In this document: piece by piece, positions 1-64,000 of the stretch
How the letters are laid out: every line of letters starts with the position of its first letter
Position numbering within the stretch: the stretch's first letter is position 1
Assembly: GCF_014174275.1 (NCBI RefSeq)
Contig: NZ_JABEQK010000007.1
Span: forward strand, 62,001 to 126,000
Direction: 5' to 3'
Origin: Gluconacetobacter takamatsuzukensis
Lineage (GTDB): Bacteria > Pseudomonadota > Alphaproteobacteria > Acetobacterales > Acetobacteraceae
DNA length: 64,000 bases
Notes under the pieces: generated by a model
What the model was told of the DNA's origin: nothing
Seen by the model: only the letters and a program-made list of their open reading frames with translations
Database searches by the model: none
Translations under genes and position numbers: made by a program

Positions 1-377
1 CGATCTCCTTCAACAATATCGGCTATCTGATCGAGGTCTTTCGCGGCGGCCTGGCATCGGTGCCGCGCTATCAATACATCTCCGGCCGCGCGCTCGGCAT
101 GTCGGCCACCCAGGCCTATGCGTGGATCGTGTGGCCTCAGCTGCTGCGCATCGTCTTCTATTCGGTCATGACCCAGATGGTGTGGGCCATGCTCAACACA
201 TCGCTGGGCCTGCTGATCGGCCTGCGGGAACTGGCGGGCGCGGCCCAGCAGGCCCAGTCGGTCAATTACCGCACGCTGGAGACCTTCACGATGGCGGCGG
301 TGCTGTATTACCTGATGGCCAAATTGCTGATTCTGGGCGCGGAACGTCTCTATACGCGCCTGTACGGGCGGAGATAG
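1..377 (+). CDS. Polar amino-acid ABC transporter permease, 5'-truncated
   Basis: Inner-membrane subunit of a polar amino-acid ABC importer (HisM/GltJ type). The gene enters the window already in frame (open from base 3) and stops at 375-377, so only about the last 124 residues are visible. They contain the cytoplasmic coupling loop (GRALGMSATQAYAWIVWP, EAA type), then two hydrophobic segments and a basic tail. The second permease starts 2 bp downstream and the ATPase overlaps that gene, so the three form one operon. The substrate cannot be read from this fragment; the binding protein would lie outside the window. Confidence 0.9.
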   Translation, partial: ISFNNIGYLIEVFRGGLASVPRYQYISGRALGMSATQAYAWIVWPQLLRIVFYSVMTQMVWAMLNTSLGLLIGLRELAGAAQQAQSVNYRTLETFTMAAVLYYLMAKLLILGAERLYTRLYGRR

Positions 378-379
378 CC

Positions 380-1036
380 ATGCACTACACCGCAGCGTGG
401 CAGCAGCTTCACTGGAGCGACGCGACATACGTGCTGATGGCGTCGGTGCGCACGCTCCAGCTCTCCTTCACGGCGGTCCTGCTCGGCACGCTGCTGGGCA
501 TTCCGCTGGGGCTGGCGCGGGCACTCAGCCCGGTGATGCGGGTCCTGACCGCACCCCTGGTCGACGTGGTGCGCAGCGTGCCGATGATCATCCAGCTCAT
601 CATCTTCGATACCTGCCTCTCCATTTCGGGCTGGCCCCTGTCCGCCTTCCAGCTCGGCACGCTGGCGCTGGGCGCATGGATGGCGATGGTGACGGCGGAA
701 ATCGTCCGTGGCGCCTACGAGGCGGTCACCCCCAGCCTGCGGCGGGCCGCGCGGTCGCTCGGGATGTCGTCGTGGCAGGAACTGCGCGTGGTGTCGCTGC
801 CGCTCACCCTGCGCGGCGGCTTCCCGGCCTGGGTCGGCGCGGCGCTCTGCCTCGTCAAGGACAGCGCCCTGGTCGGTATCTTCGGCTATATCGAGCTGAC
901 CAAGGCCGGCCAGATCCTCAACGCCCGGACCCACCGCACCTTCCTGGTGCTGGGCGGCATCGGCGCCACCTATTTCTTCATCTGTCACGTCATCACGTTC
1001 TGCACACGCAGAATAGAGCGAAGGATGGCCGAATGA
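380..1036 (+). CDS. Polar amino-acid ABC transporter permease (second subunit)
   Basis: Second transmembrane subunit of the same importer, 218 residues, usual length for GltK/HisQ-type permeases. The ATG at 380 follows the previous stop by 2 bp; longer in-frame upstream starts would overlap the first permease and are unlikely. About five hydrophobic segments are visible, and the EAA coupling loop is clear (AARSLGMSSWQELRVVSLP, residues about 116-134). Paired with the upstream permease it would form the heterodimeric channel that docks on the ATPase encoded next, whose start overlaps this stop codon (ATGA). Confidence 0.92.
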   Translation: MHYTAAWQQLHWSDATYVLMASVRTLQLSFTAVLLGTLLGIPLGLARALSPVMRVLTAPLVDVVRSVPMIIQLIIFDTCLSISGWPLSAFQLGTLALGAWMAMVTAEIVRGAYEAVTPSLRRAARSLGMSSWQELRVVSLPLTLRGGFPAWVGAALCLVKDSALVGIFGYIELTKAGQILNARTHRTFLVLGGIGATYFFICHVITFCTRRIERRMAE

Positions 1037-1761
1037 TCGAAATCAGAAATGTCCGCAAATCGTTCGGCGAGACGACGATTCTCGACGGTATCAGCCTGGA
1101 CGTCCATCAGGGGGAACTGCTCTGCCTGATCGGCGGAAGCGGGTCGGGCAAATCGACGCTCCTGCAATGTATCAACGGGCTGGAGCCGATTCAGGGCGGC
1201 GAAATCCATGTCGACGGCGTCGATATCCGTTCAAAGTCGGTCAGCATCAATCACCTCCGGCGCAAGATCGGCATGGTGTTCCAGCAATACGAGGCCTTTC
1301 CCCACCTGACCGCGCTCGAAAACGTGGCCCTGGCGCCCAGGGTCGTGGCCAGGGTCCCCAGGCGCCAGGCGCTGGAAGACGCGCACAGGCACCTGGCGCA
1401 TGTCGGACTGGGCGACAAGGCCGCGTCCTACCCCAGGAACCTGTCGGGCGGCCAGCAGCAGCGCCTGGCGATCGCACGCGCCCTGGCCATGGAACCGCGC
1501 TACATGCTGTTCGACGAAGTCACCTCGGCGCTGGACCCGGAACTGGTGGCCGAGGTGCTGGACACAATGCGCACCCTCAAGCGCGAGGGCATGACCATGG
1601 TCGTGGTCACGCACGACATGGATTTCGTGCGCGAATCGGCCGATCGCGTCGCGTTCCTCAGCAAGGGCACGATCTGCGAAATCGGCAGCGTGCAGCAGGT
1701 CATGCTCGATCCGCAGACCGACATCGTCCGGAAATTCCTCTCGCGCCGCTCGTCGTCCTGA
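1033..1761 (+). CDS. Polar amino-acid ABC transporter ATP-binding protein
   Basis: ATPase of the importer, 242 residues, typical of GlnQ/GltL. Walker A GGSGSGKST (residues 34-42), Q-loop in GMVFQQYEAFPHLT, signature LSGGQQQR, Walker B YMLFDEVTSALD and H-loop VVTHD are all intact. It starts inside the stop of the permease (ATGA overlap), indicating translational coupling. The family imports polar or charged amino acids; the exact ligand is not determined by this subunit. A nearby TonB receptor and flavin reductase hint at a nutrient-scavenging role, but that link is inference. Confidence 0.95.
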   Translation: MIEIRNVRKSFGETTILDGISLDVHQGELLCLIGGSGSGKSTLLQCINGLEPIQGGEIHVDGVDIRSKSVSINHLRRKIGMVFQQYEAFPHLTALENVALAPRVVARVPRRQALEDAHRHLAHVGLGDKAASYPRNLSGGQQQRLAIARALAMEPRYMLFDEVTSALDPELVAEVLDTMRTLKREGMTMVVVTHDMDFVRESADRVAFLSKGTICEIGSVQQVMLDPQTDIVRKFLSRRSSS

Positions 1762-1784
1762 CCGCACGCGCCGCCACGCCCGCC

Positions 1785-1801
1785 GCACGGCCGCGCCGTG
1801 C
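1785..1801 (+). terminator. GC-rich hairpin after the ABC operon
   Basis: Perfect 7-bp stem (GCACGGC / GCCGTGC) with a 3-nt loop, 24 bp after the ATPase stop. No U-tract follows, so it may terminate poorly or protect the 3' end. Confidence 0.45.
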
Positions 1802-1811
1802 CCAGAATAAA

Positions 1812-1826
1812 TGTCGATTATCGACA
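1812..1826. promoter_or_regulatory. Perfect palindrome, candidate operator
   Basis: TGTCGAT-T-ATCGACA is a 15-bp perfect palindrome in the 335-bp non-coding stretch (1762-2096) between the ABC operon and the TonB receptor. It lies upstream of the structured leader described next, where a repressor or activator site would be expected. No regulator can be assigned. Confidence 0.4.
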
Positions 1827-1913
1827 ATCCGGCACCGAATCGTATTGCGACTCGAAAAAGACGAGGATATAAGCGGAAAAGTCATTCTGATAACGGAACC
1901 ATAAGGAACGGAC

Positions 1914-2057
1914 TCCGGAAAAGCCTGTCGATACCAGACCTTTTCCGGACCATCGTCCGGTCTCCTGTCTTTCGACTGACGGTTCGTGATGCCCTCGGGC
2001 TCACGACGCTAACCAGAAGCCTGCGCGAGGTAGCCGGGCCGTCCCGCACGGCCCTTT
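1914..2057 (+). promoter_or_regulatory. Structured leader of the TonB receptor, ending in a terminator-like hairpin
   Basis: Four consecutive hairpins can be drawn. They are TCCGGAAAAG/CTTTTCCGGA (1914-1923 with 1940-1949), CCGGAC/GTCCGG (about 1945-1960, mutually exclusive with the first), CGTGA-t-GCCC/GGGC-TCACG (985-2005 region), and GGGCCGT/ACGGCCC (2036-2054) followed by TTT. The last sits about 40 bp upstream of the receptor start. Mutually exclusive stems ending in a terminator-like hairpin are the layout of an attenuator or riboswitch. No known riboswitch consensus was recognised, so the ligand is unknown. Confidence 0.4.
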
Positions 2058-2096
2058 CAGACATCTGATGAACTCATGGCAATTTGGGGTAATATC

Positions 2097-4655
2097 ATGC
2101 TATCACAAAAGAAGTATGTGGCTGCCGTCATCCTGGTCCTGCCGTTCGGATCTCCCATTGCCGGCGCGCAGACCATCCGGGCCGCGGACGGGTCCGCCTC
2201 TTCATCGGATGCCGCAAGCGGCGTCAAATCCCAGAAGACACCGTACGGCACAGCAAAGAAGACGGCCCAGCCCCCCTCCGTCGCGCAGAAGCCGAGCCCC
2301 GCGCCCGCCGTGGCGGCCGAAGCCGTCATCGTCACCGGCACGCACGCCTTCAACCGGCATGCGCGCGATTCCACGGCGCCGATCTCGGTGGTCAGCGCCG
2401 CCACGCTGATGCGCTCGGGCCAGGTGAACATCGCCGATGCGCTGGTGCGCAGCGATCCGTCGATCACCGAGCAGGCGCTGGGCACCGATACCGGCGCGCT
2501 GACCTCCTCGATCCGCATGCGCGGCCTCAACCCCAACGAGGTCCTGGTGCTGGTCGACGGAAAACGGCGCCATACCACGGCCAATATCGCAACCGACATG
2601 GGCCCGCAGGAAGGGTCCACGCCGGTCGACCTGAACATGATCCCAGCCAACGCGATCGACCATATCGAAATCCTGCGCGACGGCGCGGCCGCCATGTACG
2701 GGTCCGACGCGATCGCGGGCGTGGTCAACATCATTACCAAAAAGACCGGACACGGCCTCAATATTACCGGCCAGACCGGCGCCAACGCCTATAACGGCGA
2801 TGGCTGGCAGTATCAGGTCGGCATCGATGGCGGCTTCAGCTTCGGCGATGACGGCTACGTCCACATTTCGGGGCAGGAGACGCATAGCGACCATATGGTG
2901 GTCAAGACCACCGATATCCGCGCGGTGCGCGGCAGCTCGGAATACACGCCGGGCGTCGATTTCCCGAAGAATTCGAACCAGATCATGAGTTCGCCGGAAG
3001 AAACGCGCGAGAACCTGAGCATCGCATTCGGCAAGACCCTGACCGAGGGCGTGGCGGGCTACGGCCTCATCACCTACGCGCATCGCCATTCCGAAGGGTA
3101 CGAAAACTATCGCACCCCCGCCCGCCTGCCCGAAATCTACCCGGCCGGCTTCTCGCCGCTGGAACTGATCGAGGAAAACGACTACGCCGCCACGCTCGGC
3201 CTCAAGGGCGACCATTTCCTCGGCTTCCACTGGGACCTCAGCACGACCTACGGCGCCGACGAAGACGATATGGGCAACAAGAATACCGGCAACGTCGACC
3301 TGTACGACGCCACCGGCTACACGCCCACCAACGTCTTCCTCGGCTCCTATCGCCTGGCCCAGTGGACCAACAATCTCGACCTGCGCCGGGCATGGAAGAT
3401 CGCAAACAGGGTGCCGGTGACATTCGCCTTCGGCGCCGAGCACAGGCTGGAAACCTACCAGATCAAGCAGGGCGTGCCGGCCTCGTACGAACTGGGCGGC
3501 ACCCAGGCCCGCGCGGGCATGATGCCCGAGAACGCCGGCAACTGGAGCCGCGACGTGTGGGCCGGCTACATGGACGGCGACTTCCACATCCTTCCGAAAT
3601 GGGACCTCGATTTCGCCGGCCGGTTCGAACATTACACCGATGCGGGCGATACCGAGAACGGCAAGGTCTCGACCCGCTACGACGTGTCGAAGCGCTTCGC
3701 CGTCCGCGCCACCATCAGCAACGGCTTCCGCGCGCCGACCCTGCCCGAGGAGCATTTCAGCACCCTCAATGTCGGCCCGACCAACGCGATCGGCCTGCTG
3801 GCGACGACCAGTGCGGCGGGCCGCTCCGTCGGGGCGCAGAACCTGTCCCCCGAACGCTCGACCAGTGTGGAAGGCGGCTTCGTGATGGAGCCGGTCGACG
3901 GGTTCCACGTCTCGGTCGATGCGTACCAGATCAATATCCGCGACCGGATCGCGGGCGGCGGCTCGGTCAACGGCCAGGCCGCGATCGATGCCATCGGCCT
4001 GACGGGCGCGACCCTCCCCTCGGGCCTGACGACCGACGCCGTCAGCGTCAATTACTTTGCCAATGTCGGCTCGACCCGCACCCAGGGCCTCGACATCATG
4101 GCCGATTATACGGTGCGGCTGCATCGATACGGCAACCTGGCCCTCAGCATGGGGCTTAACCTCAACCGCACACGCATCAGCCATATCAACACCACCGCCC
4201 AGGGCCTGCCGGACCTCAACCAGCAGACCGCGAACGCGCTCACCTCCGGCGCCCCGCGCAGCAAGATCATCCTCAACGCCTACTGGACGGTCGGGCAGTG
4301 GGACGTGAACGTGCGCCAGACACGCTATGGCCAGACCACGTCGATGCTCACCTACCAGGACCAGACGCCCGCCAACCTCATCTGCCCGCTCGACGGCAAC
4401 GCGCTTCAATATTCCAACACCTGTTTCGGCGAATTCAAGAATACGCCGCTGTGGGTGACGGATCTCGAGGTCGGCTATCGCCTCAACCGGCACTGGCATT
4501 TCGCGGTCGGCGCAAACAACGTGTTCAACGTGCGCCCGCGCCGGGTGCCGGCACAATTCACCTATCTCGGGTCCCAGTATTACTACGACACCAACGCCGC
4601 CGGCGTCAGCTTCACCGGCGCCTATTACTACGGCCGCGTAAACGCGACGTTCTGA
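2097..4655 (+). CDS. TonB-dependent outer-membrane receptor (paralogue 1)
   Basis: Outer-membrane TonB-dependent receptor, 852 residues from the chosen ATG at 2097, which has GGGG 6 bp upstream; an in-frame ATG at 2076 would add 7 residues and lacks a ribosome site. Order: signal peptide (hydrophobic to about residue 25, AGAQ cleavage region), a low-complexity Ala/Pro linker, a TonB-box-like segment (EAVIVTGT), plug domain with the motifs TSSIRMRGLNPN, VLVLVDG and YGSDAIAGVVNIITKK, then a 22-strand-type barrel ending in YYYGRVNATF with terminal Phe. It shares long motif runs with the receptor at 41.8-44.6 kb. The substrate is unknown; the family imports iron chelates, cobalamin, sugars or sulfur compounds. 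A flavin reductase follows 68 bp downstream. Confidence 0.93.
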   Translation: MLSQKKYVAAVILVLPFGSPIAGAQTIRAADGSASSSDAASGVKSQKTPYGTAKKTAQPPSVAQKPSPAPAVAAEAVIVTGTHAFNRHARDSTAPISVVSAATLMRSGQVNIADALVRSDPSITEQALGTDTGALTSSIRMRGLNPNEVLVLVDGKRRHTTANIATDMGPQEGSTPVDLNMIPANAIDHIEILRDGAAAMYGSDAIAGVVNIITKKTGHGLNITGQTGANAYNGDGWQYQVGIDGGFSFGDDGYVHISGQETHSDHMVVKTTDIRAVRGSSEYTPGVDFPKNSNQIMSSPEETRENLSIAFGKTLTEGVAGYGLITYAHRHSEGYENYRTPARLPEIYPAGFSPLELIEENDYAATLGLKGDHFLGFHWDLSTTYGADEDDMGNKNTGNVDLYDATGYTPTNVFLGSYRLAQWTNNLDLRRAWKIANRVPVTFAFGAEHRLETYQIKQGVPASYELGGTQARAGMMPENAGNWSRDVWAGYMDGDFHILPKWDLDFAGRFEHYTDAGDTENGKVSTRYDVSKRFAVRATISNGFRAPTLPEEHFSTLNVGPTNAIGLLATTSAAGRSVGAQNLSPERSTSVEGGFVMEPVDGFHVSVDAYQINIRDRIAGGGSVNGQAAIDAIGLTGATLPSGLTTDAVSVNYFANVGSTRTQGLDIMADYTVRLHRYGNLALSMGLNLNRTRISHINTTAQGLPDLNQQTANALTSGAPRSKIILNAYWTVGQWDVNVRQTRYGQTTSMLTYQDQTPANLICPLDGNALQYSNTCFGEFKNTPLWVTDLEVGYRLNRHWHFAVGANNVFNVRPRRVPAQFTYLGSQYYYDTNAAGVSFTGAYYYGRVNATF

Positions 4656-4723
4656 GCGGCGGTTTGCACAATCACCCTGCCGGCGGGTCCTCCCGCCCGG
4701 CTCCCCAGGGAGTCAGGAACAAG

Positions 4724-5203
4724 ATGAGCCACGATGGATTCGACGATTTCCGCCACAGTATGAGAAGACTGGCGGCGGGGGTCTCGATCATTACCTGCGG
4801 GCATCAGGGAAACCGGTTCGGAATGACGATCACCTCGATGATCTCGGTCAGTTTCGACCCGCCTTCCATCCTTGTCAGCCTCAACAAGAAATCCTCTGTC
4901 CTCCAGCCGATCCTTGCCGAATCGCCCTTCTGCGTGAATATCCTGTCGGCAAGTCATCGGGATGTTTCGCACGCATTCAGCGGCGCCACCCCCGGCGCCG
5001 ACCGCTTCGCGACCGGCACCTGGGCAATCGACGCCCAGGGCACGCCCTATCTGGTCGATGCCGAGGCCAATATCTTCTGCACGCTGCACGACGTGCTGGA
5101 CGGTTTCACGCACCAGGTCCTGATCGGCCGGGTCGCACGCTCCCGGCACGGCCACGCGGTCAACCCGCTGGTCTACTGCAACGGTGCCTACGGGCTGGGA
5201 TAG
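4724..5203 (+). CDS. Flavin reductase-like domain protein
   Basis: Small (159-residue) flavin-reductase-like protein of the HpaC/SsuE-like FMN-binding split-barrel fold. These reduce free FMN/FAD with NAD(P)H for a partner monooxygenase. Visible family features are the N-terminal FRHSMRRLAAGVSIIT, the GMTITSMISVSFDPPSILVSL flavin-binding region split over residues about 30-50, and the C-terminal GRV segment. The start is the ATG at 4724; the frame is open further upstream but overlaps the receptor. A GC-rich imperfect hairpin (4679-4701) separates it from the receptor. No partner oxygenase is in the window; one could lie upstream of the ABC genes. Confidence 0.85.
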   Translation: MSHDGFDDFRHSMRRLAAGVSIITCGHQGNRFGMTITSMISVSFDPPSILVSLNKKSSVLQPILAESPFCVNILSASHRDVSHAFSGATPGADRFATGTWAIDAQGTPYLVDAEANIFCTLHDVLDGFTHQVLIGRVARSRHGHAVNPLVYCNGAYGLG

Positions 5204-5230
5204 CACGCAGGCACCACTGGCTTCAGGCGT

Positions 5231-5641
5231 TCAGCGTGGTATTTCCGGGGGCAGCGGGCGCGGCCGCCGGTCGTCGTCGATGGCGACGAAGGTGAACACC
5301 CCCTCCGTCACCTTGACCGTCTCGTGCGAATGGCGGGCCCGGCGCCAGGTCTGGACATGGATCGACATCGAGGTCCGGCCGGTGCGCACGATGTCGGTAT
5401 ACAGGCTCACCTCGTCGCCGATCAGCACCGGCTGATGCAGGATCACCTTGTCGATGGCAACGGTGACGCAGCGGCCCCGGGCGCGCAGCGCGGCGGCGGT
5501 CCCGGCGGCCAGATCCATCTGCGACATCAGCCAGCCGCCGAAGATATCGCCCGCCGCATTGGCATCGGCGGGCATCGCCACCACCCGGATGGTCGGCGGG
5601 CCGGAAGGCGGGGCAGGGACGGGGGCTGGTCGATCGGTCAC
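5231..5641 (-). CDS. yciA: Acyl-CoA thioesterase, YciA-like hotdog protein
   Basis: 136-residue hotdog-fold thioesterase that would hydrolyse acyl-CoA in the cytoplasm. The YciA/BACH family pattern is present: ADANAAGDIFGGWLMSQMD (catalytic Asp region, residues 25-43), VILHQPVLIGDEVSLYTD, and the conserved VTEGVFTFVAID near residue 120. It is convergent with the flavin reductase gene and lies 30 bp downstream of the AMP nucleosidase stop on the same strand, so the two may be cotranscribed. A proline-rich N-terminus of about 15 residues is not conserved family sequence. Confidence 0.85.
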   Translation of the reverse strand: MTDRPAPVPAPPSGPPTIRVVAMPADANAAGDIFGGWLMSQMDLAAGTAAALRARGRCVTVAIDKVILHQPVLIGDEVSLYTDIVRTGRTSMSIHVQTWRRARHSHETVKVTEGVFTFVAIDDDRRPRPLPPEIPR

Positions 5642-5671
5642 GCGATGGTCTCCTTGCTCGCAGCCATGCGT

Positions 5672-7129
5672 TCAGCGGAACGGAGGCTCGTCGAAACCGC
5701 GTAGCTTGCGCGAATGCAGGCGGTCCACCCCCTGCGCGCGCAACTGGCGCATCGTCTCGATCCCCACCGTCAGGTGCTGGCTGACCCGTTCGCGATAAAA
5801 GGCATTGGCCATGCCGCGCAACTTCAGTTCGCCATGCAGCGGTTTGTCGGATACGCACAGCAGCGTGCCATAGGGCACGCGGAAGCGGAACCCGTTGGCG
5901 GCAATGGTCGCGGACTCCATGTCGACCGCGATGGATCGCGACATGTTGATCTGCGTGAACAGCGCCTGAAGCCGCAATTCCCAGTTCCGGTTGTCGGTCG
6001 TCATCACCGTGCCGGTGCGCAGCCGCGTCTTCAGTTCGGAGTCGTGCAGCCCCGTCACCCGCGCCGTCACATCCTGCAACGCCACCTGCACCTCGGCGAT
6101 CGGCGGCACCGGCACCCAGGGCGGCAGATCGTCGTCCAGCACATGGTCGTCGCGGACATAGCCGTGCGCCAGCACGTAATCGCCCAGCCGCTGGGTCCGC
6201 CGCAGGCCGGCGCAATGGCCCACCATCAGCCAGCAATGCGGCCGCAGCACCGCCAGATGGTCGGTAATGGTCTTCGCGTTCGCAGGCCCCACCCCGATAT
6301 TGACCAGCGTGATCCCGTCCCCGTCCGGCCGGCACAGATGATAGGCCGGCATCTGCGGCAGCGACCCGGCCAGCGGCGGCCGGGCCGGATCGCCGCGCCG
6401 GTGCACCTGGTCCCCGGGCTCGACGAACCGGTCGTACTCGCCTCCCATGTCCACCTGCGCGCGGCCATAATCGCGAAACGCGTCCACATAGCGCTGGTAG
6501 TTGGTCAGCAGGATAAAGCGCTGCACATGGCGCGGCGCGGTGCCGGTGTAATGGTGCAGCCGCGCCAGCGAATAATCGGTGCGCTCGGCGGTAAACAGCG
6601 ACAGCGGCCGGGGCTCGTCCGGGTGCGGGATCAGCGCGCAATTGGCGATGCTGTCGTCGGTGGCGTGCAGGTCGGGCAGGGCGTAATGGCGTTGCAGCAG
6701 GCGCAGATCGTCCTCGGTGATGGCGGTCACGGCCTCTTCCATCACATAGGGCAGCGGGATCGGCCGGCGCGACCGGCCCACCAGCACCGGCTGGCGGTAA
6801 TGATGCAGCAGGATGCCGATCTGCTCGCGCCAGTAATCGCGGAACAGCTCCGGGCGGGTCAGGGTGGTGCCGTAGAATCCCGGTTCCAGCACCACGTCGA
6901 AGGGCGGCCGCGCATCCTCGGCCAGCGGCGTGCGGCTGACGGCAAAGGCCAGGTAGGGATAGGTCGGCGCCACCGGCCCCGCGGCCTGCCGCCGCCCGAA
7001 GGCGGTGCGCAATTCATGCACGGCCGCCTCGTACAGCGCGGTAATCCGCCCCACCGCCGCATCGGCATCGTCGAACGCCTCGAAATCCGTCCCCACACGG
7101 TCGCGGATCGCGGCGAAATCGTCACTCAT
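5672..7129 (-). CDS. amn: AMP nucleosidase
   Basis: Cleaves AMP to adenine and ribose 5-phosphate, part of purine-pool control. 485 residues, matching the bacterial Amn length. The N-terminal regulatory domain (residues 1 to about 180) is followed by the nucleoside-phosphorylase-like catalytic domain. Recognisable segments are the NIGVGPANAKTITDHLAVLR block, the MVGHCAGLRRTQRLGDYVLA block and MESATIAANGFRFRVPYGTL (Met-Glu-Ser substrate-binding motif). The start at 7129 was chosen because GGGAGGA lies 8 bp upstream; an upstream in-frame start at 7150 lacks one. Confidence 0.95.
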   Translation of the reverse strand: MSDDFAAIRDRVGTDFEAFDDADAAVGRITALYEAAVHELRTAFGRRQAAGPVAPTYPYLAFAVSRTPLAEDARPPFDVVLEPGFYGTTLTRPELFRDYWREQIGILLHHYRQPVLVGRSRRPIPLPYVMEEAVTAITEDDLRLLQRHYALPDLHATDDSIANCALIPHPDEPRPLSLFTAERTDYSLARLHHYTGTAPRHVQRFILLTNYQRYVDAFRDYGRAQVDMGGEYDRFVEPGDQVHRRGDPARPPLAGSLPQMPAYHLCRPDGDGITLVNIGVGPANAKTITDHLAVLRPHCWLMVGHCAGLRRTQRLGDYVLAHGYVRDDHVLDDDLPPWVPVPPIAEVQVALQDVTARVTGLHDSELKTRLRTGTVMTTDNRNWELRLQALFTQINMSRSIAVDMESATIAANGFRFRVPYGTLLCVSDKPLHGELKLRGMANAFYRERVSQHLTVGIETMRQLRAQGVDRLHSRKLRGFDEPPFR

Positions 7130-7195
7130 GCGCCATTCCTCCCGCTGCAAGAGCCCCGGCCCGCGCCCCCCGGCCCAGGTTCGGCACCGAACGGG

Positions 7196-8341
7196 TCAGC
7201 GCCGGATCAGGATGTAGTTGATCGTCACGTCGATATCGAAATGGTCGCCCGCCATGTCCGGCGGCACGGGCGGCAGCTCGGCCCCATGGAACATGCCCGT
7301 GGTCGCGGCGTCGAGATAGTACGAGCCCGATTGCCCGGTCAGGCGCACCCCGCGCACCCGCCCGCTGCGGTCCAGCACCACATGCACGGTCGATGCCCCG
7401 TCGTCGCCGGCCCGCGCGGCTTCCTCGGGATAATACATGTGGGTGCGGATCCAGCGGTCGATTTCCTCGCCGTAATCCTCGCTGACGCCGCGCACCTGGG
7501 TCTGGCTCGCATAGGGGGCGTTCAACTGCCCGTTGCGCACCACCGGCCCCACCGACAGGTCGATCGGCCCGCCCGATCCCCCCGCGCGGCCGCGCCGCTG
7601 GCGCACCGGCCCCGGCGACGGGGCAAAGGACAGGTCCATCGGATGATCGAAGGGCGAGGGCGCGCGGCTGGGCGTGCGCTGCCGGCTGGGCTGCGTGTGG
7701 CGCGGCGTGGGGTGCGCCGTCGGGTGGTCGGCCTGCCCGGGGCTCTGCATCGCCGGGTTGGGCATCTCGGTCGAGGGCTGGTCGGGCAGCGTCTGGTCCG
7801 ACGGCGAGCGCGGCAGCGGCGGCGCCGCCGGCGTCTGCGGCGACGGCACGCTGGGCGAGGGCGAGGAATCGCTGGGCTGCGGCTGGTCCGGCTGTGGCGT
7901 GGTCGGCGTCGGCTTGGCCCGCGACCCGCTGCCCCCCGCCTGGTCGGGCGAATTGCGCCCCTGCATCCCGCTCGAGGCCGGCGGGGTGAACATCATCTCC
8001 ACGGTCGGCGATTCGGGGGCGGACGACCCCCCGGCATGATGCCGCGCCGCCTGGAGGATGATCGCCAGCAGCACCAGATGCAGCGCGGCGGACACCGCCA
8101 GCACGGTGGTCACGCCCGGCTCCGCGACCGTATCCGGCCGGATCATCGGCGCGCCGGGCTGTTTCAGCGGGTGGTAGCCGGTCGGGCGGCCGACGGGCTC
8201 GGGGCGCAGCCCCTCGCGCCCGTGGGGCCGCTCGGGCGGCTCAGGCAGGCGCGCCGAACGCTCCCGAACGTCCGCGCGCGGGATCAGGACGGGCTCCTCG
8301 GCCTGGCGATGGCGGGAGGAAGGACTGAGTGTCACCGTCAT
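7196..8341 (-). CDS. TonB-family energy-transducing protein
   Basis: Periplasm-spanning TonB-like protein, 381 residues. A cytoplasmic basic N-terminus (about 75 residues, possibly overlong; an alternative start is the Met at about residue 66) precedes one transmembrane helix (VTTVLAVSAALHLVLLAIIL). A long Pro/Ser/Thr-rich periplasmic spacer with QPDQPQPSDSSPSPSVPS-type repeats follows, then the TonB C-terminal fold (MYYPEEAARAGDDGASTVHV and the DVTINYILIRR end). It would couple the proton-motive force to the TonB receptors in this window. ExbB/ExbD are not adjacent, so they must be encoded elsewhere. Upstream lies a palindromic operator-like cluster shared with alkA. Confidence 0.88.
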   Translation of the reverse strand: MTVTLSPSSRHRQAEEPVLIPRADVRERSARLPEPPERPHGREGLRPEPVGRPTGYHPLKQPGAPMIRPDTVAEPGVTTVLAVSAALHLVLLAIILQAARHHAGGSSAPESPTVEMMFTPPASSGMQGRNSPDQAGGSGSRAKPTPTTPQPDQPQPSDSSPSPSVPSPQTPAAPPLPRSPSDQTLPDQPSTEMPNPAMQSPGQADHPTAHPTPRHTQPSRQRTPSRAPSPFDHPMDLSFAPSPGPVRQRRGRAGGSGGPIDLSVGPVVRNGQLNAPYASQTQVRGVSEDYGEEIDRWIRTHMYYPEEAARAGDDGASTVHVVLDRSGRVRGVRLTGQSGSYYLDAATTGMFHGAELPPVPPDMAGDHFDIDVTINYILIRR

Positions 8342-8417
8342 GAAGTGCCGGGAGTCTCCGCGTGGTCGCCTGCGGCGCGTGGTCTTTCGGGACCCTACTC
8401 GCTGGCGGCTCCGTTGT

Positions 8418-8450
8418 CATGATACCTTGCCGTCATGATATCGTATCATG
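8418..8450. promoter_or_regulatory. Palindromic operator cluster between tonB-like gene and alkA
   Basis: CATGATA-TCG-TATCATG (8434-8450) is a perfect 17-bp inverted repeat, preceded 16 bp upstream by a third half-site CATGATAC (8418-8425). It sits in the 152-bp divergent region between the TonB-like gene and alkA, consistent with a dimeric regulator controlling one or both. It does not fit the Fur consensus well. Confidence 0.5.
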
Positions 8451-8493
8451 TTGTCACCACCGGCCCGGCGTTGCTACGCCCTTCTGGACCGAC

Positions 8494-9156
8494 ATGACAT
8501 CCGCCGCACTCTCCCCCGCCCGCGACCGCGCCATCCGCGCCCGTCTTTCCGCCGCCGACCCCGACCTGGCCGCCCTGGTGGCGCGCATCGGGCCCTGCGG
8601 CCTGCGCGTCGAGGCCGACCGCAGCCCCTACGAGGCCCTGGTCAACGCCATCGCCCACCAGCAGTTGCACGGCCGGGCGGCACTGGCCATCCTGGGCCGG
8701 CTGGTGGCCCTGGCAGGCGGCAGTTTCCCCACCCCCGAGGCCCTGCTGGCCCTGTCCGAGGCCGACCTGCGCGGCTGCGGCCTGTCGGGCACCAAGATCC
8801 GCGCGATCCAGGGCGTCGCCCAGGCCCGCCTCGACGGACTCGTCCCCTCAAGGCAGGACGCCGCGTCGATGACCGACGAGGACCTGATCGCCCGGCTGAC
8901 CGCCCTGCGCGGCGTGGGCCGCTGGACGGTGGAAATGCTGCTGATCTTCTCGCTCGGCCGCCCCGACGTGATGCCGGTCGACGATTTCGGCGTGCGCGAG
9001 GGCTGGCGGGCGATCAAGCGGCTGGACACCCAGCCCCGCCCCGCCGCCCTGGCGGCCATCGCCCGCGACTGGTCCCCCCACCGCTCCGCCGCCGCCTGGT
9101 ATCTCTGGCGCGCGGCCGAAGAGGCGAAGGCAACCGCCGGCCAATACGTCCGCTAA
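8494..9156 (+). CDS. alkA: DNA-3-methyladenine glycosylase II (HhH-GPD family)
   Basis: Base-excision repair glycosylase removing alkylated purines, 220 residues, consistent with short AlkA/YfjP-type enzymes lacking the E. coli N-terminal domain. Key features are AIAHQQLHGRAALAILGRL near residue 50, helix-hairpin-helix LRGVGRWTVEMLLIFSLG (about 135-152) and the GPD-loop catalytic aspartate in VMPVDDFGVREG. The start is the ATG at 8494; the upstream in-frame extension would run through the operator-like palindrome. The gene is divergent from the tonB-like gene. Confidence 0.93.
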   Translation: MTSAALSPARDRAIRARLSAADPDLAALVARIGPCGLRVEADRSPYEALVNAIAHQQLHGRAALAILGRLVALAGGSFPTPEALLALSEADLRGCGLSGTKIRAIQGVAQARLDGLVPSRQDAASMTDEDLIARLTALRGVGRWTVEMLLIFSLGRPDVMPVDDFGVREGWRAIKRLDTQPRPAALAAIARDWSPHRSAAAWYLWRAAEEAKATAGQYVR

Positions 9157-9181
9157 CTGCAAACACGGCCCGGATCGCAGA

Positions 9182-9234
9182 GCCTGACCGGAAATGCGCG
9201 TCGGATCGCCACCAGCCCACATTTCCGGTCAGGC
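9182..9234. terminator. Long inverted repeat between convergent genes, member of a dispersed repeat family
   Basis: Perfect 15-bp arms GCCTGACCGGAAATG (9182-9196) and CATTTCCGGTCAGGC (9220-9234) enclose 23 nt. It lies between the convergent alkA and hydrolase stops, so a bidirectional terminator is likely. The right half (9196-9234) matches 40542-40580 at 33 of 39 positions by hand alignment, so it belongs to a dispersed family. Confidence 0.65.
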
Positions 9235-9236
9235 GC

Positions 9237-10028
9237 TTAGTAGCGGTCCGTGAACGCTTCCAGCAGCGCCGCGAAGCGGGTGGGGTTCTCCACATGCAGC
9301 CAGTGGCCGGCATGCTCGATCAGCTCCAGATGATAGTTCGGGAACAGCCGGCGCATCACCGCATAATGCTCCCGCCGGATATAGGGCGAATTCCCCCCGG
9401 CCAGGAACAGGGTCGGGCCGGGATAGGTATAGCCCTCGGGGATATACGGCCAGCTCTCGATATTGGTCATCGACGCCACGATATCCTTCAGCCCGATCAC
9501 CCAGCCCGGATTCTCGCCCAGCCGGATATTCTGCAGCATCAGCGCCCGCACGTCGGCATTGGGGATCTCCGGCAGCAACAGCGCATCGGCTTCGGCCCGG
9601 TTCAGATAATGCGGAAACCGCACCCGCAGCATCTGCTCGCCCAGCGAGAACTGCCCGTGCCCGGTGCGGGCGGGCGGAATATCGGCCACCACCAGGCTGT
9701 GCACCATCCCCGGCCGGGTCAGGGCCAGCGTCATCGCCACCTTGCCGCCCATGGAATGGCCCACCAGCGTCGCCGGCAGCGCCCCATGATGGGCCAGCGT
9801 GTCCAGCAGGTCGCCCGCCATGGTGTTGTAGTCCATGGGGCCGTGCGGGCTGTCGCCATGGTTGCGCAGGTCGATCGCCAGCGTCCGCCGGGTGCGCGCC
9901 AGCCGGCGCTGGAAAAAGCCCAGGTTCCGCGCCCGCCCGAACAGGCCGTGCAGCAGCACGATGGGCGGACGGGCGGCGGATGCGTCCGGCGGAATCTCCG
10001 GGCCGCGCGCAATGACGTTCAGCAGCAC
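9237..10028 (-). CDS. Alpha/beta-fold hydrolase, YbfF-like esterase
   Basis: 263-residue cytoplasmic serine hydrolase. The oxyanion segment PIVLLHGLFGRARNLGFF (residues 22-39), nucleophile elbow GHSMGGK (Ser about 98), a helical cap, and the C-terminal His in HAGHWLHVENP are all present. The LRNHG-D segment and overall size resemble the YbfF/ABHD11 esterase group. The physiological ester is unknown. It lies downstream of the quinone oxidoreductase on the same strand, separated by a strong palindrome. Confidence 0.88.
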   Translation of the reverse strand: MLLNVIARGPEIPPDASAARPPIVLLHGLFGRARNLGFFQRRLARTRRTLAIDLRNHGDSPHGPMDYNTMAGDLLDTLAHHGALPATLVGHSMGGKVAMTLALTRPGMVHSLVVADIPPARTGHGQFSLGEQMLRVRFPHYLNRAEADALLLPEIPNADVRALMLQNIRLGENPGWVIGLKDIVASMTNIESWPYIPEGYTYPGPTLFLAGGNSPYIRREHYAVMRRLFPNYHLELIEHAGHWLHVENPTRFAALLEAFTDRY

Positions 10029-10068
10029 GATGGCATTGTCCTTACCTTCTTCTGTGCACGATTCAGTC

Positions 10069-10130
10069 AGAGGCTGTTTCGACAGTCCCGCCGTCAGGCC
10101 ACCGCCGGCGGGACTGTCGAAACAGCCTCT
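10069..10130. repeat. Perfect 25-bp inverted repeat (strong hairpin)
   Basis: Arms of 25 bp at 10069-10093 and 10106-10130 are exact reverse complements with a 12-nt loop. The element lies between the quinone oxidoreductase stop and the start of the downstream hydrolase, 40 bp from each. No U-tract flanks it on either strand. It could be a transcript-processing or termination hairpin, or a palindromic intergenic repeat. Confidence 0.75.
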
Positions 10131-10172
10131 CCGTCCGGACGCGCCCGGACCGGGTCCGACGATGTTATAACA

Positions 10173-11189
10173 CTAACGCAGGTCGAGCACGATCTTGCCG
10201 GAATGGCTGCCCGATTCCATCAGCTTATGGGCTTCCACAACCTCGGCAAGCGGAAAGGTCGCGTGGATCAGCGGCGCGATGGTCCCGTCCGACAGAAGCG
10301 GCCACAGCGCCGCGCGCAGCCCCTCGGCCACCCGGGCCTTGTACGCGCCGTCGCGTGGGCGCAGCGTGGTCCCGGCCACCGTCAGGTGCCGGGTCAGGAT
10401 GCGCCCAACCCCCACCTCCTGCGCCTTGGCCCCCCCTTGCAGCGCGATGATCACCAGCCGCCCGCCCGGCGCCAGGCAGCGCAGGTTGCGGTCCAGATAC
10501 GGGCCGCCGATCACGTCCAGCACCACATCCACCCCCCGCCGCCCGGTCAGCTCGTCGACCCGCGCGACGAAATCCTCCTCCCGGTAGTCGATCGCGGCCT
10601 CGGCCCCCAGTTTCAGGCACAGCGCCGCCTTCTCGGCCGACCCCACGGTCACGTAGGGCACCGCCCCCAGCGCCCGCACGGTCTGGATCGCGGCGGTGCC
10701 GATTCCCCCGGCGCCGCCATGGATCAGCACCCGCTCGCCGGCCGCGACATGCGCGGTCATCACCAGGTTCGACCAGACGGTAAAGAAGGTCTCGGGCAGG
10801 GCGGCGGCCCGGATGGCGTCGAACCCGTTCGGCCAGGGCAGGCACTGCGCGGCGGGCACGGCGCAATATTCGGCATAGCCCCCGCCATTGGCCAGCGCGC
10901 AGACCGGCGTGCCGACCGCCGGCCACTCCGGCGCGTCCGGCCCCTTCGCCACCACCGCGCCGGCAATCTCCAGCCCCAGCAGCGGGCTCGCCCCCGGCGG
11001 CGGCGGATACAGGCCCTTGCGCTGCATCAGGTCGGGCCGGTTTACCCCCGCTGCCTGCACCCGCACCAGCACCTCGCCCGGCCCGGGCACGGGCAGGGGG
11101 ATGTCGGCCAGGCTCATCGACTCGGGCGCGCCGGGCTCGCGCACGATCACGGCGCGCATGGTGGGGGGCAGGGCAGGGGACACGGGCAT
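10173..11189 (-). CDS. NAD(P)H-quinone oxidoreductase, zinc-independent MDR family (PIG3-like)
   Basis: 338-residue medium-chain dehydrogenase/reductase of the quinone oxidoreductase class that reduces quinones with NADPH in the cytosol. Visible are PGPGEVLVRVQAAGVNRPDL, the substrate-domain YPPPPGASPLLGLEIAG (PIG3/TIP53I3-like signature), the dinucleotide motif HGGAGGIGTAAIQ and TVGSAEKAALCLKLGA. Structural-zinc cysteines are absent, as expected for this branch. An alternative start is MRAVIV 10 codons in. It diverges from the ClC channel gene across 152 bp. Confidence 0.9.
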   Translation of the reverse strand: MPVSPALPPTMRAVIVREPGAPESMSLADIPLPVPGPGEVLVRVQAAGVNRPDLMQRKGLYPPPPGASPLLGLEIAGAVVAKGPDAPEWPAVGTPVCALANGGGYAEYCAVPAAQCLPWPNGFDAIRAAALPETFFTVWSNLVMTAHVAAGERVLIHGGAGGIGTAAIQTVRALGAVPYVTVGSAEKAALCLKLGAEAAIDYREEDFVARVDELTGRRGVDVVLDVIGGPYLDRNLRCLAPGGRLVIIALQGGAKAQEVGVGRILTRHLTVAGTTLRPRDGAYKARVAEGLRAALWPLLSDGTIAPLIHATFPLAEVVEAHKLMESGSHSGKIVLDLR

Positions 11190-11341
11190 TTCTCCGCGAT
11201 CGGGGACCGCAAGGGTGACGGGGCGGTATGGTAAGGCGGAATTCCGGTTGATCCGACAGGCGCATCACTTCAAATAGTCGCTACGGGCGCCCCGGTGCCG
11301 CACATGGCCGGCGGCCGGCCGCCGCGCGAAAGTGACCTGCC

Positions 11342-13192
11342 GTGCCGTCCTCCACTCTCGGCCTGCTGAACCATCTGCGCCGCCATCGCGGCGCCTTCCT
11401 GCCCCAGGAAGGGGCAGAGGGCAGCGTGCGCGAAGACCGTGTGCCCTACGTCCCCCGCCTGCTGCGCGCCCTGGTCCGCGCGGACGAGCTGTGGCTGGTG
11501 GTGCTGGCCGCCTGCGTCGGCTGCGGCGCGGGCCTGCTGGTCAGCATCATGAACCACGCCACCCTGCTGGCCCACCGCGTGCTGTTCGCCGCCCCCGGCG
11601 AGGGCCGCATCTCCGGGCTGGCCGCCATCATCCCCCTGCGCGCGATCCTGGTGCCGACCCTGGGCGGGCTGCTCTTCGGCGTGCTGGGCGTCTTCATCGC
11701 CCGCTGGCTCCCCGGCCGCCCGGTCGACCCGATCGAGGCCAACGCCCTGCATGGCGGCCGCATGTCGATGCGCGACAGCGCGATCGTCGCCCTCCAGACC
11801 GTCCTCTCCAACGCCGTGGGCGCCTCGGTGGGGCTCGAGGCCGGGTTCACCCAGATCGGCGCCGCCACCGGCTCACGCCTGGGCCGCATGTTCCGCGTCC
11901 GGCGCGAGGATCTGCGCCTGCTGGTCGGCTGCGGCGCGGCCGGCGCCATCGGGGCGGCGTTCGACGCCCCGCTGGCCGGCGCGTTCTATGCGTTCGAACT
12001 GGTGATCGGCACCTATTCGCTGGCCAACCTGGCCCCGGTCGCCGCCGCCTCGGTCTGCGCCATCGGCGTCACGCGCCTGCTGCACAGCGCGGCCCCCGGC
12101 GTCAGCGTGGTCCTGCCTGCCGAATTGCGGGTCGACGACTACCTGCCCATCGCCACGCTCGGGATCGTGGCCGCCCTGCTGGGCGTGGGGCTGATGTATT
12201 GCGTGACGCTGGCCGAAACCCTGTTCCGCCGTTCCGGCCTGCCGGTCTGGATGCGCCCGGCCGTCGGCGGGCTGGTGGTGGGCCTGCTGGCGCTGGCCTC
12301 GCCCACCGTCATGTCCTCGGGCCACTGGGCGATGCGCATCGCGCTCGAACATGACTACCCCACCGGCTGGGTCCTGGCCCTGCTGGCGATGAAGGCGCTG
12401 GCCTCCTCGGTCTCGATCGGCTCCGGCTTTCGCGGCGGCCTGTTCTTCGCCTCGCTCTATCTGGGCGTCCTCACCGGGGCGGCCTTCGGCGGCGGCCTGG
12501 CCCTGATCTCGGCTACCCCCCTTTCGGCCGAGCTCTGCGCCCTGGTGGGCATGAGCGCCATGGCCGTCGCGGTGGTGGGCGCGCCCATGACCATGGTGTT
12601 CCTGGCGCTGGAAATGACGGGCAGCCTGCCGCTGACCGCCGCCGTGCTGGTCGCCTCGGTCATCGCCAGCCTGACGGTGCGCCGCACCTTCGGCTACTCC
12701 TTCGCCACCTGGCGCTTCCACCTGCGCGGGGAATCGATCCGCTCGGCCGTCGATGTCGGCTGGATCCGCACCCTGACGGTCGGGCGCATGATGCGCCACG
12801 ACGTCAAGGCCCTGTGCCAGGACACGACGGTCCAGGCCGCCCGCCGGGCCTTTCCATTGGGCTCGGCCCAACGGCTCGTGCTGGTCGACCAGTCCGGCCG
12901 CTATGTCGGGCTGGTGCTGGTGCCGGACCTGTACGTGGATACCGCCCTGCCGGAGGAAACCCTGTCCCGCTTCGCCCAGTATCGCGACCAGATGCTGGTG
13001 CCGCAGATGAACCTGCGCGACGCCATCACCCGCTTCGCACAGGCCGAAAGCGACGCGCTGGTGGTGGTGGATAGCGCGGAAGGGCGGCAGGTGCGCGGAA
13101 TGCTGACCGAGCAGCATGCGCTGCGCCGGTATAGCGAGGAACTGGATAGGTCCCGGCGCGAGCTGGCGGGGGAAGGACGGCCGAGGGTTTGA
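11342..13192 (+). CDS. Divergent ClC-family anion channel/transporter with CBS domains
   Basis: 616-residue inner-membrane ClC protein with about 10-11 hydrophobic segments (residues about 40-450) and a cytoplasmic C-terminal CBS-pair region (from about residue 480, GRYVGLVLVPDLY and VRGMLTEQHALRRYSEEL). The gating glutamate region reads SVGLEAGFTQIGAATG, where the canonical form is GREGPTVQIG. The GSGIP selectivity element is replaced by VDPIEANAL, and the GxFxP loop reads GGLFFAS. The fold is clear, but ion selectivity may differ from classical chloride/proton exchangers. The start is a GTG at 11342 without a strong ribosome site and is tentative. Confidence 0.82.
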   Translation: MPSSTLGLLNHLRRHRGAFLPQEGAEGSVREDRVPYVPRLLRALVRADELWLVVLAACVGCGAGLLVSIMNHATLLAHRVLFAAPGEGRISGLAAIIPLRAILVPTLGGLLFGVLGVFIARWLPGRPVDPIEANALHGGRMSMRDSAIVALQTVLSNAVGASVGLEAGFTQIGAATGSRLGRMFRVRREDLRLLVGCGAAGAIGAAFDAPLAGAFYAFELVIGTYSLANLAPVAAASVCAIGVTRLLHSAAPGVSVVLPAELRVDDYLPIATLGIVAALLGVGLMYCVTLAETLFRRSGLPVWMRPAVGGLVVGLLALASPTVMSSGHWAMRIALEHDYPTGWVLALLAMKALASSVSIGSGFRGGLFFASLYLGVLTGAAFGGGLALISATPLSAELCALVGMSAMAVAVVGAPMTMVFLALEMTGSLPLTAAVLVASVIASLTVRRTFGYSFATWRFHLRGESIRSAVDVGWIRTLTVGRMMRHDVKALCQDTTVQAARRAFPLGSAQRLVLVDQSGRYVGLVLVPDLYVDTALPEETLSRFAQYRDQMLVPQMNLRDAITRFAQAESDALVVVDSAEGRQVRGMLTEQHALRRYSEELDRSRRELAGEGRPRV

Positions 13193-13294
13193 AGCAAAAA
13201 GACTTTGATTCGCTCGGGGAGCCGCGGAACGTGCAAGCACAAAACTCCTGAACGGATCAGAAGTTTTTTTGGTTCTTTTTTTCAAAAAAAGAAC
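13191..13294 (-). repeat. Convergent-gene repeat element, copy A (inverted)
   Basis: First of three copies of an intergenic element (others at 37484-37606 and 44600-44721). On the minus strand it begins with the hairpin GTTCTTTTTTT/AAAAAAAGAAC (13272-13294), then CCAAAAAAACTTCTGAT, a CGTTCAGG-type arm and GTCTTTTTGCTTC. It fills the gap between the converging ClC and glnA genes, and its T-runs on both strands suit a bidirectional intrinsic terminator. Confidence 0.8.
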
Positions 13295-13343
13295 GCCGGA
13301 CCCTTTCGGACCCGGCGCTCCTTTCCTCCAATCCCGAACGGGA

Positions 13344-14804
13344 TCAGACGGAGTAGTACATCTCGAACTCGACCGGGTGCGGCGTGTGCTCGAACGTGAA
13401 CACTTCCTGCCACTTCAGGTCGATATAGCTCTCGATCTGGTCCTTGGTGAACACGCCGCCGGCGAGCAGGAACTCATGGTCGGCGGCCAGGGCCTCCAGC
13501 GCCTCGCGCAGCGACCCGCAGACGGTCGGGATCTGCTTCAGCTCGTCGGGCGGCAGGTCGTACAGATCCTTGTCCATGGCGTCGCCCGGGTGGATCTTGT
13601 TCTTGATACCGTCCAGGCCGGCCATCAGCATGGCGGCGAAGGCCAGGTAGGGGTTGGCGGTCGGGTCGGGGAACCGCACCTCGACGCGCTTGGCCTTGGG
13701 GCTGGTCGCGTAGGGGATACGGCACGAGGCCGAGCGGTTGCGTGCCGAATAGGCCAGCAGCACCGGCGCCTCGAAGCCCGGGATCAGGCGCTTGTAGGAG
13801 TTGGTGGAGGGGTTGGTGAAGGCGTTCAGCGCCTTGGCATGCTTGATGATGCCGCCGATATAGTACAGCGCCTGGTCCGACAGGTCGGCATAGCCGTTGC
13901 CGGCGAAGACGGGCTTGCCGCCCTTCCAGATCGACTGGTGCACATGCATGCCCGACCCGTTGTCGCCATAGATCGGCTTGGGCATGAAGGTCGCGGACTT
14001 GCCGTAGGAATGCGCGACATTGTGCACGCAGTATTTGTAGATCTGCATGAAGTCGGCGGATTCGACCAGGGTGCTGAACTTCGTGCCCAGCTCGTGCTGC
14101 GACTGCGCGACCTCGTGGTGGTGCTTTTCGATCGGCAGGCCCATCTCGCCCATCGTGGTCAGCATCTCGGCGCGCAGGTCGGACTCGCTGTCCACCGGCG
14201 GCACGGGGAAATAGCCGCCCTTGACGCCGGGGCGATGGCCCATATTGCCTTCCGGGTAGTCCTTCAGCGACGCGCCGGGGCCTTCGATGCTGTCGAGCTG
14301 ATAGATGCCGAAATTCGGGCCGGTGCCGAACTTGACGTTGTCGAAGATGAAGAATTCGGCTTCCGGACCGAAGAAGGCGGTATCGCCCAGGCCGGTCGAC
14401 TTCAGGTACGCCTCGGCCAGCTTGGCGGTGGAGCGCGGGTCGCGGTTATAGAACTGGCCGGTCGAGGGCTCGATGATGTCGCAGATCAGGATCAGCTGCG
14501 GCTTGGCCGAGAACGGGTCCATCACGGCCGTCGTCGGGTCGGGCAGCAGGACCATGTCGCTCTCGTTGATGGCCTTCCAGCCGCCGATCGACGAGCCGTC
14601 GAACATGAAGCCGTCGCGGAACGTGTCCTGCTCGATGGTCGAGACATGCTGGCAGGTATGGTGCCACTTGCCGCGCGGATCGGTGAAGCGCAGGTCCACC
14701 AGCTCCACGGAATGTTCCTGGATCAGGCTGAAGACCTTGGCGACAGCCTCAGCGGAAGGGGACGGAAGGGTGGTCGGAGCTGAACTCTGGGCTTTCTTCG
14801 CCAT
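13344..14804 (-). CDS. glnA: Glutamine synthetase type I
   Basis: Condenses glutamate and ammonia to glutamine, the central ammonium-assimilation step; a cytoplasmic dodecamer. 486 residues, about 17 longer at the N-terminus than E. coli GlnA ([19 protein letters not shown] is extra). Family signatures are [35 protein letters not shown], the ATP-binding region [20 protein letters not shown], and the adenylylation-site tyrosine in [10 protein letters not shown]. The start at 14804 has AGG spaced upstream; a start at 14837 is less likely. It follows glnB on the same strand. Confidence 0.98.
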
Positions 14805-14904
14805 CGATATACCTGCCTTGAACTGAAGGTGCCGCATGACACGGCAGTGGAACGGTTACGAAACTAGGGGCCCGTTGTCGATAGGATGACAGGGCCCGCC
14901 ATCG

Positions 14905-14925
14905 CCCGCGGCGCGGCGCCGCGGG
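14905..14925 (-). other. Hairpin in the glnB-glnA intergenic region
   Basis: CCCGCGGCG/CGCCGCGGG, a perfect 9-bp stem with 3-nt loop, lies in the 142-bp gap between glnB and glnA. It could attenuate read-through from glnB or mark processing; no U-tract follows. Confidence 0.4.
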
Positions 14926-14946
14926 GACGGGATGGGGTGCGGGGGG

Positions 14947-15504
<558 letters not shown>

Positions 15505-15506
15505 TC

Positions 15507-16679
15507 ATGAAACCGTTGAACAGCATGCTGTCCGGCCTGCCGACGACCATCTTCACCGTGATGTCCGCCCTGGCCGTGCGGCATGGCGCGATCAATCTCG
15601 GCCAGGGCTTCCCCGATACCGAGGGCCCGGCCGACCTGGTCGAGGCCGCCGCCGCCGCCCTGCGCGATGGCCGCAACCAGTATCCCCCGCTCACGGGCGT
15701 CCCCGAACTGCGCGAGGCCGTGGCCCGTTCCAACGCGCGTTTCCATAACCTCACGGTCGACCCGGCCAGCGAGGTCATCGTCACCTCCGGCGCCACCGAG
15801 GCCCTGGCGGCCTCCCTGATGGCCCTGGTCGACCCGGGCGACGAGGTCGTGGTGCTGGAACCGCTCTACGACACCTACGTGCCGATGATCCGCGCCCTGG
15901 GCGCGATCCCCCGCCCGGTGCGGCTGACACCCCCCGACTGGTCGCTGCCCCGCGCGGAGCTGGCGGCGGCCTTCGGGCCGCGCACCAAGGCGATCATGCT
16001 CAATTCGCCGATGAACCCGACGGGCAAGGTCTTCACGCCCGACGAACTGGCGATCATCGCCGACCTGCTCGCCCGCCACGACGCCTATGCGATCTGCGAC
16101 GAGGTGTACGAGCATCTGACCTTCGGCGCCCGCCACATCCCGCTGATGACCCTGCCGGGCATGCGCGACCGCTGCGTGCGGATCGGCAGCGCGGGCAAGA
16201 GCTTCTCGCTGACCGGGTGGAAGGTCGGCTACGTCACCGCGCCCGCCGCCATCGCGGCCTGTGTCGCCAAGGCCCACCAGCTCCTCACCTTCACCACCGC
16301 CCCCAACCTGCAACGCGCGGTGGCCGTGGGGCTGGACAAGGACACGGATTATTTCGCCACGCTGGCCTCCGACATGCAGGCCAGGCGCGACCTGCTGTCC
16401 AACGGGCTGCGCGCGGTCGGGTTCGACGTCCTGCCCTGCGACGGCAGCTATTTCGTGGTGGCCGACATCCGTCCCACCGGCTTTACGGGCGACGACATGG
16501 CCTTCTGCCATGCGATGACCGAGCATTGCCGCGTGACGGCCATCCCCGTCTCGGCCTTCTACACCACGCCCGACGCCCCGACCCACCTGGTCCGATTCGC
16601 CTTCTGCAAGCAGGAACCGGTGCTGGTCGAAGCCATCGCCCGCCTGCGCGCCGGCCTGCCCGATCTGCGGGGCGCATAG
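15507..16679 (+). CDS. PLP-dependent class I aminotransferase
   Basis: 390-residue fold-type I aminotransferase resembling methionine/kynurenine aminotransferases (YbdL-like) that move amino groups from amino acids to 2-oxo acids. Visible are INLGQGFPDTEGP near the N-terminus, TSGATEALAASLMALVDPGD, NSPMNPTGKVFTPDEL, CDEVYEHLTFG with the PLP-ring aspartate, and the Schiff-base lysine in GSAGKSFSLTGWKVGY. It is divergent from glnB across 221 bp. Substrate preference cannot be fixed from motifs alone. Confidence 0.93.
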   Translation: MKPLNSMLSGLPTTIFTVMSALAVRHGAINLGQGFPDTEGPADLVEAAAAALRDGRNQYPPLTGVPELREAVARSNARFHNLTVDPASEVIVTSGATEALAASLMALVDPGDEVVVLEPLYDTYVPMIRALGAIPRPVRLTPPDWSLPRAELAAAFGPRTKAIMLNSPMNPTGKVFTPDELAIIADLLARHDAYAICDEVYEHLTFGARHIPLMTLPGMRDRCVRIGSAGKSFSLTGWKVGYVTAPAAIAACVAKAHQLLTFTTAPNLQRAVAVGLDKDTDYFATLASDMQARRDLLSNGLRAVGFDVLPCDGSYFVVADIRPTGFTGDDMAFCHAMTEHCRVTAIPVSAFYTTPDAPTHLVRFAFCKQEPVLVEAIARLRAGLPDLRGA

Positions 16680-16774
16680 CGCCCCCGCACCCGGGCGGCA
16701 GGATTTTTTCCTGCCGACATGCACGCTGGACGATTGACGGGCGGGAATCACTTCTCTACATCACAGCCCGCTGT

Positions 16775-16851
16775 GGCGGACGTAGCTCAGCTGGTAGAGC
16801 GCCGGTTTGTGGTACCGGTGGTCGCGGGTTCGAGTCCCGTCGTTCGCCCCA
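16775..16851 (+). tRNA. tRNA-His (anticodon GTG)
   Basis: A cloverleaf can be folded. The acceptor GCGGACG (16776-16782) pairs with CGTTCGC (16841-16847), with one G-U pair. The extra G at -1 (16775) faces discriminator C (16848), diagnostic of tRNA-His. D-arm TAGCTCAGCTGGTAGAGC, anticodon loop TTTGTGGT giving GTG, T-arm GCGGGTTCGAGTCCCGT. CCA is encoded (16849-16851). Confidence 0.97.
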
Positions 16852-16938
16852 CCAGCACAAAGTGAATATACATATTCACTTGCACCACCTGAAATCCCGA
16901 ACGCATCATTTCCAAAGCGTCGCGACACAGGTCTGGCC

Positions 16939-17202
16939 ATGATCCAGAAAATCTCGAATCACCATGTCATCCCTGCCGATCCTGCGGACCCGGCAGATTT
17001 CGCCGTCACCGCGGAAGCAATGGACCGTGGGCAGCGTGCCCGCCTCATCCGCAAGACCCGGACGGACCTGGGCCTGTCGCAGGCCGAGTTCGCCGGCGGG
17101 TTCCAGGTTCCCGTGGGCACCCTGCGCGCCTGGGAACAGGCCCGGGCAACAGCCCCCGATTGCGCCATCGCCCATGCGCGGACAATCGCGCCCACGCCCT
17201 GA
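16939..17202 (+). CDS. Short helix-turn-helix protein, HigA/antitoxin-like, possibly a remnant
   Basis: 87-residue protein with an XRE-type HTH: RARLIRKTRTDLGLSQAEFA then GFQVPVGTLRAWEQ, the pattern of HigA/BrnA-like antitoxins and small repressors. Family members usually continue with a further helix after the WEQ motif; here the reading frame ends soon after in TIAPTP. No toxin gene lies upstream (the 87 bp before it follow tRNA-His) or downstream (convergent unrelated gene). It may be an orphan antitoxin left by an element once inserted at the tRNA. ATG at 16939; no strong ribosome site. Confidence 0.6.
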   Translation: MIQKISNHHVIPADPADPADFAVTAEAMDRGQRARLIRKTRTDLGLSQAEFAGGFQVPVGTLRAWEQARATAPDCAIAHARTIAPTP

Positions 17203-17214
17203 CTGAATCGGGGT

Positions 17215-17256
17215 CAAGGGGTCCAGACCCCTTGCGGGTCGAGGGCAGCGCCCTCG
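17215..17256. terminator. Double hairpin between convergent genes
   Basis: CAAGGGGTC/GACCCCTTG (9-bp stem, 2-nt loop, 17215-17234) is followed by CGAGGGC/GCCCTCG (7-bp stem, 17240-17256). Placed between the converging HTH gene and the NAD-binding protein gene, it probably terminates both directions. Confidence 0.65.
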
Positions 17257-17267
17257 CCTTCTCCCAC

Positions 17268-18140
17268 TCAGCCGCGAAACAACCGCCCCAACCCTTCCTC
17301 CAGGCCAATCGGCACCACGCCCAGTTCCCGTTCCATGGGCCCGATCCCGAACGCCTTGTCCTCCAGCAACCGCCGGATCTCCGCAGCCCCCACGGAGGGC
17401 AGGCCGGGCACCAGCCGGATGATCGCAGCCGCCGCCATCATCACCCCCACGGGCACCGGCACCACGGGGCGCGGCCGCAGGCCCGACAGGCGCGCGACCA
17501 TGGCGGCGAAATCCCGATAGGACAGGGCGGTGGCGCCCGCGATCACCAGCGCATGCGGCCCGGCCCATGCCCGGCCCAGGGCGGCCAGCAGGCTGCGCGT
17601 CACGTCGTCCTGATGGATCGGCTGCACCAGCGCGCGCCCGCCACCGGGTAGCGGCGTCACCGGCAACCGGCGCAGCAGCGCCGCCAGCCGGCGGACATTG
17701 TTCTCGCCCTGCGCGCCATAGATCATGGTGGGGTGCAGGATCACCCCGTTGCGCCCCGATTCCATCAGCGCGGCCTCGCCGGCCAGCACGCCGTTTCCGT
17801 GCGCGTCGGGCCAGCGGGTGAATTTGCGCGTGCTGCCCAGACATACCAGCGTGGCCCCGGCCGGCATCGCCGCCAGCAGGGCCGGCACATGCCGCGCATG
17901 CGCGGTACTGGCCACCCGCGTCGCCCCCGCCAGCGCCCCGCGCAGCGCATCCGGCGGCCCGGTCAGGTCCGCAAGCACGGGCTCCCCGGGCAGGCCCGCC
18001 GCCCGCCAGCGCCCGGCATCGCGCACCACGGGGATGAAGGGCGTGCCCTGTTCCATCAGCGCCCGGCACAGCGCGGTCCCCGACCGGCCGGACGCCCCGA
18101 TCACATGCACGGGCCCGCCGGGGGCGGGGGGCAGGGTCAC
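17268..18140 (-). CDS. NAD(P)-binding, atypical SDR/epimerase-like protein
   Basis: 290-residue Rossmann protein. The N-terminal dinucleotide motif is HVIGASGRSGTALCRAL (GxxGxxG type), followed by ADLTGP and a YGAQGENN segment. The classic YxxxK pair is not evident, which places it with atypical SDRs such as NmrA- or complex-I assembly-like proteins. The final residues contain two hydrophobic stretches (PVPVGVMMAAAAIIR). It starts with GTG overlapping the stop of the upstream gene by 4 bp, so it is translationally coupled to the anchored protein at 18137-19480. Reaction unknown. Confidence 0.75.
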   Translation of the reverse strand: MTLPPAPGGPVHVIGASGRSGTALCRALMEQGTPFIPVVRDAGRWRAAGLPGEPVLADLTGPPDALRGALAGATRVASTAHARHVPALLAAMPAGATLVCLGSTRKFTRWPDAHGNGVLAGEAALMESGRNGVILHPTMIYGAQGENNVRRLAALLRRLPVTPLPGGGRALVQPIHQDDVTRSLLAALGRAWAGPHALVIAGATALSYRDFAAMVARLSGLRPRPVVPVPVGVMMAAAAIIRLVPGLPSVGAAEIRRLLEDKAFGIGPMERELGVVPIGLEEGLGRLFRG

Positions 18141-19480
18141 GGGGTGCTGATCGACAGGCCCAGCAGCCCGGCCGTCGACGGATCGCCGGCCATCGACAGC
18201 GCCACGCCCAGCATCAGCACGCTGATCGGCCGGGGCGGGCGCAGCATCACGCGCAGCCGCTGGTCGGGCTGGGCGAGGAAATGCCCCAGCGCCTGCATCG
18301 AGGGATCGGGCGCCCCCGCCAGCGCGGCCTGGATCTGCTGGCGATAGGCATCGGGCGGCACCTGCCGCGCGCGGGCCAGCCCGTCCAGCACATGGTCGGC
18401 CAGCGAATGGTCCTGCCAGTCGATGGTGGCCGAGACGATGCGCGCGGTCTCCGGCAGGTTGGCCGGGTCGTCGACCGGGATCTGGTCCAGGTCGGCCATG
18501 ATGCTCATATGCCCCATGGCGGGGGCGTCGATCTCCAGCGGATGCAGGGTCATGGTCCCGGCCTGGCGCTGGATGGTGCTCACGGCATGGATGCGCCCGG
18601 CAAACTGGTCGTAGCCGATCATCCGCAGCAGCGACTGGTCCGCCGGCGGGGTGGGCCAGGCGGTCAGGTCGGTGATGGTGGTCTCAAGCTCGTCCTGGCC
18701 GACGCTCGCCTCCTGCTCGGCCTCCAGGTGCCCCACGCGCAGCAGCGGGCTGGTGGTGTCGATGGTCAGCGCGGAAATGTCGAACCGGCGGCGGCCGACA
18801 GTGTGGATCAGATGCCCCGATTGCAGCAGGCTGGCGATCTGCCCGGCAAAATCCGGCCCGTCGATGCGCAGGTGGCCGACCCCGATGCGGCGCGTGGGCG
18901 CCAGCCGGATCTGCACCCCCAGCGTCTCGACATCCAGGTGCGAGGTCCGGCCCAGCCCGTAATCGCGGATCATGGCGCGGGCGACGGTCAGGTCGGTCTG
19001 GCCGGCGGGCACCGCCACATGCAGTTCCGTCAGCAGCGCGGAATCCAGCACCAGCGAATCCAGGCGCGGCGGCGGCGCGGCGCGGAACAACTCGGGCCCG
19101 GTATTGGGCAGCACCAGCCCCTTCAGCACCAGCGACGCGGCCGACGCCGTGGCGCCGGGTTCCATGATCTGCACGTTCCGCAGCACCAGCGTGCCCACAT
19201 GCTGGCCGTCGACCGCATTGCCGGTCACACGGCCCACGATCGCCTCCGACGCCGTCAGGGTCAGCCCCGGGTTGCGATAGGTCACCGATGTCAGCCGCGC
19301 GCCGCGCGCCAGGATGCGCGGGGCGGCGGTGGCGTAGGTGAAGCTGGCACCCGGCCCGATCGCCGCCCGCAGGTCGGCAATCGCGGATTCCATTCGGCTC
19401 TGGGCCAGATGCCGCAGGCCCAGCCCCCCGACGATCACGATGATCAGCAGCAGGACAAGGGCGGAAGTCAGCTTTTTCAC
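18137..19480 (-). CDS. Membrane-anchored protein of unknown function (DUF945/AsmA-like appearance)
   Basis: 447 residues: one N-terminal signal-anchor helix (ALVLLLIIVIVGGLGL, residues 7-22) and a large predicted periplasmic beta-rich domain with many alternating hydrophobic stretches. I do not recognise it firmly. The architecture (short anchor, long repeating strands, many TLVLRNV-like segments) resembles YdgA/DUF945 or AsmA-like envelope proteins. It heads a two-gene unit with the SDR-like gene, whose GTG start overlaps its stop. It diverges from rplM across 216 bp. Confidence 0.6.
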   Translation of the reverse strand: MKKLTSALVLLLIIVIVGGLGLRHLAQSRMESAIADLRAAIGPGASFTYATAAPRILARGARLTSVTYRNPGLTLTASEAIVGRVTGNAVDGQHVGTLVLRNVQIMEPGATASAASLVLKGLVLPNTGPELFRAAPPPRLDSLVLDSALLTELHVAVPAGQTDLTVARAMIRDYGLGRTSHLDVETLGVQIRLAPTRRIGVGHLRIDGPDFAGQIASLLQSGHLIHTVGRRRFDISALTIDTTSPLLRVGHLEAEQEASVGQDELETTITDLTAWPTPPADQSLLRMIGYDQFAGRIHAVSTIQRQAGTMTLHPLEIDAPAMGHMSIMADLDQIPVDDPANLPETARIVSATIDWQDHSLADHVLDGLARARQVPPDAYRQQIQAALAGAPDPSMQALGHFLAQPDQRLRVMLRPPRPISVLMLGVALSMAGDPSTAGLLGLSISTP

Positions 19481-19622
19481 GTATGGGGTACCCGTCTATG
19501 GCCGGTGCGACAGCTATAACATTCCCATGCCGATGGGCAATCTCCGTCTCGGGGGCACCATGTGGTATGGGGATACCGCACGCCTAGTTGCCCGAAAAAT
19601 CGGCGCAAAACCCGTTTTTGTC

Positions 19623-19651
19623 TTGACGCGATGCGTCCCTGCGCGGATAAC
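19623..19651 (+). promoter_or_regulatory. Sigma-70-type promoter of rplM-rpsI
   Basis: TTGACG (19623-19628), 17-bp spacer, GATAAC (19646-19651), 45 bp before the rplM ATG. Spacing and hexamers fit a housekeeping promoter. Confidence 0.65.
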
Positions 19652-19696
19652 GCGCCACCCGTTACCGCTCCATATCATCAGACGGAACACAAACAG

Positions 19697-20179
19697 ATGA
19701 AGACCACCCTCTCGCTGAAGCCCGCAGAGGTGACGCGAGACTGGATCCTGATCGACGCCGAAGGCCTCGTTCTGGGACGTCTCGCCGCCATCATCGCGCA
19801 GCGCCTGCGCGGCAAGCACAAGCCGCAGTTCACCCCGCACGTCGATTGCGGCGACAACATCGTCGTGATCAACGCCGAGAAGATCAGCCTGACCGGCAAC
19901 AAGGTCGGCCAGAAGCTGTTCCACTACCACACCGGCTATCCGGGCGGCATCAAGCAGCGCACGATCACCCAGCGGCTGGAGGGCAAGAACCCCGGCCACG
20001 TGGTGAAGAAGGCGGTCGAGCGCATGATCACCCGCGGCCCGCTGCAGCGCGCGCAGATGAAGCACCTGTATGTCTATGCAGGCACCGAGCATCCGCATGC
20101 CGGCCAGCAGCCCACGACGCTCGACGTCGCGGCGCTGAACCGCAAGAACACCATCAACACCCAGAAGATCGGGGCCTGA
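19697..20179 (+). CDS. rplM: 50S ribosomal protein L13
   Basis: Large-subunit ribosomal protein L13, 160 residues. [20 protein letters not shown] start, [19 protein letters not shown], the [12 protein letters not shown] block, and the signature HTGYPGG near residue 75. ATG at 19697 was chosen because the L13 family begins with this sequence; the open frame upstream covers the promoter. It forms the conserved rplM-rpsI operon with the gene 4 bp downstream. Confidence 0.98.
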
Positions 20180-20183
20180 TACC

Positions 20184-20684
20184 ATGTCCGAAACCCAAGA
20201 GCGTACAGGCACGCTGGCCGACCTGAAGGGTGCCGTCGCGACTGGCCAGGTCGTCTCCACGCAGGATGCCCCGGTCTACGAGGCCAAGCGCGACGCGCAG
20301 GGCCGTTCCTACGCCACCGGCCGCCGCAAGGACGCGGTTGCCCGCGTGTGGATCAAGCCGGGCAAGGGCGACATCACGGTCAACGGCCGTCCGGTCGGCA
20401 CCTATTTCGCCCGTCCGGTGCTGCGGATGCTGATCACCCAGCCGTTCCTGGTGGCCGACCGCTACAACCAGTTCGACGTCTACTGCACGGTCACGGGCGG
20501 CGGTCTGTCCGGCCAGGCCGGCGCGGTCCGCCACGGCATCAGCCGCGCGCTGACGCATTACGAGCCCACGCTGCGCGGCATCCTCAAGGCCGCCGGCTTC
20601 CTGACCCGCGATTCGCGCGTTGTCGAGCGCAAGAAGTACGGCCGCGCCAAGGCCCGCCGTTCCTTCCAGTTCAGCAAGCGCTGA
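20184..20684 (+). CDS. rpsI: 30S ribosomal protein S9
   Basis: Small-subunit ribosomal protein S9, 166 residues. An N-terminal extension of about 35 residues, common in alphaproteobacteria, precedes the S9 core ([18 protein letters not shown]). The [19 protein letters not shown] signature and the basic RRSFQFSKR tail that reaches the decoding centre are present. Translation is coupled to rplM (4-bp gap). A textbook intrinsic terminator follows. Confidence 0.98.
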
Positions 20685-20732
20685 TTGCCCTGCCGGCCGG
20701 CGGCGCGACCAGCGCCCCGGCCGGGGGACTTC

Positions 20733-20782
20733 AAACGGGGGATATCCGGCCGCCACGCGGCTGGATATCCCCCGTTTTTTTT
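20733..20782 (+). terminator. Rho-independent terminator of rplM-rpsI
   Basis: Arms AAACGGGGGATATCC (20733-20747) and GGATATCCCCCGTTT (20763-20777), an inner GCCGC/GCGGC stem, and a run of eight T ending at 20782. Confidence 0.93.
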
Positions 20783-20862
20783 GTCACCATGCCATCCGGG
20801 CGGCATCCTGCCGGCCCGCATCCCTCTCCTCCGCCGCATCGCCCGCCAGGGCCGGAGCAGAC

Positions 20863-22089
20863 ATGACGCTGCGCATCCCGCGCGCCTTCCGGTCGCTGCG
20901 AAACGTCAATTACCGGATCTGGGCCGCCGGGGCCTTCGTCTCCAATATCGGCACCTGGGTCCAGCGCACGGCCCAGGACTGGCTGGTGCTGACCGAACTG
21001 ACACATCACGACGCCTCCGCCGTGGGGCTGGTCATGGCCCTGCAATTCGGGCCGCAGATGCTCCTGCTGCCATGGACGGGCTACGCGGCCGACCGTTTCA
21101 ACCAGCGCCGGCTGCTCATGGTCACCCAGGCGGCGATGGGCATCCTCGCCCTGGCGCTGGGGGCCCTGACGGTCACGGGCGTGGTCCGACTCTGGCACGT
21201 CTATGTCTTCGCCTTCCTGTTCGGATGCGCGGCCGCGTTCGACGCCCCGGTGCGCCAGACCTTCGTGGCCGAACTGGTGGGCGAGGGCGACCTGCACAAT
21301 GCGGTGGCGCTCAACTCCACCTCGTTCAACGCCGCCCGCATGATCGGCCCCGCCGTGGCGGGGCTGGTCATCGCCGCCATCGGCACCGGCTGGGCGTTCC
21401 TGATCAACGGGGCGTCCTTCGTGGGCGTGCTGGCCTCCCTGGCCGCGCTGCGCGTGGGCGCCCTGCGCCCCAATGCCCGCGCCCACCGGACCAGGGGCAG
21501 CTTCGCCGAGGGGTTCCGCTACGCATGGGGGCGGCCGGACCTGCGGGCGACCCTGATCATGCTGTTCCTGATCGGGACCTTCGGCCTCAACTTCCCCATC
21601 TTCATCTCCACCATGGCCGTCAGCGTCTTCCATGCCGATGCGCGCGGCTATGGCATCCTGTCGGCCATCATGGCGGTCGGCTCGCTGGCGGGTGCCTTCC
21701 TTGGCGCCGTCCGCAAGGCCCCGCGCTTCGACCTGCTGCTGACCGGCGCGGGCGTCTTCGGCCTGGGCTGCACGCTGGCCGCCATCGCCCCGGGCTACTG
21801 GTTCTTCGCCGCCGCGCTGGTCGTCATCGGCGTGGCCGCGCTGACCGTCACCAACACGACGAACAGCCTGATGCAGCTTTCAACCCCGCCCGAAATGCGC
21901 GGCCGCGTCATGGCCCTGCGCGTCGGCGTGGCGCTGGGCGGCACCCCGATCGGCGCCCCCATCGTCGGCTGGGTCGCCAACAGTTTCGGCCCCCGCTGGG
22001 CGCTGGGCGTGGGCGCCCTGGCCGGCCTGGCCTCGGCGGCGGTCGTCCTGCTCGCCCTGCTGCGGCGGCAGGCACCCGACCCGTCCTGA
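20863..22089 (+). CDS. MFS transporter, EntS/DHA3-like exporter
   Basis: 408-residue inner-membrane major-facilitator protein with about 12 hydrophobic segments. The N-terminus FRSLRNVNYRIWAAGAFVSNIGTWVQ and the motif-A region GYAADRFNQRRLLMVTQ are typical of the enterobactin-exporter (EntS) / DHA3 group, which export siderophores or drugs by proton antiport. ATG at 20863 begins this conserved region. It stands alone after the rpsI terminator and converges on the azoreductase remnant. Substrate unknown. Confidence 0.88.
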   Translation: MTLRIPRAFRSLRNVNYRIWAAGAFVSNIGTWVQRTAQDWLVLTELTHHDASAVGLVMALQFGPQMLLLPWTGYAADRFNQRRLLMVTQAAMGILALALGALTVTGVVRLWHVYVFAFLFGCAAAFDAPVRQTFVAELVGEGDLHNAVALNSTSFNAARMIGPAVAGLVIAAIGTGWAFLINGASFVGVLASLAALRVGALRPNARAHRTRGSFAEGFRYAWGRPDLRATLIMLFLIGTFGLNFPIFISTMAVSVFHADARGYGILSAIMAVGSLAGAFLGAVRKAPRFDLLLTGAGVFGLGCTLAAIAPGYWFFAAALVVIGVAALTVTNTTNSLMQLSTPPEMRGRVMALRVGVALGGTPIGAPIVGWVANSFGPRWALGVGALAGLASAAVVLLALLRRQAPDPS

Positions 22090-22104
22090 ACCCGCCCCCG
22101 CCCG

Positions 22105-22272
22105 CTACAGCGCCAGCGCCCCGATGGCCCGCAGCGTGGCCCCGTCCAGATGCGGCAGGGGCTCGGCCGCCAGATCCCGGTGCACAAGCCGCGCCGCGAG
22201 CGCATCGGACACCGCCCGGCTGGCCGATTCCGCCCCGCGCGGGCTGGCCTCGATCATGAGAATCTGCCGCAC
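22105..22272 (-). pseudogene. N-terminal remnant of an FMN-dependent NADH-azoreductase (AzoR/AcpD)
   Basis: A 55-codon frame starting GTG at 22272 reads VRQILMIEASPRGAESASRA and continues with LVHRDLAAEPLPHLDG before a stop at 22105-22107. This matches the AzoR N-terminus: strand one, the FMN-phosphate loop ASPRG-x-S-xS, then the DLA-x-PLPHLD segment. Intact AzoR has about 200 residues, so three quarters of the gene is missing. It follows the NTF2-like stop by 4 bp on the same strand, so it was or is cotranscribed with it. A truncated reductase of this size cannot form the flavodoxin fold. Confidence 0.7.
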
Positions 22273-22276
22273 GGCC

Positions 22277-22714
22277 TCACACCCCCCGCGGCGCGGTCAG
22301 CGCGGCCCAGGCCGCGAGCGAGTCCATATAGTCGCGCCAATGCACGATCTTGCGGTTTCCGATGGTGATGATCGAGCAGAACCGGTTGGCGTAGCGCACC
22401 CCGCTCGCCAGGATCGTCCCGCGCACTTCGTACTCGATGACGATGACGGCGCCCCCGTCGGCCACGTGCACGACCAGCCGGTCGGCGGACTCCAGCGCAA
22501 TGGCGCCGACATAGCCCCGGAACGCCGCCATCAGTGCGTCCCGCCCCGTGATGACACGCGGCCAGCCGGGCACGTCGTAGAGCACTTCGTAAACGGTCTC
22601 GTCGGTGACGAGATCGAAGAAATGCGCCCCATCCACCCGGTCGCCGAGCGCGCGCCGAACGAGGTCGAAATAGGGGGCGGCGGGCTGGTAGGCTGCGTAT
22701 TTCGAATCTGGCAT
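22277..22714 (-). CDS. NTF2-like / SnoaL-type protein
   Basis: 145-residue single-domain protein of the NTF2-like superfamily (ketosteroid-isomerase fold): DSKYAAYQPAAPYFDLVRRAL, then HFFDLVTDETVYEVLYDVPG, GRDALMAAFRGYVGAI, and IITIGNRKIVHWRDYMDS near the end. Such proteins act as small isomerases, hydratases or partners of oxidoreductases. The start at 22714 has GGAGAG about 6 bp upstream. It diverges from the HxlR regulator over 114 bp and precedes the azoreductase remnant; by analogy with other HxlR loci it would be HxlR-regulated (inference). Confidence 0.8.
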   Translation of the reverse strand: MPDSKYAAYQPAAPYFDLVRRALGDRVDGAHFFDLVTDETVYEVLYDVPGWPRVITGRDALMAAFRGYVGAIALESADRLVVHVADGGAVIVIEYEVRGTILASGVRYANRFCSIITIGNRKIVHWRDYMDSLAAWAALTAPRGV

Positions 22715-22809
22715 CCTGGTCTCTCCGCGGTTCGCGACGGTGCGTGCCGAACGGGACCTTCTGTAGGGCACAACCCGGCTTGGCAGAAGAAGGCACTTTC
22801 GTATCAGTT

Positions 22810-22827
22810 ACTTACGTCGAGGTAAGT
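22810..22827. promoter_or_regulatory. Inverted repeat overlapping the HxlR ribosome site
   Basis: ACTTAC-N6-GTAAGT, directly upstream of the hxlR-type ATG (22829) and covering its GAGG ribosome site, in the region divergent to the NTF2-like gene. Position and symmetry suggest the HxlR dimer's own operator. Confidence 0.6.
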
Positions 22828-22828
22828 C

Positions 22829-23224
22829 ATGCCGAAGCCCGCCCGGACGCAACCGCTGGACCCCGCATCCGTCTGCCGAAGCGCCGACCCGCTGGCGGTC
22901 CGGGAACTTCTGACCCGCGTCGGCGACAAATGGACGATCTTCACCGTCCTGTCGCTCGACCTGCTGGGCGGCCGCGCCCGCTTCTCCGACCTCGAACGCG
23001 CGGTGCCCGGCATCTCGCAACGCATGCTCTCCGCCACCCTCAAGACGCTCGAACGCGACGGAATGCTCACCCGCGAAGTCTTCCCCGAAGTCCCCCCGCG
23101 CGTCGAATACGAAATGACCCCCCTCGGCCGAAGCCTGCTCCACCCCATGCAGGGTCTGGTCGAGTGGGCAAAGGAAAACTGGAACCAGGTCCGCACCGCC
23201 CAGTCCCGATACGACGACCGATAA
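22829..23224 (+). CDS. HxlR-family winged-helix transcriptional regulator
   Basis: 131-residue DNA-binding protein. The HxlR pattern is clear: VRELLTRVGDKWTIFTVLSL (helices 1-2), RFSDLERAVPGISQRMLSATLKTLERDGML recognition region (residues about 51-80), then the wing VPPRVEYEMTPLGRSLL. The family often responds to quinones, aldehydes or diamide through a conserved N-terminal cysteine; a Cys is present at residue 16. It is divergent from the NTF2/azoreductase-remnant unit, with a palindrome at its own start. Confidence 0.9.
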   Translation: MPKPARTQPLDPASVCRSADPLAVRELLTRVGDKWTIFTVLSLDLLGGRARFSDLERAVPGISQRMLSATLKTLERDGMLTREVFPEVPPRVEYEMTPLGRSLLHPMQGLVEWAKENWNQVRTAQSRYDDR

Positions 23225-23396
23225 CAGCAACATCCTGCGCGACGGCCGGCAGGCCGCGACGCACCACGATCGACGGGAACATTCTGCCGAGGCACGGCGT
23301 TCGTCGTCCCACGACCGAAAAAAACAGATCTCGGAAAGGAGGATGACATGACGGCATTTCCGGTGGACATCGCCCGCCCTATCGCGAGCGCCTGAA

Positions 23397-24098
23397 ATGT
23401 CCGACTACGATCTCTATTACTGGTCCGTGCCGTTCCGCGGCCAGTTCGTACGCGCGGTCCTGGCCTATGCCGGCAGAACTTGGACCGAAAGCAGCGACGC
23501 CGCGATTGCGAAACTGATGGAAGGGCCGGTGGAGGCCATGCCCGTCCCGTTCATGGGGCCGCCCATGCTGATCGACAGAAAGGCGGACTTCGCCATTGCC
23601 GAAATGCCGGCCATCCTCCTCTATCTGGGCGAGACGCTGAACCTCATGCCCGCCACCCCCGCCCAGCGCGCCCTGACCATGAAAATCGTCAACGACGCCA
23701 ACGATGTGATCGACGAGATCACGCTGGATGGCGGCCGCGAGATGTGGACGAAGAAACGCTGGCAGGATTTCATCCCGCGTCTGGGGAAGTGGATGTCCCT
23801 CTGGGAGGAAACCGGGCGACGCTGCGGCCTCGGGATGGAGTCCGGCTTCCTGCTCGGCACCCAGGCGCCGGGTATCGCCGACATCGTGACGGCGACCCTG
23901 TGGTCGACCATGGGGGACCGCTTCCCCGATATCGCAGCGATTTTCGCGGAATCCGCGCCCATGACGGCTGCCCTGACGCGACGGATGGGCAACCTGCCGC
24001 CGCTGGCCGAACTGGCCGCCAGGGCGCGACAGGATTATGGCGACGCCTATTGCGGTGGCCAGATCGAGGCCTCGCTGCGCAAGGTCCTGAACACGTAA
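23397..24098 (+). CDS. Glutathione S-transferase family protein
   Basis: 233-residue cytosolic GST-like protein. N-terminal thioredoxin-fold domain (LYYWSVPFRGQFVRAVLAYAG, residues 5-25), the cis-Pro segment near MGPPMLIDRK and the glutathione-binding acidic pair region AEMPAILLYLGE; then an all-alpha C-terminal domain with the N-capping aspartate (GIADIVTATLWSTMGD). The catalytic Ser/Tyr candidate is Tyr or Ser near residues 8-10. It follows the HxlR gene by 172 bp in the same direction; a shared detoxification theme is inference. Confidence 0.82.
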   Translation: MSDYDLYYWSVPFRGQFVRAVLAYAGRTWTESSDAAIAKLMEGPVEAMPVPFMGPPMLIDRKADFAIAEMPAILLYLGETLNLMPATPAQRALTMKIVNDANDVIDEITLDGGREMWTKKRWQDFIPRLGKWMSLWEETGRRCGLGMESGFLLGTQAPGIADIVTATLWSTMGDRFPDIAAIFAESAPMTAALTRRMGNLPPLAELAARARQDYGDAYCGGQIEASLRKVLNT

Positions 24099-24134
24099 TT
24101 TTCAGGGAACGGGCAGGGATCCCGCCCGTCCGGC

Positions 24135-24839
24135 TCACGCGGCATCGTGAAAAACAACCCCCAGCGTATGCCGCGTCCCGGTCCGGACGCGGCTGACCCC
24201 ATGGCGCATGGTTACGCGATAATCCCCGCGCACTCCGCGCATGGGGCGCTGGCTGACGGCGAACAGCACGCCATCCCCCTGCCGCAGCGGCACGATTTCC
24301 GCCCGCGACTGCATGCGCGGCCGCTGCTCCGTCAGCACGAATTCCCCACCGCTGAAATCCGCCTCCGGGCAGGACAGCAGGACCGCAAGCTGGATCGGAA
24401 AGACGTGCTCGCCGTAAAGATCCTGATGCAGGCAGTTATAATCGTCCGGCCCGTACCGCAGCAGCAGCGGCGTAGGGTGCACCTGCCCGGCCGCATGGCA
24501 GCGGGCAAGGAACGCTGCATGCGTATCGGGAAAGCGCACGGCCAGCCCCATCCGTGCCGACCACTCATTCGCGATCGGGGCCAGGCAAGGATACAGCCCC
24601 GCCCGCATCGCCGCGACCAGCGGCGGCAGGGGGTAGGAAAAATAGCGATATTCCCCCCGTCCGAACCCATGCCGCGCCATCACGACCCGGCTGCGAAAAC
24701 CGGTCCCGGAATCATACAGGGCAGAGAGGGACCGGCATTGCCCGGCATCCAGCAATCCGGGCAGCATGGCCCACCCGTTCCCATCCAGTCCCCCGGCCAG
24801 CGCCCGCCAGTCCAATGTGGAAAACATGCCGCCAATCAC
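24135..24839 (-). CDS. 2OG-Fe(II) oxygenase encoded with ada
   Basis: 234-residue dioxygenase of the 2-oxoglutarate/Fe(II) superfamily. The facial triad is visible as HQD in NCLHQDLYGEHVFP and a distal His in VRTGTRHTLGVVFHDA, with Arg residues near it that could hold 2-oxoglutarate. GTG start at 24839 overlaps the ada stop (GTGA); an ATG 4 codons in is an alternative. Translational coupling to ada suggests a role in alkylation damage, but it is not AlkB by sequence. Substrate unknown. Confidence 0.8.
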   Translation of the reverse strand: MIGGMFSTLDWRALAGGLDGNGWAMLPGLLDAGQCRSLSALYDSGTGFRSRVVMARHGFGRGEYRYFSYPLPPLVAAMRAGLYPCLAPIANEWSARMGLAVRFPDTHAAFLARCHAAGQVHPTPLLLRYGPDDYNCLHQDLYGEHVFPIQLAVLLSCPEADFSGGEFVLTEQRPRMQSRAEIVPLRQGDGVLFAVSQRPMRGVRGDYRVTMRHGVSRVRTGTRHTLGVVFHDAA

Positions 24840-25912
24840 CGGAATTTTTCCCGTTCCAGCAGCATCGCCTTGCGCGCAACCCCCCAGCGATATCCCGACA
24901 GCGTTCCGTCATGGCGGATGACGCGATGGCACGGAACGGCAACGGCCAGGGCATTGGCACCACAGGCATTCGCCACCGCGCGAACGGCCGCCGGGGCCCC
25001 GATCCGGCGCGCGATCTCGGCATAGGTCGCGGTCCCGCCGGCAGGAATCTCCCGCAGGGCATTCCAGACGCGTTGCTGAAACACCGTGCCGCGAATATCG
25101 ACCGGCAGCTCCAGCCCAACCCCCGGCCTTTCCACAAAGCCCACCACCCGCGCCACCAACCCCTCATAATCCCGATCCCCACCGACGATCTCCGCCCGGG
25201 GAAAACGATCCTGAAGATCCCGCACCAGCCGCTCCGGATCGTCCCCCAGCAAAATCGCCACGATCCCCTTGTCGCTCGACGCCACCAGGATCGCCCCCAG
25301 CGCACTCTCGCCCACGGCAAAGCGCAAGCGCTCGGCCGGCGCCCCCCGGCGCAGCGCGCTCGGCGTCATCCCCAGCATCCCGGCGGCCTTTTCGTAAAAG
25401 CGGCTGCTCGACCCATACCCGGCGGCATAGAGCGCATCCGTCACGCTGGGCGCGGCGCGCAGGGCCTCGCGCAGCCGCCCGCTCCGGCAGGCCTCGGCAT
25501 ATTGGCGGGGCGACAGCCCGGTGGCCCCGGTGAAGACGCGCTGGAAATGACCGGGACTCAACCCGACGTCACGCGCCAGCACCGCCAGGGTCGGGGGCGC
25601 CTCACTGGCCTCGATCAACCGGCAGGCCCGAACGACCCGCGCAATCCGCCCGGCTTCGGCCGACGCCCCGTCCGGATCGCAGCGCCGGCACGGGCGGGCG
25701 CCGGTTGCCCGCGCCTCCTCCACCGTATCGTGAATCCGCGTATTCTCCGGCCGCGCCAGCCGGGAAGGGCAGGAGGGACGGCAATAAACCTGCGTGGTGG
25801 TCACGGAATACCAGAACCGGCCATCGGCCCCGCGGTCCCGCTTGACGATCCCGACCCAACGCGGATCGCGCGTGATCCGCGCCGCCCGCACGCTCGCCTC
25901 TTCCGTTCCCAT
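24836..25912 (-). CDS. ada: Ada: bifunctional methyltransferase and transcriptional activator
   Basis: 358-residue adaptive-response protein. Domain order: N-terminal phosphotriester-repair domain with the zinc cysteines (YCRPSCPS and PCRRC), an AraC-type HTH (LARDVGLSPGHFQRVFTGAT, then ALYAAGYGSSSRFYEKAAGM), and the C-terminal O6-methylguanine methyltransferase with acceptor cysteine in AVPCHRVIRHDG. The start at 25912 has GGAGG about 8 bp upstream; the frame is open further. When methylated at the N-terminal cysteine, Ada activates its own promoter in known systems. It is operonic with the dioxygenase gene. Confidence 0.95.
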   Translation of the reverse strand: MGTEEASVRAARITRDPRWVGIVKRDRGADGRFWYSVTTTQVYCRPSCPSRLARPENTRIHDTVEEARATGARPCRRCDPDGASAEAGRIARVVRACRLIEASEAPPTLAVLARDVGLSPGHFQRVFTGATGLSPRQYAEACRSGRLREALRAAPSVTDALYAAGYGSSSRFYEKAAGMLGMTPSALRRGAPAERLRFAVGESALGAILVASSDKGIVAILLGDDPERLVRDLQDRFPRAEIVGGDRDYEGLVARVVGFVERPGVGLELPVDIRGTVFQQRVWNALREIPAGGTATYAEIARRIGAPAAVRAVANACGANALAVAVPCHRVIRHDGTLSGYRWGVARKAMLLEREKFR

Positions 25913-26241
25913 CGCGTCACCTCCACTCCGCCGGCCCGGCACCCCATCATACCGGTTTCCGCTCCCCACCGGGGCACCGATCGCACGGCACGCCCGCTCC
26001 GGCATCCGTCCGCCCACGCCCCGCGCGCGGCAAAAGAGAGAAAGCACCATCGTTCGTCTCCGGTCAGGTATGCTGTGCCCCACCGTACCCCCGCCCGCGC
26101 CGCCCCACACTCCGAACCATGCGATCAAATCCGACCGGCCTGCCGGTATTCGTGATTGACCGGCACGGCTGCTAGCATGGGCGCAGCTTGAAAACCGGGT
26201 GGCGGCCGCGTGCGCAACCCATCAGGGGAAAAGAGGTCCTT
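25913..26241. other. Divergent intergenic region ada / MFS gene
   Basis: 329 bp without a convincing gene. It should hold the ada promoter (leftward) and the MFS promoter (rightward). A TTGACC at 26156-26161 is seen, but no well-spaced -10. No classic Ada box was recognised, and no repeat. Confidence 0.5.
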
Positions 26242-27417
26242 TTGTCGAAAGCCGGTTATTCGTCCAGCCTTGCGCTGCTGTCCCTCGCCTGCGGCGCGTT
26301 CGCGATCGGGGTCACCGAATTCACGCCCATGGGCCTGCTGCCCGTCCTGGCCGACGGCGTCCATGTCAGCGTGCCCAAGGCAGGCAGCCTGATCAGCGCC
26401 TATGCTTTCGGCGTGATGGGCGGCGCGCCCTTCGTCACCCTGCTGCTGGCACGCTACCCGCGCAAATACGCGCTGATCGGGCTGATGGTCCTGTATGCGA
26501 TCGGCAATCTGACCTCGGCCGCCAGCGGCGACTACACGCAGCTCCTGCTGTCGCGGGTCCTCACCAGCATGGCCCACGGGGCGTTCTTCGGGCTGGGCGC
26601 GGTCGAGGCCGCCAGCCTGGTCGCGCCCAACCGCCAGGCCAGCGCGGTGGCGGGCATGTTCATGGGGCTGACCGTCGCCAACATCTTCGGCGTGCCGGCG
26701 GCAACCTGGCTGGGCGATACGCTGGGCTGGCGCAGCGCGTTCGCCGCCATCTCGGGGCTGGGGGTCGTCGCGGCCGCCGCCCTCTCCCTCGCCCTGCCGC
26801 TGGCCGAGGCCGGCCCCCGGCCGGACGCGGCGGCCGAACTGAAGGCCATCCTGCGCCCCAACGTGCTGATGGCACTGGGCGTCACGGTCATCGGCGCGGG
26901 CGCGATGTTCGAACTCTACACCTATATCGTGCCGATGCTGGAGCATATCACCCGGGCCGGCCCGGCCCTGACGACGACGGCGCTGATGCTTATCGGCGTC
27001 GGCTTCAGCATCGGCAACGCCATTGGCGGCCGGGCGGCCGACCGCTCGCTGGCCGGCACGCTGCTGGTGTTCTTCCCCATCCTGGGCCTGATCATGCTGG
27101 CCTTCCCCTTCGCGGCGCAGACGCCGGCCGGCGCGCTGGTCGGCGTCCTGCTGTGGGGCATCGCCAGCTTCTCCCTGATGCCGGCATTGCAGATGCGCAC
27201 CATGCAGGCCGCGCACGATGCGCCGGGCCTGGCATCCTCGGTCAATATCGGCGCGTTCAACCTGGGCAACGCGCTGGGCGCCGCGCTGGGCGGCGCGGTC
27301 CTGTCCCTCGGGTTCGGCTACCCGATGGTCTCCGCCGCCGGGCTGGGCATCAGCTTGCTGGGCGTGCTCATGGTCCTGCTGTCCCGCACCGGCCGCCTGT
27401 CCCCCCAGGCCCGATAA
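26242..27417 (+). CDS. MFS efflux transporter (DHA1 / AraJ-like)
   Basis: 391-residue 12-helix major-facilitator protein. The N-terminus CGAFAIGVTEFTPMGLLPVL is the DHA1 sugar/purine-efflux hallmark (AraJ, NepI, YdhP), followed by motif-A-like AYAFGVMGGAPFVTLLLARYPRK. TTG at 26242 is preferred because AAGAGG lies 6 bp upstream; a TTG at 26188 without a ribosome site would add 18 residues. It exports small hydrophilic compounds in the family; substrate here unknown. Divergent from ada. Confidence 0.87.
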   Translation: MSKAGYSSSLALLSLACGAFAIGVTEFTPMGLLPVLADGVHVSVPKAGSLISAYAFGVMGGAPFVTLLLARYPRKYALIGLMVLYAIGNLTSAASGDYTQLLLSRVLTSMAHGAFFGLGAVEAASLVAPNRQASAVAGMFMGLTVANIFGVPAATWLGDTLGWRSAFAAISGLGVVAAAALSLALPLAEAGPRPDAAAELKAILRPNVLMALGVTVIGAGAMFELYTYIVPMLEHITRAGPALTTTALMLIGVGFSIGNAIGGRAADRSLAGTLLVFFPILGLIMLAFPFAAQTPAGALVGVLLWGIASFSLMPALQMRTMQAAHDAPGLASSVNIGAFNLGNALGAALGGAVLSLGFGYPMVSAAGLGISLLGVLMVLLSRTGRLSPQAR

Positions 27418-27548
27418 GGCGGCCACAACGCGACGGGGCAGCCGACCCCGTCGCGTCCCCGAAAAAACCTTTCATTTGCGGCACGCGCCCCACGCTGCTA
27501 CGCAGTCGGTGTCGGAAAAGGCAGATCTGGTCTGGTAAGCCCGGGTCC

Positions 27549-27636
27549 TTTCGGTAACGAAAGCTCTGGTCTTTGGCCTCGCACCCAGGACCCCCACGAC
27601 GAACAGCGGATGCCTCCCGGGCATCCGGTCGTTCGT
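27549..27636 (+). promoter_or_regulatory. Hairpin-bearing leader of the FAD monooxygenase
   Basis: In the 265-bp gap before the monooxygenase there is a CTTTCG-gtaa-CGAAAG hairpin (27549-27564). A larger imperfect stem follows (GACGAAC / GTTCGTC outside, GGATGCC / GGCATCC inside, about 27599-27636). The element is 46 bp from the start codon and could be an operator or leader structure. Confidence 0.35.
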
Positions 27637-27682
27637 CCGCGCGGGGTTCCGATGCCAGGAACGCTCCGGTCGAACATCGACA

Positions 27683-29242
27683 ATGGAGCCTTCCGTGCAC
27701 AAAGATTTTTCGAAATGCCATGATGTCGTCATTGCCGGCGCCGGTCCCGTCGGCCTGTTTCTGGCCGGCGAGCTGGCCCTCGCGGGCTGTTCGGTCCTGG
27801 TGCTGGAGCAGGCGCCGCAGGCCGGCTCCCCGCTGAAGGACCTGCCGTTCGGCCTGCGCGGCCTTTCGGCGGCAACCATGGACAGCCTCGACCGGCGCGA
27901 CCTGCTGGCCGTCCTCCAGGCACGCGGCGCCGACCGCGACATTCCCGCCACGGCGCACTGGATGCAGCAAGGCCGCCGCCCCGCCGGTCATTTCGCCGGC
28001 ATCCCGTTCTTCCACGACCGGATCGACAGCGCGACCTGGCCCTATCGCCTGCCCGGGCCCACAGGCGGCATGGCATCCGACATGACCAGCATCGAAACCG
28101 TGCTGGCCCAACGCGCAACGGCCATGGGTGCCGAAATCAGGCGCGGCTGCGGCGTGGAGACCGTCACGCAGTCGGAAACAGGCATCGGCATCCGCACCAG
28201 CGGCGGAACGGTCGAGGCACGCTGGCTCGTGGGCTGCGACGGCGGCCGCAGCACGGTACGCAAGGCGGCCGGCATCGGCTTCACCGGCACCGCGCCGGAA
28301 CTGACCGGCTACGCGGCAGAGGTCGAACTGGCCGACCCGGACAAACTCAAGCCCGGCCGCCACCATACCGCGACGGGCCTCTACACCTACGCGCCCCCCA
28401 GCCTGGTCGCGATGGTCGATTTCGACGGCGGCGCGTTCCATCGCACCCAGCCCGTCACGCGCGATCATATCCAGGTCGTGCTGCGCAAGGTCTCCGGCAC
28501 CGACGTCACGGTAACGGCGCTCAGGCTCGCCACGACCTGGACCGATCGCGCCTGCCAGGCGACCGACTACCGCCGGGGGCGGATAATGCTCGCGGGCGAC
28601 GCCGCCCATATCCACGCGCCCCTGGGCGGGCAGGGCCTCAATCTCGGACTGGGCGACGCGATCAATCTCGGCTGGAAACTCGCCGCTACGATCCGGGGCG
28701 ACGCACCACCCGGCCTGCTCGACAGCTATGCGGCCGAACGCCATCCGGTCGGCGCACAGGTGCTCGACTGGTCGCGGGCACAGGTCGCCCTCATGCGCCC
28801 GGACCCCGGTGCGCGCGCGCTGGCCGCCATCATCCGCGACCTGGTCGAAACGCGCGACGGCGCAAGCTATTGTGCCGGTCGCGTCTGGGGCACCGGGCTC
28901 CGCCACGATCTCGGCGGCACCCATCCGCTGGTGGGCCAAAGCGCACCGGATTTCGCCCTGGCCGACGGCACAAGGCTGAACGAACGGCTCCGCACCGGGC
29001 GCGGCCTGTTCCTCGACTTCGCCGCCCGTCCCTCACGCCAGGCCCTCGCGGCTCGCTGGACTGGCCAAGTCGATTACATCGCCAGCGACGCGCAGGACCG
29101 TCTGGGCCTGAGCGCGATACTGGTACGACCCGACGGCCTCGTCGCCTGGGCCGGCGACCATGCCGACGACGATGAACAGGCATGCCAGGCCGGCTCGCGA
29201 TGGTTCGCAACCCCCTCCCGGCCCGGCACACCGCAACCCTGA
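27683..29242 (+). CDS. FAD-dependent aromatic monooxygenase (PheA/TfdB group)
   Basis: 519-residue class A flavoprotein hydroxylase. FAD-ADP motif VIAGAGPVGLFLAGELALAG (residues 15-34), the DG motif VGCDGGRSTVRKAAGI, and the ribityl-binding GD motif AGDAAHIHAPLGGQGLNLG, then a C-terminal thioredoxin-like domain typical of phenol hydroxylases (LADGTRLNERLRTGRGLFLDF). Such enzymes hydroxylate aromatic rings with NAD(P)H and O2; the substrate is not inferable. It stands alone between an MFS exporter and a convergent MFS/DMT pair. Confidence 0.88.
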   Translation: MEPSVHKDFSKCHDVVIAGAGPVGLFLAGELALAGCSVLVLEQAPQAGSPLKDLPFGLRGLSAATMDSLDRRDLLAVLQARGADRDIPATAHWMQQGRRPAGHFAGIPFFHDRIDSATWPYRLPGPTGGMASDMTSIETVLAQRATAMGAEIRRGCGVETVTQSETGIGIRTSGGTVEARWLVGCDGGRSTVRKAAGIGFTGTAPELTGYAAEVELADPDKLKPGRHHTATGLYTYAPPSLVAMVDFDGGAFHRTQPVTRDHIQVVLRKVSGTDVTVTALRLATTWTDRACQATDYRRGRIMLAGDAAHIHAPLGGQGLNLGLGDAINLGWKLAATIRGDAPPGLLDSYAAERHPVGAQVLDWSRAQVALMRPDPGARALAAIIRDLVETRDGASYCAGRVWGTGLRHDLGGTHPLVGQSAPDFALADGTRLNERLRTGRGLFLDFAARPSRQALAARWTGQVDYIASDAQDRLGLSAILVRPDGLVAWAGDHADDDEQACQAGSRWFATPSRPGTPQP

Positions 29243-29321
29243 TCACCCAGGCGCGAAAGACGCCCGCCGGATCGCCCCCGGCGCGCGTCTCCCCCCGGCA
29301 CGACCACCCGCAATGCCGACC

Positions 29322-30629
29322 CTACGCCCCGCTCTTCATCACGATCGGCCGCTCGACCAGCACGATCGACAACATGCCCGCCACCACCAGCGCCGCCGCG
29401 CACATATACCACGCAATGTCGAACCGCCCGGTATAAGACACGATATATCCGGTCACGATCGGCGCCAGCAGGCCCAGCGAATTGCTGAAGGTCAGCGTCA
29501 CGCCGGTCACGGCCCCGATCCGGCTTCCGTCTTCCACCAGATCGGTCAGCAGGGCGGTATTGGCCCCATTGGCGGCAATCAGGCAGCACAGCGAAAACGA
29601 CAGGACCAGCAGGATCGGCGTCATGGTGTGGAAATGCGGCAGCAACCCGATGCTCGCGGCCCCGGTGACGCACGCGGCGACGATAAAGCGGCGGCGCGGC
29701 GGGTGCAGATGGCGCCGGAACACGATGCGCTCGGCCACGCGCCCCACCACCACCGCCCCGGCGGCGGCGGCCAGGTAGCACAGCGCGGTGCGCGTCCCCG
29801 ACCCGGTCACATCGACCTGCAGCTCGTGGATCAGATAGAGCGGCATCCACGACATGACGAGGAAGTTGAGGTAATTCTGCGTGCACTGCACGGCAAGAAT
29901 GCCGAAGAACGAGCGCGAGCGGAACAGCGCCCGCACCTCGCCGACCGAAATCGGCGTCCGCGGCTGCCGCAGCACCCCCGCGTCGGGGTTGCGATAGACC
30001 AGCCACCACACCACCGCCCAAACCAGCCCGATCACGCCGAGCAGGATGAATTCCAGCCGCCAGCCGAACAGCGCGATCAGATAGGCCCCCGCGATGGTCC
30101 CGCCCGCCAGCCCAAGCTGCATGCCGGTCAGCAGCACGGTCATCACCGACCCGCGCTCCTTCGGCAGCGCCCAGTTCCGCACGACGGTCGCCCCCACGCC
30201 GAAGGTCGGCGCCTCGCCCACGCCCAGCAGCACGCGGGTCATCAGGAACTGCGAGATATTCTGCACCATGCCGCCCAGCAGCATCGCGCACGACCACAGC
30301 GCGACCGCGACACTGCCCACCAGCCGCGCACCGACCATGTCCAGCACGATCGTCGACGGCAGGTTCAACAGAAAATACGACCAGAGGAAACTGGACGAAA
30401 CCCAGCCCATCTCGACCGGCGTCAGCGAAAACTCCTTCCCCAGCGCCGGCAGCGCGATCGACAGCGCCGCCCGGTCCCCATAGCTGATGACGTACATCAG
30501 GAACACGAGGCCGAAGAAGACATACCGCGCGGCATGCGGCCCCCGCGACGGCGCCGCGAAGGCGGCCGGGGCAGGCCTGTCGGCGGTTCCATCGGGGCCG
30601 GCAGGATGCGTGCTGGAGGCGGCGCTCAT
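29322..30629 (-). CDS. MFS transporter, anion:cation symporter (hexuronate/galactonate type)
   Basis: 435-residue 12-helix importer of the ACS family (ExuT/DgoT/GudP-like), which takes up organic anions with protons. RYVFFGLVFLMYVISYGDR and the SFLWSYFLLNLPSTIVLDM segment are family hallmarks, with VGEAPTFGVGATVVRNW in helix 4-5. ATG at 30629 overlaps the stop of the DMT gene (ATGA), so the two are one unit downstream of pxpBCA (31661). It may import the substrate of the pxp/acc system (inference from position). Confidence 0.87.
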   Translation of the reverse strand: MSAASSTHPAGPDGTADRPAPAAFAAPSRGPHAARYVFFGLVFLMYVISYGDRAALSIALPALGKEFSLTPVEMGWVSSSFLWSYFLLNLPSTIVLDMVGARLVGSVAVALWSCAMLLGGMVQNISQFLMTRVLLGVGEAPTFGVGATVVRNWALPKERGSVMTVLLTGMQLGLAGGTIAGAYLIALFGWRLEFILLGVIGLVWAVVWWLVYRNPDAGVLRQPRTPISVGEVRALFRSRSFFGILAVQCTQNYLNFLVMSWMPLYLIHELQVDVTGSGTRTALCYLAAAAGAVVVGRVAERIVFRRHLHPPRRRFIVAACVTGAASIGLLPHFHTMTPILLVLSFSLCCLIAANGANTALLTDLVEDGSRIGAVTGVTLTFSNSLGLLAPIVTGYIVSYTGRFDIAWYMCAAALVVAGMLSIVLVERPIVMKSGA

Positions 30630-31546
30630 GACGGCGTTCCTTCGACGGGGGTGGAGGGCAGGGCGGGGGCAGGGCGCTGCGGCCGGTCATGGCGCAACAT
30701 CCACACCCCGGACCCGACGATCAGCAGGCCGCCCGCCAGCATGGCCAGGCCCGGGATCTCCCCGAACCCCAGCCAGCCGATCAGCGCGGCCCACAGCAGC
30801 CCGGAATAGGCAAACGGCCCGATGGCCGACACCTGGGCCGAGGCAAAGGCCTCGGTCTGCAAGACCTGGGCGATCCCGGCAAAGGCCCCCACCGCGACCA
30901 GGCACAGCGCATCGCCCATCTGCGGCGTGGTCCAGATGAAGGGCAGCGGCATCGCGGTGGCGATCGTCATCAGGATCGCCTGCCACAGGGCAATCGTGGT
31001 GCTCGATTCCGTGGCCGACAACTGGCGGATCTGCATGGTGGTCAGGGCCCCCACCGCGCCCTGCGCCAGCGCCACCAGATACGCCCACCCGGCAACGGCC
31101 CCGACCACCCCGACCTTGGGCACGTCCCGCCCCATGGCCACGACGACGACCCCGCAGAAGCCGAGAAACACCGCAATCCACCGATGCCGCGACGGCCGCT
31201 CGTGCAGCAGCGGAATCGACAGCAGCACCAGGAACAGCGGCTGGGTGTAGGACAGCACCTGCTGTTCGGCCAGCGGCAGCCGCGTCACCGTGACCACGAC
31301 CATGACCATGCTGGCCAGCCCGACGACCGAGCGCATCAGGTGCCCGCCGAAATGCCGGGTCTTCAGCGTCATCTTCGTCCGCGCCGCGATCATCATCACA
31401 AACGGCAGCGAAAACAGGTTCCGGAAGAAGATGATCTCCAGCACCGGCAGGCGCGGCCCCGTGACCTTCTGCAACCCGTTCACCATCGCGGTAAACAGCA
31501 TGGCCGAGGCCAGCAGCATCGCCCCACGCTTCAGGTCATGCCGCAT
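30626..31546 (-). CDS. DMT-superfamily (EamA) transporter
   Basis: 306-residue, 10-helix EamA transporter. Two tandem EamA halves are visible (about residues 10-140 and 150-290); the first carries FRNLFSLPFVMMI and the second AIGPFAYSGLLWAALIGWL near its end. The family exports or exchanges metabolites such as amino acids and purines. It lies 114 bp downstream of pxpA and overlaps the MFS gene, suggesting a transport module serving the same pathway. Substrate unknown. Confidence 0.87.
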   Translation of the reverse strand: MRHDLKRGAMLLASAMLFTAMVNGLQKVTGPRLPVLEIIFFRNLFSLPFVMMIAARTKMTLKTRHFGGHLMRSVVGLASMVMVVVTVTRLPLAEQQVLSYTQPLFLVLLSIPLLHERPSRHRWIAVFLGFCGVVVVAMGRDVPKVGVVGAVAGWAYLVALAQGAVGALTTMQIRQLSATESSTTIALWQAILMTIATAMPLPFIWTTPQMGDALCLVAVGAFAGIAQVLQTEAFASAQVSAIGPFAYSGLLWAALIGWLGFGEIPGLAMLAGGLLIVGSGVWMLRHDRPQRPAPALPSTPVEGTPS

Positions 31547-31660
31547 GCGCCGACACCGCCCCCGTCATTCCGGATTCATACCGTACCGATACCGCAATAA
31601 CGTGCGCGCGGGGTCCGGGCAGGGCAGGGCGGTCTGGCACGGTCCGATCCTTCCCCGGCG

Positions 31661-32431
31661 TCAGTCGGCCAGCAGATGCGCGGGCGTCAGCTCGGCACCC
31701 ACCGCCGCGATCTCGGCCCGCACGGCCTGCGCCAGCGCCAGCGATCCGGGCGTGTCGCTATGCACCAGGATCGAACGCGCCTTCACCGGCAGCCGCCCGC
31801 CATCGATGGTCTCCACCACGCCATCTTCCAGAAACCGGCGCACCCGCGCCCGGACCGAAGCCAGGTCGTGGATCACCGCCCCGGGCTGCCCGCGCGGCAC
31901 CAGCGCCCCCTCGGCCGTATAGGCCCGGTCGGCCAGGAACAGCGTCAGCACCCGCAGCCCCGCGGTCTGCGCCGCGCGCTCGCTCAACTGCCCGGGCATG
32001 CAGAAGACGGTCAGCTCGCGGTCCAGCGCGGCAATCACGCGCGCCAGCCGCAGGGCGCGCCCCTCATCCGCATTGGCCATGGTGCCGAAGGCGGCATGAT
32101 AGCTCACATGCGTCACCCGGTGCCCATGCCGCGCCGCGATGCCTTGCAGCGCCCCGATCTGGCAGGCCAGCATCGCCTCCATCTCGGTGTCGGAAACCGC
32201 CATGGGCCGGCGCCCGAACCCCATCAGGTCCGGCAGGCCCGGATGCGCGCCGATCCCCACCTGCCGCGCCTTCGCGGCCAGCACCGTGCGGTCCATGATG
32301 GCATAGTCCCCGGCATGGAACCCGCAGGCGATATTGGCCGAGGAAATCACATCCATCAGCCCGTCATCGTCGGCGATGCTCCAGCGGCCGAACCCTTCGC
32401 CCATGTCCGAATTCAGGTCGATCTTCATCAT
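31661..32431 (-). CDS. pxpA: 5-oxoprolinase subunit A (LamB/YcsF family)
   Basis: 256-residue PxpA, one of three subunits of the bacterial ATP-dependent 5-oxoprolinase that opens pyroglutamate to glutamate. Start KIDLNSDMGEGFGRW, SANIACGFHAGDYAIMDRTV, GAHPGLPDLMGFGRRPM and LVHSDTPGSLALAQAVRAEI are the family blocks, with conserved Asp/His for metal or substrate. ATG overlaps the pxpC stop (ATGA). Order is pxpB-pxpC-pxpA. In this locus the enzyme may use biotin-dependent chemistry through the divergent acc genes (see findings). Confidence 0.93.
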   Translation of the reverse strand: MMKIDLNSDMGEGFGRWSIADDDGLMDVISSANIACGFHAGDYAIMDRTVLAAKARQVGIGAHPGLPDLMGFGRRPMAVSDTEMEAMLACQIGALQGIAARHGHRVTHVSYHAAFGTMANADEGRALRLARVIAALDRELTVFCMPGQLSERAAQTAGLRVLTLFLADRAYTAEGALVPRGQPGAVIHDLASVRARVRRFLEDGVVETIDGGRLPVKARSILVHSDTPGSLALAQAVRAEIAAVGAELTPAHLLAD

Positions 32432-33429
32432 TTGGCTCCGGCTGCGCGCGGCGCCCGTCGCCGGGCAGATGCGCCATACAGGCCCACCATCATGCGCAGA
32501 TCATCGAGATACGCGGCGATCGGCCGCATGGCCGCCACCCCCTCATCATGGTCGCAGGGCCGAAAGCGGACCCGCCGGCCAATGCGCGCCTGCGCCAGCC
32601 GCCACAGATCGGCCTCGATCACGGCGGCAATCCGCGGATAGCCACCGGCCGTATTGGCATCGGCCAACTGCACGATGGGCGTCCCGGCCGGCGGCACCTG
32701 CACGATCCCGGGCACGATCCCGTAGGACCGCAGCTCGACCGGCCGCTCCAGCCCCAGCGCCTCGCCCTTCAGCCGATAGCCCACCCGGTCGCTCTGCGGC
32801 GTGATCTGCCATTCCGTGTCCCAGAACCGCGCGCGCGACGCCTCGGTGAACAGATGGAAATCGGTGGCCGGAATCGCCCGCAGCACCACCACCCCATCCC
32901 CCCCGTCGCAGGGCCGGCGCAACACGACCGAGGGCGGCACCGCCCCATAGCCCGACAAAGCCGGTCCCCCCGCCACGGCCAGCCTGTCGCCCGCCTCCAG
33001 CGGCCGGCCCGACAGCCCGCCGAACCCCCCGCGCAACTGCGTGCTGCGCGACCCCAGCACCACCGGCACATCCACCCCGCCCGAGACACAGACATAACCC
33101 CGCGCCCCCTGCCGGGGCGGCGACACCGTCAGCACCTGCCCGGCCGCCGCATGCACCGCCGCCCAGGGCAGGACGGCACAGCCATCAAGGTCCAGCGCCG
33201 CCTCGATGCCGGTCACGGCAAAACTGCACGCAGATTCGAAACGCAGCACGAACGGATAGGTCTGCACCTCGATCCCGGCCGCCCCGGACGCATTGCCCAG
33301 CAGGATATTGCCGATTTCCAGAGCCAGCGGATCCATGGCCCCCGACGTGCCCACCCCCAGCTGCCGATAACCCGGCCGCCCCAGATCCTGCACCGTATTC
33401 AGCGCCGGGCTTTCCAGAATCGTGATCAC
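32428..33429 (-). CDS. pxpC: 5-oxoprolinase subunit C (KipA / biotin-dependent carboxyltransferase-like)
   Basis: 333-residue PxpC/KipA, related to the C-terminal half of the urea amidolyase carboxyltransferase. ESPALNTVQDLGRPGYRQLG with the conserved Gln-Asp-x-Gly-Arg, GAMDPLALEIGNILLGN, then the RTNRVGYRLKG-like SDRVGYRLKGEAL and C-terminal TAGGYPRIAAVIEADLWRLA. GTG start at 33429 overlaps the pxpB stop (GTGA). The frame is open far upstream, but only this start begins the family sequence. The name's biotin-dependent label comes from homology; biotin itself is on another subunit. Confidence 0.92.
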   Translation of the reverse strand: MITILESPALNTVQDLGRPGYRQLGVGTSGAMDPLALEIGNILLGNASGAAGIEVQTYPFVLRFESACSFAVTGIEAALDLDGCAVLPWAAVHAAAGQVLTVSPPRQGARGYVCVSGGVDVPVVLGSRSTQLRGGFGGLSGRPLEAGDRLAVAGGPALSGYGAVPPSVVLRRPCDGGDGVVVLRAIPATDFHLFTEASRARFWDTEWQITPQSDRVGYRLKGEALGLERPVELRSYGIVPGIVQVPPAGTPIVQLADANTAGGYPRIAAVIEADLWRLAQARIGRRVRFRPCDHDEGVAAMRPIAAYLDDLRMMVGLYGASARRRAPRAAGAK

Positions 33430-34115
33430 AGTTCGATACTTTCCGGATAGAAGCGGATGCGGTCCCCGATGGCGAACAGCGCCGGCGGCTCCCGCAGCGG
33501 GTCGAACAGCGCAACCTCGGCAAACCCGATCGAATTCCAGCCATTCGGCCCGGTCAGGGCGGAAATCCCCGCCTGCATGCCGCCGATCGTCACCGTCCCG
33601 GCCAGCATCTTCAGCGACGGCACCGCCTTGCGGGGGGTGGCGATGCGCGGGTCCAGCCCGTGCAGGTAGCCGAAGCCCGGCGCGCTCCCCAGCGCGCAGA
33701 CCGTGTATTCGCCCGCATGATGCAGCGCGATCACCTCGGCCGGCGACAGGCCGGCATGGTCCGCCACATGCGCCAGATCCTCGCCCAGCGCGCCGCCATA
33801 CTGCACGCCGATCTCGAACAGCCGCCCGGCAATATGCCGTTCGGGCAGCGTCTCCCACGCATGGCGCAGCCAGTCGGCCAAGATCCGGGGCTCCTCCGGC
33901 GGGGTGGAAAACACCAGCATCAGGTTGGTCACGCCGGGGATCAGCTCCGCAACGTCGCTGCGCGCACCGGCTTCTTCCATCAGCGCCCAGATCCGCCGCT
34001 GCCGGCCGAGCGTAAAGTCCCCCGGCGCCTCGAACAGCATCGCCCGGGTACCGATCATGCTGATGACGGGCCCATCGGCAACGGGGGCCGGATCGTGCAT
34101 CGTGTCCCTGCTCAC
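33426..34115 (-). CDS. pxpB: 5-oxoprolinase subunit B (KipI family)
   Basis: 229-residue PxpB/KipI. MIGTRAMLFEAPGDFTLGRQ near the N-terminus, EIGVQYGGALGEDLAHVADHAGL split around residue 105, and the signature FGYLHGLDPRIATPRK with the following GTVTIGGMQAGI. First gene of the leftward pxpBCA operon, its start 342 bp from the divergent SDR-accBC operon. An in-frame ATG five codons later is an alternative start. Works as a PxpB-PxpC complex in the known enzyme. Confidence 0.92.
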   Translation of the reverse strand: MSRDTMHDPAPVADGPVISMIGTRAMLFEAPGDFTLGRQRRIWALMEEAGARSDVAELIPGVTNLMLVFSTPPEEPRILADWLRHAWETLPERHIAGRLFEIGVQYGGALGEDLAHVADHAGLSPAEVIALHHAGEYTVCALGSAPGFGYLHGLDPRIATPRKAVPSLKMLAGTVTIGGMQAGISALTGPNGWNSIGFAEVALFDPLREPPALFAIGDRIRFYPESIEL

Positions 34116-34273
34116 CTTGCGCTGCCTCCAGCCCGATCGTCATTCATGCATCGTGGCGCGGCAGGCGGGATCTGAAACCGATATCGCAACGATATGGGGC
34201 AGATCTTCCCTGTCCGGCACCCGACCCTATGGCGATTTGCCGACCGCTCGCCAGAGCCATTTTCAGTGTGATG

Positions 34274-34331
34274 TCATCGGATAATCTTATGGCTCGGCCC
34301 CCCGATCCCTTCCATCGCATTATCTTATGAC
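34274..34331. promoter_or_regulatory. 20-bp direct repeat in the pxp/acc control region
   Basis: TCATCGGATAATCTTATGGC (34274-34293) and CCATCGCATTATCTTATGAC (34312-34331) agree at 16 of 20 positions, 38 bp (under four helical turns) start to start. They lie in the 342-bp region between pxpB and the SDR gene, which has no gene of its own. Probable regulator binding sites controlling one or both operons. Confidence 0.6.
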
Positions 34332-34348
34332 GCGAGAACGAACCGCTC

Positions 34349-34378
34349 TTGGCGCTCCGGTCGTTACGCTACTAGCAT
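34349..34378 (+). promoter_or_regulatory. Candidate promoter of the SDR-accB-accC operon
   Basis: TTGGCG (34349-34354), 18-bp spacer, TAGCAT (34373-34378), 80 bp before the SDR ATG and just downstream of the direct repeats. Confidence 0.4.
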
Positions 34379-34457
34379 CAAAAAACACCATGTCGGGCCG
34401 ACGCGCCACGATCCGCGCCGCGCGTCATTTTTCCTTGCAGGATCAGGATTTCAAGCA

Positions 34458-35213
34458 ATGAGCACCCAGCCCTACCGTACAGCCCTCGTCACCGGCGCGT
34501 CGTCCGGCATCGGTGCGGCGATCGTGGGCCGGCTGCAACAGGCCGGCATTACCGTCCACGCGGTCGCCCGCGACAAGGACCGCCTGGCCCGGCTGGCCGA
34601 GGACACCGGCTGCGTCCCCCACGCCCTCAGCGTCGCCGACCACGCCGCCATCGCGGCCCTGGCCGAGGAGATCGAGATCGATATCCTGGTCAACAATGCC
34701 GGCCAGTCCCGCACCGGCAACATCACCAACACCACGCCGGACGATATCGACGCGCTGATCGACGTCAATCTGCGCGCGGTCCTGCACCTGACCAACCTGA
34801 TCGTCCCCGGCATGGTCCGGCGCGATCGCGGGCATGTCGTCAATATCAGCTCGATCGCCGGCCATTACGCCTTCGCGGGCGGCAACACGGTCTACCACGC
34901 GACCAAGGCCGGCGTGCATTCCCTGTCGCAGCAACTGCGCTGCGACCTCTACGGCTCGCACATCCGCGTCACCGAAATCTCCCCCGCCCGGGTGGAAACC
35001 GAAGTCTTCGGCCGCCTGATCGGCGACATGGCAGAAGCCAAAAGGCGCTTCTTCGACGAATACGATTCCCTGCTGCCGGCCGACATCGCCGATTCCGTCG
35101 CCTTCGCCGTCCTCGCCCCGCAGCGGATGAATGTCAGCTTCATGGAGGTCCTGCCGACCATGCAGGTGGTCGGCGGCCTGAACTTCGCGAAGAAAACCCC
35201 CGGCGCGGCCTGA
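34458..35213 (+). CDS. SDR-family oxidoreductase (YdfG-like)
   Basis: 251-residue classical short-chain dehydrogenase. NAD(P)-binding TGASSGIGAAIVGRL (residues 13-27), NNAG at about 80, catalytic Ser in VVNISSIAG and YHATK with the Tyr-Lys pair. The RVTEISPARVETEVF segment resembles YdfG, which acts on 3-hydroxy acids and malonic semialdehyde. First gene of a rightward operon, 5 bp before accB. It could reduce or oxidise the product of the linked carboxylase/hydrolase pathway; the substrate is unproven. Confidence 0.88.
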   Translation: MSTQPYRTALVTGASSGIGAAIVGRLQQAGITVHAVARDKDRLARLAEDTGCVPHALSVADHAAIAALAEEIEIDILVNNAGQSRTGNITNTTPDDIDALIDVNLRAVLHLTNLIVPGMVRRDRGHVVNISSIAGHYAFAGGNTVYHATKAGVHSLSQQLRCDLYGSHIRVTEISPARVETEVFGRLIGDMAEAKRRFFDEYDSLLPADIADSVAFAVLAPQRMNVSFMEVLPTMQVVGGLNFAKKTPGAA

Positions 35214-35218
35214 CGCCA

Positions 35219-35686
35219 GTGGACATCCAGCAGCTCAGGCACCTGATCGACCTGCTCGCCCGCTCCCCGCTCCAGGAACTGGAGATCACGGAAGGCGGCC
35301 AGTCCATCCGCCTGACCCGTGGTCCGAGCGGGGGCACGACCGGGGCCGGGGCCGGGGCCGGGGCAGGGGCCGCGTCCGCCGATCCGGCCGCCGGAGCTGC
35401 CGGATCTCCCGCCCCCCCACCACAGGCCGCCCCGGCCCCGCCGCCCGAGGCCCCGCGCATCATCACGGCCCCCACCTACGGCGTCTTCCATCTCTCCCCC
35501 TCCCCGGGGACCCCGCCCTATGTCGCGGTGGGGCAGGATGTCCAGGCGGGCCAGCAGGTAGGACTGGTAGAAGCGATGAAAGTCTTCAACGCCGTCAAGG
35601 CCGCCCTGTCGGGCCGGGTCGCGCAGATCCTCGTCGAGGACGGCGCGGAAGTCGAGGCAGGCACCCCCCTGTTCCGCCTGGCATGA
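35219..35686 (+). CDS. accB: Biotin carboxyl carrier protein
   Basis: 155-residue BCCP. N-terminal helical domain (DIQQLRHLIDLLARSPLQEL), a Gly/Ala/Pro-rich linker (residues about 40-80, containing Gly-Ala repeats from a GGGGCC tandem), then the biotinyl domain with the biotin-accepting lysine in VEAMKVFN. GTG start at 35219, 5 bp after the SDR stop; accC overlaps its stop by 4 bp. The genome must also hold a housekeeping accB, so this is probably a pathway-specific carrier. Confidence 0.93.
   Translation: MDIQQLRHLIDLLARSPLQELEITEGGQSIRLTRGPSGGTTGAGAGAGAGAASADPAAGAAGSPAPPPQAAPAPPPEAPRIITAPTYGVFHLSPSPGTPPYVAVGQDVQAGQQVGLVEAMKVFNAVKAALSGRVAQILVEDGAEVEAGTPLFRLA
35342..35371 (+). repeat. In-frame GGGGCC hexanucleotide repeat in accB linker
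   Basis: Five units of GGGGCC (the fourth reads GGGGCA) encode alternating Gly-Ala in the BCCP linker. Unit length is a multiple of three, so copy changes alter linker length without a frameshift. Confidence 0.85.
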
Positions 35687-37047
35687 GCGCGCGCCGCTTC
35701 GACCGGGTGCTCATCGCCAATCGCGGCGAAATCGCCCTGCGCATCCAGCGCGCCTGCCGCGCCCTGGGGCTGGAAACGGTCGCCGTCCATTCCGAGGCCG
35801 ACGCCGAAAGCCGCCATGTCCGCCAGGCCGACATCGCCCTGTGCATCGGCCCCGCCCCGGCGGCCCGCTCCTATCTCGATGCCGAATCCCTGCTGCTGGC
35901 CGCCCGCGCCACCGGCGCCTCGGCCATCCACCCCGGCTACGGCTTCCTCTCGGAAAACGCGGCCTTCGCCGACGCGGTCGAGGATGGGGGCCTCACCTTC
36001 ATCGGCCCCACCGGCGCCTCCATCCGCATGATGGGCGACAAGATCACGGCCAAGCGCGCCATGCGCGATGCCGGCGTCCCCTGCGTCCCCGGCTCCGACG
36101 GCCCCCTGCCGCCCGAAATGGACGCCATCCACGCCATGGCGGCCCAGGTCGGCTTCCCCGTCATCGTCAAGGCCTCGGGCGGCGGCGGCGGACGCGGCAT
36201 GCGCGTGGTCTGGAACGCGGACGAGCTGGAACAGGCCGTCACCCTCACGGCCAAGGAAGCCCAGCAGGCCTTCGGCAACCCCACGCTGTATCTCGAACGC
36301 TTCATGCAGAAGCCCCGCCATATCGAAATCCAGGTCCTGTGCGACACGCACGGCACGGCCCTGTGGCTGGGCGCCCGCGACTGCTCCCTGCAACGGCGCC
36401 ACCAGAAGGTGCTGGAGGAAGCCCCGGCCCCCGGCATCTCCCCCGATATCATCGCCGATATCGGCGAACGCTGCGCCCAGGCCTGCCGCCGCATCGGCTA
36501 TCGCGGCGCCGGCACGTTCGAATTCCTCTACGAAGACGGCATCTTCGCCTTCATCGAGATGAACACCCGCGTCCAGGTGGAACACCCGATTACCGAGGCC
36601 ACCACCGGCATCGACATCGTCGCTGCCCAGCTCCAGATCGCCCAGGGCGAAAAACTGGCCATCCGCCAGCAGGATATCGCAACCCTCGGCCACGCGATCG
36701 AATGCCGCATCAATGCCGAGGATCCGCGCACCTTCATGCCGTCCCCCGGCCGCATCACCAGCTGGGACCTGCCGGGCGGCCCCGGCATCCGCATCGATAC
36801 CCATGTCACCGCCGGCTACACCGTCCAGCCCTATTACGACTCGCTGATCGGCAAGGTCATCGCCCACGGCGCCACCCGCCAGCAGGCCATCGCCCGCCTG
36901 CGCGTGGCCCTGGCCGAAATGCAGGTGCAGGGCGTCTCCACCAACATCCCCCTGCACCAGGACATCCTGGCCGACCCGCACTTCCAGCAAGGCGGCGTCG
37001 ACATCCATTATCTCGAACGCTGGCTCGCGGAGAGGGCAACCCCATGA
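35683..37047 (+). CDS. accC: Biotin carboxylase
   Basis: 454-residue ATP-grasp biotin carboxylase that carboxylates BCCP-biotin with bicarbonate and ATP. RVLIANRGEIALRIQRACRA start, ATP loop KASGGGGGRGMRV, IEMNTRVQVEHPITE with catalytic Glu/Arg, and the C-terminal domain. Full length for AccC. ATG overlaps the accB stop and its own stop overlaps the next gene (ATGA). With the neighbouring pxpC carboxyltransferase-like subunit it suggests a carboxylase other than acetyl-CoA carboxylase. Confidence 0.96.
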   Translation: MSARRFDRVLIANRGEIALRIQRACRALGLETVAVHSEADAESRHVRQADIALCIGPAPAARSYLDAESLLLAARATGASAIHPGYGFLSENAAFADAVEDGGLTFIGPTGASIRMMGDKITAKRAMRDAGVPCVPGSDGPLPPEMDAIHAMAAQVGFPVIVKASGGGGGRGMRVVWNADELEQAVTLTAKEAQQAFGNPTLYLERFMQKPRHIEIQVLCDTHGTALWLGARDCSLQRRHQKVLEEAPAPGISPDIIADIGERCAQACRRIGYRGAGTFEFLYEDGIFAFIEMNTRVQVEHPITEATTGIDIVAAQLQIAQGEKLAIRQQDIATLGHAIECRINAEDPRTFMPSPGRITSWDLPGGPGIRIDTHVTAGYTVQPYYDSLIGKVIAHGATRQQAIARLRVALAEMQVQGVSTNIPLHQDILADPHFQQGGVDIHYLERWLAERATP

Positions 37048-37475
37048 CCGGCAAGCCGCCCCTGCTCCCCGACCTCTCCACCCTCCCGGACGTCGCGGAA
37101 ATCGCCCAGATCACCACATGGCTGGCCGAGGCCGGCCTCGCCTCCATGGACCTGTCCAACGCGGCGGGCGCAAGGCTGCGCCTCACCGTCGCCCCATCGC
37201 CCGTCACGCCGCCGCCCGCCGCTCCGGCACCGGCCGAAACGATCACCGCCACCGCACCCTATTTCGGCCACCTCGCCCTGCGCCACCCGCTCCGGGCAGA
37301 GCCCTTCGCGCCCCTCGGCGCCACCGTGCGCAAGGGCGACACCATCGCGCTACTGACCCTCGATACGCTCCAGGTCCCCGTCACCGCACCAGCCGACGGC
37401 ATCGTGGCCGAAATTCTGGGGCAGGAGGGCGCGCTGGTCGGGTACGGGGCGGCGATCCTGAGTATCCGGCCGTGA
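37044..37475 (+). CDS. BCCP-like protein lacking the biotinyl lysine
   Basis: 143-residue protein with BCCP layout: N-terminal helical segment (LSTLPDVAEIAQITTWLAEAGL), Pro/Ala linker, and a C-terminal biotinyl/lipoyl-like barrel (LRAEPFAPLGATVRKGDTIA, then GIVAEILGQEGALVGYG). Where BCCP has EAMKV, this reads LDTLQVP, so no lysine is available for biotin. ATG overlaps accC's stop (ATGA). It may be a structural or docking partner for the carboxylase complex. A frameshift is unlikely because the fold continues to the natural end. Confidence 0.8.
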   Translation: MTGKPPLLPDLSTLPDVAEIAQITTWLAEAGLASMDLSNAAGARLRLTVAPSPVTPPPAAPAPAETITATAPYFGHLALRHPLRAEPFAPLGATVRKGDTIALLTLDTLQVPVTAPADGIVAEILGQEGALVGYGAAILSIRP

Positions 37476-37483
37476 CAGGTTTC

Positions 37484-37606
37484 GTTCTTTTTTGAAAAAA
37501 AGAACCAAAAAACCTTGATTCGTTCAGGGGCTTCGCGTGTTCCCGGCACAAAACTCCTGAACGAATAAAAGTCTTTTTGCTTCTTTTTCTTCAGAAAAAG
37601 AAGAAC
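37484..37606 (+). repeat. Convergent-gene repeat element, copy B
   Basis: Hairpin GTTCTTTTTT/AAAAAAGAAC, then CCAAAAAACC, a TTCGTTCAGG...CCTGAACGAA stem, GTCTTTTTGCTTC, and a second hairpin CTTCTTTTTC/GAAAAAGAAG. Lies exactly between the stop of the BCCP-like gene and that of the convergent aminotransferase (37608). See copies A and C. Confidence 0.85.
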
Positions 37607-37607
37607 C

Positions 37608-38810
37608 TCAAACAAGCCCCCCAACGAATTCCGCAATCCGCCGGCACCCCTCCCGCAGCGTATCGGTATCCGTGGCATAGGAAATCCGAAAGAACGGGCT
37701 CATCCCGTACGCCGCACCCTGCACGCTGGCCACCTGCTGTTCTTCCAGCAGCGCCATGACAAAATCCGTATCGCTGTCGATCTTCCGGCCCCCGGCCGAA
37801 ACCTTGCCCATGCAGGCACCGATATCGGGATAGACGTAGAAAGCCCCCTGCGGCGTGTGGCAGTGCAGCCCGGGGATGGCATTCAGCAGCCCCACGACCA
37901 GGTCGCGCCGCGCCTGATATTCCGCCGCCCGCACCTTCAGGTAATCCTGCGGCCCGTCCAGCGCGGCGATGGCGGCCGCCTGGGCAATGGTGTTGATGCC
38001 GCTGGTGGCCTGCCCCTGCATGTTGTTCATGGCCGCGATCAGGTCGCGCGGGCCACCGCAGAAGCCGACGCGCCAGCCGGTCATGGCATAGCTCTTCGAC
38101 ACACCGTTCACCGTCAGCACCCGGTCCTTCAGGCGCGGCTCGATTTCCGCCAGCGTATGGAAGGCAAAATCGTCATAGATCAGATGTTCGTAGATATCGT
38201 CGGTCAGCACCCACACATGCGGGTGCTTCATCAGCACGGCGGCAATCTCTTCCAGGTCCCGGCGCGGGCAGCAGGCGCCGGTCGGGTTGTTGGGGAAGTT
38301 CAGCACCAGCCATTTGGTCCGGGGCGTGATGGCGGCATCCAGGTCCGCCGGCAGCAGCCGGAAATCATTGTCGGCCGGGCAGGGCACCTGCACGATCCGC
38401 GCGCCCCCCAGCCGGGCAATGTCGGCATAGCTGATCCAGTAGGGGGTGGGCAGCACCACCTCGTCACCCGGATTGCAGGTGGCCATCATGGCATTATAGA
38501 TGATCTGCTTGGCCCCGTTGGCCACCAGGATCTCGTCGAGCGCATAATCCAGATGATTGTCGCGCAGGAATTTCCGCTGCACGGCCGCCTTCAGGGCCGG
38601 CTTGCCGGCCTGCGGCGGATATTTGGTGTCCCCGCCCAGCGCGGCGGCAATGGCGGCATCGACCACATGGTCGGGCGTGGGAAAATCCGGTTCGCCGGAG
38701 GACAGGCTGACAATCCGCGCCCCCTGCGCCTTCAGCGCCGACGCCTTGTCCGTCATGGCGGCGGACGCCGAAATCGCAATCCCATTCAGTCGGTCTGCAA
38801 AGCCAGGCAT
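37608..38810 (-). CDS. Aspartate-type aminotransferase (class I)
   Basis: 400-residue PLP enzyme of the aspartate/prephenate aminotransferase Ib group. SLSSGEPDFPTPDHVVDAA, NFPNNPTGACCPRRDLEE, TDDIYEHLIYDDF, and lysine in VNGVSKSYAMTGWRVGF. The start at 38810 has GGAG about 11 bp upstream; an earlier in-frame Met would add 18 residues. It diverges from aspartase across 203 bp containing a perfect palindrome. Aminotransferase plus aspartase would interconvert oxaloacetate, aspartate and fumarate (inference). Confidence 0.93.
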   Translation of the reverse strand: MPGFADRLNGIAISASAAMTDKASALKAQGARIVSLSSGEPDFPTPDHVVDAAIAAALGGDTKYPPQAGKPALKAAVQRKFLRDNHLDYALDEILVANGAKQIIYNAMMATCNPGDEVVLPTPYWISYADIARLGGARIVQVPCPADNDFRLLPADLDAAITPRTKWLVLNFPNNPTGACCPRRDLEEIAAVLMKHPHVWVLTDDIYEHLIYDDFAFHTLAEIEPRLKDRVLTVNGVSKSYAMTGWRVGFCGGPRDLIAAMNNMQGQATSGINTIAQAAAIAALDGPQDYLKVRAAEYQARRDLVVGLLNAIPGLHCHTPQGAFYVYPDIGACMGKVSAGGRKIDSDTDFVMALLEEQQVASVQGAAYGMSPFFRISYATDTDTLREGCRRIAEFVGGLV

Positions 38811-38912
38811 CGATGCTTTCTCCAGGCGCGATGGCATATGTGGCGCACAGGGCGCACCGGACAATCTAGGTCTTTTCGCATCCCCCGAGATACTGTCGAA
38901 AATAATCTGGCC

Positions 38913-38931
38913 CCATACAACTATTGTATGG
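38913..38931. promoter_or_regulatory. Perfect palindrome with ATAC-N7-GTAT core
   Basis: CCATACAA-CTA-TTGTATGG is a 19-bp perfect palindrome between the aminotransferase and aspartase genes. Its core ATAC-N7-GTAT is the recognition pattern known for LysR regulators such as BenM/CatM. A LysR gene lies at 40607-41542, beyond aspA. Confidence 0.75.
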
Positions 38932-39013
38932 TGAGGGGCGGCTCCGCCACCATTACGATGCAGATACGGTTCACCCGACGAACCGACCGGCCCCCACCCG
39001 AGGTACAGAATTC

Positions 39014-40480
39014 ATGGCGGACACGATACGCAACGACGACAGCGCCGCCCGCCCAGCCGCCTGCCGTATCGAGCGCGACCTGCTGGGCCCGGCCGAAATC
39101 CCCGCCGACGCCTTCTGGGGCGTCCATACCAGCCGGGCAATCGCCAATTTCCCCATCAGCGGCACCCCCATCGGCAGGTTTGCCGAACTGGTCCAGGCGC
39201 TGGCCATCGTCAAGCAGGCCGCCGCCCGCACCAACCACGCGCTGGGCGACCTGGACGGGGAACGCGCCGCGGCCATCGAGGCCGCCTGCATCCGCATCCG
39301 GCAGGACCGGCATTCTCACAGCCAGTTCGTCGTCGACGCCATGCAGGGCGGGGCGGGCACCTCGACCAACATGAACGCCAACGAGGTCATCGCCAACCTG
39401 GCGCTGGAGATCATGGGCCGGCCGAAGGGCGATTACGCCGCCCTCCACCCCAACGACCATGTCAACATGGCCCAGTCGACCAACGACGCCTATCCCACCG
39501 CCCTGCGCCTCGCCGCCCTGTTCGCGGTCGACCCCCTGCTGGACGCACTGGCGGCCCTGGCCGAGGCGCTGGACGCCAAGGCCCGGGAATTCGCCCCGAT
39601 CCTCAAGGTCGGCCGCACGCAGTTGCGCGACGCGGTGCCCATGACGCTGGGTCAGGAATTCGGCGCCTTCCGCAGCATGGTCCAGGCCGAAATCCGCAAC
39701 CTGCGCGCCCAGTCCGCCGCCTTCCTCCAGGTCAATCTCGGCGGCACCGCCATCGGCACCGGCATCAACACCCGCCCCGATCATGCGCGCCTCGTCACGG
39801 CGGAACTGGCCCGCCTGACCGGTCACCCGATCACATCCGCCCCCGATTTCATCGAGGCGACGTCCGATGTCGGCGCCTTCACCCAGTTTTCGGGCGCGCT
39901 GAAGCGGCTGGCCCTCAAACTGTCCAAGATCGCGGGCGACCTGCGCCTGCTCTCCAGCGGCCCGCGTGCCGGCCTGGGCGAAATCGTCCTGCCCGCCGTC
40001 CAGGCCGGCTCGTCGATCATGCCCGGCAAGATCAACCCGGTGATCCCGGAAATGGTCAGCCAGGTCGCCTACCTCGTCGCCGGGCACGATGTCACCATCA
40101 CCCTGTGCGCCGAAGGCGGCCAGCTCCAGTTGAATCCGTTCGAACCGATGATCAGCTATTGCCTGCTCTCGTCGATATCCCTGCTCACCCCGGCCATCGA
40201 CACGCTGCGCACCCGCTGCATCGCGGGGATTGCGGCCGACCGCGAACGATGCCGCGCACTATCCGACAACAGCCTCGGCGTCGTCACCGCCCTCGTCCCC
40301 GTGCTGGGGTACGAAACCTGCTCCGCCCTCGCCAGGCGTGCCCTGGCCGAAGGCAGCCGGATCGCCGACCTGGTGCTGGAAGAAGACCTGCTGTCGCGCG
40401 AAAGACTCACGGACCTCCTGAGCCCCGACCGGCTCACCAGCCCCAATCTCGGGAGCCTGAGCGTAGATGCGGACTGGTGA
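39014..40480 (+). CDS. aspA: Aspartate ammonia-lyase
   Basis: 488-residue fumarase/aspartase superfamily lyase, deaminating aspartate to fumarate and ammonia. CRIERDLLGPAEIPADAFWG start, AGTSTNMNANEVIANLALE (aspartase-like; fumarase reads GSGTQSNMN), HVNMAQSTNDAYPTA, and the mobile SS-loop signature GSSIMPGKINPVIPE. ATG at 39014 matches family N-termini. Distinguishing it from fumarase C rests on the AGTS motif and the K-INPV-PE variant, so aspartase is favoured but not proven. Confidence 0.88.
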   Translation: MADTIRNDDSAARPAACRIERDLLGPAEIPADAFWGVHTSRAIANFPISGTPIGRFAELVQALAIVKQAAARTNHALGDLDGERAAAIEAACIRIRQDRHSHSQFVVDAMQGGAGTSTNMNANEVIANLALEIMGRPKGDYAALHPNDHVNMAQSTNDAYPTALRLAALFAVDPLLDALAALAEALDAKAREFAPILKVGRTQLRDAVPMTLGQEFGAFRSMVQAEIRNLRAQSAAFLQVNLGGTAIGTGINTRPDHARLVTAELARLTGHPITSAPDFIEATSDVGAFTQFSGALKRLALKLSKIAGDLRLLSSGPRAGLGEIVLPAVQAGSSIMPGKINPVIPEMVSQVAYLVAGHDVTITLCAEGGQLQLNPFEPMISYCLLSSISLLTPAIDTLRTRCIAGIAADRERCRALSDNSLGVVTALVPVLGYETCSALARRALAEGSRIADLVLEEDLLSRERLTDLLSPDRLTSPNLGSLSVDADW

Positions 40481-40582
40481 GCGAGAGCGGCCCGCCGGGC
40501 CGCGCCCGTCGTCTGTTTCCGAGCACCGGCGCGCAGGAAACGCGCGTCGGATCGCCGCTAGTCCGCATTTACGCTCAGGCTC
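40453..40582. repeat. Long imperfect inverted repeat spanning the aspA stop, linked to the 162-bp family
   Basis: Arms GAGCCTGAGCGTAGATGCGGACT is 23 nt (40453-40475, final aspA codons) and its partner is 40560-40582; 22 of 23 positions pair. The loop (40521-40555) matches the inverse of 57205-57239 at 32 of 35 positions, and 40542-40580 matches 9196-9234 at 33 of 39. A dispersed element thus inserted at or formed the end of aspA. Confidence 0.7.
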
Positions 40583-40606
40583 TCACGCAGGCAGGGCAGG
40601 GGACTG

Positions 40607-41542
40607 TCAGGTGGCCTGCGTGCCCGGCCAGTTGCGCGACGTCGCCATGGCCCGCGCCAGATCGACCAGATGTTCCCGCACGGCGACCGAAGCCTCGGTT
40701 TCCGGCACCGTCTCGGGAATGCACAGCGACACGTCTTCCTGGATCACCGGGTTGCGCAGCGGGTGGATCTTCGACCGCCCGGGCACCACGATCCGGCTGG
40801 CGACCGACCAGGGCAGGATGGTACTGCCGATCCCCTGCGCAATCGCCTCCTGCAAGGTCGGCACCGCCTCGATCTCCGCGACGATATTGGGCACGAGCTG
40901 CTTGCGCAGAAACGCCATGTCGATCCGCTGGCGGACGAAATTGTGCCGCGGCGGCACAAGCAGCGGAATCTCGATGATGTCCGCAAGCTGCACCGCACCC
41001 GCGGAATCCTGCGGAAAATCCAGCGCTTCCGGCGCCAGAAGAAAAAAATCCTCCTTCATCAAGGGCGTAAACAAAACCCCCTTGATCGGCCCGGCCCCAT
41101 GGATCACCGCCATGTCCAGTCGCCCGGTCATGATCAGTTCGCTGTATATTTCGTCGAAACTCTCGGTCAGATGCAGCACCACCCCCGGCAGGCTGGTCCG
41201 CACCCGCTGGAGCAGATCGACCGCCAGCGTCGACCCGGCGCTATAGGGCGAAAGCCCGACGGAAACCTTCCCCACCAGCGGCCCCGCGCCAAGGGCAATC
41301 TCCGTCATCGCCCGGTCCAGCTGCTTGCTGATGGTCTGCGCGTGCCGGTACAGCTCCACCCCCGCCATCGTCGGCGTCACGCCGCTCTTGCTGCGGATCA
41401 CCAGTTTCTGCCGAAAGGTACTTTCCAGCGCCGCCAGCTGCTGGCTCAACGCGGGCTGGGCAATGTTCAGCAGGTCGGCAGCGCGGGAGATACTGCCGAG
41501 ATCTATAATTTTTACAAATGCCTGCAACCGTCTGATGTCCAA
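40607..41542 (-). CDS. LysR-family transcriptional regulator
   Basis: 311-residue LysR regulator. HTH MDIRRLQAFVKIIDLGSISR and AADLLNIAQPALSQQLAALE (residues about 20-40), followed by the typical effector-binding domain (GKVSVGLSPYSAGSTLAVDLL). Convergent with aspA and divergent from the second TonB receptor across 290 bp. Closest in style to Nac/Cbl-like regulators of nitrogen or sulfur metabolism. It is the nearest candidate to bind the ATAC-N7-GTAT site at 38913-38931. Confidence 0.92.
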   Translation of the reverse strand: MDIRRLQAFVKIIDLGSISRAADLLNIAQPALSQQLAALESTFRQKLVIRSKSGVTPTMAGVELYRHAQTISKQLDRAMTEIALGAGPLVGKVSVGLSPYSAGSTLAVDLLQRVRTSLPGVVLHLTESFDEIYSELIMTGRLDMAVIHGAGPIKGVLFTPLMKEDFFLLAPEALDFPQDSAGAVQLADIIEIPLLVPPRHNFVRQRIDMAFLRKQLVPNIVAEIEAVPTLQEAIAQGIGSTILPWSVASRIVVPGRSKIHPLRNPVIQEDVSLCIPETVPETEASVAVREHLVDLARAMATSRNWPGTQAT

Positions 41543-41732
41543 CTGTCACTCCGTATCGCGGGCATGGGGCACCCGATAGTAGGCATCGCCCCGCCCCCCG
41601 TCAACGAACACGCGCACCCCCGCCACCCCCGCCGGCCACGACCCATATGATTTAACTATGCTGCCATATTCATATCTGCATCGTAACTTCTGCATACGCA
41701 GTTGGTGTCGCTGTCTAAGATTTTCCCAAATC

Positions 41733-41753
41733 GCCCGTGGTGCGCCCACGGGC
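41733..41753. promoter_or_regulatory. Hairpin in the LysR / TonB-receptor divergent region
   Basis: GCCCGTGG/CCACGGGC (8-bp stem, 5-nt loop) lies 80 bp upstream of the receptor start. The rest of 41543-41832 holds AT-rich promoter-like sequence (41645-41690) but no sure -35/-10 pair. Confidence 0.35.
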
Positions 41754-41832
41754 CGGGCGGCCGCCGGTGTCATCGTGAACATCATGTTTCATAACAGGAA
41801 CATTCCTCAATCAAACCAGATGGGTGGCGAAT

Positions 41833-44553
41833 ATGTTGCTTCAATATTCCCGGCTGCCGCGATCCCATGGCAATGCCGATATCGCTCTTCCGGCTGCCGT
41901 GTCCGCGCAACGGCAGGGAATCGCGCCGGTCCCGCCCGCATCGTGGTGGAAGGCCGGCACCGCCCTGCGCCCGGTCGCCTGCTGGGCCGTCGCGGGCCTC
42001 CTCGCCGCCACCACCCTGGCCGCGCGCCCGGCCGGCGCCCGCGCACCCGATAGCACGGCCGATGCCACCGGTTCCGGCACCGGCACCGTCAAGGCAACGC
42101 CCGCCAAGGCACATGGTCGCGCGCAGCCCAGGCACAAGGCCGACGCCGACGAACAGGTGATCGTCACCGGCACCCGCGCGCCCAACCGCCATGCCCGGCA
42201 AAGCTCCAGCCCGGTCACGGTCGTCACCGCCGCCACCCTGGCCCGCACCGGCCTGCCGAACCTGGCCGAGGCCCTGGCCCGCACCTACCCGTCCATCAAC
42301 ATCCAGGCGATGGGCCAGAACGCGGACGCACTCACCTCGTCCATCCGCATGCGCGGCCTCAACCCCAACCACGTGCTGGTCCTGGTCGACGGCATCCGCC
42401 GGCACACCACGGCCAATATCAGCACCGGCGCGGGCGTCAATTTCGGCTCCACCCCCACCGACCTCAACATGATCCCGGCCGCCGCGATCGACCATATCGA
42501 GGTCCTGGAAGACGGCGCCGCCGCCCTCTACGGGTCCGACGCCATCGCCGGCGTGGTCAACATCATCACCAAGAAGAAGCCCTCGGGCCTGCATGTCAGC
42601 GCCACCACCGGCGCCAACGCCTATCTGGGCGACGGCTGGACGGCGCAGGTCGACGCCGATGGCGGCATCCGCCTGGGCGATGACGGCTACCTGCACCTCT
42701 CCGGCCAGTACATGCACCGCGACGATTCCGTCATCAAGGCCATCGACCACCGGCTGATCGAGGACCAGGCCCCCGCCGGCGCCTATACGGGCAGCGCCTA
42801 TACCGGCAGCCTCCCGGTCCCCCTCTATTCCAACCAGGTCACCAACGTTCCCGAGGAAACGCGGGAATCCCTGGCCCTGAGCTTCGGCAAGCCCCTGACC
42901 GACAAGGTCGAAGGCTACGGCCTCATCACCTACGCCCACCGCCACTCGCAGGCCTTCGAGCAATATCGCCTGCCCACCGTCCTGCCCTCGGCCTACCCGG
43001 CCGGCTTCGAACCCCTCGATGTGGGCGAGGAAAACGACTACGCGGCCACGCTCGGCCTCAAGGGCACCAATCTCTTCGGCTTCGACTGGAACCTCAGCAC
43101 CACCTACGGCGCCGACCAGGTCAATCTCTCCACGACCAACAACGTCAACCTGGGCATGCTGAAATCCACCTGCGTCCCCGCCTCGGTCGATCCCACCTCG
43201 CTCTACGCGTCGGGCGACGGCTGCGGCTACGTCAAGGACAAGTTCTTCCTCAAGGGCTTCACCGCCGCGCAGTGGGACAACAAGCTGGATTTCCGCCGGG
43301 GCTTCACCCTGCCGTTCCACATCCCGCTCAACCTGGCCTTCGGCGCCGAGCACCGTCTGGAAACCTACGAGCTGACACCGGGCGAGCCCTCCTCGTACCA
43401 GCTCGGCGGCCCGCAGGCCATCGTCGGCCTCACCCCCACCAATGCGGGGTCGTGGAGCCGCGACATCTGGGCCGGCTACCTCGATACCGATTTCAAGATC
43501 ATGCCGCACTGGGACATCGATCTCGCCGGCCGGTTCGAACATTACACCGACTCCGGCAACACCGAGAACGGCAAGGTCTCCACCCGCTACGATTTCAGCA
43601 AGCGGATCGCCATCCGCGGCACGGTCAGCAACGGTTTCCGCGCCCCCACCCTGGCCGAGCAGCATTACAGCTCCGCCGCCCTGTCGCCCACGGTCGCCGG
43701 CGGCCTCCTCCCCGCCAACTCGGCGGCGGCGCAGGAACTCGGCGCCACCCCGCTCAAGCCCGAACGGTCATGGAACCTCTCCGGCGGCTTCGTCCTCGAA
43801 CCGGTCGACGGTTTCCATGTCGAGGTCGACGCCTACCAGATCGCCATCCGCGACCGCCTGGTCAGCAGCAGCAGCTATAGCGGCCCGGCGGCGGTCGCAG
43901 CCCTCGCCTCCCTGGGCTTCACCGTGCCCTCCACCATCCCGGCACAGAACGTCACGGCCAACTACATCACCAACGGCGCCAGCACCCGCACCCAGGGCGT
44001 CGACATCAAGGCCGACTACACGCTGCACCTGCAACAATACGGCAACCTGGCCCTGTCGGCGGCGCTGGACCTCAACCGCACCCGCGTCGGGCACATCGCC
44101 ACCAACGCGACCGGCACGCCGCTGCTCAACGCCCAGGCCATTTCCCAGTTCACCACGGAATATCCGCGCAGCAAGCTGATCCTGAACGCCCTGTGGACGA
44201 TCGGCGATTTCGACATCAACATCCGCCAGAGCCGCTACGGCCAGACCAAGAGCCTGCTGACCTACCAGGACTGGGCCACCGGCACCTGCGCCGACGGATC
44301 GTCCCAGCAATATTCGACAAAATGCTGGTACGAGTTCAAGGGCGCCCCCCGCTGGCTGACCGACCTGCAAGTGGGCTACCGCGTCACCCCCCACTGGCAC
44401 GTCGCCATCGGCGGCAACAACATCTTCAACATCCGCCCCCGCGAAATCCCGCAATCCACCCGCTATAACGGGACCAACATCTACGACACCTTCGCGGCAG
44501 GCATCCCGATGACCGGCGGCTACTACTACGGCCGCGTCGACGCTACGTTCTGA
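41833..44553 (+). CDS. TonB-dependent outer-membrane receptor (paralogue 2)
   Basis: 906-residue TonB-dependent receptor from ATG 41833 (GGTGG about 6 bp upstream; a GTG three codons earlier is possible). The N-terminus is long: hydrophobic signal segment only at residues about 40-65 (CWAVAGLLAATTLAARPAGA), so the true start may be internal. TonB-box-like EQVIVTGTRAP, plug motifs TSSIRMRGLNPN, VLVLVDG, YGSDAIAGVVNIITKK, barrel ending YYYGRVDATF. Strongly related to the 2097-4655 receptor. Divergent from the LysR gene. Substrate unknown. Confidence 0.93.
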   Translation: MLLQYSRLPRSHGNADIALPAAVSAQRQGIAPVPPASWWKAGTALRPVACWAVAGLLAATTLAARPAGARAPDSTADATGSGTGTVKATPAKAHGRAQPRHKADADEQVIVTGTRAPNRHARQSSSPVTVVTAATLARTGLPNLAEALARTYPSINIQAMGQNADALTSSIRMRGLNPNHVLVLVDGIRRHTTANISTGAGVNFGSTPTDLNMIPAAAIDHIEVLEDGAAALYGSDAIAGVVNIITKKKPSGLHVSATTGANAYLGDGWTAQVDADGGIRLGDDGYLHLSGQYMHRDDSVIKAIDHRLIEDQAPAGAYTGSAYTGSLPVPLYSNQVTNVPEETRESLALSFGKPLTDKVEGYGLITYAHRHSQAFEQYRLPTVLPSAYPAGFEPLDVGEENDYAATLGLKGTNLFGFDWNLSTTYGADQVNLSTTNNVNLGMLKSTCVPASVDPTSLYASGDGCGYVKDKFFLKGFTAAQWDNKLDFRRGFTLPFHIPLNLAFGAEHRLETYELTPGEPSSYQLGGPQAIVGLTPTNAGSWSRDIWAGYLDTDFKIMPHWDIDLAGRFEHYTDSGNTENGKVSTRYDFSKRIAIRGTVSNGFRAPTLAEQHYSSAALSPTVAGGLLPANSAAAQELGATPLKPERSWNLSGGFVLEPVDGFHVEVDAYQIAIRDRLVSSSSYSGPAAVAALASLGFTVPSTIPAQNVTANYITNGASTRTQGVDIKADYTLHLQQYGNLALSAALDLNRTRVGHIATNATGTPLLNAQAISQFTTEYPRSKLILNALWTIGDFDINIRQSRYGQTKSLLTYQDWATGTCADGSSQQYSTKCWYEFKGAPRWLTDLQVGYRVTPHWHVAIGGNNIFNIRPREIPQSTRYNGTNIYDTFAAGIPMTGGYYYGRVDATF

Positions 44554-44599
44554 CGTCTCTTTGCCCCGCCCGGAACAATCATCCGGGCGGGGCAAAGGC

Positions 44600-44721
44600 G
44601 TTCTTTTTTGAAAAAAAGAACCAAAAAACTTTTGATCTGTTCAAGGGTTTTTGCCGGGACACGCGATGGCCCAAAACGGATAAAGGTCTTTTTGCTTCTT
44701 TTTCTTCAGAAAAAGAAGAAC
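44600..44721 (+). repeat. Convergent-gene repeat element, copy C
   Basis: GTTCTTTTTT/AAAAAAAGAAC hairpin, CCAAAAAACTTTTGAT, a diverged middle, GTCTTTTTGCTTC and hairpin CTTCTTTTTC/GAAAAAGAAG ending 7 bp before the convergent hydrolase stop (44728). Same order of parts as copy B. Confidence 0.85.
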
Positions 44722-44727
44722 CCTTCC

Positions 44728-45546
44728 TTACCCCCGCGCAAACGCCAGCAGATCCCCCTTCAACCGCTCCGCATGCGTCACGACAAACCCATGCGGCGCC
44801 CCCTCGTAAATCTTCAGCTCCGCCCCCGCGATCATCTGCGCCGCCAGCGCGCCCGTGGCCTCCAGCGGCACCACCTGGTCGTCATCGCCATGGATCACCA
44901 GCGTCGGCACATCGATCTTCGCCATGTCCGGCCGAAAATCCGTCTCGGAAAAGATGGTGACGCAATCGATGGTCGCCTTCAGCGACGCCTGGAGCACCAT
45001 CTGCAATGTCTGCGCCAGAACACCGTCCGAAACCGGTACCCCGCGATCGATCCCATAGAAAACTGAAGAAAAATCCTTCAGAAACTGCGCCCGGTCCGCC
45101 CGCAGCCCGGCCCGGATCCCGTCGAAGACGCTTTTCTCGGGGCCCACCGGATGGTCGGCCGTCTTCATGAACAGCGGCGTGACCGCGCCCAGAAGCGCCA
45201 GCTTGGCCACCCGTTCGCTGCCATGACGGGCGATATACCGGGTCACATCGCCGCCCCCCATCGAAAACCCGACCAGGATCACGTCGCGCAGGTCCAGATG
45301 CGCGATCAGTTCGGCAATATCGTCGGCCAGCCGATCATACTCGTTGCCCTGCCAGGGCTGGTCCGACCGGCCGAAGCCGCGCCGGTCGAAGGCAATGGCC
45401 CGAAAACCGTTTTCCGCCAGATGCAGCATCTGCTCGTCCCACATGTCGGCACTCAGCGGCCAGCCATGGCTGAACAGAACGGGCTGCCCCGCGCCCCAGT
45501 CCTTGTAATAGAGGCCCACACCGTCGGAAGTCGTAAAGCGTGTCAT
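44728..45546 (-). CDS. Alpha/beta hydrolase, non-heme haloperoxidase/arylesterase-like
   Basis: 272-residue serine hydrolase. N-terminal DGVGLYYKDWGAGQPVLFSHGW, the DRRGFGRSDQPW segment, nucleophile elbow VGFSMGGGD (Ser about 99), acid in HGDDDQVVPLEATG and His near GAPHGFVVTHAERL. The cofactor-free haloperoxidase group commonly shows this pattern and promiscuous esterase activity. It probably belongs to the OYE-DoxX-hydrolase group running leftward from 47260. Physiological substrate unknown. Confidence 0.9.
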   Translation of the reverse strand: MTRFTTSDGVGLYYKDWGAGQPVLFSHGWPLSADMWDEQMLHLAENGFRAIAFDRRGFGRSDQPWQGNEYDRLADDIAELIAHLDLRDVILVGFSMGGGDVTRYIARHGSERVAKLALLGAVTPLFMKTADHPVGPEKSVFDGIRAGLRADRAQFLKDFSSVFYGIDRGVPVSDGVLAQTLQMVLQASLKATIDCVTIFSETDFRPDMAKIDVPTLVIHGDDDQVVPLEATGALAAQMIAGAELKIYEGAPHGFVVTHAERLKGDLLAFARG

Positions 45547-45603
45547 AATCCTGTCCTTTCCTGATTCTGATGGGTATTCGTCCGTTGGGGCAGGGGGCGG
45601 CCC

Positions 45604-46023
45604 TCAGGCGCCGGGCGCCCGGCGCAGGCGCAGCGCAAACCGTCCCGGCCCGGCCACCGCCAGCGCGACCAGCCCACCGGCAATGCCGATATTCTTGTAG
45701 AAATGGATCATCATGTCGTACCGGAGCATCCCCTCCATGGTCCAGAAATGATGGCCGATAAAACCCGTCGCCACGGTATAGACAGCCAGCAGCAGCGCCA
45801 GCGGCTCGACAAACACCCCCAGCACCAGGGCAATCCCGATGCCCAGCTCCACCCCCGTCGCGACCAGCGCCGACAGGGCGGGCAGGGGGGCACCGGTCTG
45901 GGCCATGTAGGCAACGGCGCCGGAATAATCCGACAGCTTGCCCCACCCCATGACAAGGAAGAGCAGCGAAAGGGCAATGCGGGAGAACAGCAGTGCGGCA
46001 TCGCGGGTGGCGGGCGTGAACAT
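45604..46023 (-). CDS. DoxX-family membrane protein
   Basis: 139-residue, four-helix DoxX/SURF4-like protein: DAALLFSRIALSLLFLVMGWGKL, then VATGVELGIGIALVLGVFVEP, LLAVYTVATGFIGHHFW and the final helix ending in basic residues. Inner membrane; related proteins act in thiosulfate oxidation or redox homeostasis. ATG at 46023 chosen because AAGG lies about 9 bp upstream; an ATG 9 bp earlier has its ribosome site too close. Second gene of the OYE-DoxX-hydrolase set. Confidence 0.83.
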   Translation of the reverse strand: MFTPATRDAALLFSRIALSLLFLVMGWGKLSDYSGAVAYMAQTGAPLPALSALVATGVELGIGIALVLGVFVEPLALLLAVYTVATGFIGHHFWTMEGMLRYDMMIHFYKNIGIAGGLVALAVAGPGRFALRLRRAPGA

Positions 46024-46159
46024 GGCAGGCATCCTTGGTCGGATAAGGTGAAGCGGAAAATCCGTGGTTTCCGTCTGTCGACGTTGCCATCACGTTATGA
46101 GCGAACAGGTCCAAAGAAAACGGAAACAACTGAAACACATCGGTTCCATTTATTAACCG

Positions 46160-47260
46160 TTACACCCGCACCCCCTCCAGGCCGTCATGAAACGGATAGT
46201 CGGTGTACCCCCGCGCATCCCCGCCATAGAAGGTCGCGCGGTCGTAGCGGTTGAGCGGCCAGTCATGGCGCAAACGCGCCACCAGGTCCGGGTTGGCGAT
46301 GAAATTGCGCCCGAACGCGATCAGGTCGGCATCGCCCGAGGCCAGCAGCCGCTCCGCGCTGTCCCGCGTAAACCCGCCGGCGGCGATGATCGCGCCGCCG
46401 AACAGCGGCCGCAGGATGGTGGCATCCACCGGGTTCGCCTCGGCATCGGCCCCGATCCGGGGCTGCACGATGTGCAGGTACCCGATCCCCATCCGGTCCA
46501 GCATCCGCGCGACATAGCCGAACGTCGCATGCCGGTCGCTGTCGGCCATCGACCCATAGGCCCCGCTGGGCGTCAGCCGCACCCCCACGCGCGGCGCCCC
46601 CCACACATCCACGGCCGCCTGCGTCACCTCGCGCAGGAACCGCGCCCGGTTCTCGACCGGCCCGCCATACGCGTCCGTCCGCCTGTTGGTCCCGTCCTGC
46701 AAGAACTGGTCGGGCAGATACCCGTTCGCCCCATGGATCTCGACGCCGTCGAACCCCGCCCTCAACGCCCGCTCCGCCGCGGCACCATAGGCGGCGACCA
46801 GCCCGGGAATTTCCTCCCGCTCCAGCGCGCGCGGCATGTCGTAGGGCACGGTCCCGTTCAGCGTCCACGCCGTGCCGTCGGCGCGAATGGCCGAGGGCGC
46901 AACCGGCGCCACACCCCCGGGTTGCAGCACCCGGGCCGACTGCCGCCCCACATGCCACAGTTGAAGCACCATCCGCCCGCCCTTGGCATGCACGGCCTCG
47001 GTAATCCGCGCCCAGCCGGCAATCTGCGCATCGTCATAGATCCCGGCAGCCCGCTCGAACCCATAGCCGGTCAGCGCAACGGGCGACGCCTCGGAAATCA
47101 GCAGCCCGCCCGACGTGGCACGCTGGGCGTAATAGGTCCGCATCATCTCGTTGGGCATGTCGCCGGCACTGGCGCGCATGCGGGTCAGCGGCGCCATGAC
47201 GATGCGATGGTCCAGCCGCGTCGGGCCCAGGAATTTTGGTGAAAACAGCAGGTCGGTCAT
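46160..47260 (-). CDS. Old yellow enzyme-type alkene reductase
   Basis: 366-residue FMN-dependent ene-reductase (NemA/OYE) that reduces activated C=C bonds with NAD(P)H. KFLGPTRLDHRIVMAPLTRMRA, LQLWHVGRQSARV, the substrate-binding HGANGYLPDQFLQDGTN with His-x-x-Asn, RVGVRLTPSG and LIAFGRNFIANPDL (FMN-phosphate site). Full length for the family. It diverges from a LysR gene over 124 bp and is probably its target; detoxification of quinones, maleimides or nitro compounds is the usual role. Confidence 0.95.
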   Translation of the reverse strand: MTDLLFSPKFLGPTRLDHRIVMAPLTRMRASAGDMPNEMMRTYYAQRATSGGLLISEASPVALTGYGFERAAGIYDDAQIAGWARITEAVHAKGGRMVLQLWHVGRQSARVLQPGGVAPVAPSAIRADGTAWTLNGTVPYDMPRALEREEIPGLVAAYGAAAERALRAGFDGVEIHGANGYLPDQFLQDGTNRRTDAYGGPVENRARFLREVTQAAVDVWGAPRVGVRLTPSGAYGSMADSDRHATFGYVARMLDRMGIGYLHIVQPRIGADAEANPVDATILRPLFGGAIIAAGGFTRDSAERLLASGDADLIAFGRNFIANPDLVARLRHDWPLNRYDRATFYGGDARGYTDYPFHDGLEGVRV

Positions 47261-47365
47261 ATCGGGTCATCCTGTCATCGGGGGCCACCCGGTGGGGGCG
47301 GCCGTCGAAATACAGGATGGACAGTTCCACATCGGATTGGCAGACAGGATAATTCCATAGTCTCC

Positions 47366-47380
47366 ATTCCAGTCTGGAAT
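47366..47380. promoter_or_regulatory. Palindrome at the LysR/OYE divergent promoter
   Basis: ATTCCAG-T-CTGGAAT, a perfect 15-bp palindrome ending 4 bp before the LysR ATG. Its position suits an autoregulatory operator of the 47385 LysR gene. Confidence 0.65.
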
Positions 47381-47384
47381 AACA

Positions 47385-48305
47385 ATGGACCGTCTCCAGG
47401 CCATGACCGCCTTCGTGCGGGTCGTCGAAACCGGCTCCTTCACCGCCGCCGCCCGCCGGCTGCACCTGGGCCAGCCGGCGGTCTCCAAGGCCGTCGCGCA
47501 GCTCGAACGCACGCTGGGCGTCCAGCTCCTGCTGCGCTCCTCCCACGGCCTCGCGCCCACCGACGCCGGCCAGCGTTATTTCGAGCGCGCGGCCCGCATC
47601 GTCGCGGAGGCCGAGGAAGCCGATCGCGCGGCACGCGACAGCACCGCCAGCCTCGACGGCCGCCTGCGCGTCGCCCTGCCCACGACCTTCGGCCGCATCC
47701 AGATCGTGCCGAAACTGGGCACGTTCCTCGCCGCCCACCCCAGGCTGGACGTGGATATCGAACTCGACGACCGAAGGGTGGACCTGGTGGCGGAAGGCAT
47801 CGACATCGCCATCCGCGTGGGCCCGCTCAACGACAGCGCGGTCATCGCCCGGCGCCTCGCCCGGGGCCGCCGCTCCGTGATCGCCACCCCCCGCTACCTC
47901 GCCGCCGCCCCGGTGCTGGACACGCCGGAAGACCTCCCGGTCCACCAGGCCATCCTCTACACGCGCGGCGGCACGCTCAAACCCACCTTCCGCCGCGCCG
48001 ACGGCACGGACATGACGGTCCCCCTCCACGCCCGCCTGCATCTCGGCGCCGCCGAGGGCATCCGCGCCGCCGTCCTGGCCGATCTGGGCCTGACCGTCGC
48101 CGCCGACTGGATGTTCCAGCCGGAACTGGCAAGCGGCGCGGTGGTGCGCTGCCTGCCGGGCTGGGACCTGGCGCCGGTGGACCTGTGGGCCCTCTACCCC
48201 GCCGGCCGCCTGACCAGCGCCCGCGCCCGCGCGTTTTCCGATTTCGTGCAGTCTCTCGTCGGCGCATCGCAGGCAGCGGTTCCGACGGGGCAGGGCGGCT
48301 CATGA
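47385..48305 (+). CDS. LysR-family transcriptional regulator (divergent from OYE)
   Basis: 306-residue LysR regulator. N-terminal HTH MDRLQAMTAFVRVVETGSFT and ARRLHLGQPAVSKAVAQLE, then the periplasmic-binding-like effector domain (DGRLRVALPTTFGRIQIVP, ADWMFQPELASGAVVRCLP). Of the OYE-associated LysR type (YhjC/DsdC-like CrgA group) seen beside alkene reductases. Divergent from the ene-reductase operon with a palindrome in front of its start, so repression of that operon is likely. Confidence 0.93.
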   Translation: MDRLQAMTAFVRVVETGSFTAAARRLHLGQPAVSKAVAQLERTLGVQLLLRSSHGLAPTDAGQRYFERAARIVAEAEEADRAARDSTASLDGRLRVALPTTFGRIQIVPKLGTFLAAHPRLDVDIELDDRRVDLVAEGIDIAIRVGPLNDSAVIARRLARGRRSVIATPRYLAAAPVLDTPEDLPVHQAILYTRGGTLKPTFRRADGTDMTVPLHARLHLGAAEGIRAAVLADLGLTVAADWMFQPELASGAVVRCLPGWDLAPVDLWALYPAGRLTSARARAFSDFVQSLVGASQAAVPTGQGGS

Positions 48306-48365
48306 TCGCCCATCCGGCAGGGAGATAACGCACCCTTCCAGAATCTCCTGACCATATCAGGCTCT

Positions 48366-50582
48366 TTACCAGCTATACCCTATGCTGGCCTGGGCGTTGC
48401 GCCGCTCGCCGTAATAGCAATATTCGCCATCGGCACCGTAGGCAAAGCAATTGGCGATATACTTCCTGTCGAACAGGTTCCGCACATTGGCCGATATCTT
48501 CCATCCCCGCAGCGAGCGGGAAGCATTCGACAGATCGTAGCTGACGGAAGCATCGAAAAGCGCATATTGCGGCAGCCAGACGCTGCCATACGTCGCCTCG
48601 CCCCCATACGCCTTCGCCGAATACCGCATCCCGCCCCCGAACCCCAGGCCTTTCACCGGGCCCGACGGCATGGTGTAGAAGGCAAACAGCGAGGCATTGC
48701 CCTTGCCCGACTGGATCAGCGGTTTTCCGGTCGAATCGTCATGCACCTTCTGGACACTGACGGCCGCCGTCAGCATCAGGTTCCGGAACGGCTCGGCATG
48801 GGCTTCGAACTCGAAACCATCCGAATGCACCAGCCCGCTCTGGACGCTGTAGCCGCTATTGGCGACCGAGACGAGAACATTGCTCTGCTCGATATGGAAT
48901 CCGGCGGCGGTCAGCAGGAGCGAGGTGCCCGGAAGCTGATATTTCAGCCCGCCTTCAAGCTGTTTGCCGACCGAAGGGCTGGCCTGCCGCAGCGTGGTGC
49001 CCCCGTCGCTGGAAACCAGCCCCGATTGCGGCTGGAACGAGGTCGAGTAGCTGATATAGGGCGCCAGGCCGAAATCGAAATGATACAGGCCCGACGCACG
49101 CCACGTAATCTGGCTCGCACTCTGCCGCGTGTCGGACGGCTCGAAAGACTCGACCTGGTGCGACCGGTACCAATCGTTGCGGATGCTGCCGGTCAGGATC
49201 AGCCGGCGCCAGCGGATCTCGTCCTGCCCATAGGTCCCGATCTGATGGGAATCCGTGACATAGTGCAGATAGGGCGTCAGGCCCGGAATGACCATATGAT
49301 AGTCCGGATGCAGCACATCCAGGTCGGGCGCGTCGCCATAGGCTTCCGTGTCGTTCGCCCTCTGCTGCATGTAGTCGAACCCGAACATCAGCATATGCCG
49401 CAGCGGCCCGGTGCGTACACGCCCCTTGAACTGGCTGTCGAAGGCCAGGTTGTAGGTATGCTCCTGCGTCCCGTACGCCGAACGCGAAAGCAGCGTGCCG
49501 CTGGTGCCGTCGTCGCTGTCGTAATACCCGTTATCGTAGACGCTGCGGTAAATGGTCCGGATATCGTCGTACCGCCCGCGCGTGCTGAAGCTCCAGTCGT
49601 CGTTGAAGCGATGGTTCAGGATATAGGTAATCGCCCCCTGCCTGCGGTTGAACTTTTCCGAAGGCACGTCACCGTCATAGAAATTCCGGGGCAGATAGCC
49701 ATACGATGCCCGAACCAGCGATCCGACCAGCGGCACCCCGCCATAGGACCCGCTTTCCGGATCGTACTGGTAGTTGCCCAGAAGCGTCAGCGTGGTCGGC
49801 CCGTCCCCCCCGAACGTAAAGGCGGGACTGATGCTGAAGCGCCGGCTTCCGGTCTTGCTCAGTTGCGTATGCTGCCCGTTCGCCGTGCCATAGATCCGGT
49901 AGCGGACAAGCCCGTCATCGGTCGCAAACCCGCCGACATCCGCATCGACGCGATAGAGGTCGAACATCCCGCCGGTCGTGTTCACACTGCCGTAGAATCG
50001 CTGGTCGGTCGGCAGCTTGCTGGACAACGCCGTCAGGCCGCCCGGGCTGGACTGGCCATAAAGCGCCGAGGCCGGACCCTTCAGAAGCTCGACCCGTTCG
50101 AGGCGGAACGTATCAGTCTGGGCCACCGCAAAACCGGTGGGACTGTCCTGGAATTTCAACCCGTCGAGAAAGGTCGGCACGGTAAACCCGCGCAGATCGA
50201 ACAGGTCGTAGCGCGTCCCTTCCCCGCCACGGGTGTCGGCGGTAATGCCCGCGGCGTACCGCACGGCCTGGTTGAGGGTCAGTACCCCGCGCACATCCAT
50301 CTCGTTGCGGGTCACGACAGTAACCGACTGCGCCGTCTCGACCAGGGGCGTATTGCTCTTGGTGGCGGAAGACGCGACGGTCGAGGCCGTATGGCCCAGT
50401 ACCTGCACCCGCTCCGCCTGCGGGGCCTTGGCCTTTGCCTTCGCCGTGTCGACGGCCCCCTTCGGCGTGGCCGTTCCGGTCTGCCGCAGCCTGTCGGTTT
50501 TCGTCTCCTGTTCGGCAGCAATCGCCGCCTCGCTCAGCACGAGCGAGAAAAGAATAGTATAGATAATCCTGCTGTACTGCAT
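48366..50582 (-). CDS. TonB-dependent siderophore receptor
   Basis: 738-residue outer-membrane ferri-siderophore receptor (FhuE/FpvA/FoxA-like group). Signal peptide RIIYTILFSLVLSEAAIAAE, a short linker, TonB-box region AERVQVLGHTAS, plug with ETAQSVTVVTRNEMDVRG and the RVELLKGPASALYGQSSPGG motif typical of siderophore receptors, then a barrel ending in ASIGYSW. The start at 50582 begins the signal peptide; an upstream in-frame Met adds 16 charged residues. An AraC regulator lies upstream in the same direction, and a Fur-like sequence lies between them. Confidence 0.93.
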   Translation of the reverse strand: MQYSRIIYTILFSLVLSEAAIAAEQETKTDRLRQTGTATPKGAVDTAKAKAKAPQAERVQVLGHTASTVASSATKSNTPLVETAQSVTVVTRNEMDVRGVLTLNQAVRYAAGITADTRGGEGTRYDLFDLRGFTVPTFLDGLKFQDSPTGFAVAQTDTFRLERVELLKGPASALYGQSSPGGLTALSSKLPTDQRFYGSVNTTGGMFDLYRVDADVGGFATDDGLVRYRIYGTANGQHTQLSKTGSRRFSISPAFTFGGDGPTTLTLLGNYQYDPESGSYGGVPLVGSLVRASYGYLPRNFYDGDVPSEKFNRRQGAITYILNHRFNDDWSFSTRGRYDDIRTIYRSVYDNGYYDSDDGTSGTLLSRSAYGTQEHTYNLAFDSQFKGRVRTGPLRHMLMFGFDYMQQRANDTEAYGDAPDLDVLHPDYHMVIPGLTPYLHYVTDSHQIGTYGQDEIRWRRLILTGSIRNDWYRSHQVESFEPSDTRQSASQITWRASGLYHFDFGLAPYISYSTSFQPQSGLVSSDGGTTLRQASPSVGKQLEGGLKYQLPGTSLLLTAAGFHIEQSNVLVSVANSGYSVQSGLVHSDGFEFEAHAEPFRNLMLTAAVSVQKVHDDSTGKPLIQSGKGNASLFAFYTMPSGPVKGLGFGGGMRYSAKAYGGEATYGSVWLPQYALFDASVSYDLSNASRSLRGWKISANVRNLFDRKYIANCFAYGADGEYCYYGERRNAQASIGYSW

Positions 50583-50644
50583 ACCGGACTCATCGTGTTG
50601 CGGGCTTCTGCTGCCGGGGGAAGGGGGCACGGCCGACGTTGATG

Positions 50645-50663
50645 TTAAGAACGAGAATTAATT
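50645..50663 (-). promoter_or_regulatory. Candidate Fur box of the siderophore receptor
   Basis: Read leftward, AATTAATTCTCGTTCTTAA, 63 bp upstream of the receptor ATG, partly matches the Fur consensus and resembles the better box at 59020-59038 (10 of 15 core positions). Rest of 50583-50876 (294 bp) shows nothing else recognisable. Confidence 0.4.
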
Positions 50664-50876
50664 GCGCTCATAACCGCGCGCCGAACCCGCAGCAAGCCAC
50701 GCGCCTCCCCTTGGCCCGAACGCGGGCAAAATGTGCCCGATCGCCGCTATTGCGCAGATCGCGCGTGCCGCGCGTGCGCGCGCACGCTCCCGACCGGGGG
50801 AGGGAGCCGATCCGCATGCCATCGGAAAAGACAGGGATGTTCCGCACGGCCGCGACGGCGTCGCGACCGGCGGGGA

Positions 50877-51719
50877 TCAGCGTTCCCCGCCGCCGCCCGG
50901 TTCCGCCCCATCGTCGTCCTGCCGCGCCGGCAAAACGGGGTAGGGACGCAGCGCCGGCGACGAACCGGCGCGCAGCGTCCTGGGCGAAACGCCGAAGGTC
51001 CGCTGGAACATGGTGCTGAAACTGCCGGCATTGTCGTAGCCCAGGTCGAACGCGACCTCCGCGATCGACTGGCCGGCGGCGATCCGCGACGCCGCCTCGA
51101 TCACCCGCACCCGCCGCCGCCACGCGGCGAATCCCAGGCCCATCTCCTGCTGGAACAGGCGGGTAAAGGTCCGCCGCGCCATCCCGGCCTCCCGCGCCCA
51201 GTAATCGATGTCGCGGCAATCCCCCGGCCGGGCGGTAATCGCCTCGCACACGCGGCGCAGCCGGGGGTCGGACGGCAGCATCAGCCGATCCGCGATCCGT
51301 GGCGCCCGCCCGATTTCATCGACCAGCAGCCGGGCGATGCGCGCCATGCGCGCGTCCATGGCAAAATCGAACCCCATGGCGATAATCTCGTCCACAAGGC
51401 CCCGCATCAGCGACGACACGTCGAACATCCTGCACGACAGGTCCGCACCGGTCAGGCCGGGATCGATATAGACGACCTGGAACACCAGGTCGGTCCGGCA
51501 ATCGGCCTCGTGGATCATGCCGGCGGGAATCCACATCCCCTGCCCGGGGCCGAGCACGAAACGCCTGTCCTGCGTGCTGACCGTCACGCTCCCGGCCAGG
51601 AACAGCGACAATTGGCCCCGCTCATGGGCATGGAACCGGTCCACGAAGCCGCCGACATAGCAATCCGCAAAACCCACGACGGGCGGCGGATGGGGCGGAA
51701 GATCGGCAGTGCGTTTCAT
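50877..51719 (-). CDS. AraC-family transcriptional regulator
   Basis: 280-residue AraC regulator: N-terminal cupin-like sensing domain (RFHAHERGQLSLFLAGSVTV, GPGQGMWIPAGMIHEADC) and a C-terminal double HTH (DIDYWAREAGMARRTFTRLF and IAEVAFDLGYDNAGSFSTMF). Pro/Gly-rich tail. ATG 51719 is taken; a GTG at 51746 would add 9 residues. It lies just upstream of the siderophore receptor in the same orientation, the typical context of AraC activators (PchR/YqhC types) responding to the imported siderophore. Direct evidence is positional. Confidence 0.85.
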   Translation of the reverse strand: MKRTADLPPHPPPVVGFADCYVGGFVDRFHAHERGQLSLFLAGSVTVSTQDRRFVLGPGQGMWIPAGMIHEADCRTDLVFQVVYIDPGLTGADLSCRMFDVSSLMRGLVDEIIAMGFDFAMDARMARIARLLVDEIGRAPRIADRLMLPSDPRLRRVCEAITARPGDCRDIDYWAREAGMARRTFTRLFQQEMGLGFAAWRRRVRVIEAASRIAAGQSIAEVAFDLGYDNAGSFSTMFQRTFGVSPRTLRAGSSPALRPYPVLPARQDDDGAEPGGGGER

Positions 51720-51855
51720 GACGCGACGATCCCGCCCATTTTTCACGAACAGCGCCCGGCAAGAGAAAAAACGACCCCGGGCCCGTCAGGGCCGGCCAGC
51801 CCGATTATCCTCCGTCGCCGCCGGCCTGCCAAGGCGAAACCCGCCATGCGCGTCC

Positions 51856-53436
51856 CTACAGCCGCGTCTCCGCCGCGATCTCCTGCATGTCCAGGTCCTG
51901 CTCCAGCGCCCGCAACGCATGGTCGTGGATCTGCCCCTGGCGATGCAGCGCCAGGATTTCCGCCCGCGCCGCCCGGATCGCCGCCAGCACGGCCTCGTAA
52001 TGCGCGATCTCCTCCGGCCGGTGGGCCGACATGTCCCGGGCATAATCCCGGGTCACGCGCAGCCGGTGCCGATACTGCTCCAGCAGGCGCGGATGGCGCT
52101 CCCCCCCGTCCGGCAGGCGAGAGGCCTCTTCGATCGCCCGAAGCTGCGCCTCGGCCACGCGGACCCAGGCGGTGTTCTCGTTGGTCCGGATGCTCGCGGC
52201 CTCGTCGTCGGTCAGCTTCAGCGCACGGACCAGCGGCTCCAGCGTAATGCCCTGCAACAGCACCGTCACCAGGATGGCGGCAAAGGCGCAGCACAGCGCC
52301 AGGTCGCGGCCCGGCAGCGTCTCGGGCAGCGACAGCGCGGCGGCCAGGGTCACGACACCGCGCATGCCCGACCAGCCCATGACGATCGTCTCGGGCAGGG
52401 AAGGGGTGGCAAACCGGCGCGGCCACCAGCGCCGCAGCACCGCCCGCACCGCATCGGCGCCGAACAGCCAGACAAAGCGCGAGACGATCATGGTCCCCAG
52501 GATCGCGGCGATCGGGATCACCAGCTGGTGCAGCAGGTCCGTCGTCCCCTCCAGCCGGTGCAGCACCCCGCGCAGCGACAGGCCGATCAGGATGAACAGC
52601 ACCGATTGCAGCAGAAAGACCATGACCTTCCAGAAGGCCAGCCCGCGCACCCGCGTACTGGCGCTGAAATCGGCATGCTGGCTCCACCCCAGCATCAGCC
52701 CGGTGGTCACGGTGGCCAGCACGCCGGAGACATGCAGCCGGTCGGCCCCGATATACGATGCCGCCGCCAGCAGCACGGTCGCGGTAATGATCAGGTCGCT
52801 GTCGCGCAGCCGGCGGATCAGCCACAGCCCGCCCCACCCCATCACCGCCCCGATGGCCACCCCGCCGACCGAAACGAGGCCGAACGCCCCCACCGCCGCC
52901 ACGGGGTCGAACAGCCCCGTCAGCGCGGCCGCCAGCGCAAAGCGAAACAGCACCAGCCCGGTGGCATCGTTCAGCAGGCTCTCCCCCAGCAGCAGCGAGG
53001 TCAGGCGCCCCGGCAGGCTCAGCCGCTCCATCGCCGCCTCGGCGGCCACCGCATCGGGCGGCGAGACGATGGCCCCCAGCGTGAAGCACACCGCCCAGGG
53101 CAGCGCGGGCACCGCCAGCCGCGCCGCAATGCCCACCGCCAGGGTGGTAAACAGCGTGGTCCCCACCGCCAGCGCCAGGATGCCGCGCAGGTTGCGGCGA
53201 AATTCGTGCCAGGCCGTAAACCAGGCGCTGCTCATCAGCAACGGCGGCAGAAACACGACCATGACCAGGTCGGGGTCGATCGTCAGCTCCGGCGTGCCCG
53301 GCAGCAGCGCCAGCCCGGTCCCGCCCAGGATAAAGGCCGCCGCCGGCGGCAGCCTCAGCCACCGCGCCAGGCGCTCCAGCGCCAGGATCACCAGCAGCAG
53401 GAACAGGAAATACTCGTAGCGGGCGACGTCGGACAT
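51856..53436 (-). CDS. Na+/H+ antiporter, CPA1 family
   Basis: 526-residue inner-membrane cation/proton antiporter (NhaP/CvrA-like) with about 12 hydrophobic segments. CPA1 hallmarks are LGAIVSPPDAVAAEAAMERL and LLGESLLNDATGLVLFRFAL (the ND pair thought to bind the cation), GMRGVVTLAAALSLP, then a soluble C-terminal tail of about 120 residues with coiled-coil character (EAQLRAIEEASRLP). The start at 53436 begins the conserved MSDVARYE region. Acts in Na+ and pH homeostasis, plausible in an acid-producing host (inference). Confidence 0.9.
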   Translation of the reverse strand: MSDVARYEYFLFLLLVILALERLARWLRLPPAAAFILGGTGLALLPGTPELTIDPDLVMVVFLPPLLMSSAWFTAWHEFRRNLRGILALAVGTTLFTTLAVGIAARLAVPALPWAVCFTLGAIVSPPDAVAAEAAMERLSLPGRLTSLLLGESLLNDATGLVLFRFALAAALTGLFDPVAAVGAFGLVSVGGVAIGAVMGWGGLWLIRRLRDSDLIITATVLLAAASYIGADRLHVSGVLATVTTGLMLGWSQHADFSASTRVRGLAFWKVMVFLLQSVLFILIGLSLRGVLHRLEGTTDLLHQLVIPIAAILGTMIVSRFVWLFGADAVRAVLRRWWPRRFATPSLPETIVMGWSGMRGVVTLAAALSLPETLPGRDLALCCAFAAILVTVLLQGITLEPLVRALKLTDDEAASIRTNENTAWVRVAEAQLRAIEEASRLPDGGERHPRLLEQYRHRLRVTRDYARDMSAHRPEEIAHYEAVLAAIRAARAEILALHRQGQIHDHALRALEQDLDMQEIAAETRL

Positions 53437-53753
53437 GGGGGGGGAATCCGCAAGGGGGCGTATGGGTCGGATACACCCCATGCATACATCATATGGGCGG
53501 CGCGGTCATGGCGGCCCGCCCCCACGGCTCCCGGTACCTCTGCCGGGCGCCCCCGCCGCCGGTCACTATTGTCTCAGCTTTGCGACAGTCGCCAGGGGGC
53601 GGGACACGTTCGTGTGAGAGAGCTTACGGGATCGTAGCGATCCGAAAACCTTCCTGCCGATAAGCGGGCTGGTCGGCAACAGCCACGGGGCCCCGGCCTC
53701 GCCAATTGTCCCATATCACGGAAACATCAACAAGAATAAGGAACATACGCGAG
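53437..53753. other. Intergenic region upstream of the glucose dehydrogenase
   Basis: 317 bp without a gene, divergent between the antiporter and gcd. Contents: an inverted TTGTC...GACAG pair about 53570-53590 and a perfect GGATCG-TAG-CGATCC hairpin (53629-53643) 110 bp before the gcd start. No certain promoter hexamers. Confidence 0.45.
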
Positions 53754-56207
53754 ATGATTACGAGTGTGTTCTCGATCGTCACCTCGATCCTGCTCGCCCT
53801 TGTCGGGCTTTTTCTCCTGCTGGGCGGTGGATACCTGGCCGCCATCGGCGGGTCCCTGTTCTACGTCCTCGCGGGCGCCGTCATGATCGGCGCGGCGGCG
53901 GCGGCGTTCAAATCGCCCCGGCTCGCGCTGCGGCTCTATGCCGGGCTGCTGCTCCTCGCCACGGTGTGGGCGCTCTTCGAGGCCGGGTTCAACATCTGGA
54001 ACCTCGAAGTCCGCCTGCTCACGCTGGTCGGCATCGGCGCCTGGATGCTGCTGCCCTGGGTCTGGCGCCTGGGCGGAAGCTGGCTGGCCGACAAGCGCGA
54101 GATGCTGGGCGCCGTCAGCGTCGGCGCCCTGGCGCTGGTCGTCAGCTGCTTCACCTCCTATTCGATCGACGGCACGGTGCCGGCCGACCGGATGGCGGCG
54201 CAGGACACGGCCGATTCCGCCGCCGACGGCATCCCCGCCGCCGACTGGCAGGCCTATGGCCGCACCATGGGCGGCGACCGATACTCGCCGCTGGCGCAGA
54301 TCACGACGGCCAATGTCGGCCATCTGAAGCGCGCGTGGCTCACACGCACGGGCGACGTCCAGCAGGTCGGCGAAGGCACGGTCGCGGGCCCCGACCAGGG
54401 GCATGAATTCAACCTGGAAGTCACGCCGATCAAGGTCGGCGACACGCTGTACATGTGCACGCCCCATAGCTGGGTGATGGCGCTGGACGCGGCGACCGGC
54501 AAGGTCAAATGGACGTTCGATCCGCACCCCGCGGCGGCCGACCAGGCCAAGAACGTCTATCTCTCCTGCCGCGGCGTGACCTATTACAGGATCCCGGACG
54601 AAATCCAGACCAGCTGCCGCACGCGCATCTACTCGCCGGTGGCCGACGTCCGGATCGTGGCGCTGGATGCCGAGACCGGCAAGCCCTGCGACGATTTCGG
54701 CGATCACGGCTTCATCTCCCTGCGCCAGTATCTGGGCCACGTGCCCCACGGGTTCCACTTCGTCACCTCGCCGCCGCTGGTGGCGAAAAACCGCCTGATC
54801 ACCGGCGGCTGGATCTTCGACAACCAGGCCAATTTCGAACCCTCGGGCGCGGTCCGCGGCTTCGACGCCACCACCGGCGCCATCGCCTGGGCATGGGACG
54901 CCGGCCACACGCCGGAAACCTGGACCCCCGGCCCCGACGACGTGCTGACGCGCGACACCCCCAACGCCTGGGGCGTGTATACGGCCGACCCCGACCTGGG
55001 CCTGGTCTACATCCCCACCGGCAACTCCCCGCCGGACAATTGGGGCGGCTCGCGCCGTCCGTTCGACGACGCGACCTCGTCCGCGACGATCGCGCTGGAC
55101 ATCGTGACCGGCGAACGCCGCTGGACCTACCAGACCGTGCATCATGACCTGTGGGACATGGACATCCCCGCCGGCCCGTCGATGGTCGACCTGCCCGGCC
55201 CGGGCGGCGAGATGATCCCGGCACTGGTGCAGAGCACCAAGCGCGGCGAATTCTTCGTGCTCGACCGCCGCACCGGCCAGCCGGTCCCCGGCTACCCGGT
55301 CGAGGAACGTCCGGTGCCCACCGCCGGCGTGGCGCCCGACGACCGCGTGTCGCCGACCCAGCCCTTCCCGGCCGCAATGCCCTCGGTCACGCCGCCGGAC
55401 CTGAAGGAGACCGACATGTGGGGCGCGACGCTGCTCGATCAGATGATCTGCCGCATCCAGTACCGCCAGTCGGCTTATGAGGGCCAGTTCACCCCGCCGC
55501 ATGTCGGCAAGACCACGATCGTCTACCCGGCCTTCTACGGCATCGTGGACTGGCAGGGCATCACGATCGACCCGCAGCGCAAGATCATGCTGGCGAACGC
55601 AAGCTACCTGCCGTTCCGCATCAAGCTCGACCATCGCCAGACGCTGGAAGGCCCCGGCACCCTGCCGAAATGGAACGGCCAGGGTGAAGAGCCCGCGGCC
55701 AAGGGCGACGCGCTGTCGGTCTCGCCCGATTACGGCACGCCCTATATCGCCTACACCAATCCCTGGCTGAACCCGCTGCAGATTCCCTGCAAGGGCCCGG
55801 TCTGGGGCACGATGACGGCAATCGACCTGGTGACGAAGAAGATCATCTGGCAGCACCCGGTCGGTACCACCCGCGACACCGGCCCGTTCCGGACGCACGA
55901 CAACCTGCCCCTGCCCACCGGCATGTATAATATCGGCGGCAACATCGTGACCAAGGGCGGCGTGGTCTTCATGGGCGCCACCGCCGACGACTACCTGCGC
56001 GCCTTCGACCTCGCGACGGGCAAGGTGCTCTGGCGCGACCGCCTGCCGGCGGGCGGCCAGGCCACCCCGATGTCCTACGAGATCGGCGGCAAGCAATATG
56101 TCCTGATCGCGGCCGGCGGCCATGGCGGCCTGGGCACGCGCAGCGGCGACTACATCATCGCCTACACGCTTGACGGCACGCAGGCAGCAGGCGCGACCGT
56201 CCAATAA
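53754..56207 (+). CDS. gcd: Membrane-bound PQQ-dependent glucose dehydrogenase
   Basis: 817-residue quinoprotein that oxidises glucose at the periplasmic face and feeds electrons to ubiquinone; typical size for mGDH. Five transmembrane segments (residues 1 to about 145), then an eight-bladed PQQ propeller. Landmarks: SVDG-like EIGYTP not seen, but VHHDLWDMDIPAG with the catalytic Asp region, STKRGEFFVLDRRTG with the PQQ-binding Lys, and GGHGGLGTRSGDYIIAYTL at the end match glucose rather than alcohol dehydrogenases. AAGGA lies about 11 bp before ATG 53754. Quinate/shikimate dehydrogenases share the fold, so substrate needs assay. Confidence 0.92.
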   Translation: MITSVFSIVTSILLALVGLFLLLGGGYLAAIGGSLFYVLAGAVMIGAAAAAFKSPRLALRLYAGLLLLATVWALFEAGFNIWNLEVRLLTLVGIGAWMLLPWVWRLGGSWLADKREMLGAVSVGALALVVSCFTSYSIDGTVPADRMAAQDTADSAADGIPAADWQAYGRTMGGDRYSPLAQITTANVGHLKRAWLTRTGDVQQVGEGTVAGPDQGHEFNLEVTPIKVGDTLYMCTPHSWVMALDAATGKVKWTFDPHPAAADQAKNVYLSCRGVTYYRIPDEIQTSCRTRIYSPVADVRIVALDAETGKPCDDFGDHGFISLRQYLGHVPHGFHFVTSPPLVAKNRLITGGWIFDNQANFEPSGAVRGFDATTGAIAWAWDAGHTPETWTPGPDDVLTRDTPNAWGVYTADPDLGLVYIPTGNSPPDNWGGSRRPFDDATSSATIALDIVTGERRWTYQTVHHDLWDMDIPAGPSMVDLPGPGGEMIPALVQSTKRGEFFVLDRRTGQPVPGYPVEERPVPTAGVAPDDRVSPTQPFPAAMPSVTPPDLKETDMWGATLLDQMICRIQYRQSAYEGQFTPPHVGKTTIVYPAFYGIVDWQGITIDPQRKIMLANASYLPFRIKLDHRQTLEGPGTLPKWNGQGEEPAAKGDALSVSPDYGTPYIAYTNPWLNPLQIPCKGPVWGTMTAIDLVTKKIIWQHPVGTTRDTGPFRTHDNLPLPTGMYNIGGNIVTKGGVVFMGATADDYLRAFDLATGKVLWRDRLPAGGQATPMSYEIGGKQYVLIAAGGHGGLGTRSGDYIIAYTLDGTQAAGATVQ

Positions 56208-56233
56208 ATAAACAATAATAACAGGTAACAAGC

Positions 56234-56262
56234 ATACCGGGCGCGCCCAGCGCGCCCGGTAT
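56234..56262 (+). terminator. Strong hairpin after gcd
   Basis: ATACCGGGCGCGC/GCGCGCCCGGTAT, a perfect 13-bp stem with a 3-nt loop, between gcd and the barrel-protein gene. No U-tract, so it may limit or protect rather than fully terminate. Confidence 0.6.
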
Positions 56263-56284
56263 CGCCCCCAACGGAATCAAACCA

Positions 56285-57178
56285 ATGCGTTTGACAGAAC
56301 AGCCGGCATGGCTTCGGACCCTGGTCCGCTTTTCCATCCCCGGCATCGTCCTGCTCGGTGCCGCCCCGGCGGCCCATGCCTCGGACGTCACGCTGGGCAT
56401 CATCGGCCCCCACGAATACGATCTCCCGGTCGACTTCCAGCCCTTCAACGTGCTGGTGCAGTACGGCGACGGCAATGCCGCCGGCTCCTATTACAACGGC
56501 TCGGGCCAGCGCACGCCGGGGCAGGGCAGCCACACCTGGTCGGGCCTGACCAAATACGTCCATTTCCGCAGTTTCGAGGCCATTCCCCATGTCGGCTTCG
56601 CGTTCGAGCTGATCCAGGGCGAAAGCTTCACCCTGGCCAACGGCAAGAACTATGGCGGCTTCGGCCCCACCATCGTCGGCCCCGCCGCATGGTTCAAGCC
56701 GAACGCCCACAGCACCTTCGGCTTCCAGACCTTCATGCAGACGCCCGACGGCACGCGCGACGCCACTTCGCCCAATTACTGGTCCAACATCTCCAGCTTC
56801 ATCTTCGACTATGAATGGAAACATTTCAGCTTCGACGGCGACGCGGGCACGGTGGTCGGCTCCACCAAGCACATACGCGGCCAGAACAGCTATTTTCCCG
56901 GAATCGTCTTCTACTCCAACCTGCGCTGGAGCTGGAAGGCAACCAAGCTGCTCGAACCGTTCTTCGCGCTGGACTGGCAGAACGTGACCGGCACCTACAA
57001 CAACACGCGCCGTTCCTACGTAAAGGATTCCAGCAGCCGCGAGGTCGCGCTGGGCGTCGGCATGATGTTCAACATCGCCAAGAACTTCTCCTTCACCACC
57101 CGCTACACCCATTCGGTCGAAGGCCGAAACACGCCCGAAAGCAACGCCTACTACATAAAACTCGTCTACCTCTGGTAG
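56285..57178 (+). CDS. Outer-membrane beta-barrel protein (nucleoside-channel/SphA-like)
   Basis: 297-residue protein with a signal peptide (LVRFSIPGIVLLGAAPAAHA) and many alternating-residue strands: SYYNGSGQRTPGQGSHTWSG, EAIPHVGFAFELIQGES and a final YYIKLVYLW with terminal aromatic residue, typical of outer-membrane barrels of the transporter/porin-like type. The 77-bp gap with a hairpin after gcd suggests a shared transcript and a role in admitting substrates or exporting products of glucose oxidation; this is inference. I could not assign a specific family. Confidence 0.6.
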   Translation: MRLTEQPAWLRTLVRFSIPGIVLLGAAPAAHASDVTLGIIGPHEYDLPVDFQPFNVLVQYGDGNAAGSYYNGSGQRTPGQGSHTWSGLTKYVHFRSFEAIPHVGFAFELIQGESFTLANGKNYGGFGPTIVGPAAWFKPNAHSTFGFQTFMQTPDGTRDATSPNYWSNISSFIFDYEWKHFSFDGDAGTVVGSTKHIRGQNSYFPGIVFYSNLRWSWKATKLLEPFFALDWQNVTGTYNNTRRSYVKDSSSREVALGVGMMFNIAKNFSFTTRYTHSVEGRNTPESNAYYIKLVYLW

Positions 57179-57187
57179 ATTCTGCCT

Positions 57188-57672
57188 GCAAAGCCGCCCT
57201 GCCGGCGATCCGGCGCGCGTTTCCTGCGCTTCGGTGCTCACGGCCCACAAGGCCGCTCCGCTCCGATGCTCAAAAACCCACGCCGGCCGTGCCGCTTTCG
57301 CGGCATTCTCACTCGGCAGGCCGACTTTTCAGGCAGAATCCGGTGGCTCGCAAAGCCGCCCTGCCGGCGATCCGGCGCGCGTTTCCTGCGCTTCGGTGCT
57401 CACGGCCGATAAGGCCGCTCCGCTCCGATGCTCGGAAACCCACGCCGGCCGTGCCGCTGCGCGGCACTCCCACTCGGCAGGCCGACTTTTCAGGCAGAAT
57501 CCGGCGGCCCACAAAGCCACCCTGCCGGCGTGTCCTCCGCGCGTGTCCTGCACTCCGATGCTCAAAAACCCACGCCGGCCATGCTGCTTTCGCGGCACTC
57601 TCACTCGGAAAGCCGACTTTCCAGTCGGGATCGGGCAGTTCACAAAGCCACCCTGCCGGAAACCCGGCGCGG
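57188..57672. repeat. Tandem array of 162-bp units
   Basis: Units begin at CAAAGCC-type sequences at 57189, 57351, 57512 and 57643. Spacings are 162, 161 and 131 bp, the third unit carries a deletion, and the fourth is a stub. Each unit carries CCTGCCGGCGATCCGGCGCGC, ACCCACGCCGGCCGTGCCGC and ACTCGGCAGGCCGACTTTTC. Frames open through it are repeat artefacts. A fragment recurs inverted at 40521-40555. The rest of the 57179-57944 gap holds the promoter below and a GGGACG/CGTCCC hairpin at 57837-57851. Confidence 0.85.
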
Positions 57673-57788
57673 GCCGTGTCCCGCGCGTTTTTCCTGCCCG
57701 CATCACATTATTTCGAAACGGCCGCCATTCCCCTCCGATCGCCGCCTGCCTCATCACGACTTCTTGCCGCCGCACCCCCCACAGGGCA

Positions 57789-57819
57789 TTGACGTGGCAG
57801 CAGCCAGAAGCTGTATATA
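57789..57819 (+). promoter_or_regulatory. Candidate promoter of the GAF-Fis regulator
   Basis: TTGACG (57789-57794) and TATATA (57814-57819) with 19-bp spacing, in the first AT-rich stretch after the repeat array, 126 bp before the ATG. Confidence 0.45.
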
Positions 57820-57944
57820 TGTTATATGTAAATTAAGGGACGGAACGTCCCGAAGACCCTGGCAGGCGCCACCCCCGACCCGATCCGGCCAGGGACGGCG
57901 CTCCAGAACGTGTTGTGAAGCGATTACGGGCGCGGCGGCGAACG

Positions 57945-58886
57945 ATGGAATGGGCAGGTCCGCATAAAGGCGGCACGGGCAGGGCGCATAACGGCGCCGA
58001 TGCCATCAGGGTGGAACGGTCGTGGCAGCGCTGCGCCGCGTCCCACCATGTCGACCCGGCCCAGGGCTGGGCGGCCGACATTCTCAGCGGCGCGGAATTC
58101 CGCCATGTCAGCGGGCGCTCCGTTCCCCTCATGCGCGCGGCCCAGCCGGAAATGCGGCGCCTGTTCGACCTGGTCCACCCGCTGGGCCTGCTGGTCCTGC
58201 TGGCCGATACCGACGCCATGCTGCTGGCCCGCTGCGCGGATGAAAGCCAGTCGGCCCATTGCCGCAGGATGTGCCTGCAACAGGGCGCGATCTGGGACGA
58301 AGCCATCGCCGGCACCAACGGCGTCGGCACCTGCGTCCGCGACGGCGACCCGCTCTTTCTCGGCCAGGGCGAGCACTGGCGCTTCTGCCTGTCGCTGCTG
58401 GCCAGCTTCGCCACCCCGATCTACGACGCCCAGGGCCAGATGGTCGGCGCACTCAACCTCGCCGCATTCCACGGCGATTCCTCGCGCCACGCCGCCCCCC
58501 TGCTGATGGACACCCTCATCCAGGCCGGCCGCCGCATCGAGGAACATCTGTTCCGCACCCGCTATGACGGGCGCAAGGTCCTGCTGCTGGACACGGCCGA
58601 TGGCTGCTCCACCCCCCTGGTCGCGATCGACGATGACGGCCAGGTGGTCGGCGCCACCCGCGCCGCACGCACCCTGATGCACTGGACGGACGAGATGATC
58701 CGCGAGCAGCCCAACCTGCTCTCGGCGCTGGAAGGCGACGATTCCCCCAGTTTCCGCAAGGCGGAGGAAAGCGTCATCCACGCTGCCCTCGCCGCCACCC
58801 AGGGCAACGTCACCCGCGCGGCACGCGGCCTGGGCATCAGCCGGGCCACCCTCTATCGCAAGATGCGCCAGCTCGCCATCGCGTAA
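57945..58886 (+). CDS. GAF-domain, Fis-type HTH regulator lacking the AAA+ domain
   Basis: 313-residue protein resembling the ends of AcoR-type enhancer-binding proteins. N-terminal RVERSWQRCAASHHVDP, a GAF sensor (residues about 60-185, AIAGTNGVGTCVRDG, FATPIYDAQGQMVGALNLAA), a PAS-like segment (STPLVAIDDDGQVVGATRAA) and a C-terminal Fis HTH (TQGNVTRAARGLGISRATLYRKMR). The central sigma-54 ATPase (GAFTGA, Walker motifs) is absent. ATG 57945 is preferred over GTG 57915. It probably represses or activates without sigma-54, perhaps on gcd; no direct evidence. Confidence 0.82.
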   Translation: MEWAGPHKGGTGRAHNGADAIRVERSWQRCAASHHVDPAQGWAADILSGAEFRHVSGRSVPLMRAAQPEMRRLFDLVHPLGLLVLLADTDAMLLARCADESQSAHCRRMCLQQGAIWDEAIAGTNGVGTCVRDGDPLFLGQGEHWRFCLSLLASFATPIYDAQGQMVGALNLAAFHGDSSRHAAPLLMDTLIQAGRRIEEHLFRTRYDGRKVLLLDTADGCSTPLVAIDDDGQVVGATRAARTLMHWTDEMIREQPNLLSALEGDDSPSFRKAEESVIHAALAATQGNVTRAARGLGISRATLYRKMRQLAIA

Positions 58887-59019
58887 GAAACTGTTTCAGA
58901 ACCCCCGCCGGCCCCCGGCATTCCGTATTCTGCCCTGGTATCCTGCACTTACCGCCCGGCGCGCGGCCGGCCCGCGCTTGCCCGCCCATCTTGCGCAAAC
59001 GTTGCCTGTTCGGTAATGT

Positions 59020-59038
59020 GCGAATAATTCTTATTATC
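59020..59038. promoter_or_regulatory. Fur box upstream of the PepSY gene
   Basis: Reverse strand GATAATAAGAATTATTCGC matches the 19-bp Fur consensus at 14 of 19 positions by hand. It lies 10 bp before the GTG start of the PepSY protein, so iron repression is likely. Confidence 0.7.
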
Positions 59039-59048
59039 GTGGTGGCGC

Positions 59049-60200
59049 GTGCTTCGGAAAATTCATCGCTGGATCGGGCTGGCCCTGATTCTGCCGTTCG
59101 CGTTGCAGGGCCTGACCGGGCTGCTGCTGGTCGTTCTGCCGCTGGTGCTGGGGGGCCGCCCCGCCGTCCCGCCAACCGGGCCCGCAACCGGCCCCGCGAT
59201 GGGGGCCGAGGCCATGGTCGCCGCCGCGCGCGCCGTGGCCCCCGCCGGCACGCTCCCCCTGCGCTTCGATCCCGCGCGCTGGCCGGGCGACAGCGCGGTC
59301 GTCGCCTTCGGCCCGGCCGGCGAGCGCCACCCGGAATTCGAGGTGATGGTCGACCCCACCCACGCCACGGTCCTGCACACGCATGTCGTGCCGCACCTGC
59401 TGCGCGTGCTGCACAATCTGCACGCCGACCTGCTGCTGCTGCCCTACGGCCAGAACGCAACCGGCGTCATGGGTGTGCTGCTCAGCGTCATGGCCGTCAC
59501 CGGGCTGATCCTGTGGTGGCCCCACCCGGCCCTGTGGGCCTCGGGCAAATGGCGGCGCACGATCATGGTCTCGCCCAGGGCGCGCGGCTACCGCCTGTGG
59601 CGCGAAACCCATATCAGCCTGGGCTTCTGGACCTTGGGGATCCTGCTGTTCCTGGCCCTCAGCGGCACGGTCCTGGCCTTCCCCTTCGCCCGCCCGCTAT
59701 TCGGCGTCCAGGGTGGCGACCGCCCGGCCCACGGCCGCGCCCACCATGCCGACCACGCCCCCGCCATCCCGGGCGAGCAGGGGCTGGACACCGCCCTGGC
59801 CGCGCTCCACACCCAGATGCCCGACGCGGTCCTCACCTCCGCCCGCCTCGGTACCCGCCCGGCCGAGCAATCCTTCACCGTCATCCTCCCCGCCTACGGC
59901 CCCAACCGCCCGGCCACGGTGCGCTACGACACCGACGCCGAAACGGTCAGCCTCACCCGCGACCCGGCCAAACAGCGCACGGGCGAACTGACCTTCATGT
60001 GGCTCCACACACTGCACGAGGCCAAACTGGCCGGCCCCTCCGTCATCGCCGGCCTGTGGCGCACCGCCGTCGGCATCGCCGGCGCCGCCCTGTTCTTCTT
60101 CTCCATCTCCGGCGGTATCATGTGGCTCCTCCGCCGCCGCGGCGCCGCCACCCGCAAGGCCCGCGTGGCCGCGGTCCCGGAACCGTCCCGTACCGTCTAG
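59049..60200 (+). CDS. PepSY-domain inner-membrane protein (iron-regulated)
   Basis: 383-residue PepSY/PiuB-like protein with four hydrophobic segments: start HRWIGLALILPFALQGLTGLLLVV, then TGVMGVLLSVMAVTGLILWW, a middle helix (GFWTLGILLFLALSGTVLAF) and the final AGAALFFFSISGGIMWLL. Conserved His residues (KIHRWIGL, HNLHADLL, ETHISLGFW, WLHTLHEAKL) may carry heme or metal. Such proteins act as ferric-siderophore or heme reductases. The Fur box 10 bp upstream supports an iron role. GTG start at 59049. Confidence 0.88.
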   Translation: MLRKIHRWIGLALILPFALQGLTGLLLVVLPLVLGGRPAVPPTGPATGPAMGAEAMVAAARAVAPAGTLPLRFDPARWPGDSAVVAFGPAGERHPEFEVMVDPTHATVLHTHVVPHLLRVLHNLHADLLLLPYGQNATGVMGVLLSVMAVTGLILWWPHPALWASGKWRRTIMVSPRARGYRLWRETHISLGFWTLGILLFLALSGTVLAFPFARPLFGVQGGDRPAHGRAHHADHAPAIPGEQGLDTALAALHTQMPDAVLTSARLGTRPAEQSFTVILPAYGPNRPATVRYDTDAETVSLTRDPAKQRTGELTFMWLHTLHEAKLAGPSVIAGLWRTAVGIAGAALFFFSISGGIMWLLRRRGAATRKARVAAVPEPSRTV

Positions 60201-60210
60201 CGGGAAGCGG

Positions 60211-60252
60211 CGGGGCGCTGCCCCGCACCCCGCCAAAGGCAGTCGCCTTTGG
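60211..60252. terminator. Double hairpin after the PepSY gene
   Basis: CGGGGC/GCCCCG (60211-60225) and CCAAAGGC/GCCTTTGG (60233-60252, 4-nt loop). A likely terminator region within the 216-bp gap before the small membrane gene; rest of that gap shows nothing else. Confidence 0.6.
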
Positions 60253-60416
60253 AAACCAGTCGTTGGATGACGGCAGCCGGCCTTGCGCCTCTTTCGTGGC
60301 CCCACCTCCCAAGGCTTGCTCCGGTCTTTTCCCGGTGACAAGCTCATGACCCCGAACGATGCCCGGAGAGTCCATTCTCTATCGACGCAGCATCCACAGT
60401 CACGAGAGGCCCGGAA

Positions 60417-60605
60417 ATGCAATGGACATTTAAAAATGTCTTGATAAGAATTGCCGTTTTCTCACTGGTCGGCCTCACATTTTCCTTCGTCGTCAACAAT
60501 CACAAGATCAATTACGAAGCCAGCCTGGTCGCGATCACCATCTGGTCGGCCCTGAATATCTCCATATTCCTCTACAAGACGCTCAAGGCCACCCCCACGC
60601 GCTAA
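60417..60605 (+). CDS. Small two-helix membrane protein of unknown function
   Basis: 62 residues with two hydrophobic helices (VLIRIAVFSLVGLTFSFVV and ASLVAITIWSALNISIFLY) and a Lys-Thr-rich tail. I do not recognise a family. The coding stretch is markedly less GC-rich than its surroundings (60420-60580), unlike neighbouring genes, hinting at foreign or weakly constrained origin. AGGCCCGGAA precedes the ATG by a few bases as a poor ribosome site. It and the 40-codon gene downstream form a pair of mini-membrane genes. Confidence 0.5.
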   Translation: MQWTFKNVLIRIAVFSLVGLTFSFVVNNHKINYEASLVAITIWSALNISIFLYKTLKATPTR

Positions 60606-60716
60606 CCGCACGCCGGCAAAATCCCTACCCACCGCCGCCCCGTTTCCCCCCGCCATCCGGTATGTTATAACAAGAAGGGCCCCTCGACCCCACGGACAAA
60701 AGACGGAGACAAAGGC

Positions 60717-60839
60717 GTGAAAAAACCGGAACTCATCACGCTGGTCTCAGCCGTTTTCATCATTTCCGCCGCAATCTACTATATATACGGCCATTATACC
60801 CCGGTCTCCACCGGCTGCACCCTGGGCATATGCTTCTGA
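60717..60839 (+). CDS. 40-residue putative membrane peptide
   Basis: GTG-started frame with GGAGA about 7 bp upstream. One hydrophobic helix (ITLVSAVFIISAAIYYIYG) and a C-terminal TGCTLGICF with two cysteines. Too short for reliable family assignment. Position 111 bp after the 62-residue gene and on the same strand suggests a tandem of mini-proteins; expression unproven. Confidence 0.4.
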   Translation: MKKPELITLVSAVFIISAAIYYIYGHYTPVSTGCTLGICF

Positions 60840-60849
60840 TACGCCGCTC

Positions 60850-61326
60850 TCATCTGGCCTTCGACGGATCGTCCGCCGGGTTGACGTAGGTCATGCCGAA
60901 TGGCCCCACGCCCGAGATTTCCATGACGACCGGCCCATTCGCCGTCCGCAGGGCATGCGGCGTATCCTTCGGCAGATGGACAAATCCCCCGGCTCCCAGT
61001 TCGTTTTTCTGCGCATCGGCAAAACTGTCACCCACAAAATGGGTAAAATGCCCGGAAAGAACGGTCAGCGTCTCGTCCATATTATGGGTATGCGGCGCAA
61101 TCTGCGCATGCGCCGGCATCCTCACCCGGATGACGAACGGGCCCGGACGGTCCACCTTCCCATAGACATAGGCAATCTCGACACCTTTGGGAAAATCCGC
61201 CGGCGCCGCCACCCAATGGATCTCCGCCGGCGTATAAATGACCGCCGCATCGTCGGCCCGCGCAGCCGGGGCCACGCCGGCCAGGCCGGCCGCAATCGAC
61301 AGGGCAAGCAGGGTACGTCTCGACAT
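60850..61326 (-). CDS. Secreted cupin-domain protein
   Basis: 158-residue exported protein: signal peptide MSRRTLLALSIAAGLAGVAP then a single cupin barrel. Metal-binding cupin motif 1 is seen as HTHNMDETLTVLSGHF (two His and a Glu), motif 2 as GGFVHLPKDTPHALRT. Such periplasmic cupins act as oxygenases, isomerases or binding proteins. The start at 61326 is supported by AAGGA 8 bp upstream. It lies 70 bp downstream of the aldo/keto reductase on the same strand. Confidence 0.83.
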   Translation of the reverse strand: MSRRTLLALSIAAGLAGVAPAARADDAAVIYTPAEIHWVAAPADFPKGVEIAYVYGKVDRPGPFVIRVRMPAHAQIAPHTHNMDETLTVLSGHFTHFVGDSFADAQKNELGAGGFVHLPKDTPHALRTANGPVVMEISGVGPFGMTYVNPADDPSKAR

Positions 61327-61396
61327 TTCGTGCGTCCTTCGGTTCAGAAGCCCATGAAAAAACCCTGCCCACCCGGCCGATTGCGGCAATCGCCCC

Positions 61397-62245
61397 TCAA
61401 AACGCCGCCGGGTCCGGCCCGATCCGCCCGTCCGGCCGGTCCAGCCCGGCGATCCGCCGCATATCCTCCGCCTCCAGCGCAAAATCGAACACCGCGATAT
61501 TCTCGTCGATCCGCTTCGGCGTGGCCGACTTGGGAATGACGATCAACCCGCTGTCGAGGTGCCAGCGGATAATCACCTGCGCCGGCGTCTTGCCATGCTT
61601 CCGGGCAATCTCCCCGATCGCCGGATCGGCCAGCACCTGTCCCTGGCCCAGCGGGCTCCACGATTCCGTCCTGATCCCGTGCTTTTCGTTATAGGCACGC
61701 AGCGCATGCTGCTGAAAATACGGGTGCAGCTCGATCTGGTTCACAGCCGGCACCACCCCGGTCTCCCCGATGATGCGATCCAGATCCTCGGCGCGGAAAT
61801 TCGAAACCCCGATCGATTTGACCCGCCCATCCTGACGCAGGGCCACCATCGCCTTCCAGGTCTCGACAAACCGCCCCATCGCCGGCTTCGGCCAGTGGAT
61901 CAGGTACAGATCGAGCGTCTCGCGGCGCAGCTTGCGCAGGCTGGCATCGCACGCCCGCAGCGTCGCGTCATATCCCTGGTCGTCGTTCCACAGCTTGGTC
62001 GTGACATGGATATCGGGCCGATCCGACAGGCCGTCCCCCACACCCTCCTCGTTTCCATAGATCGCAGCAGTATCCACGGCCAGATACCCCGCCGCGACCG
62101 CATGGCGCACGATGTCCGCCGTCTCCCCGGCCGGCGTCCGCCACACGCCCAGACCCAGTTGCGGCATGATGGTACCGTCATCCAGCCGAATACGCGGCTG
62201 GAGAACCTCCCCAGGCCGGGACGCAGGCGCATCGGTGCCGCTCAT
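61397..62245 (-). CDS. Aldo/keto reductase
   Basis: 282-residue NADPH-dependent (beta/alpha)8 aldo/keto reductase of the DkgA (2,5-diketo-D-gluconate reductase) type. LGLGVWRTPAGETADIVRHA, the catalytic Asp-Tyr region VDTAAIYGNEEGVG, LDLYLIHWPKPAMGRF, the VVPAVNQIELHPYF block and the NADPH site VIPKSATPKRIDEN. The DkgA link is attractive beside a glucose-oxidising host, but substrate is not proven. ATG at 62245. Forms a likely operon with the cupin gene. Confidence 0.92.
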   Translation of the reverse strand: MSGTDAPASRPGEVLQPRIRLDDGTIMPQLGLGVWRTPAGETADIVRHAVAAGYLAVDTAAIYGNEEGVGDGLSDRPDIHVTTKLWNDDQGYDATLRACDASLRKLRRETLDLYLIHWPKPAMGRFVETWKAMVALRQDGRVKSIGVSNFRAEDLDRIIGETGVVPAVNQIELHPYFQQHALRAYNEKHGIRTESWSPLGQGQVLADPAIGEIARKHGKTPAQVIIRWHLDSGLIVIPKSATPKRIDENIAVFDFALEAEDMRRIAGLDRPDGRIGPDPAAF

Positions 62246-62593
62246 CTTCCCTCTCTCTTCATGCCGAACCCACAAGGAAAACAATATCCTTCCTTGGCAA
62301 GGCAGAAAATATCGCAAAACAGCCAGAAGGGCCCGGTCGCCGCCTCACGGCGCTCCCGCAGGCCCACCGCCGACTCAACGCCGCCCGGGGAACCGGGTTC
62401 CACCACCCCCCAAACCCGCCGGAACGCCCCGCCTGCGTTGCCACATTTCACGGCGAAAGCAGCATTTTTCCGTTTTCAACCCACCCGTCCGCGCCGCCTC
62501 AAGAGATCGTGTGCAAAAAAATCCATCCCCCCCTTGCCCGGCGGCCGATCGTGCCGACCTAACCCATCGTGGTCCAAGCAACAGGAGGCCATC
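62246..62593. other. Divergent intergenic region, aldo/keto reductase / PRC-barrel gene
   Basis: 348 bp without a gene; frames through it overlap in several directions and lack family sequence. It must hold promoters for both divergent genes. I found no clear EcfG-type GGAAC-N16-GTT promoter or palindrome. Confidence 0.45.
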
Positions 62594-62971
62594 ATGGCGG
62601 ACACCACAATCGAGAGACTCGACGAGACGCACGAACTCATCGCCTCCGACAAGGTCGAAGGCACGGCGGTCTATTCCCCGGCCGATGAAAAGCTGGGAAC
62701 GATCAGCCATTTCATGGTCGATAAACAGACCGGCCACGTCGCCTATGCGGTCATGAGCTTCGGCGGCTTTCTCGGCATGGGCAACAGCTACCACCCGCTC
62801 CCGTGGCGGGCCCTGACCTACGACGTCAATCGTCAGGGCTATGTCGTCGACCTGACCCCGGACCAGCTGAAGGGGGCGCCCAGCTACACGTCGGACACCA
62901 TGCCGAACTGGAGCGACCAGCTCTACGGTCATCGGATCGACGAATATTACGAAGGGACCCTCGGGCGTTAA
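62594..62971 (+). CDS. PRC-barrel domain protein
   Basis: 125-residue cytoplasmic PRC-barrel protein: KVEGTAVYSPADEKLGTISH followed by FMVDKQTGHVAYAVMSFGGF and PLPWRALTYDVNRQGYVVDL. Small stand-alone versions are widespread stress or envelope proteins in alphaproteobacteria; exact role unknown. ATG 62594 has ACAGGAGG 6 bp upstream. Convergent with the mannosidase gene across a strong terminator. Confidence 0.9.
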   Translation: MADTTIERLDETHELIASDKVEGTAVYSPADEKLGTISHFMVDKQTGHVAYAVMSFGGFLGMGNSYHPLPWRALTYDVNRQGYVVDLTPDQLKGAPSYTSDTMPNWSDQLYGHRIDEYYEGTLGR

Positions 62972-62991
62972 AACCCTCCCGGGCCTCAGAC

Positions 62992-63028
62992 GCATCGCGG
63001 CGTGGCACCCCCTGCCACGCCGCGATGC
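62992..63028. terminator. Bidirectional terminator hairpin
   Basis: A perfect 16-bp stem, GCATCGCGGCGTGGCA (62992-63007) with TGCCACGCCGCGATGC (63013-63028), and 5-nt loop, between convergent PRC-barrel and GH92 genes; an A-run (63041-63047) serves as U-tract for the leftward transcript only weakly. Confidence 0.75.
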
Positions 63029-63093
63029 TGTTCCTGCGTCAAAAAAACCGCAGGACCAGACAGCACGCACGAACCGGCGCCCCACCGGGCCCA

Positions 63094-64000
63094 TCACCCG
63101 GAACGCCCCAGCAGCTCCAACTCGCCCACAATCGCCGGCCGCGCCCCCACGGGCCGCCAGCGATAGAAACGATGCGGGCGCGGCGCGGCGATCAGGAACG
63201 GCCGCGTCTGCCGCTTCCACGCGAAATGCTGCCCATCCCGCCGGTCGATCACCCCCCAGTTCACACCATCGTCCGACGCGGCCAGCTCCCATCCCTGCGC
63301 GGCTTCCCCCGCGTCGGCGCCCGACGTCACCGTATAGGCCAGCACGGTCGCGGCCGCCGGCAGCGTCACCTTCACTCCGTCGCTCGGCACCGGCGCACCG
63401 GTCATCGCATCATTGTCGAACAGCGCGGCCGGCCCCTCCGTCCGCACCTTCGCCCCGTCGATCAGGTCCCTGGCCGGCTCGGGCATGGCATCCCCACGGG
63501 TCAGCGAGGGCAGGGCGGCCTCCACCCCCGTCCCCCAGGCAGAGGGGCGGGCGCCCATCGTGAAATGCAGCGTCCCGCCGGCCGTAATCTCGTCATGGGT
63601 CAGCCACCACCGCGTCAGCGGCCTGCCGTTCAGCGTGACGGACTGGATAAACCGCATCCGGTCGCTCACCCCCGGCGCCTCGATGGCCAGGGTATGCCCA
63701 TTGTCGAATGCCAGCCGCATGGTCTCGAAACGCGGCGCCCCGATCGCATAGGTCGGCGTGCCGACCCGCAAAGGATAAAACCCGGCGGCACTGAAAATCC
63801 ACCAGGCCGACATCTCGCCATTATCCTCGTCGCCGGGATACCCCTGCCCGATGGCGCTCCCGCGATACAGCCGGTCCATTGCGTCGCGGATCTTGTCCTG
63901 CGCCTTCCACGGCTGCCCGGCGACATCGTACAGATAGAGGATATGATGGGCAGGCTGGTTGCTGTGGCTGTATTGCCCCATGCGCACATCGTGCATCTCG
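63094..64000 (-). CDS. GH92 alpha-1,2-mannosidase, C-terminal part (truncated at window edge)
   Basis: Last 300 residues of a glycoside hydrolase family 92 enzyme, calcium-dependent exo-mannosidase. GQYSHSNQPAHHILYLYDVA, IGQGYPGDEDNGEMSAWWIF and the AAGFYPLRVGTPTYAIGAP blocks are the GH92 C-terminal catalytic region, with the catalytic acid pair in DEDNGE. After residue about 165 follows a discoidin (F5/8C)-like tail (AQGWELAASDDGVNWG). The 5' part, including any signal peptide, lies beyond 64000. Confidence 0.93.
   Translation of the reverse strand, partial: EMHDVRMGQYSHSNQPAHHILYLYDVAGQPWKAQDKIRDAMDRLYRGSAIGQGYPGDEDNGEMSAWWIFSAAGFYPLRVGTPTYAIGAPRFETMRLAFDNGHTLAIEAPGVSDRMRFIQSVTLNGRPLTRWWLTHDEITAGGTLHFTMGARPSAWGTGVEAALPSLTRGDAMPEPARDLIDGAKVRTEGPAALFDNDAMTGAPVPSDGVKVTLPAAATVLAYTVTSGADAGEAAQGWELAASDDGVNWGVIDRRDGQHFAWKRQTRPFLIAAPRPHRFYRWRPVGARPAIVGELELLGRSG

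Follow-up and report, generated by a model that had tools for sequence, protein, structure and literature searches.

A conserved pxpBCA–accBC gene cluster encoding a lysine-less biotin carrier-like protein suggests a biotin-linked route of small-amide breakdown

The stretch of Gluconacetobacter takamatsuzukensis DNA analysed here (64,000 nucleotides; hereafter the window) carries a gene cluster that suggests a biotin-linked small-amide breakdown route not yet described. In this cluster, pxpB, pxpC and pxpA together with two transporter genes run leftward, and the genes for an SDR oxidoreductase, AccB, AccC and a BCCP-like carrier without the biotinyl lysine (BC2) run rightward, out of one shared region holding a tandem repeat (Table 1). 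The gene set is conserved, the BC2 proteins form a group under sustained selection, their lysine is absent, and PxpA is altered. The reading that we prefer, and to which we give a nearly even chance, is a biotin-linked complex that opens amides and includes a structural carrier without biotin, encoded in one catabolic unit that acts on a small amide or lactam and yields an amino-acid-like product. Judging from family features, AccC would carboxylate the biotin on AccB; PxpB and PxpC, as a putative urea-carboxylase-type carboxyltransferase, would take the carboxyl group and activate the amide, which the altered PxpA would then open. By analogy with plant BADC, BC2 may be a carrier-derived subunit unable to hold biotin that serves as an assembly or docking bridge from the biotin carboxylase half to the PxpBC half, and the SDR and an aspartate-type aminotransferase, whose linkage is conserved, probably process the product downstream. 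A bolder version, possible though doubtful, is that the cluster represents a new class of biotin-dependent catabolic enzymes, amide hydrolases that carboxylate their substrate and then open it. In this version the active site would have been rebuilt in the PxpA lineage to accept a carboxylated compound that is not 5-oxoproline, and the enzyme would be held together by a bacterial non-biotinylated carrier of single origin that has since reached alpha-, beta- and gammaproteobacteria, in part via plasmids.

All eight genes listed in a preliminary description of this DNA were found at the places it gave, and each matched its named family in Pfam or NCBIfam profiles; for pxpC, we chose as start the codon overlapping the pxpB stop. 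The unit does not end at 37,475, as that description had it, since the aminotransferase gene beyond this point is conserved with the unit. At the other end, an FAD monooxygenase gene (27,683–29,242) was rejected as a member, no homologue (at least 50% identity) being found in 26 loci with BC2. BC2 overlaps accC by four bases in the window. PADLOC matched neither BC2 nor the SDR. The cluster's accC is not the sole AccC gene of the genome: two were found at E<=1e-60, the other copy (60% identical) lying at G000:C2:207416.

The direct repeat between the two arms, first reported as 16/20 matching positions, is real and consists of two 22-nt copies (34,275–34,296 and 34,313–34,334) that are 82% identical and conserved in relatives. 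In an alignment of eight intergenic regions, all share an unchanged first ATAATCTTATG box and three show a drifted second one; the box-to-box spacing is 37–39 bp wherever both boxes were found. Both arms leave this one conserved region, as had been proposed.

Table 1. Features of the cluster and its flank in the window.
Feature	Position	Strand	Evidence or remark
MFS transporter	29322..30629	-	PF07690 (MFS_1), E=1.3e-53
EamA/DMT transporter	30626..31546	-	PF00892 (EamA), 5.7e-25
pxpA-like (LamB_YcsF)	31661..32431	-	PF03746, 1.7e-86, 290 bits; S110, L164, L222 instead of K-E-C triad
pxpC (CT_A_B half)	32428..33429	-	PF02626, 8.2e-87; TIGR00724, 292.6 over 230.2
pxpB (CT_C_D half, urea-carboxylase-type carboxyltransferase)	33426..34115	-	CT_C_D, 1.2e-59; TIGR00370, 168.6 bits over 145.55
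Tandem 22-nt repeat, candidate operator	34275..34334	.	Divergent control region; kept in relatives
SDR oxidoreductase	34458..35213	+	adh_short, 2.7e-44; associated with most of the BC2 lineage
accB, biotinylatable BCCP with EAMK	35219..35686	+	Biotin_lipoyl, 3.1e-16; TIGR00531, 114.7 bits, slightly below cut-off 115.2
accC, biotin carboxylase	35683..37047	+	TIGR00514, 661 bits over 626.5; NF006367, 704.6 over 597
BC2, lysine-less BCCP-like carrier, 143 aa	37044..37475	+	Biotin_lipoyl, 6.8e-9; AccB-like N-terminal part and biotinyl-type sandwich
Aspartate-type aminotransferase	37608..38807	-	Convergent with BC2; best NCBIfam match PRK06107 aspartate transaminase, 502.5 bits, below cut-off 617
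Aspartate ammonia-lyase-like gene, membership uncertain	38924..40480	+	PRK12273, 675.5 over 510
LysR-type regulator, candidate regulator, membership uncertain	40607..41542	-	ORF; 42% identity to LysR of locus L217

Gapless alignment sets the EAMK motif against T105-L106-D107-T108 of the window's BC2, which places the biotinyl-lysine position at Thr108. The loss of the lysine was thus correctly recognised in the preliminary description, and its placement (LDTLQ for EAMK) was about two residues off. A glutamine acting as lysine mimic at the biotin position was ruled out, because the residue aligned there is Thr in the window's BC2 and usually Pro, Thr or Ser in other members. None of the 46 BC2 rows has a lysine there, these rows having been classed as BC2 by the absence of the motif; because of that classification, the independent point is the tree group free of any K-bearing row. 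In the tree that also includes one Rahnella row, the 39 lysine-less carriers all fell into one group (98/98), with no K-bearing row inside and 117 outside; in the earlier tree, 37 of 38 did so (99/98), with the carrier of locus L210 apart. Duplicate rows, segments shorter than 60 aa and the lipoyl-type loci L030 and L040 were excluded from both trees. Values of dN/dS for BC2, about 0.11–0.31 in ten pairs within Acetobacteraceae, point to purifying selection and are similar to those of AccB, and the positions invariant in 14 aligned members include P82, G133 and G135. Because of the single supported tree group and the purifying selection, BC2 is, on sequence evidence, an old conserved protein and not a decayed accB copy. 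The placement of the L210 carrier, outside the group in one tree and inside it in the other, is unsure, and the branches are long for several BC2 rows, including those of Burkholderia, L207 and L217.

In local hhalign comparisons the N-terminal part of BC2 matched that of AccB (96%, E=1.3e-9); the C-terminal parts of the two proteins matched as well (98.8%, 5e-17), and cross-controls stayed below 2%. The AlphaFold model of BC2 is of moderate quality (mean pLDDT 70.2, pTM 0.46); strands 100–106 and 109–114 flank a turn at 107–108, and the best Foldseek matches were BCCPs. Tallies from the BC2 profile alone were not used as counts, as scores of roughly 54–85 bits mix ordinary BCCPs with true BC2: genome G744, for example, scored 84.6 bits with a K-bearing BCCP and G616 scored 64.8 bits with a true BC2.

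The gene set recurs in many genomes, more than chance would suggest. A total of 119 pxpA loci were considered, 115 taken by rule (40 from the family Acetobacteraceae and 75 from the phylum) and four chosen for BC2, with one family place (G898:C92) outside the counts. An accC gene lay beside pxpA in the fetched stretch at 28 of the 40 family loci and at 13 of the 75 phylum loci, the latter being every second of the best-scoring PxpA places listed, with low-scoring PxpA under-represented; pxp clusters are thus not always devoid of acc genes. Four phylum loci (L146, L147, L149, L157) were scored as AccC without a K-bearing carrier only because the carrier score fell under the cut; EAMK carriers are present there. 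BC2 was found at 26 of the 119 loci, 22 of them also with AccC and a K-bearing carrier; among the by-rule loci alone, these figures are 22 and 18. Of five chosen stretches, four (L221–L224) were selected for their BC2 and form part of the 26; L225, with only an ordinary BCCP and AccC, was left out. Records of Mesorhizobium, Terrarubrum, Bradyrhizobium, Agrobacterium and Burkholderia hold pxpABC, accB, accC and BC2 together, as do Rhizobium phaseoli and five acetic acid bacteria, with BC2 adjoining accC in some loci and lying between pxpC and pxpA in others. With score and identity cuts that we set ourselves, an SDR orthologue (at least 250 bits) and an aminotransferase homologue (at least 45%) each occurred at 18 of the 26 BC2 loci versus none of the 93 others. 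The corresponding counts were taken for homologues of LysR (at least 40%; 11/26 versus 1/93), EamA/DMT (at least 30%; 9/26 versus 1/93), MFS (at least 45%; 8/26 versus 1/93) and the aspartate ammonia-lyase-like protein (at least 55%; 5/26 versus 0/93).

The BC2 loci without the acc pair bear on an alternative that we hold to be unlikely, namely that BC2 is primarily a subunit of PxpABC and not of the biotin carboxylase, with ATP activating the amide at PxpBC without biotin and accB/accC being optional or replaced by the housekeeping pair. Three uncut loci speak for it: L207 and L217, where BC2 is present and the fetched DNA contains neither accB nor accC, and a Rahnella sikkimica plasmid (L226), whose 22.7 kb include BC2, PxpABC, the SDR and the aminotransferase and gave no match to AccB or AccC. 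Because these three keep BC2 without accBC nearby, a dedicated AccBC is not indispensable for BC2 systems. In the genomes of L207 and L217 (G616 and G758), a search for a further dedicated AccC (E<=1e-60) found none beyond one at 60% identity and hits within open frames roughly 1200 residues long. The frequent position of BC2 between pxpC and pxpA also fits this alternative, as does the PxpC of the BC2 lineage, which groups (100/99) with accC-free clusters, apart from other accC-associated PxpC; most of these accC-free clusters belong to one family (f199) that looks enterobacterial, one of its pxp loci being 73% identical to E. coli pxpABC-nei. The presence of accC and a K-bearing carrier at 22 of the 26 BC2 loci argues against it, however; of the four exceptions, L120 and L170 are truncated by contig ends, BC2 is AccB-like in its N-terminal part, and the BC2 of L207 and L217 lie on long branches. 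In the by-rule phylum sample, accC lay within the stretch at only one of four BC2 loci, the other three being L170, L207 and L217, which counts somewhat against the preferred reading and its bolder version and for the biotin-free alternative. The earlier idea that BC2 is a non-catalytic scaffold agrees with its age, conservation and single clade; a simple scaffold role for AccBC is weakened by the three uncut loci.

The nearest known analogue of BC2 is plant BADC. According to an excerpt of PMC11926652, BADC is BCCP-derived, 25–30% identical to BCCP and without the biotinylation motif, occurs with the BC and BCCP of plastid acetyl-CoA carboxylase, and is proposed to aid BC–BCCP assembly. Like BADC, BC2 is BCCP-derived, has lost the motif, and is in most cases (22/26) encoded with accC and a K-bearing carrier; unlike BADC, it is bacterial, is linked to PxpABC rather than to an acetyl-CoA carboxyltransferase, and stands beside AccBC in most, not all, loci. 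The same excerpt mentions authors who proposed BADC as an inhibitor, and BC2, which keeps both carrier domains, could likewise tune flux as a regulator or competitive inhibitor, taking the place of biotinylated AccB on AccC. We consider this improbable, since the excerpt favours an assembly role for BADC and the four-base overlap with accC implies that BC2 is made together with the enzyme.

The preliminary description had taken PxpABC as an ATP-dependent 5-oxoprolinase, which the present results do not bear out. In the window PxpA, S110, L164 and L222 replace a Lys-Glu-Cys triad that is kept in all 92 sampled PxpA outside the lineage, in four of four solved relatives and in E. coli YbgL. The triad is also kept in 6 of 38 BC2 rows, so that BC2 and the altered PxpA are not always paired, a point against the preferred reading. 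The protein exceeded the NF003814 subfamily cut-off (315.3 over 226) and did not reach the cut-offs of the three PxpA equivalog profiles, and PxpC stayed below that of the 5-oxoprolinase equivalog (NF045499; 286.3 bits versus 500), though PxpB passed its own (TIGR00370). The window PxpC has Gln at slice position 258, as do 31 of 33 BC2-type sequences; Leu occupies this position in most relatives, including 54 of 59 alone-type sequences and the best solved relative, E. coli YbgK (229 bits). The PxpC structure model is poor (pLDDT 49), and fold matches from it carry little weight. We infer that action on 5-oxoproline requires the triad. Because the window PxpA lacks it and PxpC falls below the equivalog cut-off, 5-oxoproline is unsupported as the substrate, and the 5-oxoprolinase identity of this PxpABC is doubtful as judged from its residues and profile scores. 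Of the single carboxylate-then-hydrolyse pathway first envisaged for the eight genes, the conserved unit, the shared control region and the common presence of accC remain, and 5-oxoproline does not. Candidate substrates such as 4-substituted 5-oxoprolines, based on RraA-type aldolase genes and the aminotransferase, are a guess. Two further points speak against the preferred reading. B. subtilis PxpABC was reportedly reconstituted without biotin proteins. ATPase activity of PxpB and PxpC is reported in an excerpt of PMC8453981.

These data also disfavour an ordinary 5-oxoprolinase PxpABC beside an independent second acetyl-CoA carboxylase pair, with proximity accidental or a matter of mere co-regulation. 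PxpB, PxpA and AccC do exceed their equivalog, subfamily and own cut-offs, respectively, but the linkage is conserved in many genomes, the control region is shared, PxpA and PxpC depart from the 5-oxoprolinase pattern as described, and no accA or accD was found in the annotated neighbourhoods of the Mesorhizobium, Terrarubrum, Bradyrhizobium, Agrobacterium and Burkholderia records; we accord this reading a low probability. That BC2 is a functionless, decaying accB duplicate is suggested by the absent lysine and is hardly credible for one supported group over many genera with such dN/dS values and invariant P82, G133 and G135.

If the preferred reading is true, many genes of acetic acid bacteria and rhizobia that are labelled "5-oxoprolinase subunit PxpA" or "acetyl-CoA carboxylase" are part of a different pathway, and the plant BADC subunit has a bacterial counterpart, which sits in a small, purifiable and testable system. 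The PxpB/PxpC fold, related to urea carboxylase, would be tied to real biotin chemistry, and the natural contrasts (accBC present or absent, triad kept or lost) would help in learning how these enzymes activate amides.

When compared to known systems, the cluster shares its three protein families with the PxpABC 5-oxoprolinases (E. coli YbgJKL and, in an excerpt of PMC13274462, C. glutamicum pxpTABC). It differs from them in the extra AccB, AccC, BC2, SDR and aminotransferase, in S-L-L for K-E-C in PxpA, and in Gln for the YbgK Leu in PxpC. As in urea carboxylase/urea amidolyase (3va7, 5i8i), PxpC is related to the carboxyltransferase domain (98 bits), and AccC with AccB would supply the other activities; in contrast, the subunits are separate, a LamB_YcsF PxpA takes the place of allophanate hydrolase, and there is an extra lysine-less carrier. 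Aspergillus lamA/lamB is a possible lead. Other accC-associated pxp clusters (PxpA-BCCP-AccC-PxpC; PxpABC-AccC-BCCP) also have their own biotin carboxylase and K-bearing carrier, but with a single carrier, an intact K-E-C triad and other PxpC groups. Finally, the chain table of solved entry 9yx5 lists the biotin carboxylase AccA3 and relatives of PxpB and PxpC ("allophanate hydrolase" subunits 1 and 2) in one entry, probably from Mycobacterium smegmatis, as judged from sister entries 9yx0–9yx2 and from 3mml; this co-occurrence speaks for the preferred reading. Its AccA3 is a single chain of 598 residues that ends in a BCCP-like part, unlike the separate AccC and AccB here, and the BC2 profile matched 9yx5 only through AccA3.

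The eight genes of the unit (pxpB-C-A and two transporters leftward; SDR, accB, accC, and BC2, a lysine-less BCCP-like carrier, rightward) were confirmed at the positions proposed in the preliminary description, and each matched its named protein family. The repeat claimed for the divergent control region was also recovered, as a 22-nt tandem repeat with copies 82% identical; its first box, ATAATCTTATG, was invariant across eight aligned relatives, the second had drifted in three of the eight, and the spacing between boxes was 37–39 bp in relatives where both were found. The genome containing the window has 3.78 Mb. Judged from sequence comparisons, the unit is a real, conserved, and under-described Pxp/biotin hybrid with a predicted non-biotinylated carrier subunit. 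PxpABC itself was reportedly defined in a 2017 paper.

PxpA (PF03746) was present in 35 of 150 Acetobacteraceae genomes and 149 of 398 phylum genomes, and the loci sampled (L numbers) comprised 40 family stretches, 75 phylum places, and five chosen stretches. The accC gene lay inside the stretch at 28 of the 40 family loci, 17 of which also carried BC2, and one further family locus, on a 6 kb contig, had BC2 without accC. Across the phylum places, taken as every second among the matches listed, accC occurred at 13/75 and BC2 at 4/75, with accC alongside in one of these four. When the same gene set was sought in other genomes, pxpABC, accB, accC, and BC2 were found together in named records of Mesorhizobium, Terrarubrum, Bradyrhizobium, Agrobacterium, Burkholderia, and Rhizobium phaseoli; the SDR orthologue was absent from the Mesorhizobium and Burkholderia records.

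Coordinates of features in the window and at related loci
Location	Position	Feature	Observation
Window	27683-29242	Flavin monooxygenase	Related to rifampin monooxygenase model, far below cut-off (364 vs 800 bits); adjoins MFS gene; not conserved with unit
Window	37044..37475 (+)	BC2	Lysine-less carrier
Window	37608-38807	Aminotransferase	
L227, Rhizobium phaseoli	12693-13118	BC2	Annotated 'hypothetical protein'
L226, Rahnella plasmid	11580-12020	BC2	Labelled 'acetyl-CoA carboxylase biotin carboxyl carrier protein subunit' despite no biotin motif
L010, Acetobacter pasteurianus record	3378-4386	PxpC	Match in two tblastn pieces; perhaps frameshift or small insertion

Both domains of BC2 match AccB, and in a gapless alignment of the biotinyl domain EAMK falls on T105-L106-D107-T108. 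The structure model, of moderate quality, places the turn exactly at D107-T108 and has BCCPs as its best fold matches. Rows were assigned to BC2 by the missing motif, and several loci were represented twice; in the 46 rows so classed, the position of the lysine was occupied by P in 21, T in 7, S in 6, and others in 12. Since this classing is circular, trees served as the test; they have few columns (82 in the 155-carrier tree) and several long branches. The first tree held 155 carriers, and a branch with support 99/98 set 37 of its 38 lysine-less members apart from 117 lysine-bearing ones and L210; with a Rahnella row added, the split was 39/39 against 117 (98/98). In ten pairs inside Acetobacteraceae, BC2 dN/dS was approximately 0.11–0.31, like AccB and above AccC. 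Paralogous BC2 genes occur in the window's genus at L044, L045, and L106, the last beside pxp genes, AccC, and an EVMK carrier, with the K-E-C triad of PxpA kept and the SDR absent.

That triad (positions 110, 164, and 222; S-L-L in the window) was missing from PxpA in 32 of 38 BC2 rows, two loci being present twice, and was kept at L015, L019, L106, L170, L210, and L221. It was present in 92/92 other sampled PxpA, in E. coli YbgL, and in three other solved relatives. The SDR orthologue accompanied 28/32 triad-less rows vs 0/6 triad-keeping ones. The triad loss argues for another substrate or mechanism. L124 (genome G002), placed in the BC2 lineage by its PxpC, also lacks the triad, and neither accC nor BC2 was found in its stretch; this pxp copy has S-L-L, Gln in PxpC, and transporter and LysR homologues. 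The Gln, at slice position 258 of the window pxpC, is a putative lineage marker or specificity residue, occurring in 31/33 BC2-type PxpC vs Leu in 54/59 of the alone-type.

Conserved neighbours were counted at 26 BC2 loci, four chosen ones included, vs 93 others, where none occurred: the SDR orthologue and an aminotransferase resembling the window's 37608-38807 gene (18 loci each), an ABC-transporter ATPase (11), and an RraA-type protein (5). These neighbours suggest an amino-acid-like product.

Biotin dependence of the unit is likely, and no more than that, because accB and accC are absent from the sampled stretches of L207, L217, and the Rahnella plasmid, though BC2 is kept there, and because the BC2 lineage groups in the PxpC tree (100/99) with clusters without accC, mostly of genome family f199, which looks enterobacterial. 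The Rahnella PxpA and PxpC bear BC2-lineage features, and accC-associated PxpC forms are spread over several groups.

A literature search of titles and abstract beginnings, covering few subscription papers, returned none on this cluster or a bacterial lysine-less BCCP. The sources treat BADC (PMC11926652) and C. glutamicum pxpTABC (PMC13274462) and give PxpB of G. entanii a single table line (PMC9818992). The caprolactamase paper (PMC8453981) considers PxpA to be probably a metal-dependent lactamase, ascribes ATPase activity to PxpB and PxpC, finds PxpABC without similarity to acetone-type ATP-dependent carboxylases, and puts forward carboxylation as one option for caprolactam.

A second cluster type, with PxpA, a single EVMK carrier, AccC, and PxpC and without BC2, occurred at L108, L121, L123, L126, L133, L212, L214 (no PxpC found), L215, and L219. 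Further clusters (L118, L129, L131, L136, L137, L139, L146-L149, L151, L153, and L157) combined PxpA, PxpB, PxpC of other groups, AccC, and one lysine-bearing carrier.
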